NCBI RefSeq assembly: GCF_009363255.1 | Contig: NZ_CP045318.1 | Coordinates: 1,216,001 to 1,280,000 of the forward strand | Source: Roseivivax sp. THAF197b | Lineage (GTDB): Bacteria > Pseudomonadota > Alphaproteobacteria > Rhodobacterales > Rhodobacteraceae | DNA: 64,000 nucleotides | Direction: 5' to 3' | In this document: positions 1-64,000 of the stretch, one piece after another | How positions within the stretch are numbered: position 1 is the first letter of the stretch | Layout: each line of letters opens with the position of its first letter | Notes under the pieces: generated by a model | The model's input: only the letters and a program-made list of their open reading frames with translations | The model's database searches: none | What the model was told of the DNA's origin: nothing | Translations under genes and position numbers: made by a program

Positions 1-1427
1 GTGACGGATGCATCCCCCGCCGGGAGAGGCGCCGGATCGTTGGGGATATGCGCGGCCTCGAATTGGTCATGCCCGATGGGACGCGCCATGTCGCGCGGCG
101 CGGGTTTGTCATCGGCAGCTTTGACTGCGGCAGCCTTGTTGCGGGTGGCCTGATCCTGCGCGGGCTGTCCGAAGGGGCCCGGCGTCAGATCGCTGTCCTC
201 CGGCAGGACCGGCGGGGCCGGACGTGTCAGACTGTCGAGGACCTGCGGGTCGGGCGCCACGGGACTGTCGATCCGGTCCGCAGCCACCGGACGAACCGAC
301 AGGCGCGGCGCACCGCTCGGGCTGTCATCGCGCGCACGTAGCGGTGCGGCAGGCGTCTTCGGGGCCGGTGGCGGCGCATCACGGCGGGCGCGCATCGACA
401 CGAAGGCGGGTTTTTCCTCGGGCGGGGTCGAGGGCGCCTTGGCATCGGGGGGCGTTGGGGCGGCGGGCGCCCTGACCGGTGGCGCTGCCTTGGGATCGGC
501 CAAGGGGTCAGCCGCACGGGCGCGAACGGGGTACGGCTTCGCCTCGGAGGGTACAGAGGGCTCGGTCTGCTCGGCTGAGGAAGCGTCGCTCTCATCCTCG
601 CGGTCCAGCGTATCGACTTCCGCCTCAGTGTGTTTGTCGGCCTTCACCTCCGTGGGCTTGTCGGCCTTCGCGGCTTCGATTGCGGGCGGCTCAGGCGTTG
701 GTGCTGCCGACTGGGCATCGCGGCCATGATCGGCTGCTGCGTCCGCTGGGTCGCTCTCGCGCGCTGACACCGGAGCTTCGGTCTGCTGAGGCGTTGTCTC
801 CGGGGGCGTCGTCTCTAGGGGCGCTGTGCGCGCGTCTTCGGCGGATGCCTCGGCTGCGGTTTCTTCCTCCGGCGCGGGCTCAGCCTCACGCTCAGGTTCG
901 GGCATCGGCACGATCCGCAGCGGCGTGCTGTCCGGCTTGAGGGCTTTGCCGCTCCAGCTTTCTGCGGATCCGAAGCACACTTCGCGCCCGAAACCGTTGC
1001 CCTGAGCGGCAACAAAGCCCATCGGCGCAAATCCGTGCTCGAGCGCGAAGGCTTCCGCTTCTTCGAGCGTCTCGACCGCGACGGCGGCGACATGCAGGCG
1101 TCCGTCCCGCTCCAGCGCGTCGATGCGCAACTCGGTCACAGCGTAGGGGGTCTGACCGTCAACCGCATCGCGCGCCGCCGCGTCGAGGGAGGCGCCTTGC
1201 GGCATGTCACGCTCGAGAAGCTTGATCTGGTCTTCGGGCAGGATCAGCTTGACCACGCCGTCGGTCTGTCCGGCCTTGGCCATCTCATCCCGCAGCGCGG
1301 CCATCTCGGCGGCGAGATCCCCGTCGAGCCCGGCCTGCCCTAGACGGGCCCAGCCCCCCTTCACCCGCTGGAGAAGCGTGATTCCGTCGAAGGAAAGGTT
1401 CAGGGCAAAATCAGGTCTCATGGCCAT
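1..1427 (-). CDS. Pro/Ala-rich hypothetical protein, C-terminus beyond the window
   Basis: An open frame runs from ATG at 1427 to the left edge with no stop, so the C-terminus is missing. The first ~170 residues look like a folded domain (start MAMRPDFALNLSFDGITLLQ). From about residue 180 the protein becomes low-complexity, dominated by Pro, Ala, Glu, Asp and Thr, with patches such as KADKPTEVKADKHTE. A second ATG at 1421 is an equally good start. No signal peptide or membrane segment is visible. The gene is divergent from the SIMPL gene across ~150 bp. I do not recognise a characterised family; similar disordered-tail proteins are common in Rhodobacteraceae. Function unknown. Confidence 0.8.
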   Translation of the reverse strand, partial: MAMRPDFALNLSFDGITLLQRVKGGWARLGQAGLDGDLAAEMAALRDEMAKAGQTDGVVKLILPEDQIKLLERDMPQGASLDAAARDAVDGQTPYAVTELRIDALERDGRLHVAAVAVETLEEAEAFALEHGFAPMGFVAAQGNGFGREVCFGSAESWSGKALKPDSTPLRIVPMPEPEREAEPAPEEETAAEASAEDARTAPLETTPPETTPQQTEAPVSARESDPADAAADHGRDAQSAAPTPEPPAIEAAKADKPTEVKADKHTEAEVDTLDREDESDASSAEQTEPSVPSEAKPYPVRARAADPLADPKAAPPVRAPAAPTPPDAKAPSTPPEEKPAFVSMRARRDAPPPAPKTPAAPLRARDDSPSGAPRLSVRPVAADRIDSPVAPDPQVLDSLTRPAPPVLPEDSDLTPGPFGQPAQDQATRNKAAAVKAADDKPAPRDMARPIGHDQFEAAHIPNDPAPLPAGDASV

Positions 1428-1579
1428 GGTTTAACACCGCTTTCAGCTGCGTGGGAGTCCGCATCCGCCAATCCAGAATATAGGGCAGGGACGCGCCGAC
1501 GCAAAGCCAAGACGCTTGCGCACGGGGCGGCATCGGAGGAAGGTATCGGGGCCTAGCCGATGCCACCGAAAGGATCGCC

Positions 1580-2314
1580 ATGCCGCGTCTCATCGCCGGA
1601 ATTCTCGCCCCGCTACTCGTCTCTGCCGCGCTTGTCGCGCCTGTGCCCGCGCCGGTTGCTGCGCAAGCACAAGCGCAGGAGGACATCCTTGCCCGGATGT
1701 CGGTCTCGGGACGCGGCGAGGCGGCCGCGGTGCCCGATATGGCGACGATCCGCTTAGGCGTCATGGCGCAGGAAGAGACAGCGGCAGAGGCACTCGATGC
1801 GACATCCGAGGTCGCGGGCCGGATCATCGCGCGGCTCGAAAGCTTCGAAATCGCGGCGCGGGACGTGCAGACCTCGGGGCTGTCCCTGCAGCCGGTCTAT
1901 ACCCGCTATGATCGCGACAACGGCAAGCCGCCGGAAATCACGGGCTTTCGCGCCTCGAACCAGGTCACGGTCCGGGTGCGCGATCTGGACATCCTGGGCG
2001 ATGTTCTGGGGGCCGTGACGGGGGACGGGGCCAACACGCTGGACGGGTTGAGCTTTGGCGTGATCGACGAGACGCCGCTTCTGGACGAGGCGCGGCGCAG
2101 TGCGGTCGCGGATGCGCGCCGCAAGGCCGAGCTCTACGCGGAAGCCGCGGGCGTGTCGCTGGGCCGGGTTCTGTCGATCGACGAGCAGGGGGGCGCGCGG
2201 CCCATGCCGATGCCCATGGCCGAGATGCGGATGGCTGCGGATTCGGTGCCGATCGCGCAGGGCGAGACGGGCTATTCCGCGCAGGTCTCGATGGTGTTCG
2301 AGATCATCCAGTAA
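1580..2314 (+). CDS. SIMPL (DUF541) domain periplasmic protein
   Basis: The protein has 244 residues. Residues 1-~30 form a signal peptide (hydrophobic LIAGILAPLLVSAALVAP, then an Ala-rich cleavage region). The mature part starts with the typical SIMPL opening, ISVSGRGEA-like (here MSVSGRGEAAAVPDMATI), followed by the family layout with a YTRYDRDNG segment and a late DARRKAELYAEAAGVSLG helix. SIMPL/DUF541 proteins are exported proteins of unclear role, linked to stress in some bacteria. ATG 1580 follows AAAGGA. The 3' end overlaps the convergent RHH gene by 11 bp. The family call is solid; the function is not established. Confidence 0.88.
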   Translation: MPRLIAGILAPLLVSAALVAPVPAPVAAQAQAQEDILARMSVSGRGEAAAVPDMATIRLGVMAQEETAAEALDATSEVAGRIIARLESFEIAARDVQTSGLSLQPVYTRYDRDNGKPPEITGFRASNQVTVRVRDLDILGDVLGAVTGDGANTLDGLSFGVIDETPLLDEARRSAVADARRKAELYAEAAGVSLGRVLSIDEQGGARPMPMPMAEMRMAADSVPIAQGETGYSAQVSMVFEIIQ

Positions 2315-2531
2315 CCCGCGCCTTGAGATCCGCCAGCACGTAGAGCCGGATCGCGGAGGCCAATCCGACATCGAGGCCGCGGCTTGCGTCGATTTCGGTC
2401 GCAAGGACGTTGATCGGCTTGGCGTCGCGGGCGGCAATGGCGCGGAATTCCTGCCAGAACGGATCCTCCAGCGAGACGGAGGTGCGGTGCCCGCGCAGGG
2501 TGAGCGAGCGTTTCACCGGCCGCGCGGTCAT
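2304..2531 (-). CDS. ribbon-helix-helix domain protein
   Basis: A 75-residue protein of the RHH_4 type: KRSLTLRGHRTSVSLEDPFW followed by helices ending in AIRLYVLADLKARV. Family members are short DNA-binding-like proteins with a basic beta strand (SLTLRGHRTSVSL) that would dimerise and contact DNA; the target is unknown. The start overlaps the stop of the upstream DUF4169 gene by 4 bp (ATGA), so the two are probably translationally coupled. Both lie downstream of fumC on the same strand, an arrangement I recall from other Rhodobacteraceae. Confidence 0.85.
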   Translation of the reverse strand: MTARPVKRSLTLRGHRTSVSLEDPFWQEFRAIAARDAKPINVLATEIDASRGLDVGLASAIRLYVLADLKARVTG

Positions 2532-2701
2532 TCGCTTTCGTGCCCGTCGAGATCGCGGCGGGCCTTTTCGGCGCGCGCCTTCTCAAGCCCTTTGCGGGCT
2601 TTCGTCCGCCCGAACTTCGCGGCGTTCTCATCGCCCTTGCGGCGTTTGTCGTCGCGGGCGCGGGATTTGCGGGCGCGGCTGAGGTTCACGATCTTTGCCA
2701 T
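2528..2701 (-). CDS. DUF4169 family small basic protein
   Basis: About 57 residues starting MAKIVNLSRARKSRARDDKR, which is the usual DUF4169 opening; I therefore take ATG 2701 and not the upstream in-frame start at 2719. The protein is almost wholly charged (Arg/Lys/Glu/Asp) with no hydrophobic core, suggesting an extended helix or a nucleic-acid-associated peptide; its role is unknown. It overlaps the RHH gene by 4 bp and follows fumC by 39 bp, so the three genes probably share a transcript. Confidence 0.85.
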   Translation of the reverse strand: MAKIVNLSRARKSRARDDKRRKGDENAAKFGRTKARKGLEKARAEKARRDLDGHESE

Positions 2702-2740
2702 GGTGGCATGATACCCCATCCGCGCCCTTTGGCGAAGACC

Positions 2741-4138
2741 TCAGCTGTCCTTGGGGCCGATCATGTCTTCGGGGCGGACCACGGCGTCGAAGGTGGCCTC
2801 ATCGACAAAGCCAAGCGCGATGGCCTCTTCCTTCAGCGTGGTGCCGTTCTTATGCGCCGTCTTGGCGACCTTGGTGGCGTTGTCATAGCCGATTGTGGGC
2901 GCGAGCGCGGTCACCAGCATCAGCGAATTGCGCATCAGCTCTCCGATCCGCGTCTCGTTGGCCTGAATGCCCGACACCATGTTGTCGGTGAACGCGGACG
3001 CGCTGTCGCCCAGAAGCTGCATGCTTTGCAGCACATTGTAGGACATCATCGGGTTGTAGACGTTGAGCTCGAAATGGCCCTGGGAGCCAGCAAAACCCAC
3101 TGCCGCGTCATTGCCCATCACATGCGCGCAGACCATGGTCAGCGCCTCGGCCTGGGTGGGGTTCACCTTGCCGGGCATGATCGAGGAGCCGGGCTCGTTT
3201 TCGGGCAGGATCAGCTCTCCGAGGCCCGAGCGAGGACCGGAGCCCAGGAGACGGATGTCGTTGGCGATCTTGAAGAGGCTTGCGGCCACCGTCTTCAGCG
3301 CGCCCGAGAACATCACCATGGCGTCATGGGCGGCGAGCGCCTCGAACTTGTTGGGGGCGGTGACAAAGGGCAGATCCGTGATCTCGGCGATGCGGGCCGC
3401 GACTTTCTCGGCCCAACCGGTTTGCGTGTTGAGCCCGGTGCCCACGGCGGTGCCGCCCTGCGCCAGCTCGTAGATATCGGGCAGGCAAGCCTCGACCCGC
3501 TCGATCCCCTTGGCGACCTGATGGGCATAGCCCGAGAATTCCTGGCCCAGCGTCAGTGGCGTCGCATCCTGCGTGTGGGTTCGGCCGATCTTGATGATAT
3601 CTGCGAATTCCTCGGACTTGGCGACAAGCGCCGCGTGCAGCTTGCGCAGACCGGGCAGCAGCACGTCTCGGGCCTGAAGGGCGATGCCCACATGCATGGC
3701 GGTCGGGAAGGTGTCGTTCGAGGATTGCCCCATATTGCAGTGATCATTGGGGTGAACGGGCGATTTGGAGCCCATCTCGCCGCCCAGCATTTCGATCGCG
3801 CGGTTGGAGATGACCTCGTTCGCGTTCATGTTCGACTGTGTGCCCGATCCGGTCTGCCAGACCACCAGCGGGAAATTGTCGTCGAACTTGCCGTCGATCA
3901 CTTCTTGCGCGGCAGCCGCGATGGCCTCGCCGATCTCGGCCTCCATGTTGCCCAGCTCCACATTGGTCAGCGCGCAGGCCTTCTTGATCGCGCCGAGGCC
4001 GCGGATGATCGGGACCGGCTGACGTTCCCAGCCGATGGGGAAATTCATGATCGAGCGCTGGGTCTGCGCGCCCCAATACTTCTCGGCGGGCACCTCGAGC
4101 GGGCCGAAGCTGTCGGTTTCGGTACGGGTCGCGGTCAT
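2741..4138 (-). CDS. fumC: class II fumarate hydratase
   Basis: Converts fumarate to malate in the TCA cycle, cytoplasmic homotetramer. The 465-residue length is normal for the class. Visible hallmarks are [13 protein letters not shown], the [19 protein letters not shown] segment, [19 protein letters not shown] and the family signature [18 protein letters not shown] 4138 is chosen because AAAGGAG lies just upstream and the product then begins [21 protein letters not shown] as in homologs; a longer frame to 4207 adds 23 residues unlike the family. DUF4169 and RHH genes follow on the same strand. Confidence 0.97.
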
Positions 4139-4251
4139 CTTGGGGCTCCTTTCGCGGAATGCGTCCTGATCGGGGCCGGTCCTACGACGCGCGGCGCGAA
4201 AGGCCAAGCGCTACGCGCGGTCGGCGGTCATCCTCGCGGCTGCGGCCGGAA

Positions 4252-4728
4252 TTACTTGCGGAAACTGTCGAGGCTGACGATCTCGGCGTCGGACTTGTCG
4301 CTTTTGCCCGCGGTCTTGGCCTCGTCATCCTGTGTCCGGGGCGCGGCGGTGGCGTCGTCGTCATCGCCGTCTTCGTCTTGGGTCTCGAAGCGCAGGCCAA
4401 ACTCGACGGAGGGATCGACGAAGGTCTTGATCGCGTCGTAAGGGATATAAAGCCGCTCCGGCGCGTCGCCGAAATTCAGCGTTACGGAGAAGCCGTCATC
4501 CGTCACGTCGAGCGCGTCGAACCAGTGCTGCATCACCACCGTCATCTCGCCCGGATAGCGGTCGGACAGCCAATCGGCCAGTTCGACATCCGGATGGCCG
4601 GTGTCGAAGGTGATGAAAAAGTGGTGCTCGCCGGGCAAACCGGACATGGCCACATCCGTCAGAACCTGCTGGATCAGGCTGCGCATGGCTTTGTGCATGA
4701 GGTTGCCGTAGTCGATTCCGCCGGACAT
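4252..4728 (-). CDS. sspB: SspB-family ClpXP adaptor
   Basis: 158 residues of the alphaproteobacterial SspB type. The N-terminal substrate-binding domain contains HHFFITFDTGHPDVELADWL and YPGEMTVVMQHWFDALDV; an acidic linker (DEDGDDDDATAAP) then leads to a C-terminal tail, AEIVSLDSFRK, matching the ClpX-binding XB peptide of this family. SspB tethers ssrA-tagged proteins to ClpXP. GGAAGAA precedes ATG 4728. The tmRNA gene lies about 250 bp upstream on the same strand, so tag source and tag adaptor are neighbours. Confidence 0.93.
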   Translation of the reverse strand: MSGGIDYGNLMHKAMRSLIQQVLTDVAMSGLPGEHHFFITFDTGHPDVELADWLSDRYPGEMTVVMQHWFDALDVTDDGFSVTLNFGDAPERLYIPYDAIKTFVDPSVEFGLRFETQDEDGDDDDATAAPRTQDDEAKTAGKSDKSDAEIVSLDSFRK

Positions 4729-4979
4729 ATTTCTTCCCTTGGGTGACGTCTCGCCACTTTATTGCTTTTGCAGCGGAGTGAAAGGGGCAGAGCCTCGCAT
4801 TTTTTCAATCCGGTCCGATTGCCCGCTCTCTCGGCAGTCTTGGGGGAAATTGGGCTCTTACGCGGGCAGCCTCGCCGGTTTGCGCCTGAAAAACGGGCGA
4901 AAGATGCCGACGCATCGCGGCAGCCGAGGCGGATTTCCGCACAGGATGAAGGGCTGCGGTCGATCAGGATTGGGAGGGG

Positions 4980-5293
4980 ATGAATGCAGGCTTCTGTTGC
5001 CAGGTGCCTGCGAACCCCGCCTAACCTGGCTAGAGGTTAGGGCTTAAGTTTCGGTCTCGTTACCGCTTACGCGGCAACTGCAACCGGAGCATGATTGACG
5101 TTGGCAACTATGCTTTACGGACCGATAACGGTGGTACCTCACCGGGACAAAGCAAACCCCTTTAGACGTTCGTCGATCCTGTTTCGACCCCATGAACCCC
5201 CAACGCGGGTTAATTGGTGGAGTCGCCGGGTACCGCCCCCGGGTCCGATCCGCTTATTACGAGCGCGTTTATGTCCATAGTCTCTTGCGAGAC
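4980..5293 (-). ncRNA. ssrA: tmRNA, circularly permuted two-piece gene
   Basis: Read on the minus strand, the acceptor piece comes first (about 5293-5215): a T-arm ACCCGG-GGGCGGTA-CCCGG and the 3' end GACTCCACCA, with CCA at 5217-5215. A short spacer follows, then the coding piece begins at 5191 with GGGGTCGAAACAGGATCGAC, the usual tmRNA 5' end. The tag frame is 5105-5067: resume codon GCC, peptide ANVNHAPVAVAA, stop TAA. Behind it are a CCTAACCT/AGGTTAGG hairpin and a GCAGGC/GCCTGC stem. The order acceptor-spacer-coding is the permuted layout known from alphaproteobacteria. Outer ends are estimates, about 10-15 nt either way. Short protein-like frames in this stretch are not genes. Confidence 0.92.
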
Positions 5294-5299
5294 ACTCGT

Positions 5300-5328
5300 A
5301 ATATGGAGGCCGTGCGCCCGTGTTTCAA
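5300..5328 (-). promoter_or_regulatory. candidate sigma-70 promoter of ssrA
   Basis: On the minus strand TTGAAA (5328-5323) is separated by 17 nt from CATATT (5305-5300), placing the start near 5293, just before the GTCTC-GCAA-GAGAC hairpin that opens the acceptor piece. -35 matches 5 of 6 and -10 matches 4 of 6. It lies between the dsrE-like stop and ssrA. Confidence 0.5.
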
Positions 5329-5355
5329 GCGGTTTCCGGGGCGGTGAAGCCCGGC

Positions 5356-5808
5356 TCAGGGCTTGATGTAGGTGTAGCCCATCTGCTGGAGCTTCGAGAG
5401 TTCGGCCACGCCCGAGGGCACGATATCCTCTTCCCAGACGTCGTAAAGATCGTCGGAATAGCTGATCTGGCGGCCTTTCAGCGTGTTGTTGCAGACGCTG
5501 AAGGACACGTTCTGGCCCTTGAGCCCGCCCACCTGCGTTTGCAGCTTGTCATCGGACTTCGCACTTTTCAAAAGGCCGAGCCCGTTGCCGTGCAGAACGA
5601 CCTTCACCTCAAGGTTTTCTGCGCCTACGGCGTTGATGTGGTTCTGGATGTTGCGCATCGCGCCGCGATAGGCGCGGTCGTCCTCACCGCCGTTGTAATT
5701 GATGTGATAGACGACCTTCTGCTTGCCGTAACCGGTGTCGTCTTGGGCCAGAAGCGGCCCGGCTGCCATGAAGAAAAGCGCGCTGAGCGCTGCAACAAGC
5801 CTGGTCAT
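5356..5808 (-). CDS. exported DsrE/DsrF-like protein
   Basis: 150 residues from ATG 5808. An N-terminal signal peptide (MTRLVAALSALFFMAAGPLL, cleavage after AQ) leads to a DsrE-like alpha/beta domain: KVVYHINYNGG, LEVKVVLHGNGLGLL, VSFSVCNNTLKGRQI, and a C-terminal GVAELSKLQQMGYTYIKP. The single Cys in the VCNNTL strand is where the family carries its sulfur-relay Cys, though periplasmic members have no proven role. GGGAGA precedes 5808; a start at 5838 would add ten residues ahead of the signal peptide and is less likely. It precedes ssrA on the same strand. Confidence 0.82.
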   Translation of the reverse strand: MTRLVAALSALFFMAAGPLLAQDDTGYGKQKVVYHINYNGGEDDRAYRGAMRNIQNHINAVGAENLEVKVVLHGNGLGLLKSAKSDDKLQTQVGGLKGQNVSFSVCNNTLKGRQISYSDDLYDVWEEDIVPSGVAELSKLQQMGYTYIKP

Positions 5809-5957
5809 GATCGCGGATCTCCCTTTTCCTGAGAGCATGAGGCTAACACAAAAGAACAGGGTCCGGTCCAGACCCCGCGGCGCGCGGAATGCGGGCGATC
5901 AGCCGGGACGCTTGGGCGAAGTGTCCGGCGATGTCGCACGTCGCGGCGTCCCCGCGC

Positions 5958-6311
5958 TCAGAGCAGGTTCGCACCGATCAGCCAGGCCGCGAACACCGCC
6001 TCGAACGCGAAAAAGGTCCAGCCTTTCGGTTGGGGCAGATCGTCGATGATATTGGCCGTCAAACGTCCGATGGCCGCGCCGAGATAGGCAAGACCCACCA
6101 TCGCATAGGCAAGCGGCGCGCCGATCACGATCGCGCCGATACCCAACGCCACGAACAGACCGCCTGCTGACGCGCGCAACTCGCTCTTGCCCATGTCGCT
6201 CGCGCCGAATTCGAGATCGAGGACGCGCGCCGTGTAGCTTGGCGCCACGAGCCCGAACGCGCCGAAGGCGATGGTGGCAAGCGCCATCGCGATATTGATG
6301 AGGTCGACCAT
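5958..6311 (-). CDS. small integral membrane protein, DUF4345-like
   Basis: 117 residues with four predicted membrane helices (about 5-25, 48-67, 68-85 and 97-116). The motif SELRASAGGLFVALGIGAIV resembles the conserved E-x-R-a-x-x-G-G segment of DUF4345 proteins, which have no known function. It starts at ATG 6311 and is divergent from the AcuI-type gene with ~250 bp between them. It is separated from the dsrE-like gene by 150 bp. Family assignment moderate, function unknown. Confidence 0.7.
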   Translation of the reverse strand: MVDLINIAMALATIAFGAFGLVAPSYTARVLDLEFGASDMGKSELRASAGGLFVALGIGAIVIGAPLAYAMVGLAYLGAAIGRLTANIIDDLPQPKGWTFFAFEAVFAAWLIGANLL

Positions 6312-6559
6312 GTGCTGATGGCTCCGTTTGTTCCGACTGCGATCTAGGCCGCGGTGACCTGCGGGCCAGTGGCGGCTCAGTGTCAGCCCTTAACGGCCCT
6401 ATCACGGCCAAGGCCGCGGTCGCGTCGATATGCGGATGCGCAAGAGGAGGGCGATCCACAGCCCATCCAAGCCACCGGGGCTTGGCGCGGCGGACAAGGC
6501 TCGTTACCTCTGGGGCAAATGCATGCGCCAAGCCGCGCCAGCCCAGAAGGAGCACGTTC

Positions 6560-7552
6560 ATGTTCAAGGCACTCGTCGTCGAGAAGGACGAAGACAGCGG
6601 CAAGACCAGCGCCGCGGTCAAGGATATCGCGCTGGACGACCTGCCCGAGGGCGAGGTGACCGTTGCGGTCGAGTATTCCACGCTAAACTACAAGGACGGT
6701 CTCTGCATCGGGCCGGGGGGCGGGCTCGTTCGGAAATACCCGCATGTGCCGGGCATCGACTTTGCCGGCACCGTCGAGGCCTCCGAGGATGACCGCTACA
6801 AGCCGGGCGACCGGGTCGTGCTGACCGGCTGGCGCGTGGGCGAGGCGCATTGGGGCGGCTACGCGGAGAAGGCGCGGGTCAAGGCCGACTGGCTCGTGCC
6901 GCTGCCTGAGGGGCTGTCCACCAAGCAGGCGATGGCCGTGGGCACGGCAGGCTTTACGGCGATGCTGGCGGTCATGGCGCTTGAGGATCACGGGCTCGCG
7001 CCGGGCCATGGGCCCGTGCTCGTCACCGGCGCCTCCGGCGGCGTGGGCTCGGTCGCGACGGCGATCCTGTCCAATCTCGGCTACGAGGTCGCGGGCGTTA
7101 CCGGGCGGCCCGAAAGTGCCGATTACCTCAAGGATCTGGGCGCGACCGAAATCGTCGCCCGCGAAGAGATCGCCGAGACCGTCAAGCGCCCCCTCGAAAG
7201 CGAGCGCTGGGCGGGCTGCGTCGACGCGGTGGGCGGCGAGATGCTGGCGCGCGTTTTGGGGCAGATGAAATACGGCGCTTCGGTTGCCGCGGTGGGGCTT
7301 GCAGGCGGCGCGAACCTGCCTGCGACGGTCGTGCCGTTTCTTCTGCGCGGCGTGAATCTTCTGGGCATCGATTCGGTCATGCAGCCCTATGACAACCGCC
7401 TGCGCGCCTGGGAACGGATCGCGAAAGACCTGCCCATGGAAAAGCTCGAGGCGATGATCCAGCCCGCGACGCTGGCTGATCTGCCGAAGCTTGGCGCGGA
7501 TATCTTGCAAGGTCAGGTGCGGGGCCGGGTGGTCGTCGATATCGCGGGCTGA
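6560..7552 (+). CDS. acuI: AcuI/YhdH-type medium-chain reductase (acrylyl-CoA reductase family)
   Basis: 330 residues, the normal length. The catalytic-domain part has EYSTLNYKDGLCIGPG and VPGIDFAGTVE; the Rossmann nucleotide site is VTGASGGVGSVATAILSNLG around residues 155-175. The family reduces acryloyl-CoA to propionyl-CoA with NADPH, which detoxifies acrylate from DMSP cleavage and feeds propionate use. ATG 6560 is preceded by AGAAGGAG; an in-frame extension to 6380 is rejected because it lacks similarity. A terminator follows and a BCCT carrier lies downstream. Exact substrate is inferred from the family. Confidence 0.85.
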   Translation: MFKALVVEKDEDSGKTSAAVKDIALDDLPEGEVTVAVEYSTLNYKDGLCIGPGGGLVRKYPHVPGIDFAGTVEASEDDRYKPGDRVVLTGWRVGEAHWGGYAEKARVKADWLVPLPEGLSTKQAMAVGTAGFTAMLAVMALEDHGLAPGHGPVLVTGASGGVGSVATAILSNLGYEVAGVTGRPESADYLKDLGATEIVAREEIAETVKRPLESERWAGCVDAVGGEMLARVLGQMKYGASVAAVGLAGGANLPATVVPFLLRGVNLLGIDSVMQPYDNRLRAWERIAKDLPMEKLEAMIQPATLADLPKLGADILQGQVRGRVVVDIAG

Positions 7553-7614
7553 CGACGCCGATACGCTCAAGCATACAACACGCAGACCGATTGCGCGCGG
7601 GTTCCGTGCGACAG

Positions 7615-7642
7615 GGCCCCGGAGGGATTCCGGGGCCTTTTT
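7615..7642 (+). terminator. Rho-independent terminator after acuI
   Basis: A perfect nine-base-pair stem GGCCCCGGA / TCCGGGGCC with a five-base loop, followed at once by TTTTT, 63 bp after the acuI stop. The remaining ~220 bp up to the BCCT gene hold no gene and no clear promoter I could assign. Confidence 0.85.
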
Positions 7643-7861
7643 CCGTCCGCAATCCGCGCCGTGAGCGCATGGTCGCGCGCCCCGCCCGCGTCCGGTCGCG
7701 CGGGCTTGAAGGGGTGTTCCAAGCTTTGTCTTGATCGGAAGCCCGTTTGAATCGCATGCTGAATCGTGAGACCAGTGCAGCCATCGTCGGCAAATTATCG
7801 CTGAGGCGGCCGCGCCTTCTCGCAAGCGCGCGGTCCCGCAACAGACATAAGGAGACAGACA

Positions 7862-9568
7862 ATGTCTAACGAAGACGTTGTGGCTGAGGGGATACCGACC
7901 CCTGAAGGCCACACAAACCTAATCGAGACCGATTACGATATCGGTCAGGACAATATCGACGGCTCCCTGGGACCTGTTCCCTTCGATATTCACAATCCCG
8001 TCTTCCTGATCTCCGGGTTGGGAACGGTTCTGTTCACGTTCTACGCGCTGATCTTCAACGAGCAGGCGGCGACGGTGTTCGGGGCGCTTCGTCCCTGGCT
8101 CACCTCGACCTTCGACTGGCTGTTTCTGAGTGCTGCGAACCTTTTCGTGCTCTTCTGCCTCGCGCTCATTGTCTTGCCGGTCGGCAAGGTGCGTCTGGGC
8201 GGCAGCGAAGCCACGCCGGATTACACCTATCCCGGCTGGTTCGCGATGCTGTTTGCCGCGGGCATGGGCATCGGCCTGATGTTCTACGGCGTGTCCGAGC
8301 CGCTGTCGCACTTCGCTTCGGCGAATGCGGGAACGAGTGTGGGCGAGAACGGCCTGCGCACGGACTGGGCGCCGCTCAATGCCGCCTCCAACCCCGAGGC
8401 CGCGGCCCAGCTTGGCATGGCCGCCACGATCTTCCACTGGGGTCTGCACCCCTGGGCGATCTACGCTGTGGTCGCGCTGGCGCTGGCGCTCTTTTCCTAC
8501 AACAAGGGCCTTCCGCTTTCGATCCGCTCGGCCTTCCACCCGCTTCTGGGCGATCGCGTCTGGGGCTGGCCGGGGCACATCATCGACACGATCGCGGTTC
8601 TGGCGACGCTGTTCGGTCTGGCAACCTCGCTCGGCATCGGCGCGCAGCAGGCGGCGTCTGGCCTGACGCTTCTTTTTGGGTCGGGTGACGCGGCCGAAGG
8701 CACACGCAGCCTTTGGGGCATTTCCTACGGCAACACCGAAGAGAGCGGGGCCACCAATTCCAACGCGCTTCTGGTGGTGCTGATCTCGGCGATCACCGCG
8801 GTGGCGCTGGTCTCGGTGATGCGCGGCCTCGATGGCGGCGTGAAGATCCTGTCCGAGATCAACATGGGTCTCGCGGCCCTTCTGCTGCTCTTCGTGCTCT
8901 TCGTGGGCCCGACGGTCGAGTTGATCACCGGCTTCTTCTCGGGTCTTGGCGCCTATCTTGCCAATCTCGTCGCGCTCTCGAACCCGTTCGGACGCGCCGA
9001 CACCAACTACATGCAGGGCTGGACCTCGTTCTACTGGGCCTGGTGGATTTCCTGGTCACCCTTCGTGGGGATGTTCATCGCGCGCGTCAGCCGCGGCCGG
9101 ACCGTGCGGGAATTCGTGATCTGCGTGCTGCTGATCCCGAGCCTCGTCTGCGTGCTCTGGATGACCACCTTCGGGGGCACCGCGATCAGCCAGGTCGTCA
9201 ATGACGGCTATACCGGCGCGCGCGATGCGGCCCTCGAGCTGCAGCTCTTCCAGATGCTGGCCGAACTGCCGCTTGCGCAGATCACCAGCTTCGTGGGCAT
9301 CGTGCTGGTCATCGTGTTCTTCGTGACCTCGTCGGACTCGGGCAGCCTCGTGATCGACACGATCACCGCGGGCGGCAAGGTCGACGCGCCGGTGCCGCAG
9401 CGGGTGTTCTGGTGCCTCGTGGAAGGGGCTGTCGCCATCGCGCTCCTCTTGGGCGGCGGCTTGTCGTCGCTGCAGGCGATGGTGATCTCCACCGGTCTGC
9501 CCTTCACGCTGGTGCTCCTGGTGATGTGCTTTGCCATCTATGCGGGCCTGCGCAGCGAGCGTCGCTGA
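7862..9568 (+). CDS. BCCT-family transporter (betaine/carnitine/choline type)
   Basis: 568 residues with about twelve membrane helices. The BCCT signature region FYWAWWISWSPFVGMFIARV lies at about residues 389-410, and GMGIGLMFYGVSEPLSHF at about 132-150. BCCT carriers import quaternary ammonium compounds or DMSP using sodium or proton gradients, usually as osmoprotectants. ATG 7862 follows AAGGAGACAGAC. Both N-terminal (~40 residues, acidic) and C-terminal tails are short, so there is no long osmosensing tail. Proximity to the acrylyl-CoA reductase-type gene raises DMSP as one possible substrate, but nothing in the sequence proves it. Confidence 0.93.
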   Translation: MSNEDVVAEGIPTPEGHTNLIETDYDIGQDNIDGSLGPVPFDIHNPVFLISGLGTVLFTFYALIFNEQAATVFGALRPWLTSTFDWLFLSAANLFVLFCLALIVLPVGKVRLGGSEATPDYTYPGWFAMLFAAGMGIGLMFYGVSEPLSHFASANAGTSVGENGLRTDWAPLNAASNPEAAAQLGMAATIFHWGLHPWAIYAVVALALALFSYNKGLPLSIRSAFHPLLGDRVWGWPGHIIDTIAVLATLFGLATSLGIGAQQAASGLTLLFGSGDAAEGTRSLWGISYGNTEESGATNSNALLVVLISAITAVALVSVMRGLDGGVKILSEINMGLAALLLLFVLFVGPTVELITGFFSGLGAYLANLVALSNPFGRADTNYMQGWTSFYWAWWISWSPFVGMFIARVSRGRTVREFVICVLLIPSLVCVLWMTTFGGTAISQVVNDGYTGARDAALELQLFQMLAELPLAQITSFVGIVLVIVFFVTSSDSGSLVIDTITAGGKVDAPVPQRVFWCLVEGAVAIALLLGGGLSSLQAMVISTGLPFTLVLLVMCFAIYAGLRSERR

Positions 9569-9595
9569 CGCGCACCGCCCGATTGATCTGATCGA

Positions 9596-9621
9596 ATGCG
9601 GGGGCCTTCGGGCCCCCGCAT
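9596..9621 (+). terminator. strong GC hairpin after the BCCT gene
   Basis: ATGCGGGGGCC - TTCG - GGCCCCCGCAT: an 11-bp perfect stem capped by a TTCG tetraloop, 28 bp past the transporter stop. No T-run follows on either side, so it may act as a 3' stabiliser or an unconventional terminator. Confidence 0.6.
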
Positions 9622-9793
9622 GCATGTCTGGCCCCGCGATCCGGCGCGGATCACGGGGGCAGGCGGGGCGGGTCGCCCCGTTGACGCGCGCAGCATCGAG
9701 ACGGCGCACTGACAGCCTGTCCTCCTGCGACGGAGGTTGACCTTCGCCCAAGCGGGACCAGCTTTCCGCGAAACTCAACGAACGAGGTATCCC

Positions 9794-11215
9794 GTGTCAG
9801 ACGCATCGCCCATCCTGGTCTGGTTTCGCCGCGATCTGAGATTGTCGGATCACGCAGCGCTGGACGCGGCCGTCAAGGCAGGCGGCCCGGTCATCCCGGT
9901 TTTCATCCGTGACGATCTTGTCGATGGGCTGGGCACCGCGCCCCAATGGCGTCTGGGGCTGGGCGTGGGGGCGCTGGCGGAAAGCCTCGCCGACAAGGGC
10001 AGCCGCCTGATCCTGCGGGCGGGGCCGCCGCGGGAGGTTTTGCTGCAACTGGCCAAGGAGACCGGCGCTAAGGCTGTATATTGGAGCCGCGCCTATGACG
10101 CGGACGCGGTGGAGCGTGACACCCGCGTCAAGGAAGGCCTGAAAGAGGAAGGGCTCGATGCGCAGAGCTTCGAAGGCCATCTGATGTTCGAGCCTTGGAC
10201 CGTCGAGACGAAGCAGGGCGAGTTCTACAAGGTCTACACCCCGTTCTGGCGGTCGGTGAAGGATCGCGATGTGCCCGCCCCCCTGGGCACGCCCTCCAAG
10301 ATCCCGGCGCCTGCCTCCTGGCCGGAGAGCGAGACGCTGGACAGCTGGGCGCTGGGCGCGGGCATGGAGCGCGGTGCCGATATAGTGCGGCCCTATGTGC
10401 AGCTGGGCGAGGGTGCGGCACAGGCGCGGCTCGGCGCTTTCATGTCCTCCAAGGTCGCCGATTACGATGCGGGGCGCGACCGGCCCTGGGCGGACGGCAC
10501 CTCGAACCTGTCGGAGAACCTGGCCCTGGGCGAGATCAGCCCGGCGCAATGCTGGCATGCGGGCTTGCGCGCGCTCAAGGATGGCAAGGATGGCGCCGAG
10601 ACCTTCCTCAAGGAGCTGGTCTGGCGCGAGTTCGCCTATCACCTCCTGTGGCACACGCCCCGCATCCAGAACGCCAATTGGCGCGAGGATTGGGATTCCT
10701 TCCCATGGAACGAGGATGAGCGGCTGGCGGAGGTCAAGGCCTGGAAGCAGGGGCGCACCGGCATGGCCTTCGTCGATGCGGCCATGCGCGAAATGTACGT
10801 GACGGGCCGGATGCACAATCGCGGCCGCATGATCGTCGCCTCCTATCTCTGCAAGCACCTGATGTGCCACTGGAAGATCGGCAAGGAATGGTTCGAGGAG
10901 CACCTGATCGACTGGGATCCCGCCTCGAACGCGATGGGCTGGCAATGGTCGGCCGGCTCCGGCCCCGATGCGACGCCCTATTTCCGGGTCTTCAATCCCG
11001 AGACCCAGCTCGACCGGTTCGACAAGAAGCGCGCCTATGTGCAGCGCTGGATCGCCGAAGGGCAGAAGACCCCACCCGAAGAGGCGCTGTCCTATTTCGA
11101 CGCGATCCCGAAATCGTGGAACATGGAGCCGGACGATCCCTATCCCGATCCGATCGTGGGCGCCAAGGAAGGCCGCGAGCGGGCGCTTGAGGCCTACGAG
11201 AACCGCGATTTCTGA
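9794..11215 (+). CDS. phrB: deoxyribodipyrimidine photolyase
   Basis: 473 residues, FAD-binding photolyase that splits UV-induced cyclobutane dimers with light. The N-terminal antenna domain opens with ILVWFRRDLRLSDHAAL; the FAD domain carries LKELVWREFAYHLLWHTPR, WKQGRTGMAFVDAAMREMY, TGRMHNRGRMIVASYLCKHL and the late DWDPASNAMGWQWSAGSGPD. I chose GTG 9794 because AACGAGG sits six bases upstream and homologs begin just before ILVWFRRDLR; the longer ATG frame at 9737 would add 19 unrelated residues. It is followed by cfa on the same strand. Confidence 0.96.
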   Translation: MSDASPILVWFRRDLRLSDHAALDAAVKAGGPVIPVFIRDDLVDGLGTAPQWRLGLGVGALAESLADKGSRLILRAGPPREVLLQLAKETGAKAVYWSRAYDADAVERDTRVKEGLKEEGLDAQSFEGHLMFEPWTVETKQGEFYKVYTPFWRSVKDRDVPAPLGTPSKIPAPASWPESETLDSWALGAGMERGADIVRPYVQLGEGAAQARLGAFMSSKVADYDAGRDRPWADGTSNLSENLALGEISPAQCWHAGLRALKDGKDGAETFLKELVWREFAYHLLWHTPRIQNANWREDWDSFPWNEDERLAEVKAWKQGRTGMAFVDAAMREMYVTGRMHNRGRMIVASYLCKHLMCHWKIGKEWFEEHLIDWDPASNAMGWQWSAGSGPDATPYFRVFNPETQLDRFDKKRAYVQRWIAEGQKTPPEEALSYFDAIPKSWNMEPDDPYPDPIVGAKEGRERALEAYENRDF

Positions 11216-11331
11216 GGCGGCACGCCGCAGACCCCCGGCTTGCCGCCAAGGCCTTGCCCGCTATAGAACAAATCTGAAACCAGAAGCACGCGGCGCCCGT
11301 GTCTCGGGTGCAAGCGACCGGAGAGACCTGA

Positions 11332-12540
11332 ATGATCCTGACCGAGACGACCGGCCAGCCGAACCTGCCGCGCTACTTTGCGCAGGTCTTCGGCATGGCA
11401 CGCGACATGAACAATGGCCGCATCGATTTCGTGCTGCCCGACGGGCGGGTCTTCCGCGCCCAGGGCCGAAATCCCGGGCCCGTCTCGGAATTGCGCATCC
11501 ACAATCCCGACCTCTTCGCGCGTCTGATCCGCGAGGGCGATATGGGGTTCTGCGAGGCGTATCTCGATGGTTGGTGGTCCACGCCGGACCTCATGGCCTT
11601 CATGGAACTCGTTCATGCCGATAACGAGGATATCTATGACGGCTTCCCGGGCATGAAGCTCGTGAAACTCTACGAGAACCTGCGTTTCTGGTGGCAGTCG
11701 AACTCGAAGCGCCAGGCCAAGAAGAACATCTCGCACCATTACGATCTGGGCAACGATTTCTACGGGCTCTGGCTCGACGATACGATGACCTATTCCTCGG
11801 CGAAGTTCGAGACGGGGCAGGAGAGCCTCGAGCGCGCGCAGGAGTTGAAATACGCCTCCATGATCGACGAGATGGGGGCCAAGCCCGGCGATCACGTCCT
11901 GGAGATCGGCTGCGGCTGGGGCGGGTTCGCGGAATATGCCGCCAAGGAACGCGGCCTCAAGGTCACGGGGCTGACCATCTCGAAGGAGCAGTTCGATTAC
12001 GCACAGGAGCGGATCCGCCGCGCCGGGCTGCAGGACCGCGTGGAGTTCAAGCTGCAGGATTACCGCGACGAGCGCGGCACCTATGACGGCATCGCCTCCA
12101 TCGAGATGTTCGAGGCCGTGGGCGAGAAATACTGGCCGGTCTATTTCGACAACGTGAAGGCGCGGCTGAAACCCGGCGCCAATGCCACCTTGCAGATCAT
12201 CACCGTCCAGCACCGGCGCTGGGACGTCTACAAGCGCAGCCCGGATTTCATCCAGAAATACATCTTCCCCGGCGGGATGCTGCCTTCCCCGGTGATCCTG
12301 CGCGAGCAGATCGCGCGCGCCGGGCTCGATTTCGTGCGCTCCATCGAGTTCGGAGAGAGCTATTCCCAGACATTGCGTCGCTGGCACGACACGTTCAACG
12401 AAAAATGGGACGATGTGGCGCGGTTAGGATTTGACGAACGTTTCCGTCGTATGTGGAATTTCTACCTGACGTCCTGCGCCGCGACCTTCTCGTCGGGCAA
12501 TTGCGACGTCACGCAGATCACATTGTCGCGTCCGGGGTAA
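11332..12540 (+). CDS. cfa: cyclopropane-fatty-acyl-phospholipid synthase family methyltransferase
   Basis: 402 residues. SAM-binding motif VLEIGCGWGGFAEYAAKERG at about residue 186-205, preceded by KKNISHHYDLGNDFYGLWLD and MTYSSAKFE, all hallmarks of the family; the catalytic-region FEAVGEKYWPVYF and YIFPGGMLPS follow. The family methylates double bonds of membrane phospholipid acyl chains, often in stress. Start ATG 11332 follows GGAGAGACCTGA. Seven bases separate its stop from trgA, so it may head the trgAB transcript. Confidence 0.95.
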   Translation: MILTETTGQPNLPRYFAQVFGMARDMNNGRIDFVLPDGRVFRAQGRNPGPVSELRIHNPDLFARLIREGDMGFCEAYLDGWWSTPDLMAFMELVHADNEDIYDGFPGMKLVKLYENLRFWWQSNSKRQAKKNISHHYDLGNDFYGLWLDDTMTYSSAKFETGQESLERAQELKYASMIDEMGAKPGDHVLEIGCGWGGFAEYAAKERGLKVTGLTISKEQFDYAQERIRRAGLQDRVEFKLQDYRDERGTYDGIASIEMFEAVGEKYWPVYFDNVKARLKPGANATLQIITVQHRRWDVYKRSPDFIQKYIFPGGMLPSPVILREQIARAGLDFVRSIEFGESYSQTLRRWHDTFNEKWDDVARLGFDERFRRMWNFYLTSCAATFSSGNCDVTQITLSRPG

Positions 12541-12547
12541 ATGATCC

Positions 12548-12988
12548 ATGCCGACAGCACCGAAACTGGTTGCAGGCCTGCTGCTTGCGGCCCTGGCCTT
12601 CGTGGCCTCGGAGATGGTGAAGCCGCTTTTGCCGTCTTCGACCGTGTTCGGATGGTTTTCGGTGGTCAATGCGCTGATCGGCTTCATCATAGGCTGGCGA
12701 CAGGTCGGCTACGGCGTCGGGCAGGGGTCGGCGGCCGCGATCTCGAACGGGCTGACCGGCACCGTTTCGATGATCGTCTGCTGCCTTTTCGTGCATTCCG
12801 TCAACACCATGGTCGAGGATTCCCTCGACCGGAAATTCGACAACGTGTTCGAAGCCATCAATTCCGCGATCGAGAATTTCCTCGAATACGGGGCGTATCT
12901 CCTCACGCCCACCTTCTTCGGTCTGTTCATTCTCGGTGCCATCATCGTGGGCATGGCCGCTGAAATCTCCAGCAATTACTGGCGCTGA
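12548..12988 (+). CDS. trgA: TrgA family tellurite-resistance membrane protein
   Basis: 146 residues with about four membrane helices (4-21, 33-51, ~70-90 and 115-137). VFGWFSVVNALIGFIIGWRQ and GLTGTVSMIVCCLFVHS are family features I recognise. trgA, trgB and cysK were defined together in Rhodobacter sphaeroides as genes contributing to high-level tellurite resistance; the same order is present here. The molecular role is unknown. The stop is directly followed by the GTG start of trgB (1-bp gap), so translation is probably coupled. Confidence 0.9.
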   Translation: MPTAPKLVAGLLLAALAFVASEMVKPLLPSSTVFGWFSVVNALIGFIIGWRQVGYGVGQGSAAAISNGLTGTVSMIVCCLFVHSVNTMVEDSLDRKFDNVFEAINSAIENFLEYGAYLLTPTFFGLFILGAIIVGMAAEISSNYWR

Positions 12989-12989
12989 C

Positions 12990-14105
12990 GTGCCGCGCTA
13001 CTTTCTCTACGGCACATTGCTGCACGCGCCATTGTTCGAGGTGGTGGCCCAAGACGCGCTGGCCGGAGAGGCGGCGGAATTGTCGGGATATGGCGTCGAT
13101 TGGGTGCGCGACGCGGCCTATCCCGTGATCCATGCCGATCCCGCGCGCGTGGCAAAGGGCCGTCTGATCGAGGCGGGGGCGGACATGGCCGCGCGGCTCG
13201 ACTTCTACGAGGCGGGCTTTGGCTACCGGGCCGAGACGCGGCAGGTCGAGACGGCGAATGGCCCGGTCGAGGCCTGGGTGTATTTCCCCGATCACGATGC
13301 CGATCCTGGGGCTCCGTTCGATCTGGAGGATTGGGCCACGCGCTGGGGCGCCATCGCGACCGGCGCGGCCGAGGAAATCATGGCGCGGCACGGGCGCGAG
13401 ACCGGAAAAGAGGCACATGCGCTCTGGCCGGTTTTCGCAGCCCGCGCCTGGGGCCGCCAGATGGCGCAGAATGCAGCACCGACCACGCTGCGCACGGCGA
13501 TGTCGCGCGATGACATCCGCCATTTCGCCCATGAGCCGGGCGGTTGGGACGGGTTTTTCCGCCTGCGCCGGTTCTCCGTGCAATATTCCGAGTATCGCGG
13601 CGGGGTATCGGAGCGGCTCACGCGGGAGGCGTTCTGCGCCTTCGATGCGGCGCTCGTGCTGCCTTACGATCCCGTGACCGACCAGGTCCTGCTAATCGAG
13701 CAGTTTCGCTACGGCCCGCTGATGCGCGACGATCCCGCCCCGTGGGTGCTGGAGCCCATCGCGGGGCTGATCGATGCTGGCGAGGACCCGGCGGAGACCG
13801 CGCGCCGCGAGGCCAGCGAGGAGGCGCAGCTCGATATCGAGGATGTGCGCCTGATGGTGAAGGTCTACGCCTCACCCGGCTATTCCACGGAATTTTTCCA
13901 CTGTTTCCTGGGTCTTGCGGATCTGTCCGGGCGCGACACGGTGCATGCGGGGCTCGACGAGGAGAACGAGGATATCCGCAGCCATGTCATCTCGTTCGAC
14001 CGGGCCATGGAGCTGGTGGAGACGGGCGAGATCAATGCAGGCCCGCTCGCGATGATGCTGCTGTGGTTGGCGCGCGAGCGACCAGGCTTGCGGGCAGCGG
14101 CCTAG
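12990..14105 (+). CDS. trgB: TrgB: gamma-glutamylcyclotransferase-like plus NUDIX hydrolase fusion
   Basis: 371 residues from GTG 12990. Residues ~1-175 are AIG2/GGCT-like (PRYFLYGTLLHAPLFEVV; acidic YEAGFGYR segment). The C-terminal half is a NUDIX domain of ADP-ribose-pyrophosphatase type, with FDAALVLPYDPVTDQVLLIE and the Nudix box GLIDAGEDPAETARREASEE around residue 260. The box continues AQL where the consensus has xGU, so the late Gly is replaced by Gln. The usual product would be hydrolysis of ADP-ribose-like nucleotides. Frame extends upstream within trgA to 12936, but GTG after the trgA stop fits homologs. Confidence 0.88.
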   Translation: MPRYFLYGTLLHAPLFEVVAQDALAGEAAELSGYGVDWVRDAAYPVIHADPARVAKGRLIEAGADMAARLDFYEAGFGYRAETRQVETANGPVEAWVYFPDHDADPGAPFDLEDWATRWGAIATGAAEEIMARHGRETGKEAHALWPVFAARAWGRQMAQNAAPTTLRTAMSRDDIRHFAHEPGGWDGFFRLRRFSVQYSEYRGGVSERLTREAFCAFDAALVLPYDPVTDQVLLIEQFRYGPLMRDDPAPWVLEPIAGLIDAGEDPAETARREASEEAQLDIEDVRLMVKVYASPGYSTEFFHCFLGLADLSGRDTVHAGLDEENEDIRSHVISFDRAMELVETGEINAGPLAMMLLWLARERPGLRAAA

Positions 14106-14229
14106 GACGCAAGGACAACGGACCGACCGCTTGCCGATCCCGGCGCGCCGGGCCGTCATCTCCTTGAGTTCCCGCCACCTGCGCCCTACACCCATGGGCA
14201 ACGCAGCGAGATATCGTAAAGGAGCCGCC

Positions 14230-15258
14230 ATGCGCATTGCCAAGGACCTCGCCGACGCGGTCGGCCGCACCCCACTGATCCGGCTCCGCCAGGCCAGCGA
14301 GGCGACGGGCTGCGATATCTATGGCAAGGCCGAATTCATGAATCCCGGCCAGTCCGTGAAGGACCGGGCCGCCCTGTACATCATCCGCGACGCGGTGAAG
14401 CGCGGACTGCTGGAGCCCGGCGGCACCATCGTCGAGGGCACGGCGGGCAATACCGGCATCGGCCTCGCGCTTGTCGGGGCATCGCTCGGCTTCAAGACGG
14501 TCATCGTCATCCCCGAGACGCAGAGCCAGGAAAAGAAGGACATGCTGCGCCTTGCAGGCGCGGAGCTCGTGGAGGTGCCCGCAGCACCCTACAAGAACCC
14601 CAACAATTACGTGCGCTATTCCGGTCGCCTCGCCGAGGAGCTGGCCAAGACCGAACCCCATGGCGCGATCTGGGCCAACCAGTTCGACAACGTGGCCAAC
14701 CGGCAGGCGCATATCGAGACGACCGGCCCCGAGATCTGGGAGCAGACATCGGGCCGCGTCGACGGGTTCATCTGTGCGGCCGGATCGGGCGGCACGGTGG
14801 CGGGCGTGGGCATGGCGCTGCAGCCCAAGGGCGTGAAAGTGGGCCTTGCCGATCCCGAAGGCGCGGGGCTTCTGAAGCTTTATACCGGTGAGGAAAACCC
14901 GGGCGACTCGATCACCGAAGGCATCGGGCAGGGACGGATCACCGCCAATCTCGAAGGCTTCACGCCCGATTTCACCTGCCGCATTCCCGACAGCGAAGCG
15001 CTGCCCATCGTCTATGACCTCCTGCAGCACGAAGGCCTTGTGATGGGCGGCTCCACCGGCGTGAACGTCGCGGGGGCGATGGCCATGGCGCGCGAGATGG
15101 GGCCGGGGCACACCATCGTCACCATCCTGTGCGACTTCGGCAATCGTTACCAATCGAAGCTCTTCAACCCCGACTTCCTGACCGCCAAGGGCCTGCCTGT
15201 TCCGCCTTGGATGGACCGGGCACCGGCCTCCATTCCGGGCGTCTTCGAGGATACATGA
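14230..15258 (+). CDS. cysK: cysteine synthase A
   Basis: 342 residues, PLP-dependent O-acetylserine sulfhydrylase making cysteine from O-acetylserine and sulfide. The PLP lysine is in NPGQSVKDRAALYII (residue ~41), the substrate loop in EGTAGNTGIGLALVGASLG, and the phosphate-binding glycine loop in CAAGSGGTVAGVGMAL. ATG 14230 follows AAAGGAG; upstream in-frame residues are discarded. It lies behind trgB as in R. sphaeroides, linking sulfur metabolism and tellurite tolerance. The stop overlaps the next gene's start (ATGA). Confidence 0.96.
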   Translation: MRIAKDLADAVGRTPLIRLRQASEATGCDIYGKAEFMNPGQSVKDRAALYIIRDAVKRGLLEPGGTIVEGTAGNTGIGLALVGASLGFKTVIVIPETQSQEKKDMLRLAGAELVEVPAAPYKNPNNYVRYSGRLAEELAKTEPHGAIWANQFDNVANRQAHIETTGPEIWEQTSGRVDGFICAAGSGGTVAGVGMALQPKGVKVGLADPEGAGLLKLYTGEENPGDSITEGIGQGRITANLEGFTPDFTCRIPDSEALPIVYDLLQHEGLVMGGSTGVNVAGAMAMAREMGPGHTIVTILCDFGNRYQSKLFNPDFLTAKGLPVPPWMDRAPASIPGVFEDT

Positions 15259-17804
15259 AACCGCTGGCGCGCTGGCTGGTTCAAGCTGCTCTGGTCCTGT
15301 GTCTCTGGACCGGGGCGGCGCTTGCGCAAGGCTCGGACGCGGGTGGTTCCGACGGGGGCAATGCGGGCGGCGAGGCGCAATCCTCCGAAGCGGTCAGCGA
15401 AGCGTCGCCCTCCGGGCCGCGCCCGGAGATCGATTTCGACCTGTGGAACAATGTCGCCAGCCGCGTCGAGAATACGCTCGCGGAGGGCAATGCCACGATC
15501 CCGCAACTCGAAGAGCTGCGCTCCGAGGTTGCGGCCTTCCGCGAACGGCTGAACTCCCAGCAGAACATGGAATCCGAGCGCATCTCGACGCTGCAATCGC
15601 AGATCGACGCGCTCGGTCCCGTCCCCGAAGAGGGCGCCAGCGAGGCCGAGGAGATCGCCCAGCGGCGCGCTGAGCTGACCAGCCAGCTCGAAGCCGCTCA
15701 GGCGCCGATCGTGGCCGCGGAGGAGGCCTTCACCCGCGCCGATGGCATCATCCGCGAGATTGACGCCACCATCCGTACGCGGGCGACCGAGAAGCTGTTC
15801 AGCCGTGGCCCGACACCAATCAATCCCGCGCTTTGGCCCGAAGCGGTGGAGGCGGTGCTGTCCTCGGGCGTGGGCTTTCTGACCGAGACCGACCGGGAGA
15901 TCGCGCGCGGTCTCTTGTCGACCAACGAAGTGAATGTGCCGCTTGCGGTATTCCTGGGCGTCGTCGGCCTCATTCTGCTGCTCAAGGGGCGACATTGGGC
16001 GGAGCGGGGCGCGGCGTGGCTGCGCAATGCGACCTCGCGGCGGGGCACCGGCGTGTGGCGCACGCTGGCCTCCTTCGGAATGGTCGTGCTGCCCTTGAGC
16101 GGAATCATCGCGATTGCCTACGGCGCGCAGATGACGGGCTATGCCGGGCCGCGCGGACAGCTCCTGCTTGAACGGCTGCCGATCTGGGTCGGCATCTTCG
16201 TCTATATCCGCTGGCTCGCGCAGCAGACCTTCTCGACAGACGAGGACGAGGCCACGCTGCCGCTTGAATCCTCACGCCGGAAAGAGGCGCGGTACTATTT
16301 CGGGGCGCTTGCGGCGCTGATGATCCTGAGCGGCGTGATCGTCACCTTCTCGCGTGCGGATGTCTACACCGACGGGGTCCGCGCGGTTCTGAGCTTCGCC
16401 ATCGTCACCTTCGCGTCGCTTTTGCTGTTCCGCCTCGGCACGATCTTCCGCCACGCCAAACTGGAAGGCGACAGCGAGGACGGCGCGGAAGAGGATCGCC
16501 ACGACACGATGCATTTCCGTCTGCGTCTCGTGCGGTTCTTCGGGCGGGTTCTGACGCTGAGCGCGATTGCCGCGCCGATCTTTTCCGCCGCCGGGTTGCA
16601 GGAGGTCGCGCAGACGCTGACCTTCCCCATGATCGCGACCATGGTGCTCGCGGGTACGATCCTCGTGCTGCTGCGCTTCATCGGGGAGCTTTACAAGCTC
16701 ATCGCGGGCGTCTCGCCACAGGAGAGCAATTCGCTCGTTCCGGTCTTTGCGGGCTTCGTCCTGATCCTCTCCTCGATCCCCGTTCTGGCCCTGATCTGGG
16801 GCGCGCGGGTGGCCGACCTCACGGAGCTGTGGAACACGTTCCTTTCGGGCTTCGAGATCGGCGACAGCGTTATCTCTCCGGCAGATTTCCTGTCCTTCAT
16901 CCTCGTCTTCATGGTGGGCTTCGCGGTCACGCGCGGCACGCAGGCGGGGCTTCGCTCCAGCGTGCTGCCGAAGACGCGGATGGATATCGGCGGGCAGAAC
17001 GCGATCGTTGCGGGCGTGGGCTATCTGGGGATTTTCCTCGCGGCCCTGATCGCCTTCACCACCGCCGGGATCGACCTGTCGTCGCTCGCCATCGTGGCAG
17101 GTGCGTTGTCGGTGGGCATCGGTTTTGGCCTGCAAAACATCGTGTCGAACTTCGTCTCAGGCATCATCCTGCTGATCGAGCGGCCCATCGGCGAGGGGGA
17201 CTGGATCGCGGTCGGCGACAACATGGGCTTCGTGAAGGATATCTCCGTCCGCTCCACGCGGATCGAGACCTTCGACCGCTTCGACGTGATCGTGCCCAAC
17301 TCGGACCTCGTGTCGGGCACGGTGACGAATTACACGCGCGGCAACACGCTGGGGCGTCTGATCCTGCCGGTGAAGGTGGCTTACGGCTCTGACACGCGGA
17401 AGGTCGAATCTACGCTGCTGTCCATTGCGCGCGCACATCCCATCGTGATCATGAACCCCGCGCCTTACGTCCTGTTCGCAGGGTTCGGGGATGACGGGCT
17501 GGAATTCGAGATCCGGGTGATCCTCAGCGATATCCTCGAGATCTTCGACGTGCAGACCGAGATGAACCACCAGATCGCCGAGCGTTTCGCCGAAGAGGGC
17601 ATCCGCATTCCGATCCCGCAGCGCGACCTGTGGCTGCGCAATCCCGAAACCTTGCGCGAGGGCGAGGTCGACAGCAGCGGCAGACCGGCAGAAGAGCGGG
17701 CCTTCGCAAGCGACGATCAATCGCCGCAAAGCATGGCGGACAAGAAGCCGTTGCCCGACAACGTCGCGCGCAGCACCGGCGGCGCTGACCCCGACGGAGA
17801 ATGA
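15255..17804 (+). CDS. large MscS-family mechanosensitive channel with DUF3772 region
   Basis: 849 residues. A signal-like N-terminus (MKPLARWLVQAALVLCLWTG, then ALAQG) leads to an exported coiled-coil DUF3772 region (~50-200; runs such as QQNMESERISTLQSQIDALG), then about ten membrane helices and a C-terminal MscS domain: GVGYLGIFLAALIAFTTAGI, ALSVGIGFGLQNIVSNFVSG and ERPIGEGDWIAVGDNMGFVK. It would open on membrane tension to release osmolytes; the large periplasmic domain resembles MscK/MscM organisation. ATG 15255 overlaps the cysK stop by 4 bp. The last ~60 residues are disordered and acidic. Confidence 0.92.
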   Translation: MKPLARWLVQAALVLCLWTGAALAQGSDAGGSDGGNAGGEAQSSEAVSEASPSGPRPEIDFDLWNNVASRVENTLAEGNATIPQLEELRSEVAAFRERLNSQQNMESERISTLQSQIDALGPVPEEGASEAEEIAQRRAELTSQLEAAQAPIVAAEEAFTRADGIIREIDATIRTRATEKLFSRGPTPINPALWPEAVEAVLSSGVGFLTETDREIARGLLSTNEVNVPLAVFLGVVGLILLLKGRHWAERGAAWLRNATSRRGTGVWRTLASFGMVVLPLSGIIAIAYGAQMTGYAGPRGQLLLERLPIWVGIFVYIRWLAQQTFSTDEDEATLPLESSRRKEARYYFGALAALMILSGVIVTFSRADVYTDGVRAVLSFAIVTFASLLLFRLGTIFRHAKLEGDSEDGAEEDRHDTMHFRLRLVRFFGRVLTLSAIAAPIFSAAGLQEVAQTLTFPMIATMVLAGTILVLLRFIGELYKLIAGVSPQESNSLVPVFAGFVLILSSIPVLALIWGARVADLTELWNTFLSGFEIGDSVISPADFLSFILVFMVGFAVTRGTQAGLRSSVLPKTRMDIGGQNAIVAGVGYLGIFLAALIAFTTAGIDLSSLAIVAGALSVGIGFGLQNIVSNFVSGIILLIERPIGEGDWIAVGDNMGFVKDISVRSTRIETFDRFDVIVPNSDLVSGTVTNYTRGNTLGRLILPVKVAYGSDTRKVESTLLSIARAHPIVIMNPAPYVLFAGFGDDGLEFEIRVILSDILEIFDVQTEMNHQIAERFAEEGIRIPIPQRDLWLRNPETLREGEVDSSGRPAEERAFASDDQSPQSMADKKPLPDNVARSTGGADPDGE

Positions 17805-17815
17805 GGACGAGCCAT

Positions 17816-18541
17816 ATGACAACGCCTTTGTTTCGAGACGATGCCTATCTGCGCGAGGCGGAGGCCCGTGTGACCGCGCTGACCGGCGAGGGCGGCATTG
17901 TCTGCGATGCGTCGGTCTTCTACCCGACAGGCGGCGGACAGCCCGGCGACAGCGGCACCTTGCGCTGGGAGGGCGGCGAGATCGAGATCGCCACCGCCGT
18001 GAAGGGAGAGGGCGACAGCATCGTCCTGGTGCCATCGGAGCCGCGGAGCCTGCCGCCTGAAGGTGCCCGCGTCACGCAATCGCTCGATTGGGGGCGTAGG
18101 TACGCGCATATGCGCATCCACACGGCGCTGCACCTGCTCTCCGTGGTCATCCCGCTGCCCGTGACGGGCGGGCAGATCGGCGCGGGCAAGGGGCGGCTCG
18201 ATTTCCTGATGCCGGAGCCGCCCGAGGACAAGCAGGCCGTTGAGGACGCGCTGAACGCACTTGTCACCCGCGACCTGCCGGTGTCGGAAAGCTGGATCGA
18301 CGAGGCCGAGCTTGATGCCAATCCGGGGTTGGTGAAGACCATGTCGGTGCAGCCCCCGCGCGGTGCGGGGCGCATCCGGCTCGTGCGGATCGGCGAGGGG
18401 GCGGACCAAGTGGATCTGCAGCCCTGCGGCGGCACCCATGTGGCACGCACGGGCGAGATCGGCGCGCTGCGTCTGGGCAAGATCGAGAACAAGGGCAAAC
18501 AGAACCGCCGCGTGCAGATCGTGCTGGGCGATGGCGCCTGA
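17816..18541 (+). CDS. AlaX-type alanyl-tRNA editing protein
   Basis: About 241 residues. It carries the two zinc motifs of the AlaRS editing domain: HTALH (within MRIHTALHLLSVV) and CGGTH (DLQPCGGTHVARTGEIG). Stand-alone AlaX proteins hydrolyse tRNA-Ala mischarged with serine or glycine. YPTGGGQPGDSG near the N-terminus is also typical. ATG 17816 has GAGGACGAG upstream; an earlier ATG at 17801 overlaps the channel stop and adds only five residues, so it remains possible. The next feature is a tRNA-Ser. Confidence 0.93.
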   Translation: MTTPLFRDDAYLREAEARVTALTGEGGIVCDASVFYPTGGGQPGDSGTLRWEGGEIEIATAVKGEGDSIVLVPSEPRSLPPEGARVTQSLDWGRRYAHMRIHTALHLLSVVIPLPVTGGQIGAGKGRLDFLMPEPPEDKQAVEDALNALVTRDLPVSESWIDEAELDANPGLVKTMSVQPPRGAGRIRLVRIGEGADQVDLQPCGGTHVARTGEIGALRLGKIENKGKQNRRVQIVLGDGA

Positions 18542-18676
18542 CATGCGCCACCTGCAGGGCTTTGGAGGGCATACGGGCGCGCCTCGATGGGTGGCGCGTG
18601 CCGCTGCGCCGACGCCTCGCACGCCACCTTGACCGAAAAGTCGGCAAAAAGCTGGAAATTTCGGTGATTGCGCCCC

Positions 18677-18706
18677 TTGCACCCCGCCTTGGCTTTCCGC
18701 TACACA
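18677..18706 (+). promoter_or_regulatory. candidate promoter of tRNA-Ser(GGA)
   Basis: TTGCAC (18677-18682) and TACACA (18701-18706) spaced by 18 nt, ending seven bases before the tRNA 5' end. Both boxes are imperfect but the position fits. Confidence 0.35.
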
Positions 18707-18713
18707 CCGCCTC

Positions 18714-18803
18714 GGACAGGTGGCCGAGTGGTCGAAGGCGCGCGCCTGGAAAGTGCGTAGGCGGGAGACCGTCTCGAGGGTTCGAATCCCTTCCTGTCCG
18801 CCA
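18714..18803 (+). tRNA. tRNA-Ser (anticodon GGA)
   Basis: The acceptor stem GGACAGG pairs with CCTGTCC. The D-arm begins TGGCCGAGTGGTCGAAGGCG; the anticodon loop CTGGAAA holds GGA at 18748-18750; a long class II variable arm (GCGGGAGACCGTC) follows; the T-arm is GAGGGTTCGAATCCCTT. Discriminator G 18800 and an encoded CCA at 18801-18803 complete it. Class II shape and the acceptor identity fit serine. Confidence 0.97.
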
Positions 18804-19105
18804 CAAACCATTCGCGAACCCGAGATAGTGTCCCTGATGGGGCCTTTTTTCTTTTTGGTTCAATGGGGTTTGAGGAACGCACCCGACTTGTGGAGACTGG
18901 CGATTGGCCTGAAATTAATCTCTCAAAGCCCGGCGTCTTTTTCCACCTGCCGCCCACCTAGACCGGGACGGATTCAAAAAGTAACGCCTTTTCAATTTTT
19001 TGCTGAGAATGGGTTGCGCCGAAGTTGAAGTAAGCTCGGCTGCAATCAATGCGATCAGAGACACCCGAAGGCGGCACAGTTGTGCGTATTGGTGCGAACG
19101 ATCAT
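18804..19105. other. intergenic stretch between tRNA-Ser and the DUF3883 gene
   Basis: No convincing gene. About 30 bp past the tRNA, CCC-TGAT-GGGG is followed by TTTTTTCTTTTT (18853-18864), a plausible weak terminator. The stretch is visibly more AT-rich than the flanking core genes. No second copy of the tRNA 3' end was found downstream in the window. Confidence 0.5.
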
Positions 19106-19135
19106 GAGAAGTCTCTGATGACAAAGAGACTTTTC
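19106..19135 (+). promoter_or_regulatory. inverted repeat just upstream of the DUF3883 gene
   Basis: GAGAAGTCTCT and AGAGACTTTTC form an 11-bp stem with one G-T pair around an 8-nt loop (GATGACAA). It ends 17 bp before the start codon at 19153. It could be an operator for a dimeric regulator or an mRNA hairpin near the ribosome site; no T-run follows, so a terminator is unlikely. Confidence 0.5.
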
Positions 19136-19152
19136 GCTCATAGCCTGGCGGC

Positions 19153-19989
19153 ATGTCGAATGGGCCCTGGACAGACGAAGAAAACGATCTGATCGTCGCT
19201 GATTACTTTGCGATGTTAGCCGATGATATTGCTGGACAACGCTATAACAAGGCCGAGCATCGACGGGCGCTTATTCCGTTGTTGAAAGATCGATCCGAGG
19301 GTTCGATCGAGTTTAAACATCAGAACATCAGCGCCGTGCTGAAGGGGCTAGGTGAGGACTGGATCCCAGGCTACAAGCCAGCCTTCAATTTCCAGATGAC
19401 ACTGGTGGATGCCGTGGTGCGCTGGCTAGCGTTGAACCCGGCGTGGCTTGGCCGCCGTTCGGGTGCAAGAGCGTCGACCGGCCTGGCCGAAGCCGCGCCA
19501 ATCTGGATAGGGCCGCCGCCCACATTGTCGAACCAGCCGCCGCCGCAGGAGCTGGAGCAGATGCTGCACATCGCCCGAAAATTCGATGTAGCGGCGAGAG
19601 ATGAGCGCAATCGCGTCCTCGGCCGTGCCGGTGAGGAGCGCGTCTTGGCGCACGAGCGAGCAGCCCTCAAATCAGCGGGACGCGACGACCTTGTGCGTAG
19701 AGTCCGGTGGGTGTCGGAGGAGGATGGCGATGGTGCTGGCTACGATATCGCCAGCTTCGCGCCGAACGGACGCCCACGTTTGATTGAGGTGAAAACAACG
19801 AATGGCTGGGAACGCACGCCTTTTCACATCAGTCGCAACGAATTGGCGGCGGCCGAGGAGCGGCGTTCTGAATGGTCACTTTTTCGCCTTTGGAACTTTG
19901 GACGCGAGGCAAAGGCGTTTGAATTGCACCCGCCGTTAGACGCGCACGTCTCGCTGACAGCTACTTCGTTTCAGGCCAGCTTTGATTGA
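19153..19989 (+). CDS. DUF3883 protein with PD-(D/E)XK-like motif
   Basis: 278 residues in two parts. The N-terminal ~95 residues (WTDEENDLIVADYFAML, then FKHQNISAVLKGLGEDWIPG) are a helical module often paired with DUF3883. From ~150 comes the DUF3883 domain: GRAGEERVLAHERAAL, then GAGYDIASFAPNG and LIEVKTTNGW. The spacing GYD...E-V-K resembles the catalytic core of PD-(D/E)XK nucleases, and the family is frequent in restriction-like and mobile loci. Its biochemical function is not established. It is a lone gene behind tRNA-Ser, has a weak ribosome site (TGGCGG) and a hairpin at its start, and overlaps the convergent aminotransferase by 19 bp. Confidence 0.85.
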   Translation: MSNGPWTDEENDLIVADYFAMLADDIAGQRYNKAEHRRALIPLLKDRSEGSIEFKHQNISAVLKGLGEDWIPGYKPAFNFQMTLVDAVVRWLALNPAWLGRRSGARASTGLAEAAPIWIGPPPTLSNQPPPQELEQMLHIARKFDVAARDERNRVLGRAGEERVLAHERAALKSAGRDDLVRRVRWVSEEDGDGAGYDIASFAPNGRPRLIEVKTTNGWERTPFHISRNELAAAEERRSEWSLFRLWNFGREAKAFELHPPLDAHVSLTATSFQASFD

Positions 19990-21158
19990 ACCTTGATTGA
20001 AAGCGCCGCGTCCGCGATGTCGCGCACAGTCTCGGCAAGGGCGGCGATCGTCTCGTGGGACCAGGTCGTGTCGACGAGGAAGGCGAGGCTGGTCTCGCCC
20101 AGCTCCCGTGCCACCGGAAGCGGCTGATCCGGGCCCAGATTGCGGCTGCGGAACGTGGCTTCGCGGTAGATCTCCGAACAACTGCCCGAGAAGACCGGGA
20201 TGCCGGCCTCCGTGATCTCGGCGATGATGCGGTCGCGGGACCATTCGGAGGCGAGGGCTGCGGGGCGCACGAAGGCGTAGAAGCGGTAATAGGCATGGGT
20301 GAACGGCGCGGCCGGCATCGGCACGCGCAGGGCGTGGCTTTGCCCCAGCGTCTCGGCGAGGATGGTCGCGTTGCGGGTCCGGTGGGCGAGGGTCGCGTCA
20401 AGACGTCCGAGCTGGATACGCCCGATCGCGGCCAGGGGGCCGGGCATGCGCAGATTGGTGCCGGGACCGGAATCGTGCAACCACCTGAAGCCCGGCGGGT
20501 GGTCCTTGGCATGGACCGTGGCGTGTCCCTTGCCGTGGTCCTTGAAGCTCCAGGCGCGCGACCAGAGGGCGTCGTCATTGCAGAGCAACATGCCCCCTTC
20601 GCCGCCCGTTGAGATGATCTTGTCCTGACAGAAGGAGAGCGATCCGAAACTGCCCATCGTGCCCACATGCCGGTCGCCGATCTTCGCGCCATGGGCCTGG
20701 GCGCAATCCTCGATCACCCACAGATCATGCGCGCGGGCTAGATCGAGGATGCCGTCCATGTCGCAGGGCCAGCCCGCCATGTGCACGGGCAGGATGCCGC
20801 GGGTGCGCGGACCGATCAGGGGCGCGATGGTTTCGGGCGTGATGTTCTGGCTGTCACGGTCGATATCGGCAAAGACCGGCACGCCGCCTGCCAGCATGAC
20901 GCAGCTTGCGGAGGCGATGTAGCTGCGCGGCGTGACGATGACCTCGTCTCCGGGCTGCAGGTCCAGCGCGTGCAGGGCCGCGTCCAGCGTCACCGACCCG
21001 TTGGCCATGGCGATGGCGTGCCGGGCCCCGGTCGCGGCGCAATAGGCCTCCTCGAAGGCTGCCACATCGGGTCCGGTCCAGGCATTGACCTTGCCGGAGC
21101 GCAGAACGTTCGCGACCGCTTCAATCTCTTCGGTGTCAAAGACGGGCCATCGGGTCAT
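19971..21158 (-). CDS. DegT/DnrJ/EryC1 family sugar aminotransferase
   Basis: 395 residues, PLP-dependent aminotransferase acting on NDP-keto-sugars. The PLP lysine lies in SFCQDKIISTGGEGGMLLCN (residue ~180), preceded by WVIEDCAQAHGAKIGDRHVG. MTRWPVFDTEEIEAVANVLR is the usual family opening, so ATG 21158 is chosen over the frame start at 21272, which would overlap the upstream gene. It is the last gene of a four-gene minus-strand operon with a deacetylase, a formyltransferase and a sugar transferase. Its likely partner is the CapD-like dehydratase at 42.5-44.6 kb, which would supply the 4-keto sugar. Confidence 0.92.
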   Translation of the reverse strand: MTRWPVFDTEEIEAVANVLRSGKVNAWTGPDVAAFEEAYCAATGARHAIAMANGSVTLDAALHALDLQPGDEVIVTPRSYIASASCVMLAGGVPVFADIDRDSQNITPETIAPLIGPRTRGILPVHMAGWPCDMDGILDLARAHDLWVIEDCAQAHGAKIGDRHVGTMGSFGSLSFCQDKIISTGGEGGMLLCNDDALWSRAWSFKDHGKGHATVHAKDHPPGFRWLHDSGPGTNLRMPGPLAAIGRIQLGRLDATLAHRTRNATILAETLGQSHALRVPMPAAPFTHAYYRFYAFVRPAALASEWSRDRIIAEITEAGIPVFSGSCSEIYREATFRSRNLGPDQPLPVARELGETSLAFLVDTTWSHETIAALAETVRDIADAALSIKVQSKLA

Positions 21159-21168
21159 GGGGGCAACC

Positions 21169-21858
21169 TCAGCAAACGGAGCGGACGAGAACGAAGCCCT
21201 CGGCCGCCGGACGGTGAACGGTGGCGCCGCGCAGGGTGGCGAGCGCGCGCAGCGCTTCGACGGAGCGTTCATGCGGGGCGGGATGGACCTGACTGGCGAA
21301 GAGCTGAAACGCGGCCAGCTTGGCTTCGAGCGTGTCGGTTATGTCCACGAAGACATTGGGAATGAAGGGCGGCGTCAGGTAGGGCGCGTTCCAGTTGGTC
21401 TCCGACAGCGTCTCGTAGACGGCGATCGTGGCCGGGTAGCTCGATTGATGCGGGCGGCTTGCCACGAGCGAGGACAGGAATGTCAGCTGGTGATCGAGAT
21501 GGATATCGCCGGGATGCGGCGCGAGCAGCAGGTCCGGAGAGAGCGCGCGCACGAGCGATCCGAGCCCCCCGTTCAGCACGGCATGCGGATGCTCGGACAA
21601 TCCCGCCGCCGGAAAATCGAGCCAATGGGTCTGCGTGATTCCGAGATGGGCATGCGCGGCCTCGGCTTCGGCCTTCACCCGCGCGATCTGTGCCGCGTCG
21701 AAAGCGGGCGGCTGCCCGCGCGTCACGATCGCCACATGCACGTCGCATCCCTGCCGGGCGAGGCGCGCGATGGTCCCGCCCGCGCCCAGGACTTCGTCAT
21801 CCGGGTGAGGCGCGATCACGAGAACCGGACCGGTGCTGGACATGAGGGTCGAGATCAT
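21169..21858 (-). CDS. PIG-L family deacetylase
   Basis: 229 residues from ATG 21858. The zinc-site motif is IAPHPDDEVLGAGGTIARLA near the N-terminus, with a second histidine pair in APHPGDIHLDHQLTF. PIG-L/LmbE enzymes remove acetyl groups from N-acetyl sugars or related substrates. The start overlaps the formyltransferase stop (ATGA), so translation is probably coupled. In this operon it may act on an amino-sugar intermediate or on the lipid-linked sugar; the substrate cannot be read from the sequence. Confidence 0.92.
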   Translation of the reverse strand: MISTLMSSTGPVLVIAPHPDDEVLGAGGTIARLARQGCDVHVAIVTRGQPPAFDAAQIARVKAEAEAAHAHLGITQTHWLDFPAAGLSEHPHAVLNGGLGSLVRALSPDLLLAPHPGDIHLDHQLTFLSSLVASRPHQSSYPATIAVYETLSETNWNAPYLTPPFIPNVFVDITDTLEAKLAAFQLFASQVHPAPHERSVEALRALATLRGATVHRPAAEGFVLVRSVC

Positions 21859-22772
21859 AGGGCACTCTTTCCAAGCTTGCTGTGCATGGCAGGCGGGAGC
21901 GTGGCTCCGCTCCATTCGAGGATCTCGAGGCAGCGACCATCGCCGCAAGAGACAATGAAGGTGGTTCCATCAATCGCCTGCACCTGCCCAGGCAGACCGA
22001 TGTAATAGCCGTCGCGGGGGAAGATCCGCGCATCGGTGACGGTTAGCGTCGTGCCGTCGGGAGCTTCCGTGAAGGCACCGGGATACGGGGGACCCACGGC
22101 GCGGATCAGGCGGTGGATCTCCCGGGCGGGGCGGGTCCAGTCGATCCGGCCGTCCTCGGGCCTGCGGCGCGCACAGATGCTGATCCCGTCCTCGGGCTGC
22201 GGCTCCGATGGGATGTCCCCGGCCGCGATCCGCGACAGCAGCGGCGGCAGCATCTCGATCAGGGCGACCTGAACGCGGTCGTAGATCTCGCGCGCGGTGA
22301 CGGTTTCGGGGTCTATATCATAAAGTGTCTGCGCCGCGATCGGCCCGTCATCGGCACCCGCACCAAGCCAGAAGATCGTGCTGCCGGATTGCGTCTCGCC
22401 CAGAAGGACGGTCCAAGGGATCACCCCGCGGCCCCGCAGACGGGGCAGGGCGGAGGGATGGAAGCCGAGGCAGCCGATCCGGGGAATGGCGCGAAATTCC
22501 GGCCCGCAGATCTGTGACCAGCCGATGACCATGACGAGATCGGGCGCCACCGCGCGAATGGCGTCCAGCGTCTCGGTGGAATCACTCTTGGTCGTGTAAT
22601 GGACCGGGATGTCGAACGCGGCCGCCACCGGGGCGAGATCGGCAAAGTCGGAATGGCGTTTGGCCAGTTCGGGCGGAAGCGTCACGACGAGCGCCGGGGG
22701 ATGGCCCTGCGCGCAGATCGCGCTCAGCGCTTCGAGCGAGCCTTCGACGGCACCAACAAAGACCGTCTTCAT
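21855..22772 (-). CDS. formyltransferase family protein (methionyl-tRNA formyltransferase-like)
   Basis: 305 residues. The N-terminal formyltransferase domain has the family signature GCLGFHPSALPRLRGRGVIP (residues ~102-121) with the catalytic HPS-LP-RG pattern, and a following AGADDGPI segment with the conserved Asp. The C-terminal domain (EIHRLIRAVGPPYPGAFTEA) is Fmt/ArnA-like. Enzymes of this type in polysaccharide loci transfer formyl from N10-formyl-THF to an amino group on an NDP-sugar. It sits between the deacetylase and the sugar transferase with 4-bp overlaps at both sides. A housekeeping fmt role is unlikely given the context. Confidence 0.9.
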   Translation of the reverse strand: MKTVFVGAVEGSLEALSAICAQGHPPALVVTLPPELAKRHSDFADLAPVAAAFDIPVHYTTKSDSTETLDAIRAVAPDLVMVIGWSQICGPEFRAIPRIGCLGFHPSALPRLRGRGVIPWTVLLGETQSGSTIFWLGAGADDGPIAAQTLYDIDPETVTAREIYDRVQVALIEMLPPLLSRIAAGDIPSEPQPEDGISICARRRPEDGRIDWTRPAREIHRLIRAVGPPYPGAFTEAPDGTTLTVTDARIFPRDGYYIGLPGQVQAIDGTTFIVSCGDGRCLEILEWSGATLPPAMHSKLGKSAL

Positions 22773-23389
22773 GCCGGGATATCCACGAAGGGCCTGGCTG
22801 GATCTTCGGTCATCCAGCGCGCGGCCTCCTCCAGACGGTCTGCGCGCCGCTTCTCACCGGCGAGCGCCGTGCCGCCGGTCTCGGCCAGGATACGAAAGTC
22901 GAGCGCGGCCGAGCGATGCGCGACATACCAAAGGTCGAGCTGCATCTTTTCGTGATTGTCGAGATTAGTATTGCCGCTGACCTGCGCCCAACCGGTCAGC
23001 CCCGGTCGCACCAGACCGCGCCGACGGCCCGCCTCACCAAAGGAGGCGACGGTCTCGGGCAGCAGGGGGCGGGGGCCCACCAGCGCCATCTTTCCCTGCA
23101 GGATGAGCAGCAATTGCGGTATCTCGTCGATCCTGAGCCGCCGGATGATCGCGCTCGCCCAGGTCTGGCGCGCCTCATCGGGAAGGAGCGCCCCGGTGTG
23201 ATCGCGCGCGTCACTCATGCTGCGCAATTTAAACAGACGAAATGGCACGCCGCCTTTTCCCGCACGCGTCTGCGAGAAGAAGAGTGGCCGCCCCAGGGTC
23301 GCGTAAATGATAATGCAACCTATAAGGAAAAACGGCAGGGCAATAATGCCCAGTAAGATGCAGATAATGAACTCTACTGGTCGACTCAT
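22769..23389 (-). CDS. PglC-like initiating sugar-phosphate transferase
   Basis: 206 residues, the small monotopic PglC size. One N-terminal re-entrant hydrophobic segment (EFIICILLGIIALPFFLIGC) is followed by the bacterial sugar transferase domain: LFKLRSM, LRIDEIPQLLLILQGKMALV, GPRPLLPE and RPGLTGWAQVSG. It transfers a sugar 1-phosphate to undecaprenyl phosphate, starting repeat-unit assembly. ATG 23389 is preferred to the in-frame GTG at 23425 because it gives the usual short N-terminus; no strong ribosome site is visible for either. It is the first gene of the minus-strand operon. Confidence 0.92.
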   Translation of the reverse strand: MSRPVEFIICILLGIIALPFFLIGCIIIYATLGRPLFFSQTRAGKGGVPFRLFKLRSMSDARDHTGALLPDEARQTWASAIIRRLRIDEIPQLLLILQGKMALVGPRPLLPETVASFGEAGRRRGLVRPGLTGWAQVSGNTNLDNHEKMQLDLWYVAHRSAALDFRILAETGGTALAGEKRRADRLEEAARWMTEDPARPFVDIPA

Positions 23390-23596
23390 GGCAAAAAAAT
23401 TCCCCCGAATCACAATCCGGGTCACAATAATTACGTCCTGAGCGTATCAGGTCCGTGATCGTTAATCATCATTTTTAGAACGAATCTTTGGAAACAATAG
23501 ACAGATTACACCAGTGGAAGGCTGCCAAAACTACTTTTTTGATCATGGTTTAGAGAGTCTTCTTGAATTGAATCGGAAAATCTCGATGCTGAATTC
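23390..23596. promoter_or_regulatory. divergent AT-rich intergenic region of the polysaccharide locus
   Basis: 207 bp between two divergent operons (sugar transferase on the minus strand, first GT4 on the plus strand). It is clearly more AT-rich than the genes and holds ATCGTTAATCATCATTTT-like tracts. Promoters for both directions should lie here, but I could not assign hexamers with confidence. Confidence 0.45.
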
Positions 23597-24760
23597 ATGA
23601 AAATTGTTCATCTCATCACTTCCACGGGTGTGGGTGGTGCTCAAGTTATGTTACTCCGCTACCTTTCGTCATTGGGTCCACGCATTTCCGATCACACAGT
23701 CCTGTCCCTCATTGAAGATGGGTCAGTTGGCATCGCCATGCGCGACCTTGGTGTCGCGGTGGACACACTCGGGCTTTCGGCCGGGCAGATTACGCCCGCG
23801 GCCCTTCCGCAGCTTCGCAGTCGGCTGAGCGCGCTCGCGCCGGATGTGGTGCATGGCTGGATGTATCACGGCTGCCTGTCGAGTTGGGCGGCTTTGGCGG
23901 GGCGGCGCGCCCGGCGGCCAAGGCTGGTCTGGGGCATCCATCATTCCCTGCAGGATATCCGCAACGAAAAGCGGTCCAGCCGGGCGGTGATCCGGACCAT
24001 GGCCGCATTGTCCGGCCGTACCGACGCCATCACCTATTGCTCCGACACATCGCGCCGACAGCATGAGGCGATCGGCTTTGCGCCGGACAAGTCGGTGCTG
24101 ATCCCGAATGCGGTGAATGCAGAGCAGTTTCGCCCTGATCCTGCCGCGCACGCGCATCTGGCGGAGATCTGCGGCGTGCCGGAGGGGCGCCTTCTGATCG
24201 GCAATGTCGCCCGCAGCCATCCGATGAAGGACCATCCTTCGATGGTGCAGGCCTGCGCACAGCTTTTGCAGCAGGGGCATGATGTGCAAGCGGTCCTCAT
24301 CGGGGAGGGCCATGGCGACGGCCCGGCGCTTGCCGAGGCCAAAAAGCTGGGCATTGCGGATCGTGTGACGGCACTGGGGGTGCGCGACGATATCGCGGCG
24401 CTTGTTCCGGGGCTCGATGTCTTCCTTCTGTGCTCGGCCTGGGGGGAGGCCTTCCCGCTTGCCGTGACCGAAGCGATGGCGGCGGGCGTGCCCTGCGTCG
24501 TCACGGATGTGGGCGACTGCGCCGTGCTTGTCGGAGACACGGGGATTGTCGTGCCGCCGCAAGATCCCGCAGTACAGGCCGAAGCGGTCTCGCAACTCAT
24601 TTCATTGGGGCGTGAAGGACGTCAGGAACTGGGCGCAAAGGCCCGGGAACGCGTACAAAAATTTTATTCGACCGATATTTATCGCGATGAGCATGACAAG
24701 CTTTATCGCGCGGTTTCTTTTGGTGAGACGACCCAGACCAGGCAGTCTGTTTCCGCCTGA
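23597..24760 (+). CDS. GT4 family glycosyltransferase
   Basis: 387 residues, GT-B fold. The N-terminal domain starts IVHLITSTGVGGAQVMLLRY; the C-terminal domain has LLIGNVARSHPMKDH, then the nucleotide-sugar motif CSAWGEAFPLAVTEAMAAG with the conserved E-x7-E. It would add a sugar to the lipid-linked repeat unit at the inner face of the membrane. The first ~100 bp are AT-rich compared with the rest. It opens the plus-strand part of the locus. Donor and acceptor cannot be predicted. Confidence 0.92.
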   Translation: MKIVHLITSTGVGGAQVMLLRYLSSLGPRISDHTVLSLIEDGSVGIAMRDLGVAVDTLGLSAGQITPAALPQLRSRLSALAPDVVHGWMYHGCLSSWAALAGRRARRPRLVWGIHHSLQDIRNEKRSSRAVIRTMAALSGRTDAITYCSDTSRRQHEAIGFAPDKSVLIPNAVNAEQFRPDPAAHAHLAEICGVPEGRLLIGNVARSHPMKDHPSMVQACAQLLQQGHDVQAVLIGEGHGDGPALAEAKKLGIADRVTALGVRDDIAALVPGLDVFLLCSAWGEAFPLAVTEAMAAGVPCVVTDVGDCAVLVGDTGIVVPPQDPAVQAEAVSQLISLGREGRQELGAKARERVQKFYSTDIYRDEHDKLYRAVSFGETTQTRQSVSA

Positions 24761-24846
24761 TACGGTCTTTCCGGACCGGGGTGTCTGGGTCGGTTCGTGG
24801 TGACGAGTGACGACAAGCGATCCATTCTGATCGCTGAGGGGAAGTT

Positions 24847-26718
24847 ATGACATCGGCAAGACCAGTTTTAACCATGCCGGAACGGATTTCGGAAAGGCGG
24901 TTCGGGACGGAAGGCGTCTGGAGCCTATTGCGCAGGCATCTCTTGATGGGCCTGCTGATCGTCGCGAGCATTGTCGCGCTGACCTATGTCGTTCTGACGA
25001 ATGTGGACGAGCGGTATACGGCGAAATCCACCGTGGTGATGACCCTTTTCGACACGCGGGTCCGGTCGACGGATGTGCAGCTTGAAAGTTTCGAACTGAC
25101 CCGGACGATCATCGAGACGCAGATGGACGTCCTGCGCTCGCATGAATTCGCAGAGGAAGTGGCGACCGCGCTGGAGCTCTTCGACAATCTCGATTTCGTC
25201 GGGCCGCCGGCAGACGGAACCATTGAGACGCCCGAGATCCGCCAGGAGCGGGTGATCGACAAGCTTCTGGGCACGTATGACGTATACCGACAGGGCGAGA
25301 GCCTGGCCTTCTCGGTCGTCGCCACCTCGGGAAACCCGGAGATGGCGGCGGCGATCGCCAACCAGGTTTCGGACACGTTCATCGACATCTCGAGGCTGGA
25401 GCGGCGCGAAACGATCGAGGAATCCATCGCGTTCCTGCGCGACCGGGTGGAGAAGCTTGGGGAGGATCTGTCGCAATCCGAGCTCGAACTCGCGGATTTC
25501 ATCCGCAACAATGATCTTTACGACGAAAACCTCGTCGACCGGCTGCGCTCAGACCTTGAGCGTGCCTCTGCCGTGGTGGAAATCCTCGAAGCACGGCCGA
25601 GCGATCCTGCCGAACTGGCCGAACCGCGGCGGCAACTGGAAAATGCCGAGCAGGCGCTTTACGACCACACCCGCGCCGAGCTGACATTGATGCGCATGCA
25701 GCGCGCCATGGAGCTTCTGCGCACGAGCTATCAGACATCGATCGAGAAGCTGACGGAGTTCGAGACGCAGCTCGAATTCTCCAATCAGGGCGCGCGGCAG
25801 GTCTCGGTTGCGCGGATCCCGCTGGAGCCGTCCTGGCCGAACATCCCGGTGGCCCTCGTGGTCAGTGCGGTGGTCGGGTTCACGATCGCGTTCGTGATCG
25901 CCCTGCTTCTGGAAGGAATGAACAACAGGCTCTGGACCGAGGACGGCACCGTTCCGGTCAGCGGCGTGCCGAACCTGGGATATCTGCCGCGGATCAAGCG
26001 CAGGGGCCTGCTCTGGCGACGGCACGCGCCCGTCTGGTTCCTGGTGAACAACCCCTATTCCGCCTTCAGCGAGACGCTGCGGAGTTTCTTGACCTTGTGG
26101 TTCAATCGCCGCGAGAGGGCCAAGATCATCATGGTCGCCTCTGGCCTGCCCAATGAGGGCAAGTCGACCCTGACCGTGTCATTGGCGACCATGGCCGCGC
26201 GGGAAGGGATGCGGGTTCTGGTCCTCGATCTGGACAGTCATCGTCGGGGGTCCTCGAAGCTGGTGAATTACCAGACCTCGGCGAAGCCGATCAGCGAGGC
26301 GCTGACCGAAGATTTCGAGGCGGAGCCAGTGGTGGTCGATGGCCAGCCCATCGAGGGGCTCGAAATCCTGTCGCTGCAGACCCGCGCCAGCGCATCGCCG
26401 CAGCATCTGAAGAAGTGGCTCGACCGGCTGAACCGCAAACTGCGCGACAGCTACGATCTCGTGCTGGTCGACGTGCCGCCGGTCCTGATCATGGACGATG
26501 CCTGCCGGTTCGGACCGCTCGTGGAGGCGACGGTGGTGGTGGTCCGCTGGGGGCAGACCACGCAGACCGCGCTGTCCGACACGATGGAACGGCTGCAGCG
26601 GAACGGCATGAATGTCCTGGGGACGGTCATCAACGATGTGGATTTGCGCAAGCACCGGAAGCATGGCTACGGAGGTGCACCGCAATACTATGATTATGCC
26701 GCAAAATATTATCAGTAA
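24847..26718 (+). CDS. Wzc-like polysaccharide co-polymerase / BY-kinase
   Basis: 623 residues. Wzz domain: membrane helix ~31-54 (LLMGLLIVASIVALTYVVL), long periplasmic coiled-coil (~165-300), second helix ~335-358. The cytoplasmic BY-kinase part has Walker A GLPNEGKST (~433), Walker A' VLVLDLD (~458) and Walker B LVLVDVPPVLIMDD (~538). The tail ends in a tyrosine cluster, QYYDYAAKYYQ, for autophosphorylation. Such proteins control chain length and export through Wza. The Walker A' reads LDLDSHRRG where DADxR is common. Its 3' end overlaps the start chosen for the lyase gene. Confidence 0.95.
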   Translation: MTSARPVLTMPERISERRFGTEGVWSLLRRHLLMGLLIVASIVALTYVVLTNVDERYTAKSTVVMTLFDTRVRSTDVQLESFELTRTIIETQMDVLRSHEFAEEVATALELFDNLDFVGPPADGTIETPEIRQERVIDKLLGTYDVYRQGESLAFSVVATSGNPEMAAAIANQVSDTFIDISRLERRETIEESIAFLRDRVEKLGEDLSQSELELADFIRNNDLYDENLVDRLRSDLERASAVVEILEARPSDPAELAEPRRQLENAEQALYDHTRAELTLMRMQRAMELLRTSYQTSIEKLTEFETQLEFSNQGARQVSVARIPLEPSWPNIPVALVVSAVVGFTIAFVIALLLEGMNNRLWTEDGTVPVSGVPNLGYLPRIKRRGLLWRRHAPVWFLVNNPYSAFSETLRSFLTLWFNRRERAKIIMVASGLPNEGKSTLTVSLATMAAREGMRVLVLDLDSHRRGSSKLVNYQTSAKPISEALTEDFEAEPVVVDGQPIEGLEILSLQTRASASPQHLKKWLDRLNRKLRDSYDLVLVDVPPVLIMDDACRFGPLVEATVVVVRWGQTTQTALSDTMERLQRNGMNVLGTVINDVDLRKHRKHGYGGAPQYYDYAAKYYQ

Positions 26719-28111
26719 ACTCAAGCGCATGGGCATCGTGCTGGGCTTTGCACTGGCAGGGCACGGGGCCATCGCGTCCGAGCTGGTCTTCCCCGGCGCA
26801 GAGGGCTTCGGCGCGGGTGCCGTGGGCTGGCGGCAGGGGGAATTGCGCCTCGTCACGACGCTTGAGGATAGCGGGCCGGGATCCTTGCGGGACTGCGCCG
26901 AGAATGCGGGCACGCCGCGCATCTGTGGCTTTGCCGTGAGCGGCACGATCGATCTTGAGGGACCGATCCATGTGGGCTCCAACATCTATATCGCGGGGCA
27001 GACAGCGCCCGGTGATGGCGTGCAATTGCGCATCACGAACGGCGGTCACGGGCCGATCATCCTCAAGAATGTCTCGGATGTGGTCATCCGCCATCTGAAG
27101 CTGCGCCCCGGACCGAGCCCGGAGCCGTCACCGACCGTGGACGCCATCACGGTGGAGAATGCGCAGCGCGTCTTTCTGGGCAACCTGTCGATGGCATTCG
27201 CCACGGATGAGACCTTTAACATCCACGTCTCGGGGGCGACGGCGTCCGACATCACGCTGGCCGACAGCATCCTGGCCTACAGCCTCGACCGGTCGAACCA
27301 TCCCGAGGGCCGCCATTCCAAGGGCGCGCTGATCTGCTCTGATGAAGGGCAGGGCAATCGCTGCGGACGCATCACGCTGCTGCGCAACCTGTTCGCGCAT
27401 CACCGGGATCGGTCTCCGGACGTCAAGGCCACCGATATCGGTCCTGTCGAGGTCATCAACAACGTCTTTTACAATTCGATCAGCCAGTTCGGAGAGTTCT
27501 ACGACCTTCTGGGCAATGCCGACATCGCGTATCTCGGCAATCTCGCCCTTGCCGGGAAATCGACGATCCAGAAGACGCCGGAGGCGGTTCAGGTCTTCGA
27601 ATGGACGGATGGGGCCACCGTCCGCTTGCTGGCCAGCGATAACCTCGCCGGGGTCGCGAAGGGCTGCGACAGGCGCAATGTGCAGGTTCTAGATCGCGCC
27701 GCGGAAAGCGCGCTGGTCGCGCCGCCCGGATGGCCCGTCAGCGTAACGCCCATGCCCGCATCCGAGGTGTTGAACGCGGTGCTCGCGCGGGCGGGGGACC
27801 GGATCCAGGGGCGCCGCACGGCGGATGCGCTCGATGCGCGCGTCATCAAGGGGGTCCGCAACTGCCGTGGCAAGGTGATCAACCGGGTGGATCAGGTCGG
27901 CGGCTGGCCGGTCCTGGCCCCGGCCGATCCCGCAGAGACGCGCGACAGCGACAATGACGGTCTGCCCGATCTCTGGGAGGAGACCCGCGCGGCACTGGAC
28001 AGCGCGCGTGCCGACGATGTCTGGGCCATCGACCCGCAAAGCGGCATGAGCCATGTCGAGACCTGGCTTGCCCTCTCCGCTTCAGACGGGACCTGGGCCG
28101 ATGTGGATTGA
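26690..28111 (+). CDS. secreted pectate-lyase-like (PL1-type) polysaccharide lyase
   Basis: 473 residues. Signal peptide: basic ISKLKR then MGIVLGFALAGHGAIA, cleaved before SELVFPGAEGFG. The opening FPGAEGFGAGAVGW plus SGPGSLRDC and the SGTIDLEG / IYIAGQTAPGDGVQLRI strands are the right-handed beta-helix layout of pectate lyase-like enzymes. The C-terminus has a calcium-type DSDNDGLPDLWEE motif. It probably cleaves the locus's own polymer. Start choice is uncertain: GGAGG lies 14 nt before ATG 26690; ATG 26696 or 26729 also fit. Its frame overlaps wzc by 29 bp. Confidence 0.87.
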   Translation: MIMPQNIISKLKRMGIVLGFALAGHGAIASELVFPGAEGFGAGAVGWRQGELRLVTTLEDSGPGSLRDCAENAGTPRICGFAVSGTIDLEGPIHVGSNIYIAGQTAPGDGVQLRITNGGHGPIILKNVSDVVIRHLKLRPGPSPEPSPTVDAITVENAQRVFLGNLSMAFATDETFNIHVSGATASDITLADSILAYSLDRSNHPEGRHSKGALICSDEGQGNRCGRITLLRNLFAHHRDRSPDVKATDIGPVEVINNVFYNSISQFGEFYDLLGNADIAYLGNLALAGKSTIQKTPEAVQVFEWTDGATVRLLASDNLAGVAKGCDRRNVQVLDRAAESALVAPPGWPVSVTPMPASEVLNAVLARAGDRIQGRRTADALDARVIKGVRNCRGKVINRVDQVGGWPVLAPADPAETRDSDNDGLPDLWEETRAALDSARADDVWAIDPQSGMSHVETWLALSASDGTWADVD

Positions 28112-28138
28112 GCGGGTTTCGATATCGGGGGATGCGCC

Positions 28139-29506
28139 ATGAGCCGGGCGCGACAGGTCCCGGGCCTGCCCGGCGGGGTGCCGGGCGGAGCCGGGCATCG
28201 CGGCGCCTGGGGCCGCGCTTGGGACGGCGCTGACAGGCCCGCGCAGAGCCGTCGGGCCATGACGAGCGCTGCGGGTGTTCTGGTGGTCATCGCCGTGGCG
28301 CTGTCCCCGATGAGCTACTTCCGCTTGCAGGGGATCTATCTCACGGCCTCCGATGCGGCCACGATGCTGGCCTTCGTGCTGCTGCTGGCAACCGGACGGC
28401 TGCCTTTGTATTTCTTCGGAGCTGCCACCAGCTACTGGTATTTCTCCTTCCTGCTGTTCTGCGGCGGGCTTGCGCTGGGCTCGGTGGTCAATGGCGCGCC
28501 TGCAGCGCTGGCAAGCGTCTACCTGCAATATTTCTTCTCGCTCATCATTCTGCCCATGGTCATTGCCGGGCGGAGCTATCCGGAGATCGTCTCGCTGATA
28601 AAGGTCCTGATCGCGGCGCTCGTCGCGGTGATGCTGTTCGGAATCTACGTGGTTCATTTCGTGGATGAGCCGAGCATGCGGCTGGTCTCCGGCAGCGGGC
28701 GGCTGCGCTCCCTGATCGAGCGCGAAAACGAATGTGCCGCTTTGGGCGCGGTCGGCATGGTGTTCGTGCTGGGCCTCTATCTTCTGGGGCATCTGCGGAT
28801 CATCTGGTTGGTGATCAGCATGCCCGCACTCGGCTATGGCGTCCTGCTCACGGGCTCGAATTCGGGCCTGATCGTGAGCGTTCTGGGGACCTTGTCGATC
28901 GTGCTGCTCTGCGGGTCGAAGAAGCACGGCGTGATCACCCTGGCGATCATCCTGCTCTGCGCCGTGATTGCGCTGCAATTCGGCGAGGCGTTCCTGCCCG
29001 AGGTGTTCCAGAAACGGGTCATGAACGCGCTTGTCACGCAGGACGTCTCCGAGGCCGGAACGTTCGAGGACAGGGCCTACCTCTTGGGCGAGGCGCTGGA
29101 GACGGCGCGCCGGACGCTCGTGATCGGTCTGGGCGCCGATCAATACCGGGAGTTCAGCGCCCACGGCGCCCCGGTCCACAACGTCTATCTGCTGATCCTG
29201 ACCGAAGGCGGCGCGGTTTCCCTGTTCGGGCTGATCGGCCTGCAACTGACGGGCATTTTCGTGGCGGTCCAGGCCATGCGCGCCGACGGGTCGCGCAAGG
29301 TTGGCGCGGTGACGGTGACCTTGCTGCTGATCTTCGCGCTGATGCTGAACATGTTCCCCACCTTCTACGCGCGTTTCTGGAACGTGCCCGTGATCCTTGC
29401 CATCGCGCTGAGCGCATCCCGGCTGATGGCGCCGACAAAAACCTCGCCCCGGACAAGCCGACCAGATCCGCTGGGCGAACGTGCAATCAGGAGGTTGGAC
29501 CGGTGA
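28139..29506 (+). CDS. O-antigen ligase/Wzy-like polymerase
   Basis: 455 residues with about eleven membrane helices after a 40-residue polar N-terminus. The large loop late in the protein contains ALETARRTLVIGLGADQYRE and HGAPVHNVYLLILTEGGAVS, the R...G.G...H-N pattern of the O-antigen ligase/Wzy family. It would polymerise lipid-linked repeat units at the periplasmic face. GGGGGATGCGCC precedes ATG 28139. Its stop overlaps the next gene's GTG start. It lies between the lyase and the Wza-like gene. Confidence 0.86.
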   Translation: MSRARQVPGLPGGVPGGAGHRGAWGRAWDGADRPAQSRRAMTSAAGVLVVIAVALSPMSYFRLQGIYLTASDAATMLAFVLLLATGRLPLYFFGAATSYWYFSFLLFCGGLALGSVVNGAPAALASVYLQYFFSLIILPMVIAGRSYPEIVSLIKVLIAALVAVMLFGIYVVHFVDEPSMRLVSGSGRLRSLIERENECAALGAVGMVFVLGLYLLGHLRIIWLVISMPALGYGVLLTGSNSGLIVSVLGTLSIVLLCGSKKHGVITLAIILLCAVIALQFGEAFLPEVFQKRVMNALVTQDVSEAGTFEDRAYLLGEALETARRTLVIGLGADQYREFSAHGAPVHNVYLLILTEGGAVSLFGLIGLQLTGIFVAVQAMRADGSRKVGAVTVTLLLIFALMLNMFPTFYARFWNVPVILAIALSASRLMAPTKTSPRTSRPDPLGERAIRRLDR

Positions 29507-30729
29507 GGGCCGCCTGCATTCTTCTGACGCTTCTGGCGTCTCTTGCCCTTCCGCGCGGCGCCGATGCCCAGGCGGAGGAATACAAGCTGAACAAGCAGGA
29601 CCGCGTCCTGTTGCGGGTCATGCGCTGGGATCCCCTGAACGCGACCCATGTCCTTTGGCAGGGCGTCTCGGGGGAATTCACGCTGACGGAGGGCGGGGTA
29701 TTGCTCGTACCGCTTGTCGGGCAGATCGAGGCGGCGGGGCTCGAGGTCGGGGCGCTTGCGGACGAGTTGGAGCAGCGCCTGCAGCGAAGCGCCGGCCTCT
29801 CCGAGCCGCCCGACATCGCCGTCGAAGTGATCGGTCACCTGCCGGTCTACGTGCTGGGCGATGTGGCCGCGCCGGGGGCATATCCATTTCGGCCGGGCCT
29901 GTCCGGTGAACAGGCGCTCGCGCTCGCGGGCGGATTCCTGCGGGTGCCGACCGATCCCCTGAACAATGCTGGCGCCAATATGGGCGCGCTGCGCCTCTCT
30001 GGCGAAATCCGCCTGCTGGACGCGCAGCTTGCCGCGCTGGACGCGGAACGCGCCCGCTTCCTCTCCGATCTCGAAGGGCTGGAAGCGCAGGGGGATGACG
30101 CGGATACAGCACCTCTGCCTGACGGGCTTCAGGGCAAGATCCTGGCCTCGACGCGGGCCGCGCGGGAGGCCCAGGGCACCCAGATCGCGGAATTGGAGAC
30201 GGTTCTGCGCGGTCAGGTCGAACGGCTCGGCGCTCAGATCGCGCTCAGAACGGATCAGATCGAGGTCGTCCGCCAGGAGCTGGAAAGCGTGAGTTCGCTC
30301 AAGGAGCGGGGGCTTGCGGTGAACACCCGTGTGAGCGCGCTGACCAATTCGCTCAACGATCTGGAGGCCAAACGGCTGCAGCTCGAGATTGCGCGTCTGA
30401 CCGCCGAACAGCAGCTCAACCTGGCCGAACGGGACGCGCTGACCTTGGTGGGGGAAGCCCGCTCCGAAGGGTTGGAGCAGCTCAATCGGATCGAAAACGA
30501 TATCGTGAGACTGCGCACACAGCGTCAAACGGCCGCGACACTGTATGATGAAGCCATTGCAGCCGGACTGGTCAGCGAATCGAGCCTGGACGGAGAGCTG
30601 GTCACGCAATTCAGCGTGACGCGGGGCACGAGCCCCACGGCGAAAGAGATTGAACCGACGGGCGCATTACAGCCCGGAGACACGCTTTACGTGCGCCGCC
30701 AAAGACAGGTGGCACCGACGACCGAGTAA
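29503..30729 (+). CDS. Wza-like polysaccharide export protein
   Basis: 408 residues from GTG 29503, which overlaps the Wzy stop (GTGA) and follows AGGAGG by eight bases. A signal peptide (RAACILLTLLASLALPRGADA, no lipobox cysteine at the cleavage site) leads to a Poly_export domain (YKLNKQDRVLLRVMRWDP) and a SLBB-type segment (PVYVLGDVAAPGAYPFRPG). From ~155 to 365 it is coiled-coil with long Glu/Leu/Gln heptads, unusual for classical Wza. The lack of a lipobox and the coiled-coil insert resemble the EPS-type outer-membrane exporters of alphaproteobacteria. Confidence 0.87.
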   Translation: MRAACILLTLLASLALPRGADAQAEEYKLNKQDRVLLRVMRWDPLNATHVLWQGVSGEFTLTEGGVLLVPLVGQIEAAGLEVGALADELEQRLQRSAGLSEPPDIAVEVIGHLPVYVLGDVAAPGAYPFRPGLSGEQALALAGGFLRVPTDPLNNAGANMGALRLSGEIRLLDAQLAALDAERARFLSDLEGLEAQGDDADTAPLPDGLQGKILASTRAAREAQGTQIAELETVLRGQVERLGAQIALRTDQIEVVRQELESVSSLKERGLAVNTRVSALTNSLNDLEAKRLQLEIARLTAEQQLNLAERDALTLVGEARSEGLEQLNRIENDIVRLRTQRQTAATLYDEAIAAGLVSESSLDGELVTQFSVTRGTSPTAKEIEPTGALQPGDTLYVRRQRQVAPTTE

Positions 30730-30746
30730 TTTTGGAGTTCTGTGTT

Positions 30747-31937
30747 TTGTACCCAATTCGCATTTTTTTCCCTTTCGTTGGCGGGGACACATTCGGTGGA
30801 AGCCACGTCTCGGCGCTGAGCCTGGTGGCGGGCCTTGATCGCGCGCGCTTCGAGCCGATCATCGCCCTGCACCGCACGGAGGGTGCGCTGGGCGATTATG
30901 TGCACTCGCTCGGCCTCGAATACCGCCTGCTGACAGAGCCCGGCATCGTCGCGCCGAAATATTCCAGAAGCGTCGATGACGTGTCTTTTGCGCGTTACCT
31001 GACGCGTTCGGTGCCGAGGCTCGTGGCGATGCTGCGCGACATGCAGATCGACATCGTCCACACCAATGACGGGCGGATGCACGCGAACTGGGCGCTGCCC
31101 ACGAAACTGTCCGATGCGGCCTTCATCTGGCACCATCGGCAGGGACCGGAGGCGGCCGGGGTGAATCGGTTGGCGCCGATGCTGGCCGACCGGATCTTCT
31201 GCGTCTCGGAATTCTCGCAGCCGAAGAACCCGATCCGGTCAGTGGCGGACCGGTTGGAGGTGGTGCGCAGCCCGTTTGATTTTTCGCAGGCCCTGCCTGA
31301 TCGCAATGCCTGCCATGCCGACCTTTGTGCCGAACTCGACCTGCCGGAGAATGCCGTTCTTCTTGGGTATTTCGGCGTTCTGAACACCCGTAAGCGCCCC
31401 GATCACTTCGTGCGGGCGCTGGCACTCATCGCGGAGGCGCTGCCGGACCGGCCGGTGCATGGCCTGATCTTCGGCAAGGTCGAGGTGGCAGGGTCGGGCC
31501 TCGATGAAGAGTGCCGGGCATTGGCCGCATCCTTGGGCGTGGCCGACCGGCTGCATCTGATGGGCTACCGATCGCCCATCGAGGCTGCGATGGCCGCCAT
31601 GGACGTCATGCTTGTTCCGGCGCTCGAAGAGCCTTTCGGGCGCACATTGATCGAAGCGATGCATCTGGGCACGCCCGTGGTGGCCACCGAACATGGCGGC
31701 AATCCCGAAGCCATTCGCGACGGCGAGACGGGCTTTCTCGTCGATCCCTTCGATGCAGGGGCCTTCGTGGCACCCGTTCTGCGGTTGTTGCAGGAGCCGG
31801 GGCTTGCGGATGCGATTACCGCGCGTGCGCAGCGCCATGTGCATGAGACCCTGGGCACCGACAGCCACGTGGCGCAGGTCAGCCGGATTTACGAAGATGT
31901 TGTTTTAAGGAGTAAGCGCAATGTTAATGCAGCCTGA
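30747..31937 (+). CDS. GT4 family glycosyltransferase (TTG start)
   Basis: About 396 residues, GT-B fold. It opens YPIRIFFPFVGGDTFGGSHV and contains PALEEPFGRTLIEAMHLG with the E-x7-E donor motif. No ATG or GTG lies near the expected start. TTG 30747 is chosen because TTTTGGAG stands nine bases upstream and the product then starts like other GT4 enzymes; TTG 30732 would add five residues but lacks a ribosome site. It starts 17 bp after the Wza-like stop, and the sulfotransferase start overlaps its 3' end by 17 bp, so the three genes are cotranscribed. Confidence 0.88.
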   Translation: MYPIRIFFPFVGGDTFGGSHVSALSLVAGLDRARFEPIIALHRTEGALGDYVHSLGLEYRLLTEPGIVAPKYSRSVDDVSFARYLTRSVPRLVAMLRDMQIDIVHTNDGRMHANWALPTKLSDAAFIWHHRQGPEAAGVNRLAPMLADRIFCVSEFSQPKNPIRSVADRLEVVRSPFDFSQALPDRNACHADLCAELDLPENAVLLGYFGVLNTRKRPDHFVRALALIAEALPDRPVHGLIFGKVEVAGSGLDEECRALAASLGVADRLHLMGYRSPIEAAMAAMDVMLVPALEEPFGRTLIEAMHLGTPVVATEHGGNPEAIRDGETGFLVDPFDAGAFVAPVLRLLQEPGLADAITARAQRHVHETLGTDSHVAQVSRIYEDVVLRSKRNVNAA

Positions 31938-32778
31938 GACCAAAATTGATTTCCTGATTATCGGTGCCGCCAAATGCGCGACCACCTGGCTTCAGATGTC
32001 GCTCGCGGAGAACCCGAGCGTGTTCATGCCGGAACCGGAGCTGCACTACTTCTCGCGCGAATATCACAGGGGCAGCGATTGGTACCGGGCCCAGTTCGCG
32101 GAGGCCGGTGCCGCCACCATCATCGGCGAGAAATCCAATTCCTACCTGACGGAGGAGCCTTCGGCGGAGCGCATCGCGCATGATCTTCCGCACGTGAAAC
32201 TGATCGTTCAGCTGCGCGATCCGGTTCAGCGCGCCTACTCGTCCTATTGCATGCATCTGCGGCGCGGCGCCGTGACCAAGGATATCCGTCGCTACCTCGA
32301 TCCGGACAGAAAAGCCGACGGGGACCGCTTCCTCGATAGGGGGCTTTATGCCCATCACCTTCAGAAGTTCCGCGATCTGTTTGGCGATGATCGCATCCTG
32401 GTGCTGGATTTTGATCGGATCCGCCATGCCCCGGAAGCGCAGGCGCAGCTTGTGGCGGACCATATCGGGCTGGGTCAGGCGCTGGTACCGCCGGTGAAAG
32501 ACCGGGTGAAGGACAAGACGCAGGCGATCGTGCCGCCGGGCGTTCGCGGTGCGCTGGCCCCCATGCGCCGGGTGCTGGATCCGGTGCGTCATACCTGGCC
32601 CGTGCAGAGGTTGCGCAATCTCGTTGCAAACGAGGTGAGCTATCCTCCGCTTCCGCCGGATCTGGCCGCGAAGATGGCCGATTTCTTCCAGGCCGACTTG
32701 GCGGCCTTGCGGCAATTTGCGCCGCATGTGGGGAAAGGCTGGCCGACAGCGACGTCGCTCGAGCCGAGCTACGCATGA
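31921..32778 (+). CDS. sulfotransferase family protein
   Basis: 285 residues. The PAPS 5'-phosphosulfate loop is LIIGAAKCATTWLQ at residues ~12-26, and the 3'-phosphate-binding motif is QLRDPVQRAYSSYCMHLRRG around residue 99-118. These cytoplasmic enzymes move sulfate from PAPS to hydroxyls of sugars. In this operon the acceptor is probably the repeat unit, giving a sulfated polymer. ATG 31921 follows AAGGAGTAAGCGCA, inside the upstream gene. A terminator-like hairpin follows the gene. Confidence 0.92.
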   Translation: MLMQPETKIDFLIIGAAKCATTWLQMSLAENPSVFMPEPELHYFSREYHRGSDWYRAQFAEAGAATIIGEKSNSYLTEEPSAERIAHDLPHVKLIVQLRDPVQRAYSSYCMHLRRGAVTKDIRRYLDPDRKADGDRFLDRGLYAHHLQKFRDLFGDDRILVLDFDRIRHAPEAQAQLVADHIGLGQALVPPVKDRVKDKTQAIVPPGVRGALAPMRRVLDPVRHTWPVQRLRNLVANEVSYPPLPPDLAAKMADFFQADLAALRQFAPHVGKGWPTATSLEPSYA

Positions 32779-32838
32779 GGTTGTCCATCCGGGCAAGGCG
32801 CTGCCATCGACGGGATGCATCAGGGGCGTTCTGCGGGC

Positions 32839-32877
32839 GGCCATGCGCCTGCAAGCGCGGCCCTTCGATTTTTTTTT
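32839..32877 (+). terminator. probable Rho-independent terminator after the sulfotransferase
   Basis: GGCC-AT-GCGC, loop CTGCAA, GCGC-GGCC form a stem with a 2-nt bulge, followed after CTTCGA by nine consecutive T (32869-32877). It would end the wzc-to-sulfotransferase transcript. Confidence 0.6.
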
Positions 32878-33632
32878 GGCGTCTCAACCTGACACGGCAG
32901 CGCAGCCATGAGACGACTTTGCCTTTGCCTGAGGATCCCGATGCACGCCTTGCGTGTATTTAGGGGAATTGCACACTTAATTGGTGATAAGCGTCCTTGA
33001 AAAGAGATCAAGAAAGAATTGCAGGAAAGCAAAGGTTAATATAATCTTAAGACTGGGCGCGTTTTCAGCCCGCTGTAATGGCTTATTTAGTCGTGTGTAT
33101 ATTGGTAAAGAGTACATCTTGAATCTGTGTTGTTTTGAGTGGTGTCTTGTTGCGCATCTATTTTAGATGAATCTCAATTCATATCCGGGTGAACCGGAAA
33201 TCCACAGCATGATACAGGCAAGGCGAACCAGGTCGACTGGGAGTTTGTGAATGTATTTGGCAATTTCTGCCGCTGTTTCAGTGTTACCAGTTTTGTATAG
33301 CGTGTGTTGCTCAAGAGAATTCGTTTTATATTCTCATAAAATCAATGCCGGTGCTGCCATATGATGGTCGTCTCAAGCGCCATTGGGCCTGAAGCCTGTG
33401 CGGCACCGGCATCTCGACTTTTGCCTTTTGCGACTCGAGCAGAACCAATGCCCTCAAGTGCTTTGCGGCAGGTGCGTGTTTGTCGTGCTATTGATATTTG
33501 GCGGGTCGGTCATTCGGGCAAAGTCAAGATTTCACTCACCCGCCCCGCCGGACATATTCCGGCCGTTCCTTCGCCGGACCGGACCTATTGCGCGGTCGCG
33601 CCCCTGATCCTGCCCGGCAAGGAGGTTGCGTC
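32878..33632. other. 755-bp AT-rich intergenic region inside the polysaccharide locus
   Basis: Most of 32940-33360 is AT-rich; the line 33061-33120 is 38% G+C against 60-65% in neighbours. No frame has a recognisable product. A 91-codon frame ends at 33636, overlapping the next start (GTGA), but its residues look random. GC content rises again from about 33380. The stretch may hold a long promoter region or a decayed gene. Confidence 0.55.
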
Positions 33633-34919
33633 GTGACGTCTTCGGTCAATGGCACGCTGCACCGGGGAGGCCGCGGCCCGGATCGGACACCCTCCGGAAC
33701 GGCGGACCGCAAGCGCGTCGTCATCATCGGCAGTCTTGGCTATTCGCTGGTGAATTTTCGTCTCGACCTGATGCGCCGTTTTCAGGCCAACGGATACGAT
33801 GTGCTTGCCCTGGCGGCCGAGATTGACCCGGACACAGCCGCAGCGCTTGACCGCAATGGCATCGCACATCGCGAGATCCCGATGAACCGCACCGGAACGA
33901 ACCCGTTTCACGATATCCGGTCATTGACGGCGCTCCTGCGGGAATTGCGGAGGGCGCGGCCCGATATCGTCGTTGCCTATACCATGAAGCCCATCGTCTA
34001 TGGCTGTCTTGCCGCGCAGCTTGCGTCGGTCCCGGACCGATACGCGCTCTTCACGGGGTTGGGTTACGCCTTCACGGAGCCCAATCCGACGGGACGGCGG
34101 CGGCTGGTGCGGACAACGACGATCTGGCTGCACCGGATGGCGCTGCGCGGGATCACCGCGGCATTTTGCTATAACAGCGCCGACCGGGAGGATATTCGCC
34201 GCTTCGGGCTGATCCCGCCAAAGGTCGCGCTGCATGACATCCCGGGCTCCGGCGTCGATACATCCCGCTTCGCGCCCACGCCGGTTCCCGCCGGTCCGAT
34301 CAAGTTCCTCTTCGTCGGTCGGCTCTTGCGGTCCAAGGGAATTGCCGTCCTGGCGGAGGCTGCCAAGAAGCTCAAGGGCGAAGGGCTCGATTTCGAGATC
34401 GAGATCCTCGGACCGAAGGACCCGAACCCGGACCATATCAGCGACCGCGAACTTGAAGATTGGAAAGCTGCCGGTCTGATCCGCCATCTCGGCGCCAGCG
34501 ACGATGTGGTGCCTTTCATCCAGAACTGCAGTGTCTTCGTCCTTCCGACCTATCTGCGCGAAGGCATTCCGCGCTCGATCCTTGAGGCGATGTCCTGCGG
34601 CCGGGCCGTGATCACCACCGATAGTCCGGGCTGCGGGGAGACGATCGATGACGGTGTGTCCGGGCTGGTCGTGCCGCGCGGCGATGCGGAGGCGCTTGCA
34701 GGCGCCATGCGGCGTTTCGTGAAGGAGCCGGGGCTGGCGGAGCGCTTCGGGCAAGCCGCCCGTCAGAAAGTGTGCGGCACAAACGATGTGCATCTCGTCA
34801 ATGCGAAGCTCATGCACGGCATGGGGATCGAAATTGGCGGGCTTGAAGCCGTGCCGCAGACCGGAACCTTGTCTGCTGCCGTGGAGCCGAAAACCAAGCG
34901 GGAGGTCAGCGCGCCATGA
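33633..34919 (+). CDS. GT4 family glycosyltransferase
   Basis: 428 residues from GTG 33633, with AAGGAGG eight bases upstream. A polar 25-residue leader is followed by the GT-B N-domain (KRVVIIGSLGYSLVNFRLDL, VVAYTMKPIVYGCLAAQL) and the C-domain (IKFLFVGRLLRSKGI; LPTYLREGIPRSILEAMSCG with E-x7-E). The opening and KP-x-x-Y segment resemble the WbpH/PglA-like group adding GalNAc- or Fuc-type residues, which is only a suggestion. The last ~30 residues are Thr/Lys-rich and probably disordered. Confidence 0.92.
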   Translation: MTSSVNGTLHRGGRGPDRTPSGTADRKRVVIIGSLGYSLVNFRLDLMRRFQANGYDVLALAAEIDPDTAAALDRNGIAHREIPMNRTGTNPFHDIRSLTALLRELRRARPDIVVAYTMKPIVYGCLAAQLASVPDRYALFTGLGYAFTEPNPTGRRRLVRTTTIWLHRMALRGITAAFCYNSADREDIRRFGLIPPKVALHDIPGSGVDTSRFAPTPVPAGPIKFLFVGRLLRSKGIAVLAEAAKKLKGEGLDFEIEILGPKDPNPDHISDRELEDWKAAGLIRHLGASDDVVPFIQNCSVFVLPTYLREGIPRSILEAMSCGRAVITTDSPGCGETIDDGVSGLVVPRGDAEALAGAMRRFVKEPGLAERFGQAARQKVCGTNDVHLVNAKLMHGMGIEIGGLEAVPQTGTLSAAVEPKTKREVSAP

Positions 34920-35040
34920 CGCAGCGATTGGATCGACCGCATTCTCGTTCAGGAATACGCCGCATGAACACGGCCGATGCCCGCGCTCCGATGCGGCAGA
35001 GGTCCTATGCGGAGCGCGTCATCGCGGGCAGGGCCAACTG

Positions 35041-36177
35041 ATGAAAGTGTTGTTCGTTCAGGGCGGGTTCGGTGCCGGAGGTGCGGAGAAGATCATCGCG
35101 ATGATCGCCGCAAACCGCGCGGAGCAAGGCGATGAGGTGCATGTCGCCGGGATGACCATGCCGAAAGATGGCTCCTTTTTCACCTATCCCGATGCCGTGC
35201 GCCTGCACCCGATGTGCCTTGAGGATGCGGCCCCAAGGCGCCGGGTCCAGTGGCAAAGGCTGCGGCATATCCGGCGGGTCATCAAGAAGACGAAGCCGGA
35301 CGTCATCATCTCTTTCCTGACCAAGGTGAACACGCTGGTCCTGTTGGCGACGCTTGGCTCTTCCGTGCCCGTCGTGATTTCCGAGCGGAACAATCCCAAG
35401 GCGCAGAATGCAAACCCGATCTGGGATCGCGCGCAATCTCTTCTGGGCCGACGCGCCACCTCTATCGCGATGCAGACGGAGCGGGCGCGCGAGGATCTGC
35501 CCTCGGGCCTGCAATCGCGGGCGGTTGTCATCCCCAATCCCTGCGCGCCGCTTGCGCCGTCGAAGGCCCGTCCCGGGATCGGCGCCAATCTGGTCGCGGT
35601 CGGTCGTCTGGATCGCCAGAAGGGGTTCGACATGCTTCTGGAGGCGATGCCTTCGATCCGCGATACCGTTCCCGAAGCACGCCTGACCATCTTCGGCGAA
35701 GGCCGCGAACGCGCCGCGCTTGAGGCGCAAAGGCAGCGTCTCGGCATTGCGGATTGCGTCTTCCTGCCGGGGGCAAGTCTGCCGGGCCAGTGGATCGAAG
35801 GGCAGGATATGCTCGTCGTCTCGTCCCGGTTCGAGGGGTTCCCGAATGTCATCGCCGAGGCCGTGGTCAGCGGCTTGCCGGTCGTCTCGTTCGATTGCGA
35901 TTACGGTCCGCAGGAACTGATCCGGCACGGCGAAAACGGCTTTCTTGTCCCGCAGGACGATATCGAGGGGTTTGCCCGATCCGTTACCGATGTGGCCCGC
36001 GACCCCGATCTGCGCGCGGCGATCTCGAAGGCGGCGGGTCCGACGCGCGAATGGTTGGCACCTGCGCGGATTCTGCGGGAGTGGGATCGCGTGATCGATG
36101 GCGTCACCGCGTCGAGGACCGTTTCGCGTCAGGCCGACAGACCCGCGAGTGCTGCGTCCAGCTCGTCGAAGCTTTGA
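35041..36177 (+). CDS. GT4 family glycosyltransferase
   Basis: 378 residues, starts MKVLFVQGGFGAGGAEKIIA, typical GT4. The middle holds KPDVIISFLTKVNTLVLLAT and VVISERNNP; the donor motif is SSRFEGFPNVIAEAVVSGLP (E-x7-E). The group is close to GalNAc-transferases of the PglH/PglJ kind, on general resemblance only. ATG 35041 is preceded by GGGCAGGG; a frame extending to 34786 overlaps the previous gene and is not homologous. The last 49 bp overlap the convergent HAD gene tail to tail, and the C-terminal Ser/Ala-rich tail comes from that overlap. Confidence 0.92.
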   Translation: MKVLFVQGGFGAGGAEKIIAMIAANRAEQGDEVHVAGMTMPKDGSFFTYPDAVRLHPMCLEDAAPRRRVQWQRLRHIRRVIKKTKPDVIISFLTKVNTLVLLATLGSSVPVVISERNNPKAQNANPIWDRAQSLLGRRATSIAMQTERAREDLPSGLQSRAVVIPNPCAPLAPSKARPGIGANLVAVGRLDRQKGFDMLLEAMPSIRDTVPEARLTIFGEGRERAALEAQRQRLGIADCVFLPGASLPGQWIEGQDMLVVSSRFEGFPNVIAEAVVSGLPVVSFDCDYGPQELIRHGENGFLVPQDDIEGFARSVTDVARDPDLRAAISKAAGPTREWLAPARILREWDRVIDGVTASRTVSRQADRPASAASSSSKL

Positions 36178-36791
36178 CATTTGACATGGGCAGCATGGTC
36201 ATTGTCCGGGGGAACTGGGGAATGGACGCTGCCCGGGCGCGTGATCTGGACGGTCAACCAACCGCGCGCCTTCGGGGTGACGAAATCCTTGGCGGGATTA
36301 TCGGCGACATAGACCATCGGGGAGGAGCTTCCGAAGCCTTCCATTTCTTCGTAAGCGCGTGGATGCGGTTTCCCGAAACCCGGCGGCCAGGCCCCTGTGG
36401 GCCGGATATGCGCAATCCACCGCTCTAGACTCAAAGCGGCGATTTTCGCGCGCTGCATGTGTTCCGGCCCGTCCGTGATCAGCCCGTACGGACCCTCCGC
36501 CCGCGCCAGATAGCGCGCCGCATCATCCGCGAGGGTGATCTGCGGCGGGTGACCGCGATAGGCCGCGACCAGCTCCGCGATCCATTCCGGACTTGGGTCC
36601 AGACCGAGCTGGGCGCAGGCCCGATCGAAGACATGTCGACGTTCGCCAGCCTCGAAGAGCGCACGGCAGGCCGCGCCAAACCCGGTGATTCCGGTCTGCG
36701 CCGCGACCCAATGGTCCAGATGACGGTAGCCGGAAAAGGCAAAATCACGCTCGAGGTAAAGCGTGTCGTCGAGGTCGAAGACCAGCATCAA
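36129..36791 (-). CDS. HAD family hydrolase
   Basis: 220 residues with all four HAD motifs: I MLVFDLDDTLY (Asp nucleophile at residue 6), II YGLITDGPEH, III Lys in FGKPHPRAYEEM, IV VYVADNPAKDF. It is a phosphatase-like enzyme; substrate not predictable. It overlaps the start of the upstream ATP-grasp gene by 4 bp (both minus strand), so the two are coupled and may act on one substrate. Its 3' end overlaps the plus-strand GT4 gene by 49 bp, an unusually long convergent overlap. Confidence 0.9.
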   Translation of the reverse strand: MMLVFDLDDTLYLERDFAFSGYRHLDHWVAAQTGITGFGAACRALFEAGERRHVFDRACAQLGLDPSPEWIAELVAAYRGHPPQITLADDAARYLARAEGPYGLITDGPEHMQRAKIAALSLERWIAHIRPTGAWPPGFGKPHPRAYEEMEGFGSSSPMVYVADNPAKDFVTPKARGWLTVQITRPGSVHSPVPPDNDHAAHVKCQSFDELDAALAGLSA

Positions 36792-37759
36792 CCCTGAAAC
36801 ACCGCGGCGTCGTAGCGGACCATCAGCACGTCCGGACGCCAGTTGTTATGCGCCGAGCAGTCCCGGCCCGACACCTCTTCCAGAAGCCATTTCGCAAATG
36901 TGGCGCCTGCCTCGTCCGCCAGCGGATAGCCCCCGCCGAACCGGGCGTTGATCTCGATCACGCAGGGGCCGAGATCCGGATCGTCGATGACCTGGAAACA
37001 GGCAACACCGCGCAAATCGGGTAGGGCGCGTACGATCCCTTCCGCGATCTCCTGCAGATCCTGCCGCCGTACGGTTCTGCCTTTCTCGACCTCGCCCGCG
37101 CGAATTTGCAGGCGCAGATGAGGAACGACCGTGCGTAGCGCGCCATGAGCGTCCACGACGATGTTCACCGTGTATTCATCGCCGCGCAGGAGCTTTTGAA
37201 ACACCATCGGCTCCGGGAAGTCCGTCGGCACGTCTTCCATGCGCTCGAAGACCTGAAGGCCGCGGCTGGAACTTCCCCCGCTCGGCTTGGCGAAGATCGG
37301 CCAGCCGAGCGCGTCCGGCGCGTCGAGAAGGGCGGAATGGCTCACGGATTTCGGCACCGGCACCCCGGCGGCGCCCAGCACGTCCGAGGTGCGCAGCTTG
37401 TCCCGGACCACGTCGATCACCGCCTCGGACGAGACATGCAGACGCGCGCCACATGCGGCGAACTCCTCGGCCTTTCGGGCCAGAGGCTGCAGTTCCGGGT
37501 CGATGGTCGGAACGACTAGGTCCACATCATGCTCCCGCACGATCGCGAGGATCGCATCCGCATATTGCGCGTCGGTGCAGCGGGGGACGGTGAACCTTTT
37601 GTCCGCCAGCAAACAGGCCGCGCTCAGATCCGGCATCATGTCACAGGCCAGGATCTCGAGGTTCAGATCGAGTGTCTTCGCGGCGGTGCGAAAACGCTCA
37701 AGAAGCCCGACGCGCCGACCGGCGGAGCAGAACAATACGCGTATGGAATCTTTCGGCAT
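36788..37759 (-). CDS. ATP-grasp domain protein
   Basis: 323 residues. The N-domain IRVLFCSAGRRVGLLERFRT and DVDLVVPTIDPELQPLA resembles the carB-like ATP-grasp ligases found in polysaccharide loci. The ATP-binding part has WPIFAKPSGGSSSRGLQVFE and the metal site VIEINARFGGGYP. Such enzymes join a carboxylate to an amine or alcohol through an acyl-phosphate. ATG 37759 is used because GGAGGG stands six bases upstream; a TTG at 37771 is the alternative. It is paired with the HAD gene. Possible role: adding an amino acid or acyl group to the polymer, not proven. Confidence 0.88.
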   Translation of the reverse strand: MPKDSIRVLFCSAGRRVGLLERFRTAAKTLDLNLEILACDMMPDLSAACLLADKRFTVPRCTDAQYADAILAIVREHDVDLVVPTIDPELQPLARKAEEFAACGARLHVSSEAVIDVVRDKLRTSDVLGAAGVPVPKSVSHSALLDAPDALGWPIFAKPSGGSSSRGLQVFERMEDVPTDFPEPMVFQKLLRGDEYTVNIVVDAHGALRTVVPHLRLQIRAGEVEKGRTVRRQDLQEIAEGIVRALPDLRGVACFQVIDDPDLGPCVIEINARFGGGYPLADEAGATFAKWLLEEVSGRDCSAHNNWRPDVLMVRYDAAVFQG

Positions 37760-37945
37760 ATGGCCCTCCAATGGACCGGAACTCGAACTCAGACGGCGTG
37801 CAGTGCAGATCCGTCAGACATGATCGGCGAATGTCCGGGGCCGCACCTTCCATGATTGGGTCCGGCGCGCCGTAAAACCTGATAGCCCTAATTGACGGGC
37901 ATTATCCGTGCGAGGTCGCCAAATCTGTGGGGTCAGGCCCCGTGA

Positions 37946-39166
37946 TCAATGGATCCCCAAAGCGTCAATCGCCTTATCAACCACAGAGCTTTGCTGAAGT
38001 TTTTCCAAACATTCCTTGATGCGCTGGGACTCGGCCTCGTGGGTGTCGCTCATCTTGTCGATCTTTTCGACGATATGATCGACGCCCGGTTCCCGGATGT
38101 CGAAGACGTAATCCTGCTGTTGGAAATGTTCCGCCAGATCGATGTACTTGTTGGCCCATCCCAGGATGATGGCGGGCACGCCACTCCGGTAGGCGAATAC
38201 GACGGAGTGATAGCGCGACGCCACGACATATTTGAACCGGCTGATGATATCGATCAGCTCCGGGCTGGAATACTCGCCCGAGATGATGCTGACCTTGTCG
38301 CGGTTCTTGACCTTGCCCAGAACCGTCTCCACCAGGTGGATATCGGCGGTCGAGGTGTTCAGGATGTAGACCTTTTCCCCCTTGTCGAGCAGCTTATCCA
38401 GCGCCTTTGCATAGAGGTCGAAAACCGCATCGGAATTGCCGATCCGAAAGACATTTTCATTGATGATGAAACCGACCGAGCCTTCGCTGGGATATTCGAC
38501 AGAGGCCGGATCATAGGATTTGAAGATTTCGCTGGCCGTGGGGAACGGTTTTTCCCGAATGACCATGTCTGTTGAAAGTTCGACATTGTCGAGGCCGAGC
38601 GAGAGCAGGCATTCGTACCCCTCCTTCTCGCGCGCATAAATCCGCGACGCATAGGACAGCTCTTCCTTCACTTCCTTTAGGAAGTCCGCATCGTCAGGCT
38701 CCCCCCAGTCGAAAGGGCCGAAGCTTTGCGGCATCAGGATGACCTTCTTGTTGTACCGCTTCGCGATACGGATGGTCTGAAGCAGCATCCCCCCGCCTTT
38801 TTTCGGCCAGCCGGAGCCCAGGGTATAGCCGCTCGCATCAAAGATCGCATCGGCGTCGCGCAGCGCCTCTTCCATCTCGCTGACTGCGCCATTCCACTTG
38901 TCGGTCTTGCTGCGCTGGCCGGCCGCGAATGCGAGCACCGGCTCCAGAAGCGGGACCTTGTTCAGGTGATGTTTGAAAACGAGGCGGGTATAATCGTCAT
39001 AAGGCAGAAGCTTGAACGAATATTGTTCAGGCGCATCGTACTTGTTTGCAAAACCGATGACCTCGCAGCCTGCAAATTTGGCCTTCAATGCGTAACACAA
39101 CGATAGAAACATGGCCTGGGAGCCTTTGTTTCTCATCTGAATACCGGTAATGATAAATTTCTTCAT
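37946..39166 (-). CDS. polysaccharide pyruvyl transferase family protein
   Basis: 406 residues. Family markers are the opening FIITGIQMRNKGSQAMFLSL, VILMPQSFGPFDW and the C-terminal SRYHSVVFAYRSGVPAIILG. The family places pyruvate ketals on sugars from phosphoenolpyruvate, though some members act differently. The gene is lower in G+C (about 55% in its central lines) and richer in Lys, Ile, Tyr and Asp than its neighbours, suggesting a more recent arrival. No clear ribosome site precedes ATG 39166. It stands alone with ~190 bp downstream and ~575 bp upstream of non-coding DNA. Confidence 0.9.
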   Translation of the reverse strand: MKKFIITGIQMRNKGSQAMFLSLCYALKAKFAGCEVIGFANKYDAPEQYSFKLLPYDDYTRLVFKHHLNKVPLLEPVLAFAAGQRSKTDKWNGAVSEMEEALRDADAIFDASGYTLGSGWPKKGGGMLLQTIRIAKRYNKKVILMPQSFGPFDWGEPDDADFLKEVKEELSYASRIYAREKEGYECLLSLGLDNVELSTDMVIREKPFPTASEIFKSYDPASVEYPSEGSVGFIINENVFRIGNSDAVFDLYAKALDKLLDKGEKVYILNTSTADIHLVETVLGKVKNRDKVSIISGEYSSPELIDIISRFKYVVASRYHSVVFAYRSGVPAIILGWANKYIDLAEHFQQQDYVFDIREPGVDHIVEKIDKMSDTHEAESQRIKECLEKLQQSSVVDKAIDALGIH

Positions 39167-39742
39167 ATCAATCGATGGGCTTAAAGCGTGCCCATCCTTC
39201 CCCTTTCTTTCTGTGTCCCCGTAAAGTCAGTTCATGAAATTACGGACTGACCCTGATAATGTCTCACGCGTCTAAATAGATCGGTGCATGTTTCGTCGTT
39301 GGTGTAACACTGCCCGGCTTCAGATGCGTCGCTATGGTTGATCGTTATCTTGGGTGTCGGGCCAAGCATCATTGCCCCTTCGTGAAATGTCTTCCAGTTG
39401 AAATCCAAGCTGCGTTCGGGCGCAGAAAGATCAATAAAATGATATAGTTTTCAGTAGCGTAGTAAATTTCCGTATGATGGCAAGAAAATTGAGAAGCGAT
39501 CGGGAATTTCTTTATCTGCGCGAGGGATGATTGCCCATCTGCCTCTCATTCAATGCAACAGATCGAGAAGGTGCGCGGACATGGCAGATTTGGAAGTCCA
39601 TGGGCATGCATACGCAAGACACGTGAAAAGAAACGAAAACGTCCGGGAATGCGGCGATCCGATTCATCCTTCGATCATACCGTGAAGGTCGCATTTCGCG
39701 CGGCCAGCTCCGAAGCATCCATATCGATGACGCCGTGGTCTC
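39167..39742. other. 576-bp AT-richer intergenic region upstream of the pyruvyl transferase
   Basis: No convincing gene on either strand. It contains a short inverted repeat GTCAGT (39226-39231) / ACTGAC (39246-39251) and AT-rich tracts around 39420-39520. It should hold the pyruvyl transferase promoter. A 68-codon frame at 39512-39718 has no recognisable features. Confidence 0.5.
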
Positions 39743-41110
39743 TCACAAAGACAGATCCTCAACATCATCCGGAATTTTCGGCTTCATATGCAGGTTGACC
39801 GCCTTTGCGAAAAAATAGACGCAGCCGCCGCACCATACGAGATTGACCAGCACGTGCAGCCAGCTTGCCGCGACGATGCCATATAGGCTGACGGCCGGTA
39901 TCAGGAGGGCGAAGAACAACAAGGATGCGGTGAAGGTCACGCCGAGCAGGGCACCATCTCGCCCGATGCTCAGCAGCGCGGAGTTCAGGATGCCGCCCGT
40001 CATGAACAGGGATGCCGCGACGATTTGCAAAAGCACCAGGGGCAGGGCGGCGATGAATTCTTCGCCGAACGCCACGGTGATGAACTGCTCCCCCCAGATC
40101 GCGAAGAGGGGGAACAGTATCACCGCGATGATCGCGAAGACCGAACTGAAGCGTAGGACCAGCTTGACGATTTTCATGCCTTCGCCCCGTTCCCAGAACT
40201 GGCTCAGCGCAGGGAAGACGACGAATTGCATGGGCCGAGACAGGCGTGTGGCGGCGAGGCCGACGCGCTTGGCGATCTGGTAGAGGCCGATATCCGCATA
40301 GCCCACAACGCCACCGAGGATGAAGATATCGAACCGGCGGGTCGAGTTGCGGGCGATAACGTTCATGTTTGAGTTGAAAATGAACGAGAGGATCTTCGGG
40401 TTCTCCCGCAAGATCCCCTTGAGCGGAAGGGAGAGAATGGGGCCTGGGACCTCGCGGCGCAGGATAAACCAGGCGACGCAGAACATGACCAGATGCTCGG
40501 CGATCGCCGTGAACAGCAACAAATAGAAGAACGCCTCGATGCCCGCGCCGACGTACCAGAGTGCGGCGCTGACCAGGAGACGCAGAACCGCCACGCCCAC
40601 GAGGACATGGGCGTAGAGATCGAAACGGGATGTCAGCCTGAGCACCGAAATCGAGGTCGCCGAAACGAAGGTGAACATGGCGAAGACGAAGAGCATCATC
40701 ATGTGACGCTCCGCATCGGAGAAATCGAACCATTGGCTGGCAAGATCGAGCGCTGCGAGCGCGAGGAGTGCGGCCACCGCGGCCCCGAGGACATCCATCA
40801 CCGTGCCGAACTTGATCAGCCTGCGGAACGCTTCGTCGTCGCCCGCCACGCGGGCGCGATTGCCGTAGCGAATGACGGCCTGGGACGGCTCAAAGCGCAA
40901 GACCTGGTCGAGAGTACGCGGGTAGGCCTCGATGACGGCCAGAAGGCCGATGCCGACCGCGCCAATCGCATGGGTCGTGATGGAAAGGGTGGCGAGACCG
41001 ACGATCACGATGATCACATTGGCGGACAAAAGAACGCCGATATGGGGCAGGAGGCCCTCGAAGGAGTCCCCCAGGCGCGCCAACGCGCTTCGTGATCTGG
41101 CTATGCCCAC
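39743..41110 (-). CDS. Wzx-like flippase (polysaccharide biosynthesis transporter)
   Basis: About 455 residues with 12-14 membrane helices of the MATE/Wzx type, e.g. LLSANVIIVIVGLATLSITT and VFAIIAVILFPLFAIWGEQF. RFDIFILGGVVGYADIGLYQ in the middle is typical of the family. It flips undecaprenyl-linked repeat units to the periplasm. GTG 41110 is chosen because AAGGGGACG is just upstream; a TTG at 41143 would add 11 residues. It and the Wzy-like protein support a Wzx/Wzy-dependent pathway. Confidence 0.9.
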   Translation of the reverse strand: MGIARSRSALARLGDSFEGLLPHIGVLLSANVIIVIVGLATLSITTHAIGAVGIGLLAVIEAYPRTLDQVLRFEPSQAVIRYGNRARVAGDDEAFRRLIKFGTVMDVLGAAVAALLALAALDLASQWFDFSDAERHMMMLFVFAMFTFVSATSISVLRLTSRFDLYAHVLVGVAVLRLLVSAALWYVGAGIEAFFYLLLFTAIAEHLVMFCVAWFILRREVPGPILSLPLKGILRENPKILSFIFNSNMNVIARNSTRRFDIFILGGVVGYADIGLYQIAKRVGLAATRLSRPMQFVVFPALSQFWERGEGMKIVKLVLRFSSVFAIIAVILFPLFAIWGEQFITVAFGEEFIAALPLVLLQIVAASLFMTGGILNSALLSIGRDGALLGVTFTASLLFFALLIPAVSLYGIVAASWLHVLVNLVWCGGCVYFFAKAVNLHMKPKIPDDVEDLSL

Positions 41111-41309
41111 GTATCGTCCCCTTGAATTGGACGCCTCTTGCAAACGTCCGATTTTCCTGACGGTTTGCAGCGCCTCAAAAGCGTGCCGCCGCCCTTAAGT
41201 TTCGTTATCCGCCGATGCTCCGGTGCGGAGGGCCTCCCCCATGATCCCTCCGACGACCTTCGCAGCGCAGTTGGGCTTTCAGATCACGGCACCGACCGCG
41301 TGCGTCGGC

Positions 41310-42392
41310 TCAGAGCGGGTTGATCGGCCGATTATACTCCCGAATGACTTCCAGTGGGCGCTTTTGGGAATAGGCGACCATGGCCTCGGGGTCCGGGTAG
41401 CCCACGCCCATGAACATGATGGGACGTTCGTAGCCTTCGAGACCCAGAACCTTTTCGGCCATCCTCTCGCGCTTTTCGATATCGGGCCAGTTGAAGATGC
41501 AGGAGCTGAGCCCCACGGTCTCAAGCGCGAGAGAAAACGACATCGCCGCGAGCGAGCTGTCGATATAGATCACGTGCCGATCCCGTTCGCAGTAGAAGGC
41601 ATCGAGCGTGCCCACGACAGCAACGATCACCGGAATATTGTGTTTGAAGCCGGCCGTGCCGCCAGGCAGCGACGCCACCGTCTGAACCATCTCAGGATCG
41701 TCGAAGACAAGGAAGCGGTAGGGCTGCCGATTGCAGGCGGTGGGTGACAGGCCGGCCACTGTGAACGCCTTGTCGAGCAATTCGCGCGGCACGGGCTTTT
41801 GTTCGTACCACCGGACCGACCGACGCTTTATGGCGAGCCTTTCGAGCTGCTCATATGTGACCGGGTGCTCATCGAGATCGCGATGATAGGGGGTTTTGCT
41901 CCGGTCCGTATCGGTTTTGGCCGGGATCGGGCATTTCTCGAACATTTCGCGCGCGCGATCGACAGCCGGTTCCGGTGCCACGATCTCGAAATACTTGCTC
42001 AGGACGTCATAGGCCCAGTGCAGCGATACGGCGTTGCTTTCCTGAGACCGCGCAGGCTCGGCCACGAGCTTGCGATAAACGTTGACCGTGGCTACGATGT
42101 ATTCCTTTGCGAAGACCGCACGTCGCGGCCGCATCATCATGCCCTTTTCCAGCCGGTGCACGTTGCGGCGCAGCAGGAAGATGTTGGCGTCATTTTCCTG
42201 AAGATCCGCATGATACTTCGCGAGCCCGAGCAGGACCGCGCGTTCCTCACGCAAAAACTGCCGCGAGAGCAGAGAGTAATACGCAGAGGCAAGCGGCTTG
42301 GCTTGCGAGGCAAGCTTGTAGCCGCCCGATTGCACCTTGCGAATACGGTTTTTCTGACTCTCGGGCAATATACTCGTTACTAACGTCTTCAT
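41310..42392 (-). CDS. nitroreductase-like flavoprotein of the polysaccharide locus
   Basis: 360 residues. The N-terminal ~165 residues are a basic/aromatic extension not found in plain nitroreductases; the C-terminal ~195 form the FMN domain, with IKRRSVRWYEQKPVPRELLD, GLSPTACNRQPYRFLVFDD and the C-terminal GYPDPEAMVAYSQKRPLEVI. In polysaccharide loci of many bacteria such proteins occur near pyruvyl transferases; their reaction is unknown. ATG 42392 follows GGAGACC. It lies between the flippase and the CapD gene, all on the minus strand. Confidence 0.88.
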   Translation of the reverse strand: MKTLVTSILPESQKNRIRKVQSGGYKLASQAKPLASAYYSLLSRQFLREERAVLLGLAKYHADLQENDANIFLLRRNVHRLEKGMMMRPRRAVFAKEYIVATVNVYRKLVAEPARSQESNAVSLHWAYDVLSKYFEIVAPEPAVDRAREMFEKCPIPAKTDTDRSKTPYHRDLDEHPVTYEQLERLAIKRRSVRWYEQKPVPRELLDKAFTVAGLSPTACNRQPYRFLVFDDPEMVQTVASLPGGTAGFKHNIPVIVAVVGTLDAFYCERDRHVIYIDSSLAAMSFSLALETVGLSSCIFNWPDIEKRERMAEKVLGLEGYERPIMFMGVGYPDPEAMVAYSQKRPLEVIREYNRPINPL

Positions 42393-42474
42393 CGCTATCC
42401 GGTCTCCGTGAAAACATTACGTGTGGGGATTGCAGCACCGTGCCGGCGACATGGTCCGGACGGAGCTGCCAGCG

Positions 42475-44628
42475 TTAATGTCGGACCACGATCTTGTTGC
42501 GAAGCAGGTCCGCGCCAATGCTGAAAGGTCCTTTTGGTGCATCGGCAAAATGCCTGTTCGAAAGTGGAACGGCCTTCGCCTCTTCCGGGGGCAAATCGTT
42601 GCGGCGGGGCGCATTTTCGATCTCGTCGGCGCTCTCGCCATATCCGGGAACGATGTCCTGCAACGTGCGCAGAACCATTGGCCGGTCCTGAAGCCGGGCG
42701 AAGGCTTCCAGCCGGTCGGCCCAGCGGCGCAATTCAGCGAGCGACACGCTGGCCGATGCCGCGGAGAGCACACCATCGATCCCACAGGCGGAGCGCGTCT
42801 CGAGCTTGTCGAAAAGCTCCTCGAACAGCTTCTCGCCGGGGCGCGTGCCGATGATCTTGATGGCGATGTCGCGCCCAGGCTCCATCCCGGACAGCCGGAT
42901 CATGCGTTCGGCGAGGTCGATGATCTTGATCGGCTCGCCCATGTCGAGCACGAAGATCGACCCCTTGTCCGTCTGCCGCTCGACGCCGTTTGCGGAGGCC
43001 ATGAGCGTGAGCTCCACCGCTTCGCGGATCGTCATGAAGAAACGCTCCATACGCGGATCCGTGACCGTCAGGGGCCCCCCGCAGGCGATCTGTTCCTTGA
43101 AGAGCGGAATGAGCGAGCCCGACGAGCCCAGAACATTACCGAAGCGCACCGTCATGAAGCGCGTATCGCTCTCGCGGGCTTCGCGGTCGAGGCCTGCGCA
43201 GTAAAGCTCGGCCACGCGCTTCGTGGCGCCCATCACGGAACTCGCATTCACGGCCTTGTCGGTCGAGATCTGCACCATCGCCTTGGCATTCACGCGCAGC
43301 GCAGCCTCGGCCACATTGCGGGTGCCCACGACATTGGTCAGCACACCCTGGCAGGGGTTCTTCTCGACGATCGGCACATGCTTCAGCGCCGCGGCGTTGA
43401 AGACGATATCGGGCTTGTGCTGCTGGAAGAAACGCTCCACGCGTTCCTTGTCGCGGATATCACAAATCTCGGAATGGCGATCCACTTCCGGGAAATAATG
43501 GGCGAGGTCCTTCGTCACGGAATACAGGTTGTATTCCGAGTGATCGAGCAGGAGCAGACTCTCGGGACCGTTCGCCGCGATCTGGCGGGCCAGCTCGCTG
43601 CCGATGGATCCGCCTGCGCCGGTCACGACCACGCGGGCGCCGGAAATCAGCCTGGCCATCCGGTGATGGTCGCACATGCGGGCAGGGCGTTGCAGCAGAT
43701 CGTCGGGCGCCACTTCGAGCGTCTTGAGCGGCTGCGCCTCCTCCAATTCGAAGGTTTCGCAAAGCCCGGCGAGTTTCCGAATTGCGATTCCACGGCCCTC
43801 GGCCCATTCGACCAGCGATTTGATCGCTTTCTGGTCGAATTGCGACGGGGCTTCCGTCAGCACGATCTGGCGCGGCATTTCCTTGCGGGTGCACCAATCC
43901 GCGACCGCGTCGATATCCCGGACAGATCCGACGATCGGGATGTCATGGAAAAACAATCCTTTGGAATCCTCGACCGAGTCGACGATCCCGATGGGGCGGT
44001 ATTCCGTATCGGAGGTGTTGCGCAACGCGCGCAGATACAGATCGCAGCTTGTCCCGGTGCCCACGAGCAGAAGCGGAATGCGGTTTTCGGTCTGAGCCCG
44101 CTTTTCACCATTCAGAACAGTTTCATACCGGCTGCCGATACGACGTGCGAGCCGCGATCCGCTGAGCAGGGGCATCGCGATAAAGAATGCGACAATCAGA
44201 GTGCCTAAATGCGGCTGAATGCTTATCATTCCGGACAGAGAGGCGATCGTCATTATCCCGATAACGATAGCGACGCCGGTGAAGGAGCTTAGAGCATCCG
44301 GGATTGATGCCGTTTTGGGATGGCGACGATACATGCCGGCCACGGGAAAGATGACCAGGGATGCCGCAGCGCCATATAAAATAAGGCCCGAAAGCGCTTT
44401 GTAGCCTGCTTCTCCAACAGGCATCCCGACTTGAAGAAGATATGCCGTGCAAAACGAAATCATCAGCAAAATCTGATCCGACACGGCCAGACGCTTGTGG
44501 GATTTCAACTCGCCGAAGATGCGACGGAGATATTGTGCTGTGGGACCGTTTCTCAGACCGGAGACTGCCGGTTCAGATCTTTGGTTCGTCCGGTTTGACC
44601 GGTTTCCCCTAATCGAAACAAAGGACAT
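42475..44628 (-). CDS. CapD/PglF-like UDP-sugar 4,6-dehydratase, membrane-anchored
   Basis: 717 residues. The N-terminus has about four membrane helices (~50-150), then a CoA-binding-like domain and an SDR dehydratase domain: RVVVTGAGGSIGSELARQIA (NAD site), STDKAVNASSVMGATKRVAE where Met takes the position of the usual catalytic Tyr, as in PglF. This class makes UDP-4-keto-6-deoxy-GlcNAc from UDP-GlcNAc. GGGAGA lies five bases before ATG 44628. It would feed the DegT aminotransferase at the other end of the locus. The ~70-residue C-terminal tail is disordered. Confidence 0.95.
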   Translation of the reverse strand: MSFVSIRGNRSNRTNQRSEPAVSGLRNGPTAQYLRRIFGELKSHKRLAVSDQILLMISFCTAYLLQVGMPVGEAGYKALSGLILYGAAASLVIFPVAGMYRRHPKTASIPDALSSFTGVAIVIGIMTIASLSGMISIQPHLGTLIVAFFIAMPLLSGSRLARRIGSRYETVLNGEKRAQTENRIPLLLVGTGTSCDLYLRALRNTSDTEYRPIGIVDSVEDSKGLFFHDIPIVGSVRDIDAVADWCTRKEMPRQIVLTEAPSQFDQKAIKSLVEWAEGRGIAIRKLAGLCETFELEEAQPLKTLEVAPDDLLQRPARMCDHHRMARLISGARVVVTGAGGSIGSELARQIAANGPESLLLLDHSEYNLYSVTKDLAHYFPEVDRHSEICDIRDKERVERFFQQHKPDIVFNAAALKHVPIVEKNPCQGVLTNVVGTRNVAEAALRVNAKAMVQISTDKAVNASSVMGATKRVAELYCAGLDREARESDTRFMTVRFGNVLGSSGSLIPLFKEQIACGGPLTVTDPRMERFFMTIREAVELTLMASANGVERQTDKGSIFVLDMGEPIKIIDLAERMIRLSGMEPGRDIAIKIIGTRPGEKLFEELFDKLETRSACGIDGVLSAASASVSLAELRRWADRLEAFARLQDRPMVLRTLQDIVPGYGESADEIENAPRRNDLPPEEAKAVPLSNRHFADAPKGPFSIGADLLRNKIVVRH

Positions 44629-45257
44629 TATAATCTCCCGAAAACAAAAACACTATAAAACACTGAGAGTTAGCAGCACAAAACAACAGGGCCGCTGCCG
44701 AATGACAGCGAAAGACGAAAGGTGGTTGCCGCCCGGAGGCGGCAGAATTAATTTCACGCTGCCTTTCGGCACCGATGAAAAGTAGACTTCAATAATGTGG
44801 TCGCGCCGCTCCCCCCAGGGCGCAGAAACAACATCTGCATATTTACCCTTCGTTAACCTTTGCGCAAAGAGAATCTGTCGAAATTGCGGCGAGCGGCAAC
44901 TTTGGGGCGATGTGAAGATTATCCGCACAACCTAGTGTTGTTTATTGCGCGAAAAGACCGCCATTTGAGAGAAAGAGCGTCCGAAAACGCGAATCGCCTG
45001 AGGTCTGGAATACCTCCATTAGAGGTCTGAGCATCGAATCGGAATAAATCCAGAAGCATTACGATTGCAGCTATTATGCTGAGATCGAAATAGGATTTTC
45101 AACAATCAATCACGGAAACTCGCATTGTCGAGACGGAATGCGGTGCAAGTCGCGTCTTGGGTGTCCGGACCCATGGCCATTCCCTTGATTGCCCCTAAGG
45201 CATGCGCAACCTCGGTCTTCGACATCGCGCAACCGGACACCACGGAAAGGTGCGAAC
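44629..45257. other. 629-bp intergenic region upstream of the capD-like gene
   Basis: No convincing gene. The part from 44840 to 45110 is AT-rich; a GCCGCCCGGAGGCGGC hairpin lies near 44730-44745. It should contain the promoter of the minus-strand capD-nitroreductase-flippase series. A 91-codon frame (44653-44928, minus) has no recognisable features. Confidence 0.5.
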
Positions 45258-45977
45258 TCACTGGTGGTGCGGGCCCGTCGAAGGATCGCTGTCTTCCCTC
45301 CGCAGCTGCAATCGAGCCCAGATCGGCAAGTGATCGGACGCAACGCGCGTATGGGCGCCGTGATGCACGCCGGATTCAGCGACGGTCACAAGCGTGCCAT
45401 GCGCGATCCCGTCGAGCGAGGCCACCGGACGGGCGGCGTGAAAACTGGGGCCGGGCGTCACGAGCTTGAAATCCCGCGCCCAGGGCTCATAGCCGGAGGT
45501 ATCGGACCATTCATTGAAATCCCCCGCGATCAGCGCACCCGGTGCTGCATCGCCCAGATGCTGACGGATCTGCCGCATCTGTCGACGCCGCCAGCTGCGC
45601 AATAGCCCGAGATGGGTGCCGACGACGGTCAATCCCTCGATCCGCGCCATCACCGCGCCGCGTGGCTCAAGCCCCGGCAGGTCGAAATGCTGGGTCTTCT
45701 CGACCGAGAGGCCGCGCCGCACGAGGATCGCATTGCCATGCCAGCCCAGGCTGACCTTGTTGCGCGCCAGATCGGCGGGCACGTAATCGGTTTCCTGCGC
45801 GATCAGGAAGTGCGGCAAGGCCGAGGGGCGGGCGCCGAGCCGCTTGTCGGCCTCCTGCAGGACGACGATGTCGGCGTCGATCTCGGTCAGGACAGCCAGG
45901 ATCCGGGCGGGATCGCGTTTCCAGTCGAGTCCCACCGCCTTGCGGATATTGTAGCTGGCCAGCGTCAGTTCGGTCAT
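45258..45977 (-). CDS. endonuclease/exonuclease/phosphatase family protein
   Basis: 239 residues with the motifs of the EEP fold: LASYNIRKAVGLDW (Asn), VVLQEADKRLG (metal Glu), VVGTHLGLLR, LIAGDFNEWSD (Asp/Asn) and the C-terminal ASDHLPIWARL (catalytic His). It hydrolyses phosphodiester or phosphate bonds in nucleic acid or lipids; no signal peptide is present. Its start overlaps the stop of the PLD gene by 4 bp, so the two form an operon, perhaps in lipid or membrane turnover. Confidence 0.9.
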   Translation of the reverse strand: MTELTLASYNIRKAVGLDWKRDPARILAVLTEIDADIVVLQEADKRLGARPSALPHFLIAQETDYVPADLARNKVSLGWHGNAILVRRGLSVEKTQHFDLPGLEPRGAVMARIEGLTVVGTHLGLLRSWRRRQMRQIRQHLGDAAPGALIAGDFNEWSDTSGYEPWARDFKLVTPGPSFHAARPVASLDGIAHGTLVTVAESGVHHGAHTRVASDHLPIWARLQLRREDSDPSTGPHHQ

Positions 45978-47392
45978 AGCACCGGCGCCAGGAGCCGCGC
46001 GACGGGCGCGCCGATGCGGATATAGAGAGGCTGCTCCGAAAGCGGCGTGTCGACAATCGTGCTGTCGATGAAATCGTCTTTCAGCATCGCCGCGACCTTG
46101 GCGGTCAGCGCCCCGTCGAAAACCAGCGCCATCGTCTCGAAGTTCAGCCGAAAGGAGCGATTGTCGAGATTGGCCGAGCCGATCGCCACCATCTCGTCAT
46201 CCATGACGACGACCTTCTGATGCGTGAAGCCGCGGTCATATTGGTGAATGGTCACGCCCGCCGCGCGCACCTCGTCGAAATAGGCATGCGCGGCAAGCCA
46301 GGTGAGGTAGTGATCGACATGGCGGGGCAAAAGCAGCTGCACGTCGCAGCCGCGCAGGGCCGCGGATTTCAGGGCGGAGAGGATCGCCTCGTCTGGGACG
46401 AAATAGGGGGAGGCGATCCAGACCCGGGATTGCGCGCGCGACAGCGCGGTAAAGAAGAACATCGCCGCCGTGTCCATCTCGTCGGTGGGACCGGCGGGCA
46501 GGATCAGCGCGGGCAGGTCTGCATCGCGCGGCGCGGGCGACCAGTCGAGCACCTCGTCCAGCCGTTCCTGCGTCGCCCAGTGCCAATCCTCGAAGAAGAC
46601 GGTCTGCAGTTGGGCGACGACCGGGCCCGACAGCGCGATATGCGTGTCGCGCCAATGCCCGCCGGGCGCGTCCTTGCCCATATAAAGGTCCGAGACATTG
46701 TGTCCGCCGATGAAGCCCACATTGCCATCGACCACCACGGTCTTGCGGTGATTGCGGAAATTGACCTCGAAGCGCTTGGTGGGACCACGCGCCTTGCGCG
46801 GATTGAGGATCGTCACGCCGGCGGCGCGCAACCTCTCGGGATAGGCCGCGGACAGCCCGTAGCTGCCGACACCGTCATACATCACCCGCACCGAGACGCC
46901 GCGCTCGGCCGCGGCGATCAGGCGATCCGCCAGCCTGCCGCCCAGATCATCATCGGCAATCGTGTAGAATTGCACGCAGACATAAGACTTCGCTGCGTCG
47001 ATGGCCTCGAAGATGGCGGCGAAGGTTTCCTCCCCGTCGATCAGAAGCGCCGCATCATTGCCGCCCAGCACCCGCATGCCCGCGAGCTTCTCGAACGGCG
47101 CATAAAGCGTGCGGCGATCTTCATCGGGCAGGGGCGTCTCGGTGCGCGCATCGAGATCCTGCGCCAGGGCCCGCGAGGCGCGGCGCGTGCGTTCGTAGCG
47201 TTTCAGCTTGTGGCGGCCGAAGACCAGATAGGAGGGCAGGGCGAACCAGGGGGCCGCCAGAAGGAACACGACCCAGGCCGCCGCCCCTTGCGGCGTGCGC
47301 GCAGAGACGATCGCCCGCCAGACCGTGTAGATCACGAGGATCGGCGCGAGGAATGCCAGAGCGGCCAGAATATAGGAATCGAAAAAGGTCAT
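45974..47392 (-). CDS. PLD-domain protein, cardiolipin synthase-like
   Basis: 472 residues. Two N-terminal membrane helices (~5-25 and 36-57) precede two phospholipase D motifs: NFRNHRKTVVVDGNVGFIGG and FTHQKVVVMDDEMVAIGSAN, each with H-x-K-x4-D. This layout is that of bacterial cardiolipin synthase ClsA-type enzymes, which join two phosphatidylglycerols. ATG 47392 gives the usual membrane start MTFFDSYILAALAFLAPILV; a longer frame to 47443 is not homologous. It is coupled to the downstream EEP gene. Confidence 0.93.
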   Translation of the reverse strand: MTFFDSYILAALAFLAPILVIYTVWRAIVSARTPQGAAAWVVFLLAAPWFALPSYLVFGRHKLKRYERTRRASRALAQDLDARTETPLPDEDRRTLYAPFEKLAGMRVLGGNDAALLIDGEETFAAIFEAIDAAKSYVCVQFYTIADDDLGGRLADRLIAAAERGVSVRVMYDGVGSYGLSAAYPERLRAAGVTILNPRKARGPTKRFEVNFRNHRKTVVVDGNVGFIGGHNVSDLYMGKDAPGGHWRDTHIALSGPVVAQLQTVFFEDWHWATQERLDEVLDWSPAPRDADLPALILPAGPTDEMDTAAMFFFTALSRAQSRVWIASPYFVPDEAILSALKSAALRGCDVQLLLPRHVDHYLTWLAAHAYFDEVRAAGVTIHQYDRGFTHQKVVVMDDEMVAIGSANLDNRSFRLNFETMALVFDGALTAKVAAMLKDDFIDSTIVDTPLSEQPLYIRIGAPVARLLAPVL

Positions 47393-47559
47393 GCGCGAAA
47401 TGTAACGCAGATGCCGGCACTTGCATGGGGAAATGCAGATCAAGCCGCGTGATGGCGCCGATCGGACCGGTCAGGATTTCGGTTTTACCCCTCGCATGTC
47501 CACTGTTAGCGTTCACATCAACATTGTCTTGATTTGCGATTGAATGAACGGAGGACGAC

Positions 47560-48894
47560 ATGCAGCTGTCACTCTCGCGCGCGGATTTCCCCGACGGCTT
47601 CGAGCTTGGCGCGTCCACCGCCGCCTACCAGATCGAAGGCACGGCCGCAGGGGGCACGGGCCCGTCCCATTGGGACAGCTATGCCGCCACCCCGGGGAAC
47701 GTGGTGCGCGGCGAGGATGGCCGCATCGCCTGTGACCATTACCACCGGTTCGAGGAAGACCTCGATCTGGTGCGGGACGGCAATTTCGACACCTACCGTT
47801 TCTCGACCTCCTTCGCGCGGGTGATGCCGGACGGGCGGACGCCCAATGCCGAGGGGCTCGACTTTTATGACAGGCTTGCCGATGCCATTGCGGCGCGGGG
47901 CCTCAAGGCCTCGCTCACGCTGTATCACTGGGATCTGCCCTCGGCGCTTGCGGATCAGGGCGGCTGGGCCAACCGGGACGTGGCGGATCGCTTCGCCGAT
48001 TACACCCGCGTCGTGATGGAGCGGATCGGCGACCGGATGGACAGCGTGGCCACGATCAACGAGCCGTGGTGCGTGGCCTGGCTCAGCCATTTCATGGGGC
48101 TTCAGGCGCCTGGCCTGCGGGACATCCGGGCGGCCTCGCGCGCGATGCATCATGTGCTTCTGGCCCATGCCAAATCGCTCGAGGTGATCCGGGAGGTGAC
48201 GCCTGACCTCAAGGCCGGGATCGTGCTGAATTTCACGCATACCCATGCCGCGAGCGACGCCGAGGCCGACAAGCAGGCCGCGCATACCTTCGACGGGATT
48301 CACAATCGCTGGTTCGTCGAGGCTCTGACCAAGGGCCGGTACCCCGAGGATATCGCGAGCGCGCTCGGCCCCCATATGCCCGAGGGATGGCAGAAGGACA
48401 TGGCCGCGATTTCGGCGCCGATCGACTGGCTTGGCGCCAATTATTACACGCGCACCACGTTGCGCCATGTCGAGGACAGCCTCTGGCCACATCTCGAAGA
48501 CGTGCCCGGGCCGCTTTCGAAGACCGATATGGGGTGGGAGATCTATCCCGACGGTCTGCGTGCGCTGCTGGTGCGGCTGGCGCGCGATTATACGGGCGAC
48601 ACGCCTCTGGTCGTGACGGAAAACGGCATGGCGGGCGACGATCATCTCGTCGACGGTCAGATCGGTGATCCGGTGCGCGTACAATATTTCGAGGATCATC
48701 TGGGCGCCGTCCGCTCCGCGATCGCGGAGGGCGCGCCGGTCACGGGCTATTACGCCTGGTCCTTGATGGACAATTACGAATGGTCCTTCGGCTACGACAA
48801 GCGCTTCGGCATCATCTACGTGGATTACGAGACGCAGGCACGCGTGCCGAAAGCATCTTACCACGCGCTGCGGGACGCCTTCGCGCGGGGGTGA
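47560..48894 (+). CDS. GH1 beta-glucosidase
   Basis: 444 residues, normal for GH1. The acid/base Glu is in ATINEPWCVAW (residue ~168) and the nucleophile Glu in VVTENGMAGDD (~354). The opening FPDGFELGASTAAYQIEGTA and closing MDNYEWSFGYDKRFGIIYVD are family signatures. It cleaves terminal beta-glucosides or related sugars in the cytoplasm, as no signal peptide is seen. GGAGG lies just upstream of ATG 47560. It is divergent from the cls-like gene and convergent with the cytochrome gene. Confidence 0.96.
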   Translation: MQLSLSRADFPDGFELGASTAAYQIEGTAAGGTGPSHWDSYAATPGNVVRGEDGRIACDHYHRFEEDLDLVRDGNFDTYRFSTSFARVMPDGRTPNAEGLDFYDRLADAIAARGLKASLTLYHWDLPSALADQGGWANRDVADRFADYTRVVMERIGDRMDSVATINEPWCVAWLSHFMGLQAPGLRDIRAASRAMHHVLLAHAKSLEVIREVTPDLKAGIVLNFTHTHAASDAEADKQAAHTFDGIHNRWFVEALTKGRYPEDIASALGPHMPEGWQKDMAAISAPIDWLGANYYTRTTLRHVEDSLWPHLEDVPGPLSKTDMGWEIYPDGLRALLVRLARDYTGDTPLVVTENGMAGDDHLVDGQIGDPVRVQYFEDHLGAVRSAIAEGAPVTGYYAWSLMDNYEWSFGYDKRFGIIYVDYETQARVPKASYHALRDAFARG

Positions 48895-48916
48895 GCATCG
48901 GCACGCTTTCCGTGCG

Positions 48917-49384
48917 TCACTCGGCCTGGATCGACTCCAGATATGTGACCAAAGCGGTGATCCGCCCGAAGGCCAGCGCCTGTGCATTCACGTCATGCGG
49001 GACGCCCGCAGCGCGGTCGGCCGCGTTCTGGAAATAGCGATAACCCCAGACCGGCATGCCGCGATCGCCATGCGGATTGATCATGTTGCGCCCGTCGATC
49101 AATTGCCGGACATCGTCCGCCGGAAAGCTGCCACTGAAACGCGCGCTGAGCGTGGTCAGGTCGGGCGGCTTGTTTGTCAGAACGTCGGCCACGGGTCCGT
49201 CGCCCAAGCCCGAGGCCCCGTGGCACGAGGCGCAATGGGCCATGTATTCCGATTGCCCCAGCATGATCTCTGCATCGCGGTCGAGCGCCGTGGCAGGGCC
49301 CGCCACGGTCAGACTGGCCAGCGCCATGGCTGCGCTCAGGATCCTGTGCTGGATCGGATGAAATCGGAACGGTCGATGCGTCAT
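48917..49384 (-). CDS. class I c-type cytochrome
   Basis: 155 residues with a signal peptide (ILSAAMALASLTVAGPATA). One heme site CASCHGASGLGDGP at residues 51-55; a probable axial Met is in RGMPVWGYRYF. It is a periplasmic single-heme protein of the kind found as a subunit or electron carrier; partner unknown. It starts at ATG 49384 and is a single gene between the GH1 gene and an intergenic stretch that leads to the repeat-protein terminator. Confidence 0.9.
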   Translation of the reverse strand: MTHRPFRFHPIQHRILSAAMALASLTVAGPATALDRDAEIMLGQSEYMAHCASCHGASGLGDGPVADVLTNKPPDLTTLSARFSGSFPADDVRQLIDGRNMINPHGDRGMPVWGYRYFQNAADRAAGVPHDVNAQALAFGRITALVTYLESIQAE

Positions 49385-49594
49385 GGTTTGGCTCCCCCCT
49401 GAAAACGTGCGGTCCGGACGGCGATGCGATTGCCGCGCGTTGTCGTCCGGGCAATTGCCGAGGGGATACCATGCGCGGCGCGGTCTCGGTTGATGCAGGT
49501 CAATCGGGGGCGCAGCGTGTGTCCGGTTGAACCTAACGCATCATGCATGACCCCATGTGCGCCCGAGGCCGTGCAATGCTCAATTCTCAGGGGC

Positions 49595-49627
49595 GGGGAG
49601 CGGTGACCGCCCGGATCGCCGCTCCCC
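49595..49627 (-). terminator. hairpin downstream of the repeat-protein gene
   Basis: GGGGAGCGG (49595-49603) and CCGCTCCCC (49619-49627) form a perfect 9-bp stem with a 15-nt loop, 19 bp after the stop of the minus-strand repeat gene. There is no T-run on the minus strand, so termination strength is uncertain. Confidence 0.5.
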
Positions 49628-49646
49628 GTCTTTGCATCAGGATCCC

Positions 49647-50684
49647 TTAGAAGATCCCGCCGAGCAGGCCATCCTCCTCCGCATCGTCATCGCAGTCATG
49701 GGCCTTGTCGTGGTCTTCCTCGGACGGCTTGGAGGACGATGTGTCGAGCGCCGCCAGCAGCGCCGCCCCATCCAAGGGCGCGGCATCCGCATGACCACCG
49801 CCGAGACCAAGGTCCACGAGATTGTCGACGTCGATGCCCTTGTCGCCACCGATGGAGGCCTCTTCGAGTACGTCGATATCGAGACCGTTCTCGTCCGCGT
49901 CGACATTCGCGAGGTTGTCGATGTCGATGCCCTTGTCGCCGCCGATGGAGGCCTCTTCGAGTACGTCGATCTCGAGACCATCCTTGCCCCCGTCGACATT
50001 CGCGAGGTTGTCGACATCGATGCCCTTGTCGCCACCGGTGGAGGCTTCCTCGAGCACGTCGATATCTAGGCCGTCCTTGCCCGCGTCGACATTCGCGAGG
50101 TTGTCTACATCGATGCCCTTGTCGCCGCCGATGGAGGCTTCTTCCAGCACATCGATATCGAGGCCTTTCTTGTCCGCATCGACATTCACGAGATTGTCGA
50201 TGTCGATACCCTGATCGCCGCCGATGGAGGCCTCTTCGAGCACGTCGATCTCGGCACCGTCCTTGCCCGCGTCGACATTCGCGAGGTTGTCGACATCGAT
50301 TCCTTGGTCACCGCCGATGGAGGCTTCTTCGAGCACGTCGATGTCGAGGCCTTCCTTGTCCGCGTCGACATTCGCGAGGTTGTCGACGTCGATGCCTTGG
50401 TCACCGCCGATGGAGGCTTCTTCGAGCACGTCGATCTCGACACCGTCCTTGCCCGCGTCGACATTCGCGAGGTTGTCGATGTCGACGCCCTGATCGCCGC
50501 CGATGGAGGTCTCTTGACCGATATCGAGGCTCAGGCCAGCCCCATCTGACGCATTGTCTGCGCCGGATGTGTCGGACCCCTCCTTGCCTGATTGATCCTG
50601 CGAGAAGAGCTCACGGATCTGCGCTTCTTTTTCATTGATCAAGTGTGTAGCGGTGGCGAGGCCACTCTTGACGAAGTTGAACAT
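49647..50684 (-). CDS. acidic protein with eight 31-residue tandem repeats
   Basis: 345 residues from ATG 50684, with GGGAGAAGCGACG just upstream. Residues 1-~32 form an amphipathic helix-like start (MFNFVKSGLATATHLINEKE); a Ser/Asp/Gly-rich stretch follows. Residues ~55-290 hold eight near-identical 31-residue units built on EASIGGDQGIDVDNLANVD; the eighth is cut short. The C-terminus is Asp/Glu-rich and ends EEDGLLGGIF. No signal peptide, membrane helix or cysteine in the repeat region. GGDxGID recalls RTX calcium repeats but the unit length and sequence differ. I do not recognise the family. It is divergent from tadE/tadG across ~530 bp. Confidence 0.85.
   Translation of the reverse strand: MFNFVKSGLATATHLINEKEAQIRELFSQDQSGKEGSDTSGADNASDGAGLSLDIGQETSIGGDQGVDIDNLANVDAGKDGVEIDVLEEASIGGDQGIDVDNLANVDADKEGLDIDVLEEASIGGDQGIDVDNLANVDAGKDGAEIDVLEEASIGGDQGIDIDNLVNVDADKKGLDIDVLEEASIGGDKGIDVDNLANVDAGKDGLDIDVLEEASTGGDKGIDVDNLANVDGGKDGLEIDVLEEASIGGDKGIDIDNLANVDADENGLDIDVLEEASIGGDKGIDVDNLVDLGLGGGHADAAPLDGAALLAALDTSSSKPSEEDHDKAHDCDDDAEEDGLLGGIF
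49815..50530 (-). repeat. 93-bp tandem repeats, eight copies
   Basis: The anchor GATGGAGGC (or one-base variants) recurs at 49851, 49944, 50037, 50130, 50223, 50316, 50409 and 50502, each exactly 93 bp apart. Copies differ mainly at silent sites and at a few residues (Q/K, V/I, D/G). The exact phase and high identity point to expansion by slippage or recombination, so copy number may vary between strains. Antisense frames stay open through the array and are artefacts. Confidence 0.9.
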
Positions 50685-50700
50685 CGTCGCTTCTCCCTTA

Positions 50701-50791
50701 TTGTTGAACAAAGAGCGCTGACAGCCACGGATATACAGGTCGTCCTGTTTCAAGTTGTTTCGGAAACAGTTCGTTTGATGCTTGTTAACAA
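50701..50791 (-). promoter_or_regulatory. three palindromes upstream of the repeat-protein gene
   Basis: TTGTTGAACAA (50701-50711), TGTTTCGGAAACA (50756-50768) and TTGTTAACAA (50782-50791) are perfect palindromes packed into 91 bp just before the gene. The first and third share TTGTT/AACAA arms. A looser TGTT-TT-AACA element lies near the tadE side at 51157-51166. They could be operators of one dimeric regulator. Confidence 0.4.
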
Positions 50792-51214
50792 ATGCGACCT
50801 AGATAGATGCAATTTTATATTTGTATTCATTCATGTTCTGAATGATGACCGCGTAGGGCGCACATGGGTTGTACATAAAAAAGTCTGATTTATCGGCGCG
50901 CCAAAAATATGCGTCGCGATAAATTGGTGGCGCTAATAAATGAAACTCCTGATTGGTTTGCGGCCTTATTTCAGGCTAAGTTATTTATTGGTCGAAACAT
51001 AATCCAAAAGTAGTAGATCGAATCCCGTCTCTTACATGGATTCATTCTAAATATCGGATTTTTCGAGTAAAAAATATGTTGGGTGCTTTCTGAGATCCGC
51101 TGGCTTCACTTAACACTTTTGCGAGACCGCAAGGCGCTGACCTAGTTTTGCCACATTGTTTTAACATGCAGGTCACCAGCGAGAGTGCGAATAAATGATA
51201 TAGGGAGGTATGAC
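50792..51214. other. AT-rich divergent intergenic region between the repeat protein and tadE-like genes
   Basis: About 420 bp, roughly 40% G+C, with no supported gene. It should carry promoters for both divergent units. It joins the palindrome block at its left end. Confidence 0.5.
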
Positions 51215-51667
51215 ATGTCATATCCAGATTATCGTTTTAAGCGGTTGCGGTGTTTTTCAAAGTGCGAAAGCGGTTCTGTTACGGTTGAATTCGCTATCAT
51301 CTTCCCGGCCTTCATCTTTCTGCTGCTGGCGGCGTTCGCGGCCACGCAATATATCTGGACGATCAGTGAGGTTCAGCAGTTCAGCTCGGACCTGGCGCGG
51401 CAATCCCTGCGATTCCTGGTGTCTGACCTGGAAGGGGCGGAGCTCTGTGTTGCGTTGCAGCATTCTGCCTTCGAACGCGTATCGGCCGAGTTGATCTTCT
51501 TCGATCCGCAACACATCCAGTCGGTGAGCTGCACCTATATCGAGGACCCGGCCGGTCTTCATGTGTCCGTGTCCTATGCCACGAACCATCTGTTCTTCAG
51601 CGGATTTCTGGACGCGGTCGGCCTCGACACGGAGCAGACCACGCAAGACGCGGTCTTCCTGCTATGA
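51215..51667 (+). CDS. TadE-like protein
   Basis: 150 residues. A short cytoplasmic start (MSYPDYRFKRLRCFSKCESG) leads to the TadE prepilin-like segment SVTVEFAIIFPAFIFLLLAA with the conserved Glu five residues after the Gly-Ser, then an exported domain with two cysteines (ELCVALQ, VSCTYIED). TadE-like pseudopilins are processed by a TadV-type peptidase in Flp pilus systems; none of the motor genes is in this window. GGGAGG precedes ATG 51215. Its stop overlaps the next start by 4 bp. Confidence 0.85.
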   Translation: MSYPDYRFKRLRCFSKCESGSVTVEFAIIFPAFIFLLLAAFAATQYIWTISEVQQFSSDLARQSLRFLVSDLEGAELCVALQHSAFERVSAELIFFDPQHIQSVSCTYIEDPAGLHVSVSYATNHLFFSGFLDAVGLDTEQTTQDAVFLL

Positions 51668-53208
51668 CGGTCATGGCGAGATTTTTCCGACGCGAAGAGG
51701 GCGGGATTTCCGTCCTTTCGCTGCTGATGCTGCCGGTGTTCCTGATCGTGCTGGCGCTCGGCCTCGACTTCGTCCTGCTGAACGCGAACCGCAAGCATGT
51801 CCAATCCCAGGCGGATCTGGCCGCGATCAGCGGGGCGCTCAACCTCGAAAGCCGTGCGGAGAGCATGGAGGCGATCCGCGCCTCCGTCGCCGTCAACGAC
51901 TTCTTCGAAGCGGGCAGGGTGCATGACGACGATATCGCTTTCGGCACATTCGCGACATCAGGGTCCTTCACCCCGCTGAGCGACGCGGTGATCGATCATT
52001 CGCCTCATCTCGTCGAGGGGGTGCGGGTGGATGTGACCGGCGACGCGCCATTTTCCCTGCTGAGTCGCTATCTCGACGTGGACGGTTTCGCATTTTCGCG
52101 GTCCGCCACGGCGATACGACAGCCGCGGGTCTCCTTCGCCCTGTCGAATTGCCTGCTGTCGCTGGAATTGTACAAGCAGGCCCTCGCAGGGATTGCAGGA
52201 CTTGATACGGACGTTTTGTGCTCCGGTGAGGGCGTGCGCGTGAATGCGGTTGAGCTGTTTTCGGCGCTTGCGGTCGAGGGCGATGCCCTGAACTATTCGA
52301 GCACCTATGGCGACGTGCTGGATGCGGAGTTCGAGGTTTCGGAGCTGTTGAGCGCGGTTCTCGGGCGATCTGTGCCGCCGATTGGCGACACCCTGCGCCT
52401 GGGCGACATGATTTACATGCCGAGTGATCTGCGACGACTGACGATTGGCAGCCCCATCGACGGGATCGAGATCTCTGCCGCCGATCTGGTGTTCGGCGCG
52501 GTCGAGCTTTTGGGGGACCGGCTGCTCGATGCGGCGCTCGAGATCGATCTTGAGCCGCAGGGGCGGGTCTCGGCGCATCTGCATGTCGGTGAGCCACGCA
52601 AAATCGTGGTGGGCGCGAGGCCCGGCGATCCAAACGCGCGCGCGCGCACCTCGCAGATCAGCCTCTTGATTGAAGGCTCGGACCTCTTGTCGTTGACCGG
52701 GCTCAAACTGAAGGTCGAAATTGCCAGCGCCGAGGCGCAGCTGGCCGCCAAAAGCGAGGTCTGCTCACGCGACACGAACCGGATCGCGGTGCATTTCGAC
52801 CCTGTCCAAGTGGATTTGGTCGATATCGGTGTGAGCCTCTCGACGCCGCTTCTGCCGATCTCCGTTACGGATCTGACCGCCTATGTCCCGTTGCTCGGTC
52901 GGGAGCGAAAGGAGGCCTTGCGCTTCTCCCAAGACGAGATCGACCGGGGAGCGCGCAAAGAGGTCGCGTATATGCGGGTGAACGACCTGCAGAAACTGAA
53001 GAAGGAGCTGGAGGAGAGCCTGTCTGCCATATTGCAGCAGGAATTGCTGACCTCCGGGCTGTTCTCGGGCAGCACGCCGGTCTCGTTCTTCAAGAAGCGC
53101 GAAAACAGCGAAAAGGAGATCCTCTCCCGGTCGCTGCTGAACCTGGCGCTTGTGCCATCCTATCTCGAGGTGCTGAATATCGACTGCGATGTTCAACTCG
53201 TGGAGTAA
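51664..53208 (+). CDS. TadG-like protein
   Basis: 514 residues. The N-terminal module is EGGISVLSLLMLPVFLIVLA with a following SQADLAAISGALNLE, the TadG-like prepilin region; the remainder is exported and of unknown fold, with few cysteines (CLLSLE, CSGEG, CSRDTN and a late DIDCDVQL). No clear von Willebrand A motif is seen. ATG 51664 overlaps the tadE-like stop (ATGA). Together the two may form a surface structure or an anchor separate from a full tad locus. Confidence 0.84.
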   Translation: MTVMARFFRREEGGISVLSLLMLPVFLIVLALGLDFVLLNANRKHVQSQADLAAISGALNLESRAESMEAIRASVAVNDFFEAGRVHDDDIAFGTFATSGSFTPLSDAVIDHSPHLVEGVRVDVTGDAPFSLLSRYLDVDGFAFSRSATAIRQPRVSFALSNCLLSLELYKQALAGIAGLDTDVLCSGEGVRVNAVELFSALAVEGDALNYSSTYGDVLDAEFEVSELLSAVLGRSVPPIGDTLRLGDMIYMPSDLRRLTIGSPIDGIEISAADLVFGAVELLGDRLLDAALEIDLEPQGRVSAHLHVGEPRKIVVGARPGDPNARARTSQISLLIEGSDLLSLTGLKLKVEIASAEAQLAAKSEVCSRDTNRIAVHFDPVQVDLVDIGVSLSTPLLPISVTDLTAYVPLLGRERKEALRFSQDEIDRGARKEVAYMRVNDLQKLKKELEESLSAILQQELLTSGLFSGSTPVSFFKKRENSEKEILSRSLLNLALVPSYLEVLNIDCDVQLVE

Positions 53209-53530
53209 TTGGGCACTGACAACCGGCGCGTCGGTTTCGCATATGCGACGGCCGTAGATTGGCTCTTGACGGCTTGAGCTATCACACGCACCCGGCCTCG
53301 GCCCTCGCGCTTGGCCCGTTGCGCGCGCCTGCGTGATTGCTAGGGATGTTTGCAGAGCCCAGCGCGAGGGGATCCGTGATCGAGCACAACTCTTGAGAGA
53401 CGATCCACGCTCACTGGAGGTGCGACGGATTACCCATCCTCGAAAACCACTTCCACATGCTCAACAGACGTCGCCTGAGCGCCTGACCGGCGCGCATTCG
53501 ACGCGAAGTCCATACATCTATTGAGTGAAA
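53209..53530. other. 322-bp intergenic stretch between tadG-like and tRNA-Ser(CGA)
   Basis: No gene supported. AACCG/CGGTT arms around GCGCGT (53221-53236) and the perfect palindrome TCGCATATGCGA (53237-53248) follow the tadG-like stop by 13 and 29 bp; they may form a transcript end but lack a T-run. Confidence 0.45.
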
Positions 53531-53620
53531 TGGCGGAGAGACAGGGATTCGAACCCTGGGACCCCGTGAAGGGTCAACGGTTTTCGAGACCGCCCCGTTC
53601 GACCACTCCGGCACCTCTCC
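53531..53620 (-). tRNA. tRNA-Ser (anticodon CGA)
   Basis: Minus-strand acceptor stem GGAGAGG pairs with CCTCTCC-like GTCTCTCC end; D-arm TGCCGGAGTGGTCGAACGG; anticodon stem-loop CGGTCTCGAAAACCG with CGA; long class II variable arm; T-arm AGGGTTCGAATCCCT; encoded CCA at 53533-53531. It lies upstream of and divergent from the DUF2059 gene. Confidence 0.96.
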
Positions 53621-53766
53621 GCGGGGGTCTGGTGCGGCCCAATACCCAAGGCCGGGGGCGCTTGCAACCCGGAGTGCGATGAATTTTGCGATGCAACGCT
53701 CGAATGGTTGGAAACGGGGCGGGCGGCACGTATCTGTTGAGGCAGACCAAGCAAGGAGCGACTGGC

Positions 53767-54612
53767 ATGTTCATGCGACATTTCGTGGGTGGGATCGGGC
53801 TCGCAATCGGCACGCTGGCCGCCCCGGCGCAGGCGCAGTCCGAGGATCTGGATGCCTTGATCGCGTTTTTGCGGATCGACGACACGGTCGAGATCATGCG
53901 CGCCGAAGGGCAGGAATATGCCAACGAGCTTGCGGTCGACATGCTGGGCGGCGTCAACGCAAGCTGGCAGGCGACGGTCGACGCGATCTACGATGCGGGC
54001 ACGATGGAAAGCAGCGTCACCAGAGGCTTCCGCGAGGCCATCGATCCCGAGGCCGTGGGCCCTCTGCTCGCGTTCTTCGAAAGCGATCTCGGCCGGGAGG
54101 TGGTGGCGCTGGAGATCGGCGCGCGGGAGGCGCTGCTCGACGAGGCCATTGAAGAGGCCGCCCGCGCGGAATACCGCGAACTGACCGGCACCGGCGATCC
54201 CAAGCTGCAACTGACCGGCGATCCCAAGCTGCAACTGATCGAGCGGTTCATCGATGCCAATGACCTGATCGAGCAGAACGTGACCGGGGCGCTCAACGCC
54301 TCTTACGCGTTCTATTCGGGCCTGTCGGAAGGCGGCGCGCTGCAGTTGAGCGAGGAAGAGATGCTCGATGATATCTGGAGCCAGGAAGAGGCCACCCGGA
54401 GTGACACGGAAGAATGGGTCTGGGGCTACCTGATGATGGCCTACGGGCCGCTCTCCGAGGACGAGCTTTCCGAATACGTGGCGCTGTCGGAAAGTGCGGC
54501 GGGCGAGGCGCTGAACAAGGCGCTCTTTGCGGGCTTCAACGCCATGTATGACGAGATTTCCTACGCGATGGGTCTCGGTGCCGCGGTGGAGATGGCAGGG
54601 ACCGACCTCTAG
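53767..54612 (+). CDS. DUF2059 domain-containing exported protein
   Basis: 281 residues from ATG 53767. A signal peptide (FVGGIGLAIGTLAAPAQAQ) precedes helical DUF2059-like segments: DTVEIMRAEGQEYANELAVD, FREAIDPEAVGPLLAFFESD and SEDELSEYVALSESAAGEAL. Near residue 143 the octapeptide TGDPKLQL is present twice in a row. Function unknown; periplasmic location likely. GGAGCGACTGGC precedes the start. It stands between tRNA-Ser(CGA) and rplU. Confidence 0.85.
   Translation: MFMRHFVGGIGLAIGTLAAPAQAQSEDLDALIAFLRIDDTVEIMRAEGQEYANELAVDMLGGVNASWQATVDAIYDAGTMESSVTRGFREAIDPEAVGPLLAFFESDLGREVVALEIGAREALLDEAIEEAARAEYRELTGTGDPKLQLTGDPKLQLIERFIDANDLIEQNVTGALNASYAFYSGLSEGGALQLSEEEMLDDIWSQEEATRSDTEEWVWGYLMMAYGPLSEDELSEYVALSESAAGEALNKALFAGFNAMYDEISYAMGLGAAVEMAGTDL
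54190..54237 (+). repeat. perfect 24-bp tandem duplication in the DUF2059 gene
   Basis: Two identical 24-bp copies (54190-54213 and 54214-54237) beginning ACCGGCGATCCC encode TGDPKLQL twice in frame. Complete identity suggests a recent slippage event. Confidence 0.9.
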
Positions 54613-54658
54613 TCTCGGTTTAGGGCCGGATTCGGGCGGTTTTCCCCGGTCGCGGCGC

Positions 54659-54687
54659 TTGACAGGGGCGCGGATGCTGCGCATAAG
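54659..54687 (+). promoter_or_regulatory. candidate rplU-rpmA promoter
   Basis: A perfect -35 TTGACA (54659-54664) and CATAAG (54682-54687) with a 17-nt spacer, leaving a leader of ~140 nt before rplU. Confidence 0.55.
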
Positions 54688-54834
54688 CGCTGCTCTGACA
54701 GGTGGGGCTTTGCGCCCCGCTTGTCGTTTTGAATTCATGACGCCCGATCGGGCGCGCTGTTCGAGGCGGGGATGGTCCCCGAAATTCCGCCACAGGGCGG
54801 GGCCACAGGACGCGGAAGCAAAAGGAAGACGCGC

Positions 54835-55518
54835 ATGTTCGCGGTAATGAAGACCGGCGGCAAGCAATACAAGGTTCAGGCGGGCGATACGCTCCGCGTG
54901 GAAAAGCTTGCGGCTGATGCTGGTGAAAAAGTCCAGTTCAACGAGATTCTGATGCTGGGTGGCGACAGCACCACGGTTGGCGCGCCGTTCGTCGATGGCG
55001 CGGCCGTGCAGGCCGAGATCGTCGACCAGGTCAAGGGTGACAAGGTCATCCACTTCGTGAAGCGTCGCCGGAAGCACTCCTCGCAGCGCACGAAGGGCCA
55101 CCGTCAGCAGCTGACGATGATCCGCGTGACCGACATCCTGGCCTCCGGCGCGGATGCATCCGGTGTGAAGGCCGCGATCGGCGCGGGCGTTCTGCCCCGC
55201 GGCCTCGGCGAAGAGAAGTACGTCGCCAACCGTGCCGAGCAGTCGGACATGAAGGCGCGCGTGAAGAACGACGAAGCGCAGGAAAAGCCCGCCGCAGAGG
55301 CAGGCGTGTCCGAGGGCGCGAAGGACGACCTCAAGCAGCTTTCGGGTGTGGGCCCGGCGCTTGAGAAGAAGCTGAACGAGGCTGGCGTCACAAGCTTTGC
55401 GCAGATCGCCGCATGGACCGAAGCCGACGTCGAGGAATTCGGCGAGAAGCTGTCGTTCAAGGGCCGCATCGAGCGTGAAGGCTGGATCGATCAGGCCAAA
55501 GAGCTGTCGAAGAAGTAA
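54835..55518 (+). CDS. rplU: 50S ribosomal protein L21 with C-terminal helix-hairpin-helix extension
   Basis: 227 residues, twice the usual ~103. Residues 1-~103 are L21: MFAVMKTGGKQYKVQAGDTL and VIHFVKRRRKHSSQRTKGHR, binding 23S rRNA. After a linker rich in Ala/Glu/Lys, residues ~158-225 form a helix-hairpin-helix-like unit: DDLKQLSGVGPALEKKLNEA, then SFAQIAAWTEADVEEFGEKL. Such extended L21 proteins are known in Rhodobacteraceae. ATG 54835 is the L21 start. rpmA follows after 12 bp. Confidence 0.95.
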   Translation: MFAVMKTGGKQYKVQAGDTLRVEKLAADAGEKVQFNEILMLGGDSTTVGAPFVDGAAVQAEIVDQVKGDKVIHFVKRRRKHSSQRTKGHRQQLTMIRVTDILASGADASGVKAAIGAGVLPRGLGEEKYVANRAEQSDMKARVKNDEAQEKPAAEAGVSEGAKDDLKQLSGVGPALEKKLNEAGVTSFAQIAAWTEADVEEFGEKLSFKGRIEREGWIDQAKELSKK

Positions 55519-55530
55519 GGAGAGACACCC

Positions 55531-55800
55531 ATGGCACATAAAAAAGCAGGCGGTTCCTCCCGCAACGGTCGCGACTCTGCCGGACGCCGTCTTGGCGTCA
55601 AGCTTTACGGCGGTCAGCGCGCGATCCCCGGCAACATCATCGTGCGTCAGCGCGGCACCAAGTTCTATCCCGGCGAAGGCGTCGGCATGGGCAAGGACCA
55701 CACGCTGTTCGCGACGGGCGAAGGCTCCGTGACGTTCCGCAAGGGCCTCAAGGGTCGTACCTTCGTGTCGGTCCTGCCAGTGGCCGAGGCCGCAGAGTAA
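55531..55800 (+). CDS. rpmA: 50S ribosomal protein L27
   Basis: 89 residues of ordinary L27: [20 protein letters not shown], then [20 protein letters not shown]. It lies near the peptidyl-transferase centre. There is no cleavable N-terminal extension. AAGGAGAGACACCC precedes ATG 55531. A terminator follows. Confidence 0.98.
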
Positions 55801-55826
55801 GCACCGCCGCGTATCGGACACCATTC

Positions 55827-55855
55827 AGGGGATCGGCGGCACGCCGGTCCCCTTT
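55827..55855 (+). terminator. Rho-independent terminator of rplU-rpmA
   Basis: AGGGGA-TCGGCG, loop GCAC, GCCGG-TCCCCT, then TTTGT: a long GC stem with a short T-tract, 27 bp past the rpmA stop. Confidence 0.75.
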
Positions 55856-56011
55856 GTCATTCCGACCCCGCGCCGCGCGGTGTGCCGCGTTCGAAGTCAT
55901 TAAACTTCGTGCTGTCACATGCATTCCGCGATCCCGCGTCATACATGACATTACAGGGCTGACCGAACCGGGGAGGGGGCGGTGCAGTTCGATCCCAGGA
56001 GGAGACCCGTC

Positions 56012-58786
<2,775 letters not shown>

Positions 58787-58832
58787 TCCGTGCTAGGATC
58801 GAGCAGGTTTTACGGGCCGGAGGGCGAGTGAG

Positions 58833-60098
58833 ATGAAAGATCAGGACAACATCACGGCGCTGATGGATGATATCGGGGCACGCGCCAAGCGCGCCGCGTC
58901 GGAGTTGGCCTTTGCAGCACCGGAGACCAAGACCCGCGCCCTCGAAGCGGCGGCGGATGCGATGGGCGCGCATTTGACCGAAATCCTCGCGGCCAACGAG
59001 AAAGATCTCGAATATGGCCGCGAAAAGGGCCTGAGCGACGCGATGATGGATCGCCTGAAGCTCGATCCGTCCCGCGTGGCGGCGATGGCGAAGGCCTTGC
59101 GCGACATCGCGGCGCTGCCTGATCCCGTGGGCTCGGTCATCTCCGAATGGGACCGGCCGTCGGGGTTGCACATCCGGCGCGTGCGCACGCCCCTCGGCGT
59201 GATTGGCGTTATTTATGAAAGCCGTCCCAACGTGACCGCCGATGCCGGTGCGCTATGCCTGAAGGCGGGCAATGCTGTGATCCTGCGCGGCGGCTCGGAA
59301 AGCTTCCATTCCTCCGCCGCGATCCATGCCTGCCTTGTGGAAGGCCTGCGCGCCGCAGGTCTGCCGGAGGATGCGATCCAGCGGGTGCCCACGCGGGATC
59401 GCGACGCGGTGAGCCACCTTCTGGGCATGACGGATCATGTCGACGTGATCGTGCCGCGCGGGGGCAAGGGGCTCGTGGGCCTCGTCCAGCGCGAAGCACG
59501 GGTCCCGGTCTTTGCCCATCTCGAGGGCATCGTGCACATCTATATCGACAAGGCCGCGGACCCGCAGATGGTGCTCGACGTGGTGATGAACGCCAAGACG
59601 CGCCGCACCGGGATTTGCGGCGCGGCGGAATGCCTGCTGATCCATGAAGACGTGGTCGACACGATCGGGCAGGGCGTGATCCGCGCGCTGATCGATGGCG
59701 GTGTCGAGGTGCGCGGCGATGCGCGCCTGGCCAAAATTCCCGGTGTGAAACCCGCCTGTGACGCCGATTGGGGCTGCGAATATCTCGACATGATCATCGC
59801 GGCGAAGGTCGTGCCCGATGTGGACGGCGCCATCGCGCATATCGGGCAGCATTCGTCGTCGCATACCGAGTGCATCCTGACCGAAGATGCCGAGACGGCA
59901 GCGCGGTTCTTTGCCCGGGTCGATTCCGCGATCGTCATGCACAACGCCTCGACGCAATTCGCCGATGGGGGCGAGTTCGGCATGGGCGCGGAAATCGGGA
60001 TCGCCACGGGCAAGATGCATGCGCGCGGACCGGTGGGCGTCGAGCAGCTGACGAGCTTCAAGTATCTCGTGACCGGAAACGGGACGACGCGCGGCTGA
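58833..60098 (+). CDS. proA: glutamate-5-semialdehyde dehydrogenase
   Basis: 421 residues, ALDH-superfamily enzyme reducing gamma-glutamyl phosphate with NADPH. Family features are [34 protein letters not shown] and the catalytic cysteine in [19 protein letters not shown] (~270). The C-terminus [19 protein letters not shown] is typical. GGAGGGCGAGTGAG precedes ATG 58833. After the stop a GC hairpin (GGGCGACGCC/GGCGTCGTCCC) around 60106-60126 may aid termination. Confidence 0.98.
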
Positions 60099-60314
60099 GC
60101 GGTCGGGGCGACGCCGGGCGTCGTCCCTGCGCCAAAGGGTCGGCTTCGATCAGGGCGGGTGTCGCAGGGGATCGTTTGAACGAGCTGAGCGGGTTGCACG
60201 GGCCGCACGTCTCGCAATGGTGCGACGTGGCGCGGTGATTTAGCTGCGTGACTCGGTTGGGCGGCCCTTGTTCGCGCCGGGACTTTGCCTATTCAGCGCG
60301 TCGGCGTGACGGCC

Positions 60315-60938
60315 TCAGATTGTCAGCGTCAGCCGAGTCTCGCCATGGGCGACCGATATCGCGCGGCCGAGCTCGGCGGCAATCATCGGCAGCAGCACGA
60401 ATTGCACATGCGCCGCCGCGGGGGGCGTTGCCATGGGCGTACCGGTCAGCGCGGACCAGAGCTTCGGATCGACCGACAGATGATCCGCCTCCACCTGCAA
60501 CTGCCAATGCCCACCGCCGTGAGTGATGACGATTGCGCCTCCGCGCGGTAACGCCGTCTCCAGGCACAGATATGCCAAGAGAGCGATCTGTAATTCACGG
60601 CGCGGGACATCCGAGGTCACGCGCCAATCGGGGTTCTGGCGCGCATCCCGGCTATATTCCGCCAGGATCGACCGGGCTTCTGACGCGGCGACCATCTGTT
60701 CGGACGTGACCTGAGAGCCGAAGGCTACGCGGAAGAACCGGATACGGGCCTGGGCTGCCCGACAGGATTCCGAGACAAGCGCGAGTTCGGGGCTGTCTGC
60801 GCTGCCCGGACCCATGCTCATCAACTCGATGCCGTTGCCGATCGCGCCGATAGGTGAAATGAGGTCATGGCAGATGCGCGAGCCTATCAGCGCCGCCAAC
60901 TCTGCGTTACCGTGCTGGGGAACCACTATATCATGCAT
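60315..60938 (-). CDS. chpT: histidine phosphotransferase ChpT
   Basis: 207 residues. The dimerisation/H-box helix has ALIGSRICHDLISPIGAIGN (phospho-His in ICHDLI), followed by a degenerate ATPase-like domain without ATP motifs (ELQIALLAYLCLETALPRGG, AAHVQFVLLPMIAAELGRAI). ChpT passes phosphate from CckA to CtrA and CpdR in alphaproteobacterial cell-cycle control; in Roseobacters the system also governs motility and gene-transfer agents. It is divergent from the DUF3553 gene by 11 bp between start codons. Confidence 0.9.
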   Translation of the reverse strand: MHDIVVPQHGNAELAALIGSRICHDLISPIGAIGNGIELMSMGPGSADSPELALVSESCRAAQARIRFFRVAFGSQVTSEQMVAASEARSILAEYSRDARQNPDWRVTSDVPRRELQIALLAYLCLETALPRGGAIVITHGGGHWQLQVEADHLSVDPKLWSALTGTPMATPPAAAHVQFVLLPMIAAELGRAISVAHGETRLTLTI

Positions 60939-60949
60939 GAGGCCGACCG

Positions 60950-61138
60950 ATGTCCGAGGATCTGAACGCGATGCTGGAGCCGGGCATGCTGGTCGAGCAT
61001 CCCGACCGGCCCGATTGGGGACGGGGACAGGTGCAGTCCAACATAAACGGGCGCATCACGGTGAACTTCAGGGATGAGGGCAAGGTTGTCATCGATGGGT
61101 CCCGCGTGTTCCTGATTCCTGTCTTCGGAGAAGGCTAG
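60950..61138 (+). CDS. DUF3553 domain small protein
   Basis: 62 residues. MLEPGMLVEHPDRPDWGRGQ and VQSNINGRITVNFRDEGK fit DUF3553, a short SH3-like barrel of unknown role. It is divergent from chpT with only 11 bp between the start codons, so the promoters must overlap the opposite coding regions. Confidence 0.88.
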   Translation: MSEDLNAMLEPGMLVEHPDRPDWGRGQVQSNINGRITVNFRDEGKVVIDGSRVFLIPVFGEG

Positions 61139-61148
61139 AGCCGATTGC

Positions 61149-61164
61149 TTAGCAGAACCTTAAC
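61149..61164 (+). promoter_or_regulatory. candidate CtrA box upstream of olsB
   Basis: TTAG-N7-TTAAC (spacer CAGAACC) matches the CtrA consensus TTAA-N7-TTAAC at all but one position. It lies 75 bp before olsB and just after the DUF3553 gene. Other placements in GC-rich DNA would be rare, but no binding evidence exists. Confidence 0.4.
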
Positions 61165-61238
61165 ACGGGATCGCCGTGCCGTTGCAATCGCCCCGCGTGC
61201 TGCCTAGGAAGGCAGCGACTGAAACGGAGACCGCCTGC

Positions 61239-62039
61239 ATGACGGACCGGGAGCCGCAATTCCGCGTGGCATTGGCACGCACCCCGCAGGATCTGCAGGC
61301 GGCGCAGCGACTGCGCTACAGGGTCTTTGTCGAGGAACTGGGCGGCGGCGGCGAAGAGGTCGATCACGCCGCCGGGATCGAACAGGACCGCTTCGATCCG
61401 GTCTGCGACCACCTTCTTCTGTTCGACGATGCGCGGCCTGCCGAACCGGTGGTCGGCGTCTACCGTCTGTTGCGCAATGAGGGCGCGCAGAAAGCGGGCC
61501 GCTTCTATACGGAGGCGGAATACGATCTCGACCCCTTGCGCCAAACGGGCCGTCCGCTTCTGGAACTGGGGCGCTCCTGCCTGCATGAAGACTACCGCGG
61601 CGGGGCGGCGATGATGCATCTCTGGCAGGGCCTCGCAGCCTATGTGGAGGATCACGGCCCTCATATCCTGTTCGGCGTGGCGAGCTTTCACGGCACCGAC
61701 ACGAAAGCTTTGGCGCAGCCCCTGTCCAACCTTCATCACCGTCATCTTGCCCCGCCTGACCTGCGCGTCCGGTCGCGGGCCTATCACCCCATGGACCTCG
61801 TGCCTGCCTCCGAGATCGACCGCCGTCAGGCGGTGCGGGACACGCCCGCGCTGATCAAGGCTTATCTGCGCCTCGGCGGCATGGTGGGCGATGGCGCCTT
61901 CATCGATCATGCCTTCAACACGGTCGATGTGTGCCTCATCCTCGAGACATCGCAGCTGAGTGCCATGCGTCGGGCCGTCCTCGGCAAGGTGGCCAACCCG
62001 CGCGAAAGCGAAACCCGAATGCAGGCGGGCTCGCAATGA
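61239..62039 (+). CDS. olsB: ornithine-acyl-ACP N-acyltransferase
   Basis: 266 residues from ATG 61239, GGAG upstream. GNAT-like acyltransferase with LRYRVFVEELGGGGEEVDHA, LELGRSCLHEDYRGGAAMMH and LFGVASFHGTD, all characteristic of OlsB. It acylates ornithine with a 3-hydroxyacyl chain, giving lyso-ornithine lipid. The following gene supplies the second acyl step, and the two overlap by 4 bp. An in-frame start at 61176 is not supported by similarity. Confidence 0.93.
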   Translation: MTDREPQFRVALARTPQDLQAAQRLRYRVFVEELGGGGEEVDHAAGIEQDRFDPVCDHLLLFDDARPAEPVVGVYRLLRNEGAQKAGRFYTEAEYDLDPLRQTGRPLLELGRSCLHEDYRGGAAMMHLWQGLAAYVEDHGPHILFGVASFHGTDTKALAQPLSNLHHRHLAPPDLRVRSRAYHPMDLVPASEIDRRQAVRDTPALIKAYLRLGGMVGDGAFIDHAFNTVDVCLILETSQLSAMRRAVLGKVANPRESETRMQAGSQ

Positions 62040-62857
62040 CGACCTGGGAGGGCCCGGAGGAGCCGGCACCACCGCGGCTTGGCGCGACCGACTGGTTGCG
62101 CGTTGCCTGGCGTGGCGTGCCGCTCGGGATCGTGGTGTTTGGGGGGCTGGCGCTCCTGCTGCTGACGCGGCTCATCGAACGGCCACTTTGCGGCATGCGC
62201 CGCCCGGTCACTCCCTATATCACGCAAGGCGTCTGCCGCGCCGCTTTCACGATCCTGCGCCTGCCGATCCGCCATAGCGGGGCACCCTTGCGCGAGCACG
62301 GCGCGCTGGTCGCGAACCATACGTCGTGGCTCGATATCTTCGCGCTCAATTCCCGGATGAACCTCTATTTCGTCTCCAAGGCCGAGGTGGCGAAATGGCC
62401 CGGCATCGGGTGGCTGGCACGGGCGACCGGCACCGTCTTCATCGAACGCGACCGCCGCCGCGCCTCCGAGCAGACGCGCATGTTCGAATGGCGGCTGCAT
62501 CACGGCCATAAGCTCGTTTTCTTTCCCGAGGGCACCTCGACCGACGGGCTGCGCGTGCTGCCGTTCAAGACGACGCTCTTCGAGGCCTTTCTCAATCCGC
62601 GTATCCGCCACGAAATGCGGCTCCAGGCCGTGACCCTGCGCTATCATCCGCCCGAAGGCGCGCCCGGCCATTTCTACGGCTGGTGGGGCGGGATGGATTT
62701 CGGATCGCACCTTCTGAAGACGTTGGCCGCACCGCGGCAGGGGGCGGTGGAGCTGATCTATCACCCGCCCGTCCGCGTCGATGATTTCCCCAATCGCAAA
62801 ACCCTCGCGCGGCATCTCGAGGATCAGGTGCGCAGCGGGCATGCCTCGGCGCGCTGA
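62036..62857 (+). CDS. olsA: lysophospholipid acyltransferase OlsA/PlsC type
   Basis: 273 residues. One N-terminal helix (~28-48), acyltransferase motifs ALVANHTSWLDIFAL (H-x4-D), GTVFIERDRR and FFPEGTSTDGLRVLPFK. With olsB it should complete ornithine lipid synthesis by O-acylation; a general PlsC role is the alternative. ATG 62036 overlaps the olsB stop (ATGA). Followed after 150 bp by ccmE. Confidence 0.92.
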   Translation: MTTWEGPEEPAPPRLGATDWLRVAWRGVPLGIVVFGGLALLLLTRLIERPLCGMRRPVTPYITQGVCRAAFTILRLPIRHSGAPLREHGALVANHTSWLDIFALNSRMNLYFVSKAEVAKWPGIGWLARATGTVFIERDRRRASEQTRMFEWRLHHGHKLVFFPEGTSTDGLRVLPFKTTLFEAFLNPRIRHEMRLQAVTLRYHPPEGAPGHFYGWWGGMDFGSHLLKTLAAPRQGAVELIYHPPVRVDDFPNRKTLARHLEDQVRSGHASAR

Positions 62858-63007
62858 CCGGGAGTGATCGCGTGCAAGGGCCCTGGCGATTATCTGCGAT
62901 CCTGCGCCCGCGCATCGCATCTGGCAGTCCCGCAGGCACTAGGCGCGGGACGCCGCAGCGCATATATGCTAAGTAACGAATATATCTCCGGGGGGAAGCG
63001 GAAGATC

Positions 63008-63457
63008 ATGGCCCTGAAAAACCTCAAGAAGAAACGCCGCGTTCAGGTGGTGGCGCTGACCGCCGTGGCGCTGATTATCTCCACCGCGCTCATTGGCTAT
63101 GCGATGCGCGACGGGATCAACTTCTTCCGCTCTCCGACCCAGGTGGCCGAAGCGCCGCCCGCGCCCAACGAAGTGTTCCGCATCGGTGGCCTCGTGGAAG
63201 AGGGCAGCATCGTGCGCGGGCAGGGTGAGACGGTCTCCTTCAGCGTCACCGATGGCGGCGCGAGCGTGCCCGTGACCTATCGCGGCGTACTGCCGGATCT
63301 TTTCGAGGAGAACCAGGGCATGGTCGGCACGGGACGGCTGATCGACGGCACGTTCGAGGCCTCCGAAATCCTCGCCAAGCATGACGAGACCTACATGCCC
63401 AAGGAAGTCGTCGATGCCTTGAAGGAACAGGGTGTCTACCAGGAGCCCGAGAGCTGA
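63008..63457 (+). CDS. ccmE: cytochrome c maturation heme chaperone CcmE
   Basis: 149 residues. A membrane anchor (VQVVALTAVALIISTALIGY) after a basic N-terminus; OB-fold domain; heme-binding His in EILAKHDETYMPKEV. It carries heme from CcmCD to CcmFH for cytochrome c assembly in the periplasm; other ccm genes are not in the window. ATG 63008 gives MALKNLKKKRR, while earlier frame starts lack homology. A GGGGGGAAGCGGAAG stretch provides the ribosome site. Confidence 0.95.
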   Translation: MALKNLKKKRRVQVVALTAVALIISTALIGYAMRDGINFFRSPTQVAEAPPAPNEVFRIGGLVEEGSIVRGQGETVSFSVTDGGASVPVTYRGVLPDLFEENQGMVGTGRLIDGTFEASEILAKHDETYMPKEVVDALKEQGVYQEPES

Positions 63458-63461
63458 CGCG

Positions 63462-64000
63462 CTACTTCCTGTCCGGCGAGAATGTGATGACCCTGTAAAT
63501 GTACCAGATCACGGCCCCGCCGATGACGAGGTTCGAGACCGGACCGGTATATTTCGAGACTGCGTCGTAATTGGCGCCGAGATACCATCCGGCAAGCGTC
63601 AGAAGCGCCGTCCAGAGCGCGGTTCCGGCTGTCGTGTAGATCATGAAGCGCCGGAAGCTCATCTCCGACAGGCCCGCCGGTACGGAAATGAGCGTGCGCA
63701 CGCCGGGGATGAGACGCCCTGCGAAAACCGCCTTGTGTCCGTGCTTGTCGAACCAGGCATCTGCTGCATCCACGTCCGACGGATTGAGCGTTAGCCAGCG
63801 GCCATAGCGGGCGGCGACGCGGCGCAGGCCATCCGTGCCGATCCGGATGCCGACCCAGTACCAGAACAAGGCGCCGACAATGGAGCCGGACGTACCTGCA
63901 AGGATCATCAGCACGACCGAGCGGTCGCTTTGGGACGCGGTATATCCCGCAAGCGGCATCACCACTTCGGACGGGATCGGCGGGAAGAGATTTTCCACGA
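63462..64000 (-). CDS. DedA family membrane protein, N-terminus beyond the window
   Basis: The frame is open to the right edge, so the start is missing. The visible part begins VENLFPPIPSEVVMPLAGY, which in DedA proteins follows ~25-30 earlier residues. Then come GTSGSIVGALFWYWVGIRIG, the family motif FAGRLIPGVRTLISVPAGL and several membrane helices. DedA proteins act in lipid flipping and envelope homeostasis. It is convergent with ccmE, 4 bp between stops. Confidence 0.9.
   Translation of the reverse strand, partial: VENLFPPIPSEVVMPLAGYTASQSDRSVVLMILAGTSGSIVGALFWYWVGIRIGTDGLRRVAARYGRWLTLNPSDVDAADAWFDKHGHKAVFAGRLIPGVRTLISVPAGLSEMSFRRFMIYTTAGTALWTALLTLAGWYLGANYDAVSKYTGPVSNLVIGGAVIWYIYRVITFSPDRK

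Follow-up and report, generated by a model that had tools for sequence, protein, structure and literature searches.

The gene for an acidic repeat protein lies at 49647-50684 of the window (the whole stretch of 64,000 nucleotides analysed). From left to right, the locus shows a cytochrome c gene, the repeat gene, TadE, TadG and tRNA-Ser(CGA):

48917..49384, minus strand: cytochrome c gene, with a 76% identical relative in the congener G005
49647..50684, minus strand: acidic repeat protein gene, ATG at 50684, 345 aa; by eye, a GGGAG ends 8 nt before the ATG
49650..49814, minus strand: C-terminal tail, residues 291-345, starting with DLGLGGG, followed by an acidic stretch and ending in DGLLGGIF
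49815..49850, minus strand: truncated eighth unit, residues 279-290
49851..50501, minus strand: seven complete 31-residue units, residues 62-278
50502..50537, minus strand: degenerate half-copy ahead of copy 1, residues 50-61, recognised by eye
50538..50684, minus strand: N-terminal segment, residues 1-49, with an AlphaFold2 (AF2) helix predicted at 2-28 (single sequence, low confidence) and, by eye, without a Sec signal
51215..51667, plus strand: TadE-like gene, divergent from the repeat gene (Pfam TadE, 35.3 bits, cut-off 22.9)
51664..53208, plus strand: TadG-like gene (Pfam Tad PF13400, 28.7 bits, cut-off 22.3)
53531..53620, minus strand: tRNA-Ser(CGA), a conserved anchor that serves as an integration hotspot in the genus

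Genomic neighbourhood

Both genes of the divergent pair exceed their Pfam cut-offs. The divergent intergenic region (50685-51184) is AT-rich, with a GC content of 0.39 and 0.42 in the blocks of 50750-51250 in a window of 63% GC, and a promoter and terminator scan of this region gave nothing better than shuffles. Beyond the tRNA, a perfect 24-bp tandem duplication (two copies, 54190-54238) is located within the ORF 53686-54612.

When the region 44100-64000 was compared with eight congeners (33 candidates scored per genome), the matches began at tRNA-Ser(CGA) and extended rightwards in all eight, and from about 49300 to 53527 none of the eight showed a match among those listed. The TadG protein found, besides its own genome, weak matches only in G004 of the genus set (best 2.2e-5). 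The stretch occupied by the repeat gene and the two Tad genes is therefore, within the set, peculiar to this genome. ARAGORN places tRNA-Ser(CGA) in all eight congeners, and a survey of integrases beside it spans loci L070-L078: phage integrases above the Pfam cut-off adjoin the tRNA in G001 and G006, and G005 shows an ORF beside it with integrase-like matches below the cut-off, as well as, on another contig, which bears its cytochrome c gene, a tRNA fragment of 65 bp. The adjoining integrases and the tRNA fragment mark this tRNA as an integration hotspot of the genus. A search of the window with the tRNA sequence at E 0.001 yields the tRNA itself and tRNA-Ser(GGA) and nothing else. The repeat gene may have arrived by integration at tRNA-Ser(CGA).

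Relatives of TadG (E 1e-8 or better) are present in 11 other genomes, each of another genus, among 394 genomes of the family, and these contain 12 TadG loci. The surface or export role at which the initial annotation hinted from the Tad pair finds a parallel at one of them, L055 (genome G100), where the gene for a Gly/Asp tandem-repeat protein, its N-terminus signal-like, runs divergently from TadE/TadG; at the other 11 no such divergent protein was seen in the fetched stretch, which in L057 covers about 0.7 kb upstream. Arrays with a period of at least 20 occur at L055 and, as two copies only, at L051, L058 and L061. The L055 gene (L055:5449-6138) shares with the studied locus the divergent orientation, a cytochrome c gene beyond and IGGDSGV repeats, but it has a 14-residue (42-bp) period and, by eye, a signal peptide, and its cytochrome c gene is oriented oppositely.

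The repeat array and its coding frame

The 345-residue protein has a pI of 4.05 and a net charge of -76, and its charge and hydropathy fall on the disordered side. Its single cysteine is located in the C-terminal tail, so that the repeats are free of cysteine as first described, and the lack of a signal peptide also holds by eye: neither the N-terminus read from the ATG nor the upstream in-frame extension looks Sec-like. The GC3 of the gene is 0.76, and that of its neighbours 0.78-0.82.

The GGD[QK]G unit starts are residues 62, 93, 124, 155, 186, 217, 248 and 279, and each of the seven gaps is exactly 31 residues. TRF describes the array (49817-50515) with a period of 93 bp, 7.5 copies and a score of 992, in agreement with the spacing originally given, and scores an alternative, three-unit reading of 279 bp at 1104. 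The eight copies initially counted are right as unit starts, but only seven units are complete, the eighth being 12 residues long (GGDKGIDVDNLV). A further half-copy of 12 residues (GLSLDIGQETSI) precedes copy 1, by eye.

Between any two complete copies, 9-19 of 93 bases and 3-7 of 31 residues differ. Over the seven units the coding frame shows a pS of 0.32, a pN of 0.08 and a pN/pS of 0.25; the opposite-strand mirror frame reaches 0.27 but contains stop codons, and the remaining four frames range from 1.4 to 2.5. With a silent divergence of 0.32 between units, the copies are neither near-identical nor recent, and the recent expansion first proposed is not supported. The same pS set against a pN of 0.08 means that the sequence of the repeat protein has been kept: the array is under purifying selection. 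The antisense of the array (49797-50549, plus strand) is itself a 31-residue repeat of alternating V and D, with one TAG and otherwise open, and a tblastn search with the repeat protein finds the antisense strand of its own gene (E 6e-5).

The 31-residue unit shows a weak internal two-fold symmetry, equalled by 1 of 300 permutations, and the best split is 16 + 15. Its alignment with the Gly-rich repeats described below reads 14 + 17, unlike the symmetry test. The unit is possibly a doublet of two shorter repeats, of 14 + 17 or 16 + 15 residues.

Possible relatives of the protein and a Gly-rich 14-residue repeat class

Profile searches of the repeat protein gave no Pfam or NCBIfam family above the curated cut-off and no PHROGs family with E < 0.3; one NCBIfam and two PHROG rows lie at E 0.15-0.46. 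Two candidates were rejected on their bit scores: Jag_N (21.7 bits, cut-off 25) and Bombinin (14 bits, cut-off 21.4). No match was found among PDB sequences or, by tblastn, among plasmids and phages. Scans with peptide patterns, which detect close relatives only, returned 10 and 57 stretches in viral contigs and 67 and 225 in a collection of 84,980 species genomes, none confirmed by tblastn. In the genus set the gene is present in one of nine genomes, its own, and none of the eight congeners matched. Two of 394 family genomes matched, its own and G080, and the 31-residue repeat profile matched two of 385 genomes of the taxonomic class, its own and G674. The G080 match (7e-5, antisense to an ORF named Lrp-like by eye) and the G674 match (E 0.008, antisense to an ORF named KaiC-like by eye) were judged spurious. 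The statement that the unit belongs to no described repeat family thus stands for curated families; the broader one, that it is like no repeat known to the annotator, may have to give way to a resemblance to a Gly-rich 14-mer, with the antisense control given below as a reservation.

This 14-mer defines an undescribed class of Gly-rich tandem repeats of about 14 residues, approximately A-[SN]-[VIL]-G-G-[SD]-x-G-[VIL]-[ND]-[AV]-D-[AV]-[DN]. Its proteins are small, with signal-peptide-like N-termini and differing C-terminal regions (e.g., L099:6342-7082, L100:6265-7095, L055:5449-6138 and L095:2809-3513). Six members searched against Pfam gave no match; five sample heptapeptides of the class occur in none of the papers searched, among which nothing on the class was seen. 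The L055 protein as query matched seven of 388 genomes, its own included. A relative from G082 matched 30 plasmid records (29 of Sinorhizobium and one of Shinella), and P0003, from S. meliloti, matched 65 (64 of Sinorhizobium and one of Shinella). With P0003 as query, two of the eight congeners, G002 and G008, contain class members. The profile A2, built from the acidic repeat protein and relatives, matched seven of 384 family genomes, the source genome among them, and added to the L055 search the sites in G280 and G365 and one more in G213. The members L080-L082, L084-L086, P0003 and P0004 were reached from the protein of the TadG neighbour and not by the acidic protein; neither this protein nor its repeat profile, used as query, reached any member of the class. 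Six records of the Sinorhizobium relative show no clear change in copy number: a regular expression counts eight units in five and nine in one. Their ORF lengths are 188-236 in five records, and in the sixth (L115) there is no ATG ahead of the units in that frame.

P0003 (WQO39689.1, Sinorhizobium meliloti pSymB) and P0004 (WQO69453.1, S. medicae) show A-S-[VL]-G-G-S-x-G-V tandem units, which can be aligned with the 31-residue unit. They differ from the acidic protein in their 14-residue period, a Gly/Ser/Asn-rich composition with net charges of +6 and +7, a Sec-type N-terminus by eye and another C-terminal region. The repeat proteins of G002 (L099:6342-7082) and G008 (L100:6265-7095) belong to the same genus and contain similar stretches (LGGDKGISADVD and ASIGGGSGVDADAD), but they have a signal peptide by eye, a long repeat-free C-terminal region and other genomic sites. 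The acidic array, in contrast with the 14-residue period of the class, has a period of 31, so that it is at most derived from the class and not a plain member; the N-terminal Sec signal peptide of the class is also lacking in the acidic protein, by eye.

Likeness to the class and competing explanations

The likeness was evaluated against a permutation null in which the 31 columns were permuted identically in all seven copies, keeping composition and period, and 1000 versions were compared by local alignment. The number of permutations as good was 0 for P0003, P0004, L082 and L105, 2 for L098, 3 for L081, 4 for L055, 5 for L107, 10 for L086 and L097, 28 for L080, 37 for L106, 150 for L085 and 190 for L084. 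In a second null of 1000, which preserved the hydrophobic/polar pattern, it was 0 for P0003, P0004 and L082, 1 for L105, 7 for L081 and L098, 15 for L107, 27 for L097, 36 for L055, 37 for L086, 56 for L106, 66 for L080, 215 for L084 and 243 for L085. The two last members do not stand out from permutations of the acidic array. By these alignments, the acidic array has a statistical likeness to the Gly-rich class, which the control below weakens. The whole repeat protein matches P0003 by BLASTP with 43.1 bits (E 2e-9, for a single comparison), the parts flanking its array show no match to P0003 (score 28), and hhalign of the repeat profile against P0003 found nothing (probability 0.4%).

As a control, the six frames of all 14 members were run with 500 permutations. 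The true frames score 42-149 and the direct antisense frames 23-85. In the direct antisense frame, which is no gene, as few as 1 (L081, L106) or 0 (L086, L107) of 500 permutations were as good, with antisense scores of 70-85, below the 94-118 of the true frames of these members; an earlier run of the L106 antisense frame gave 1 of 1000. For the antisense frames of P0003, P0004, L082 and L105 the counts were 40, 61, 38 and 28 of 500. Since the antisense frames of four of the 14 members pass, the permutations set too low a bar for plain alternating arrays. In addition, L105-L107 are not independent, because they were found with the A2 profile that contains the acidic repeat protein, and neither is L055, which was picked for being a Gly/Asp-rich array. 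With the test lenient and L105-L107 not independent, P0003, P0004 and L082 have to carry the case.

These results have to be read against convergence, by which the acidic repeat would be an orphan of independent origin that resembles the Gly-rich 14-mers through a common patterning of strands and turns, with G-G turns and alternating hydrophobics, and not through descent. Convergence is a strong contender, as searches with the acidic protein reach no class member, four of 14 antisense frames pass, hhalign is silent, and in seven of the 14 members the reversed array scores as high as the true one or nearly so: higher for L055 and L084, equal for L080 and within 10% for L086, L097, L106 and L107. 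It is opposed by P0003, P0004 and L082, which were reached independently, gave 0 of 1000 in both nulls and score well below their true values of 147, 149 and 113 when reversed (75, 87 and 76) or in antisense (53, 44 and 43). The passing antisense frames lower the odds of descent and raise those of convergence, leaving the two close to even. Descent of the acidic repeat from the Gly-rich class is tentatively preferred as a little more likely than convergence, and we infer its direction to run from the more widespread Gly-rich form.

An RTX-like calcium-binding protein with type I export and a divergent C-terminal signal is improbable. RTX proteins (PF00353, HemolysinCabind) share Gly/Asp-rich tandem repeats with the acidic protein, the units of which are GGDxG and Asp-rich, and the same genome (G000) has 41 PF00353 matches, spread over several ORFs beyond the window. 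A hydrophobic C-terminal end after an acidic stretch fits a type I export signal, and the end of this protein would be compatible with one. However, the repeat gene is outside the 41 matches and does not match PF00353, its period is another, its spacing is GGDQGID and not GGxGxD, within the nonapeptide GGxGxDxUx, and five RTX ORFs of the same genome show no order-specific similarity to it (360-931 and 207-888 of 1000 in the two nulls). The initial view that the unit is not an RTX nonapeptide is supported.

Slightly less probable still is a cytoplasmic acidic beta-solenoid kept near a mobile-element hotspot as a DNA mimic, like the pentapeptide-repeat proteins MfpA and Qnr. The net charge of -76, the lack of a signal peptide by eye and the tRNA used by integrases in congeners would fit it, and MfpA, AlbG and Qnr are among the weak Foldseek matches of the AF2 model. 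These matches have E 0.27-0.34, with none of the 338 (E up to 10) at 0.001, no pentapeptide-repeat Pfam match was found, and the AF2 model fails its antisense control. Run without alignment, AF2 gives a beta-solenoid-like strand pattern for the repeat protein (best model pLDDT 62.3, pTM 0.58; array blocks mostly 64-75; five-model range 50.6-62.3). The antisense non-gene control, made without the low-confidence tails of the repeat protein, reaches 79.4 and 0.72 in its best model (range 36.5-79.4). The AF2 model therefore carries no weight here, and a beta-solenoid fold, a possibility raised in the initial annotation, is possible but unsupported. This outcome agrees with the AF2 bias described in PMC11795689, where 32 of 78 models of repeats fell into the beta-solenoid class. 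The locus is a natural example of AF2 giving its best model of a nonsense antisense frame more confidence than that of a real repeat protein.

An accidental open frame across a DNA repeat is scarcely credible, because although homologues were not found and the mirror antisense frame has a similar pN/pS, an ATG preceded by GGGAG, which resembles a ribosome-binding site, opens a frame of 345 codons, GC3 is close to that of the neighbours, and the low pN/pS is opposed by values above 1 in four of the other five frames, the fifth having stops.

In the preferred reading, descent from the class, the acidic protein would be a lineage-restricted, acidified offshoot of the Gly-rich repeats: two repeats of about 14 residues may have become one 31-residue doublet, in which Gly was replaced by Asp or Glu and which was then multiplied to 7.5 copies. 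Our best guess for its role is a cation-responsive structural polymer at the envelope. Extended and rich in charge, this polymer might have a structural or adhesive task; it would be loose by itself, cations of the Ca2+ type would compact it into stacked strands by neutralising Asp, and it would probably be placed at or outside the envelope by a non-Sec route. The full scenario is unlikely as a whole: a secreted Gly-rich repeat would have become an acidic doublet in one lineage, lost its signal peptide and taken a new place and job, as a cation-switched scaffold or an acidic decoy, in a unit with the orphan TadE/TadG at the tRNA hotspot. The Gly-rich 14-residue class may thus be the parent of an apparently orphan acidic repeat; without a Pfam match in the six members searched, the class is yet present on Sinorhizobium plasmids and in the genus and family of this organism.
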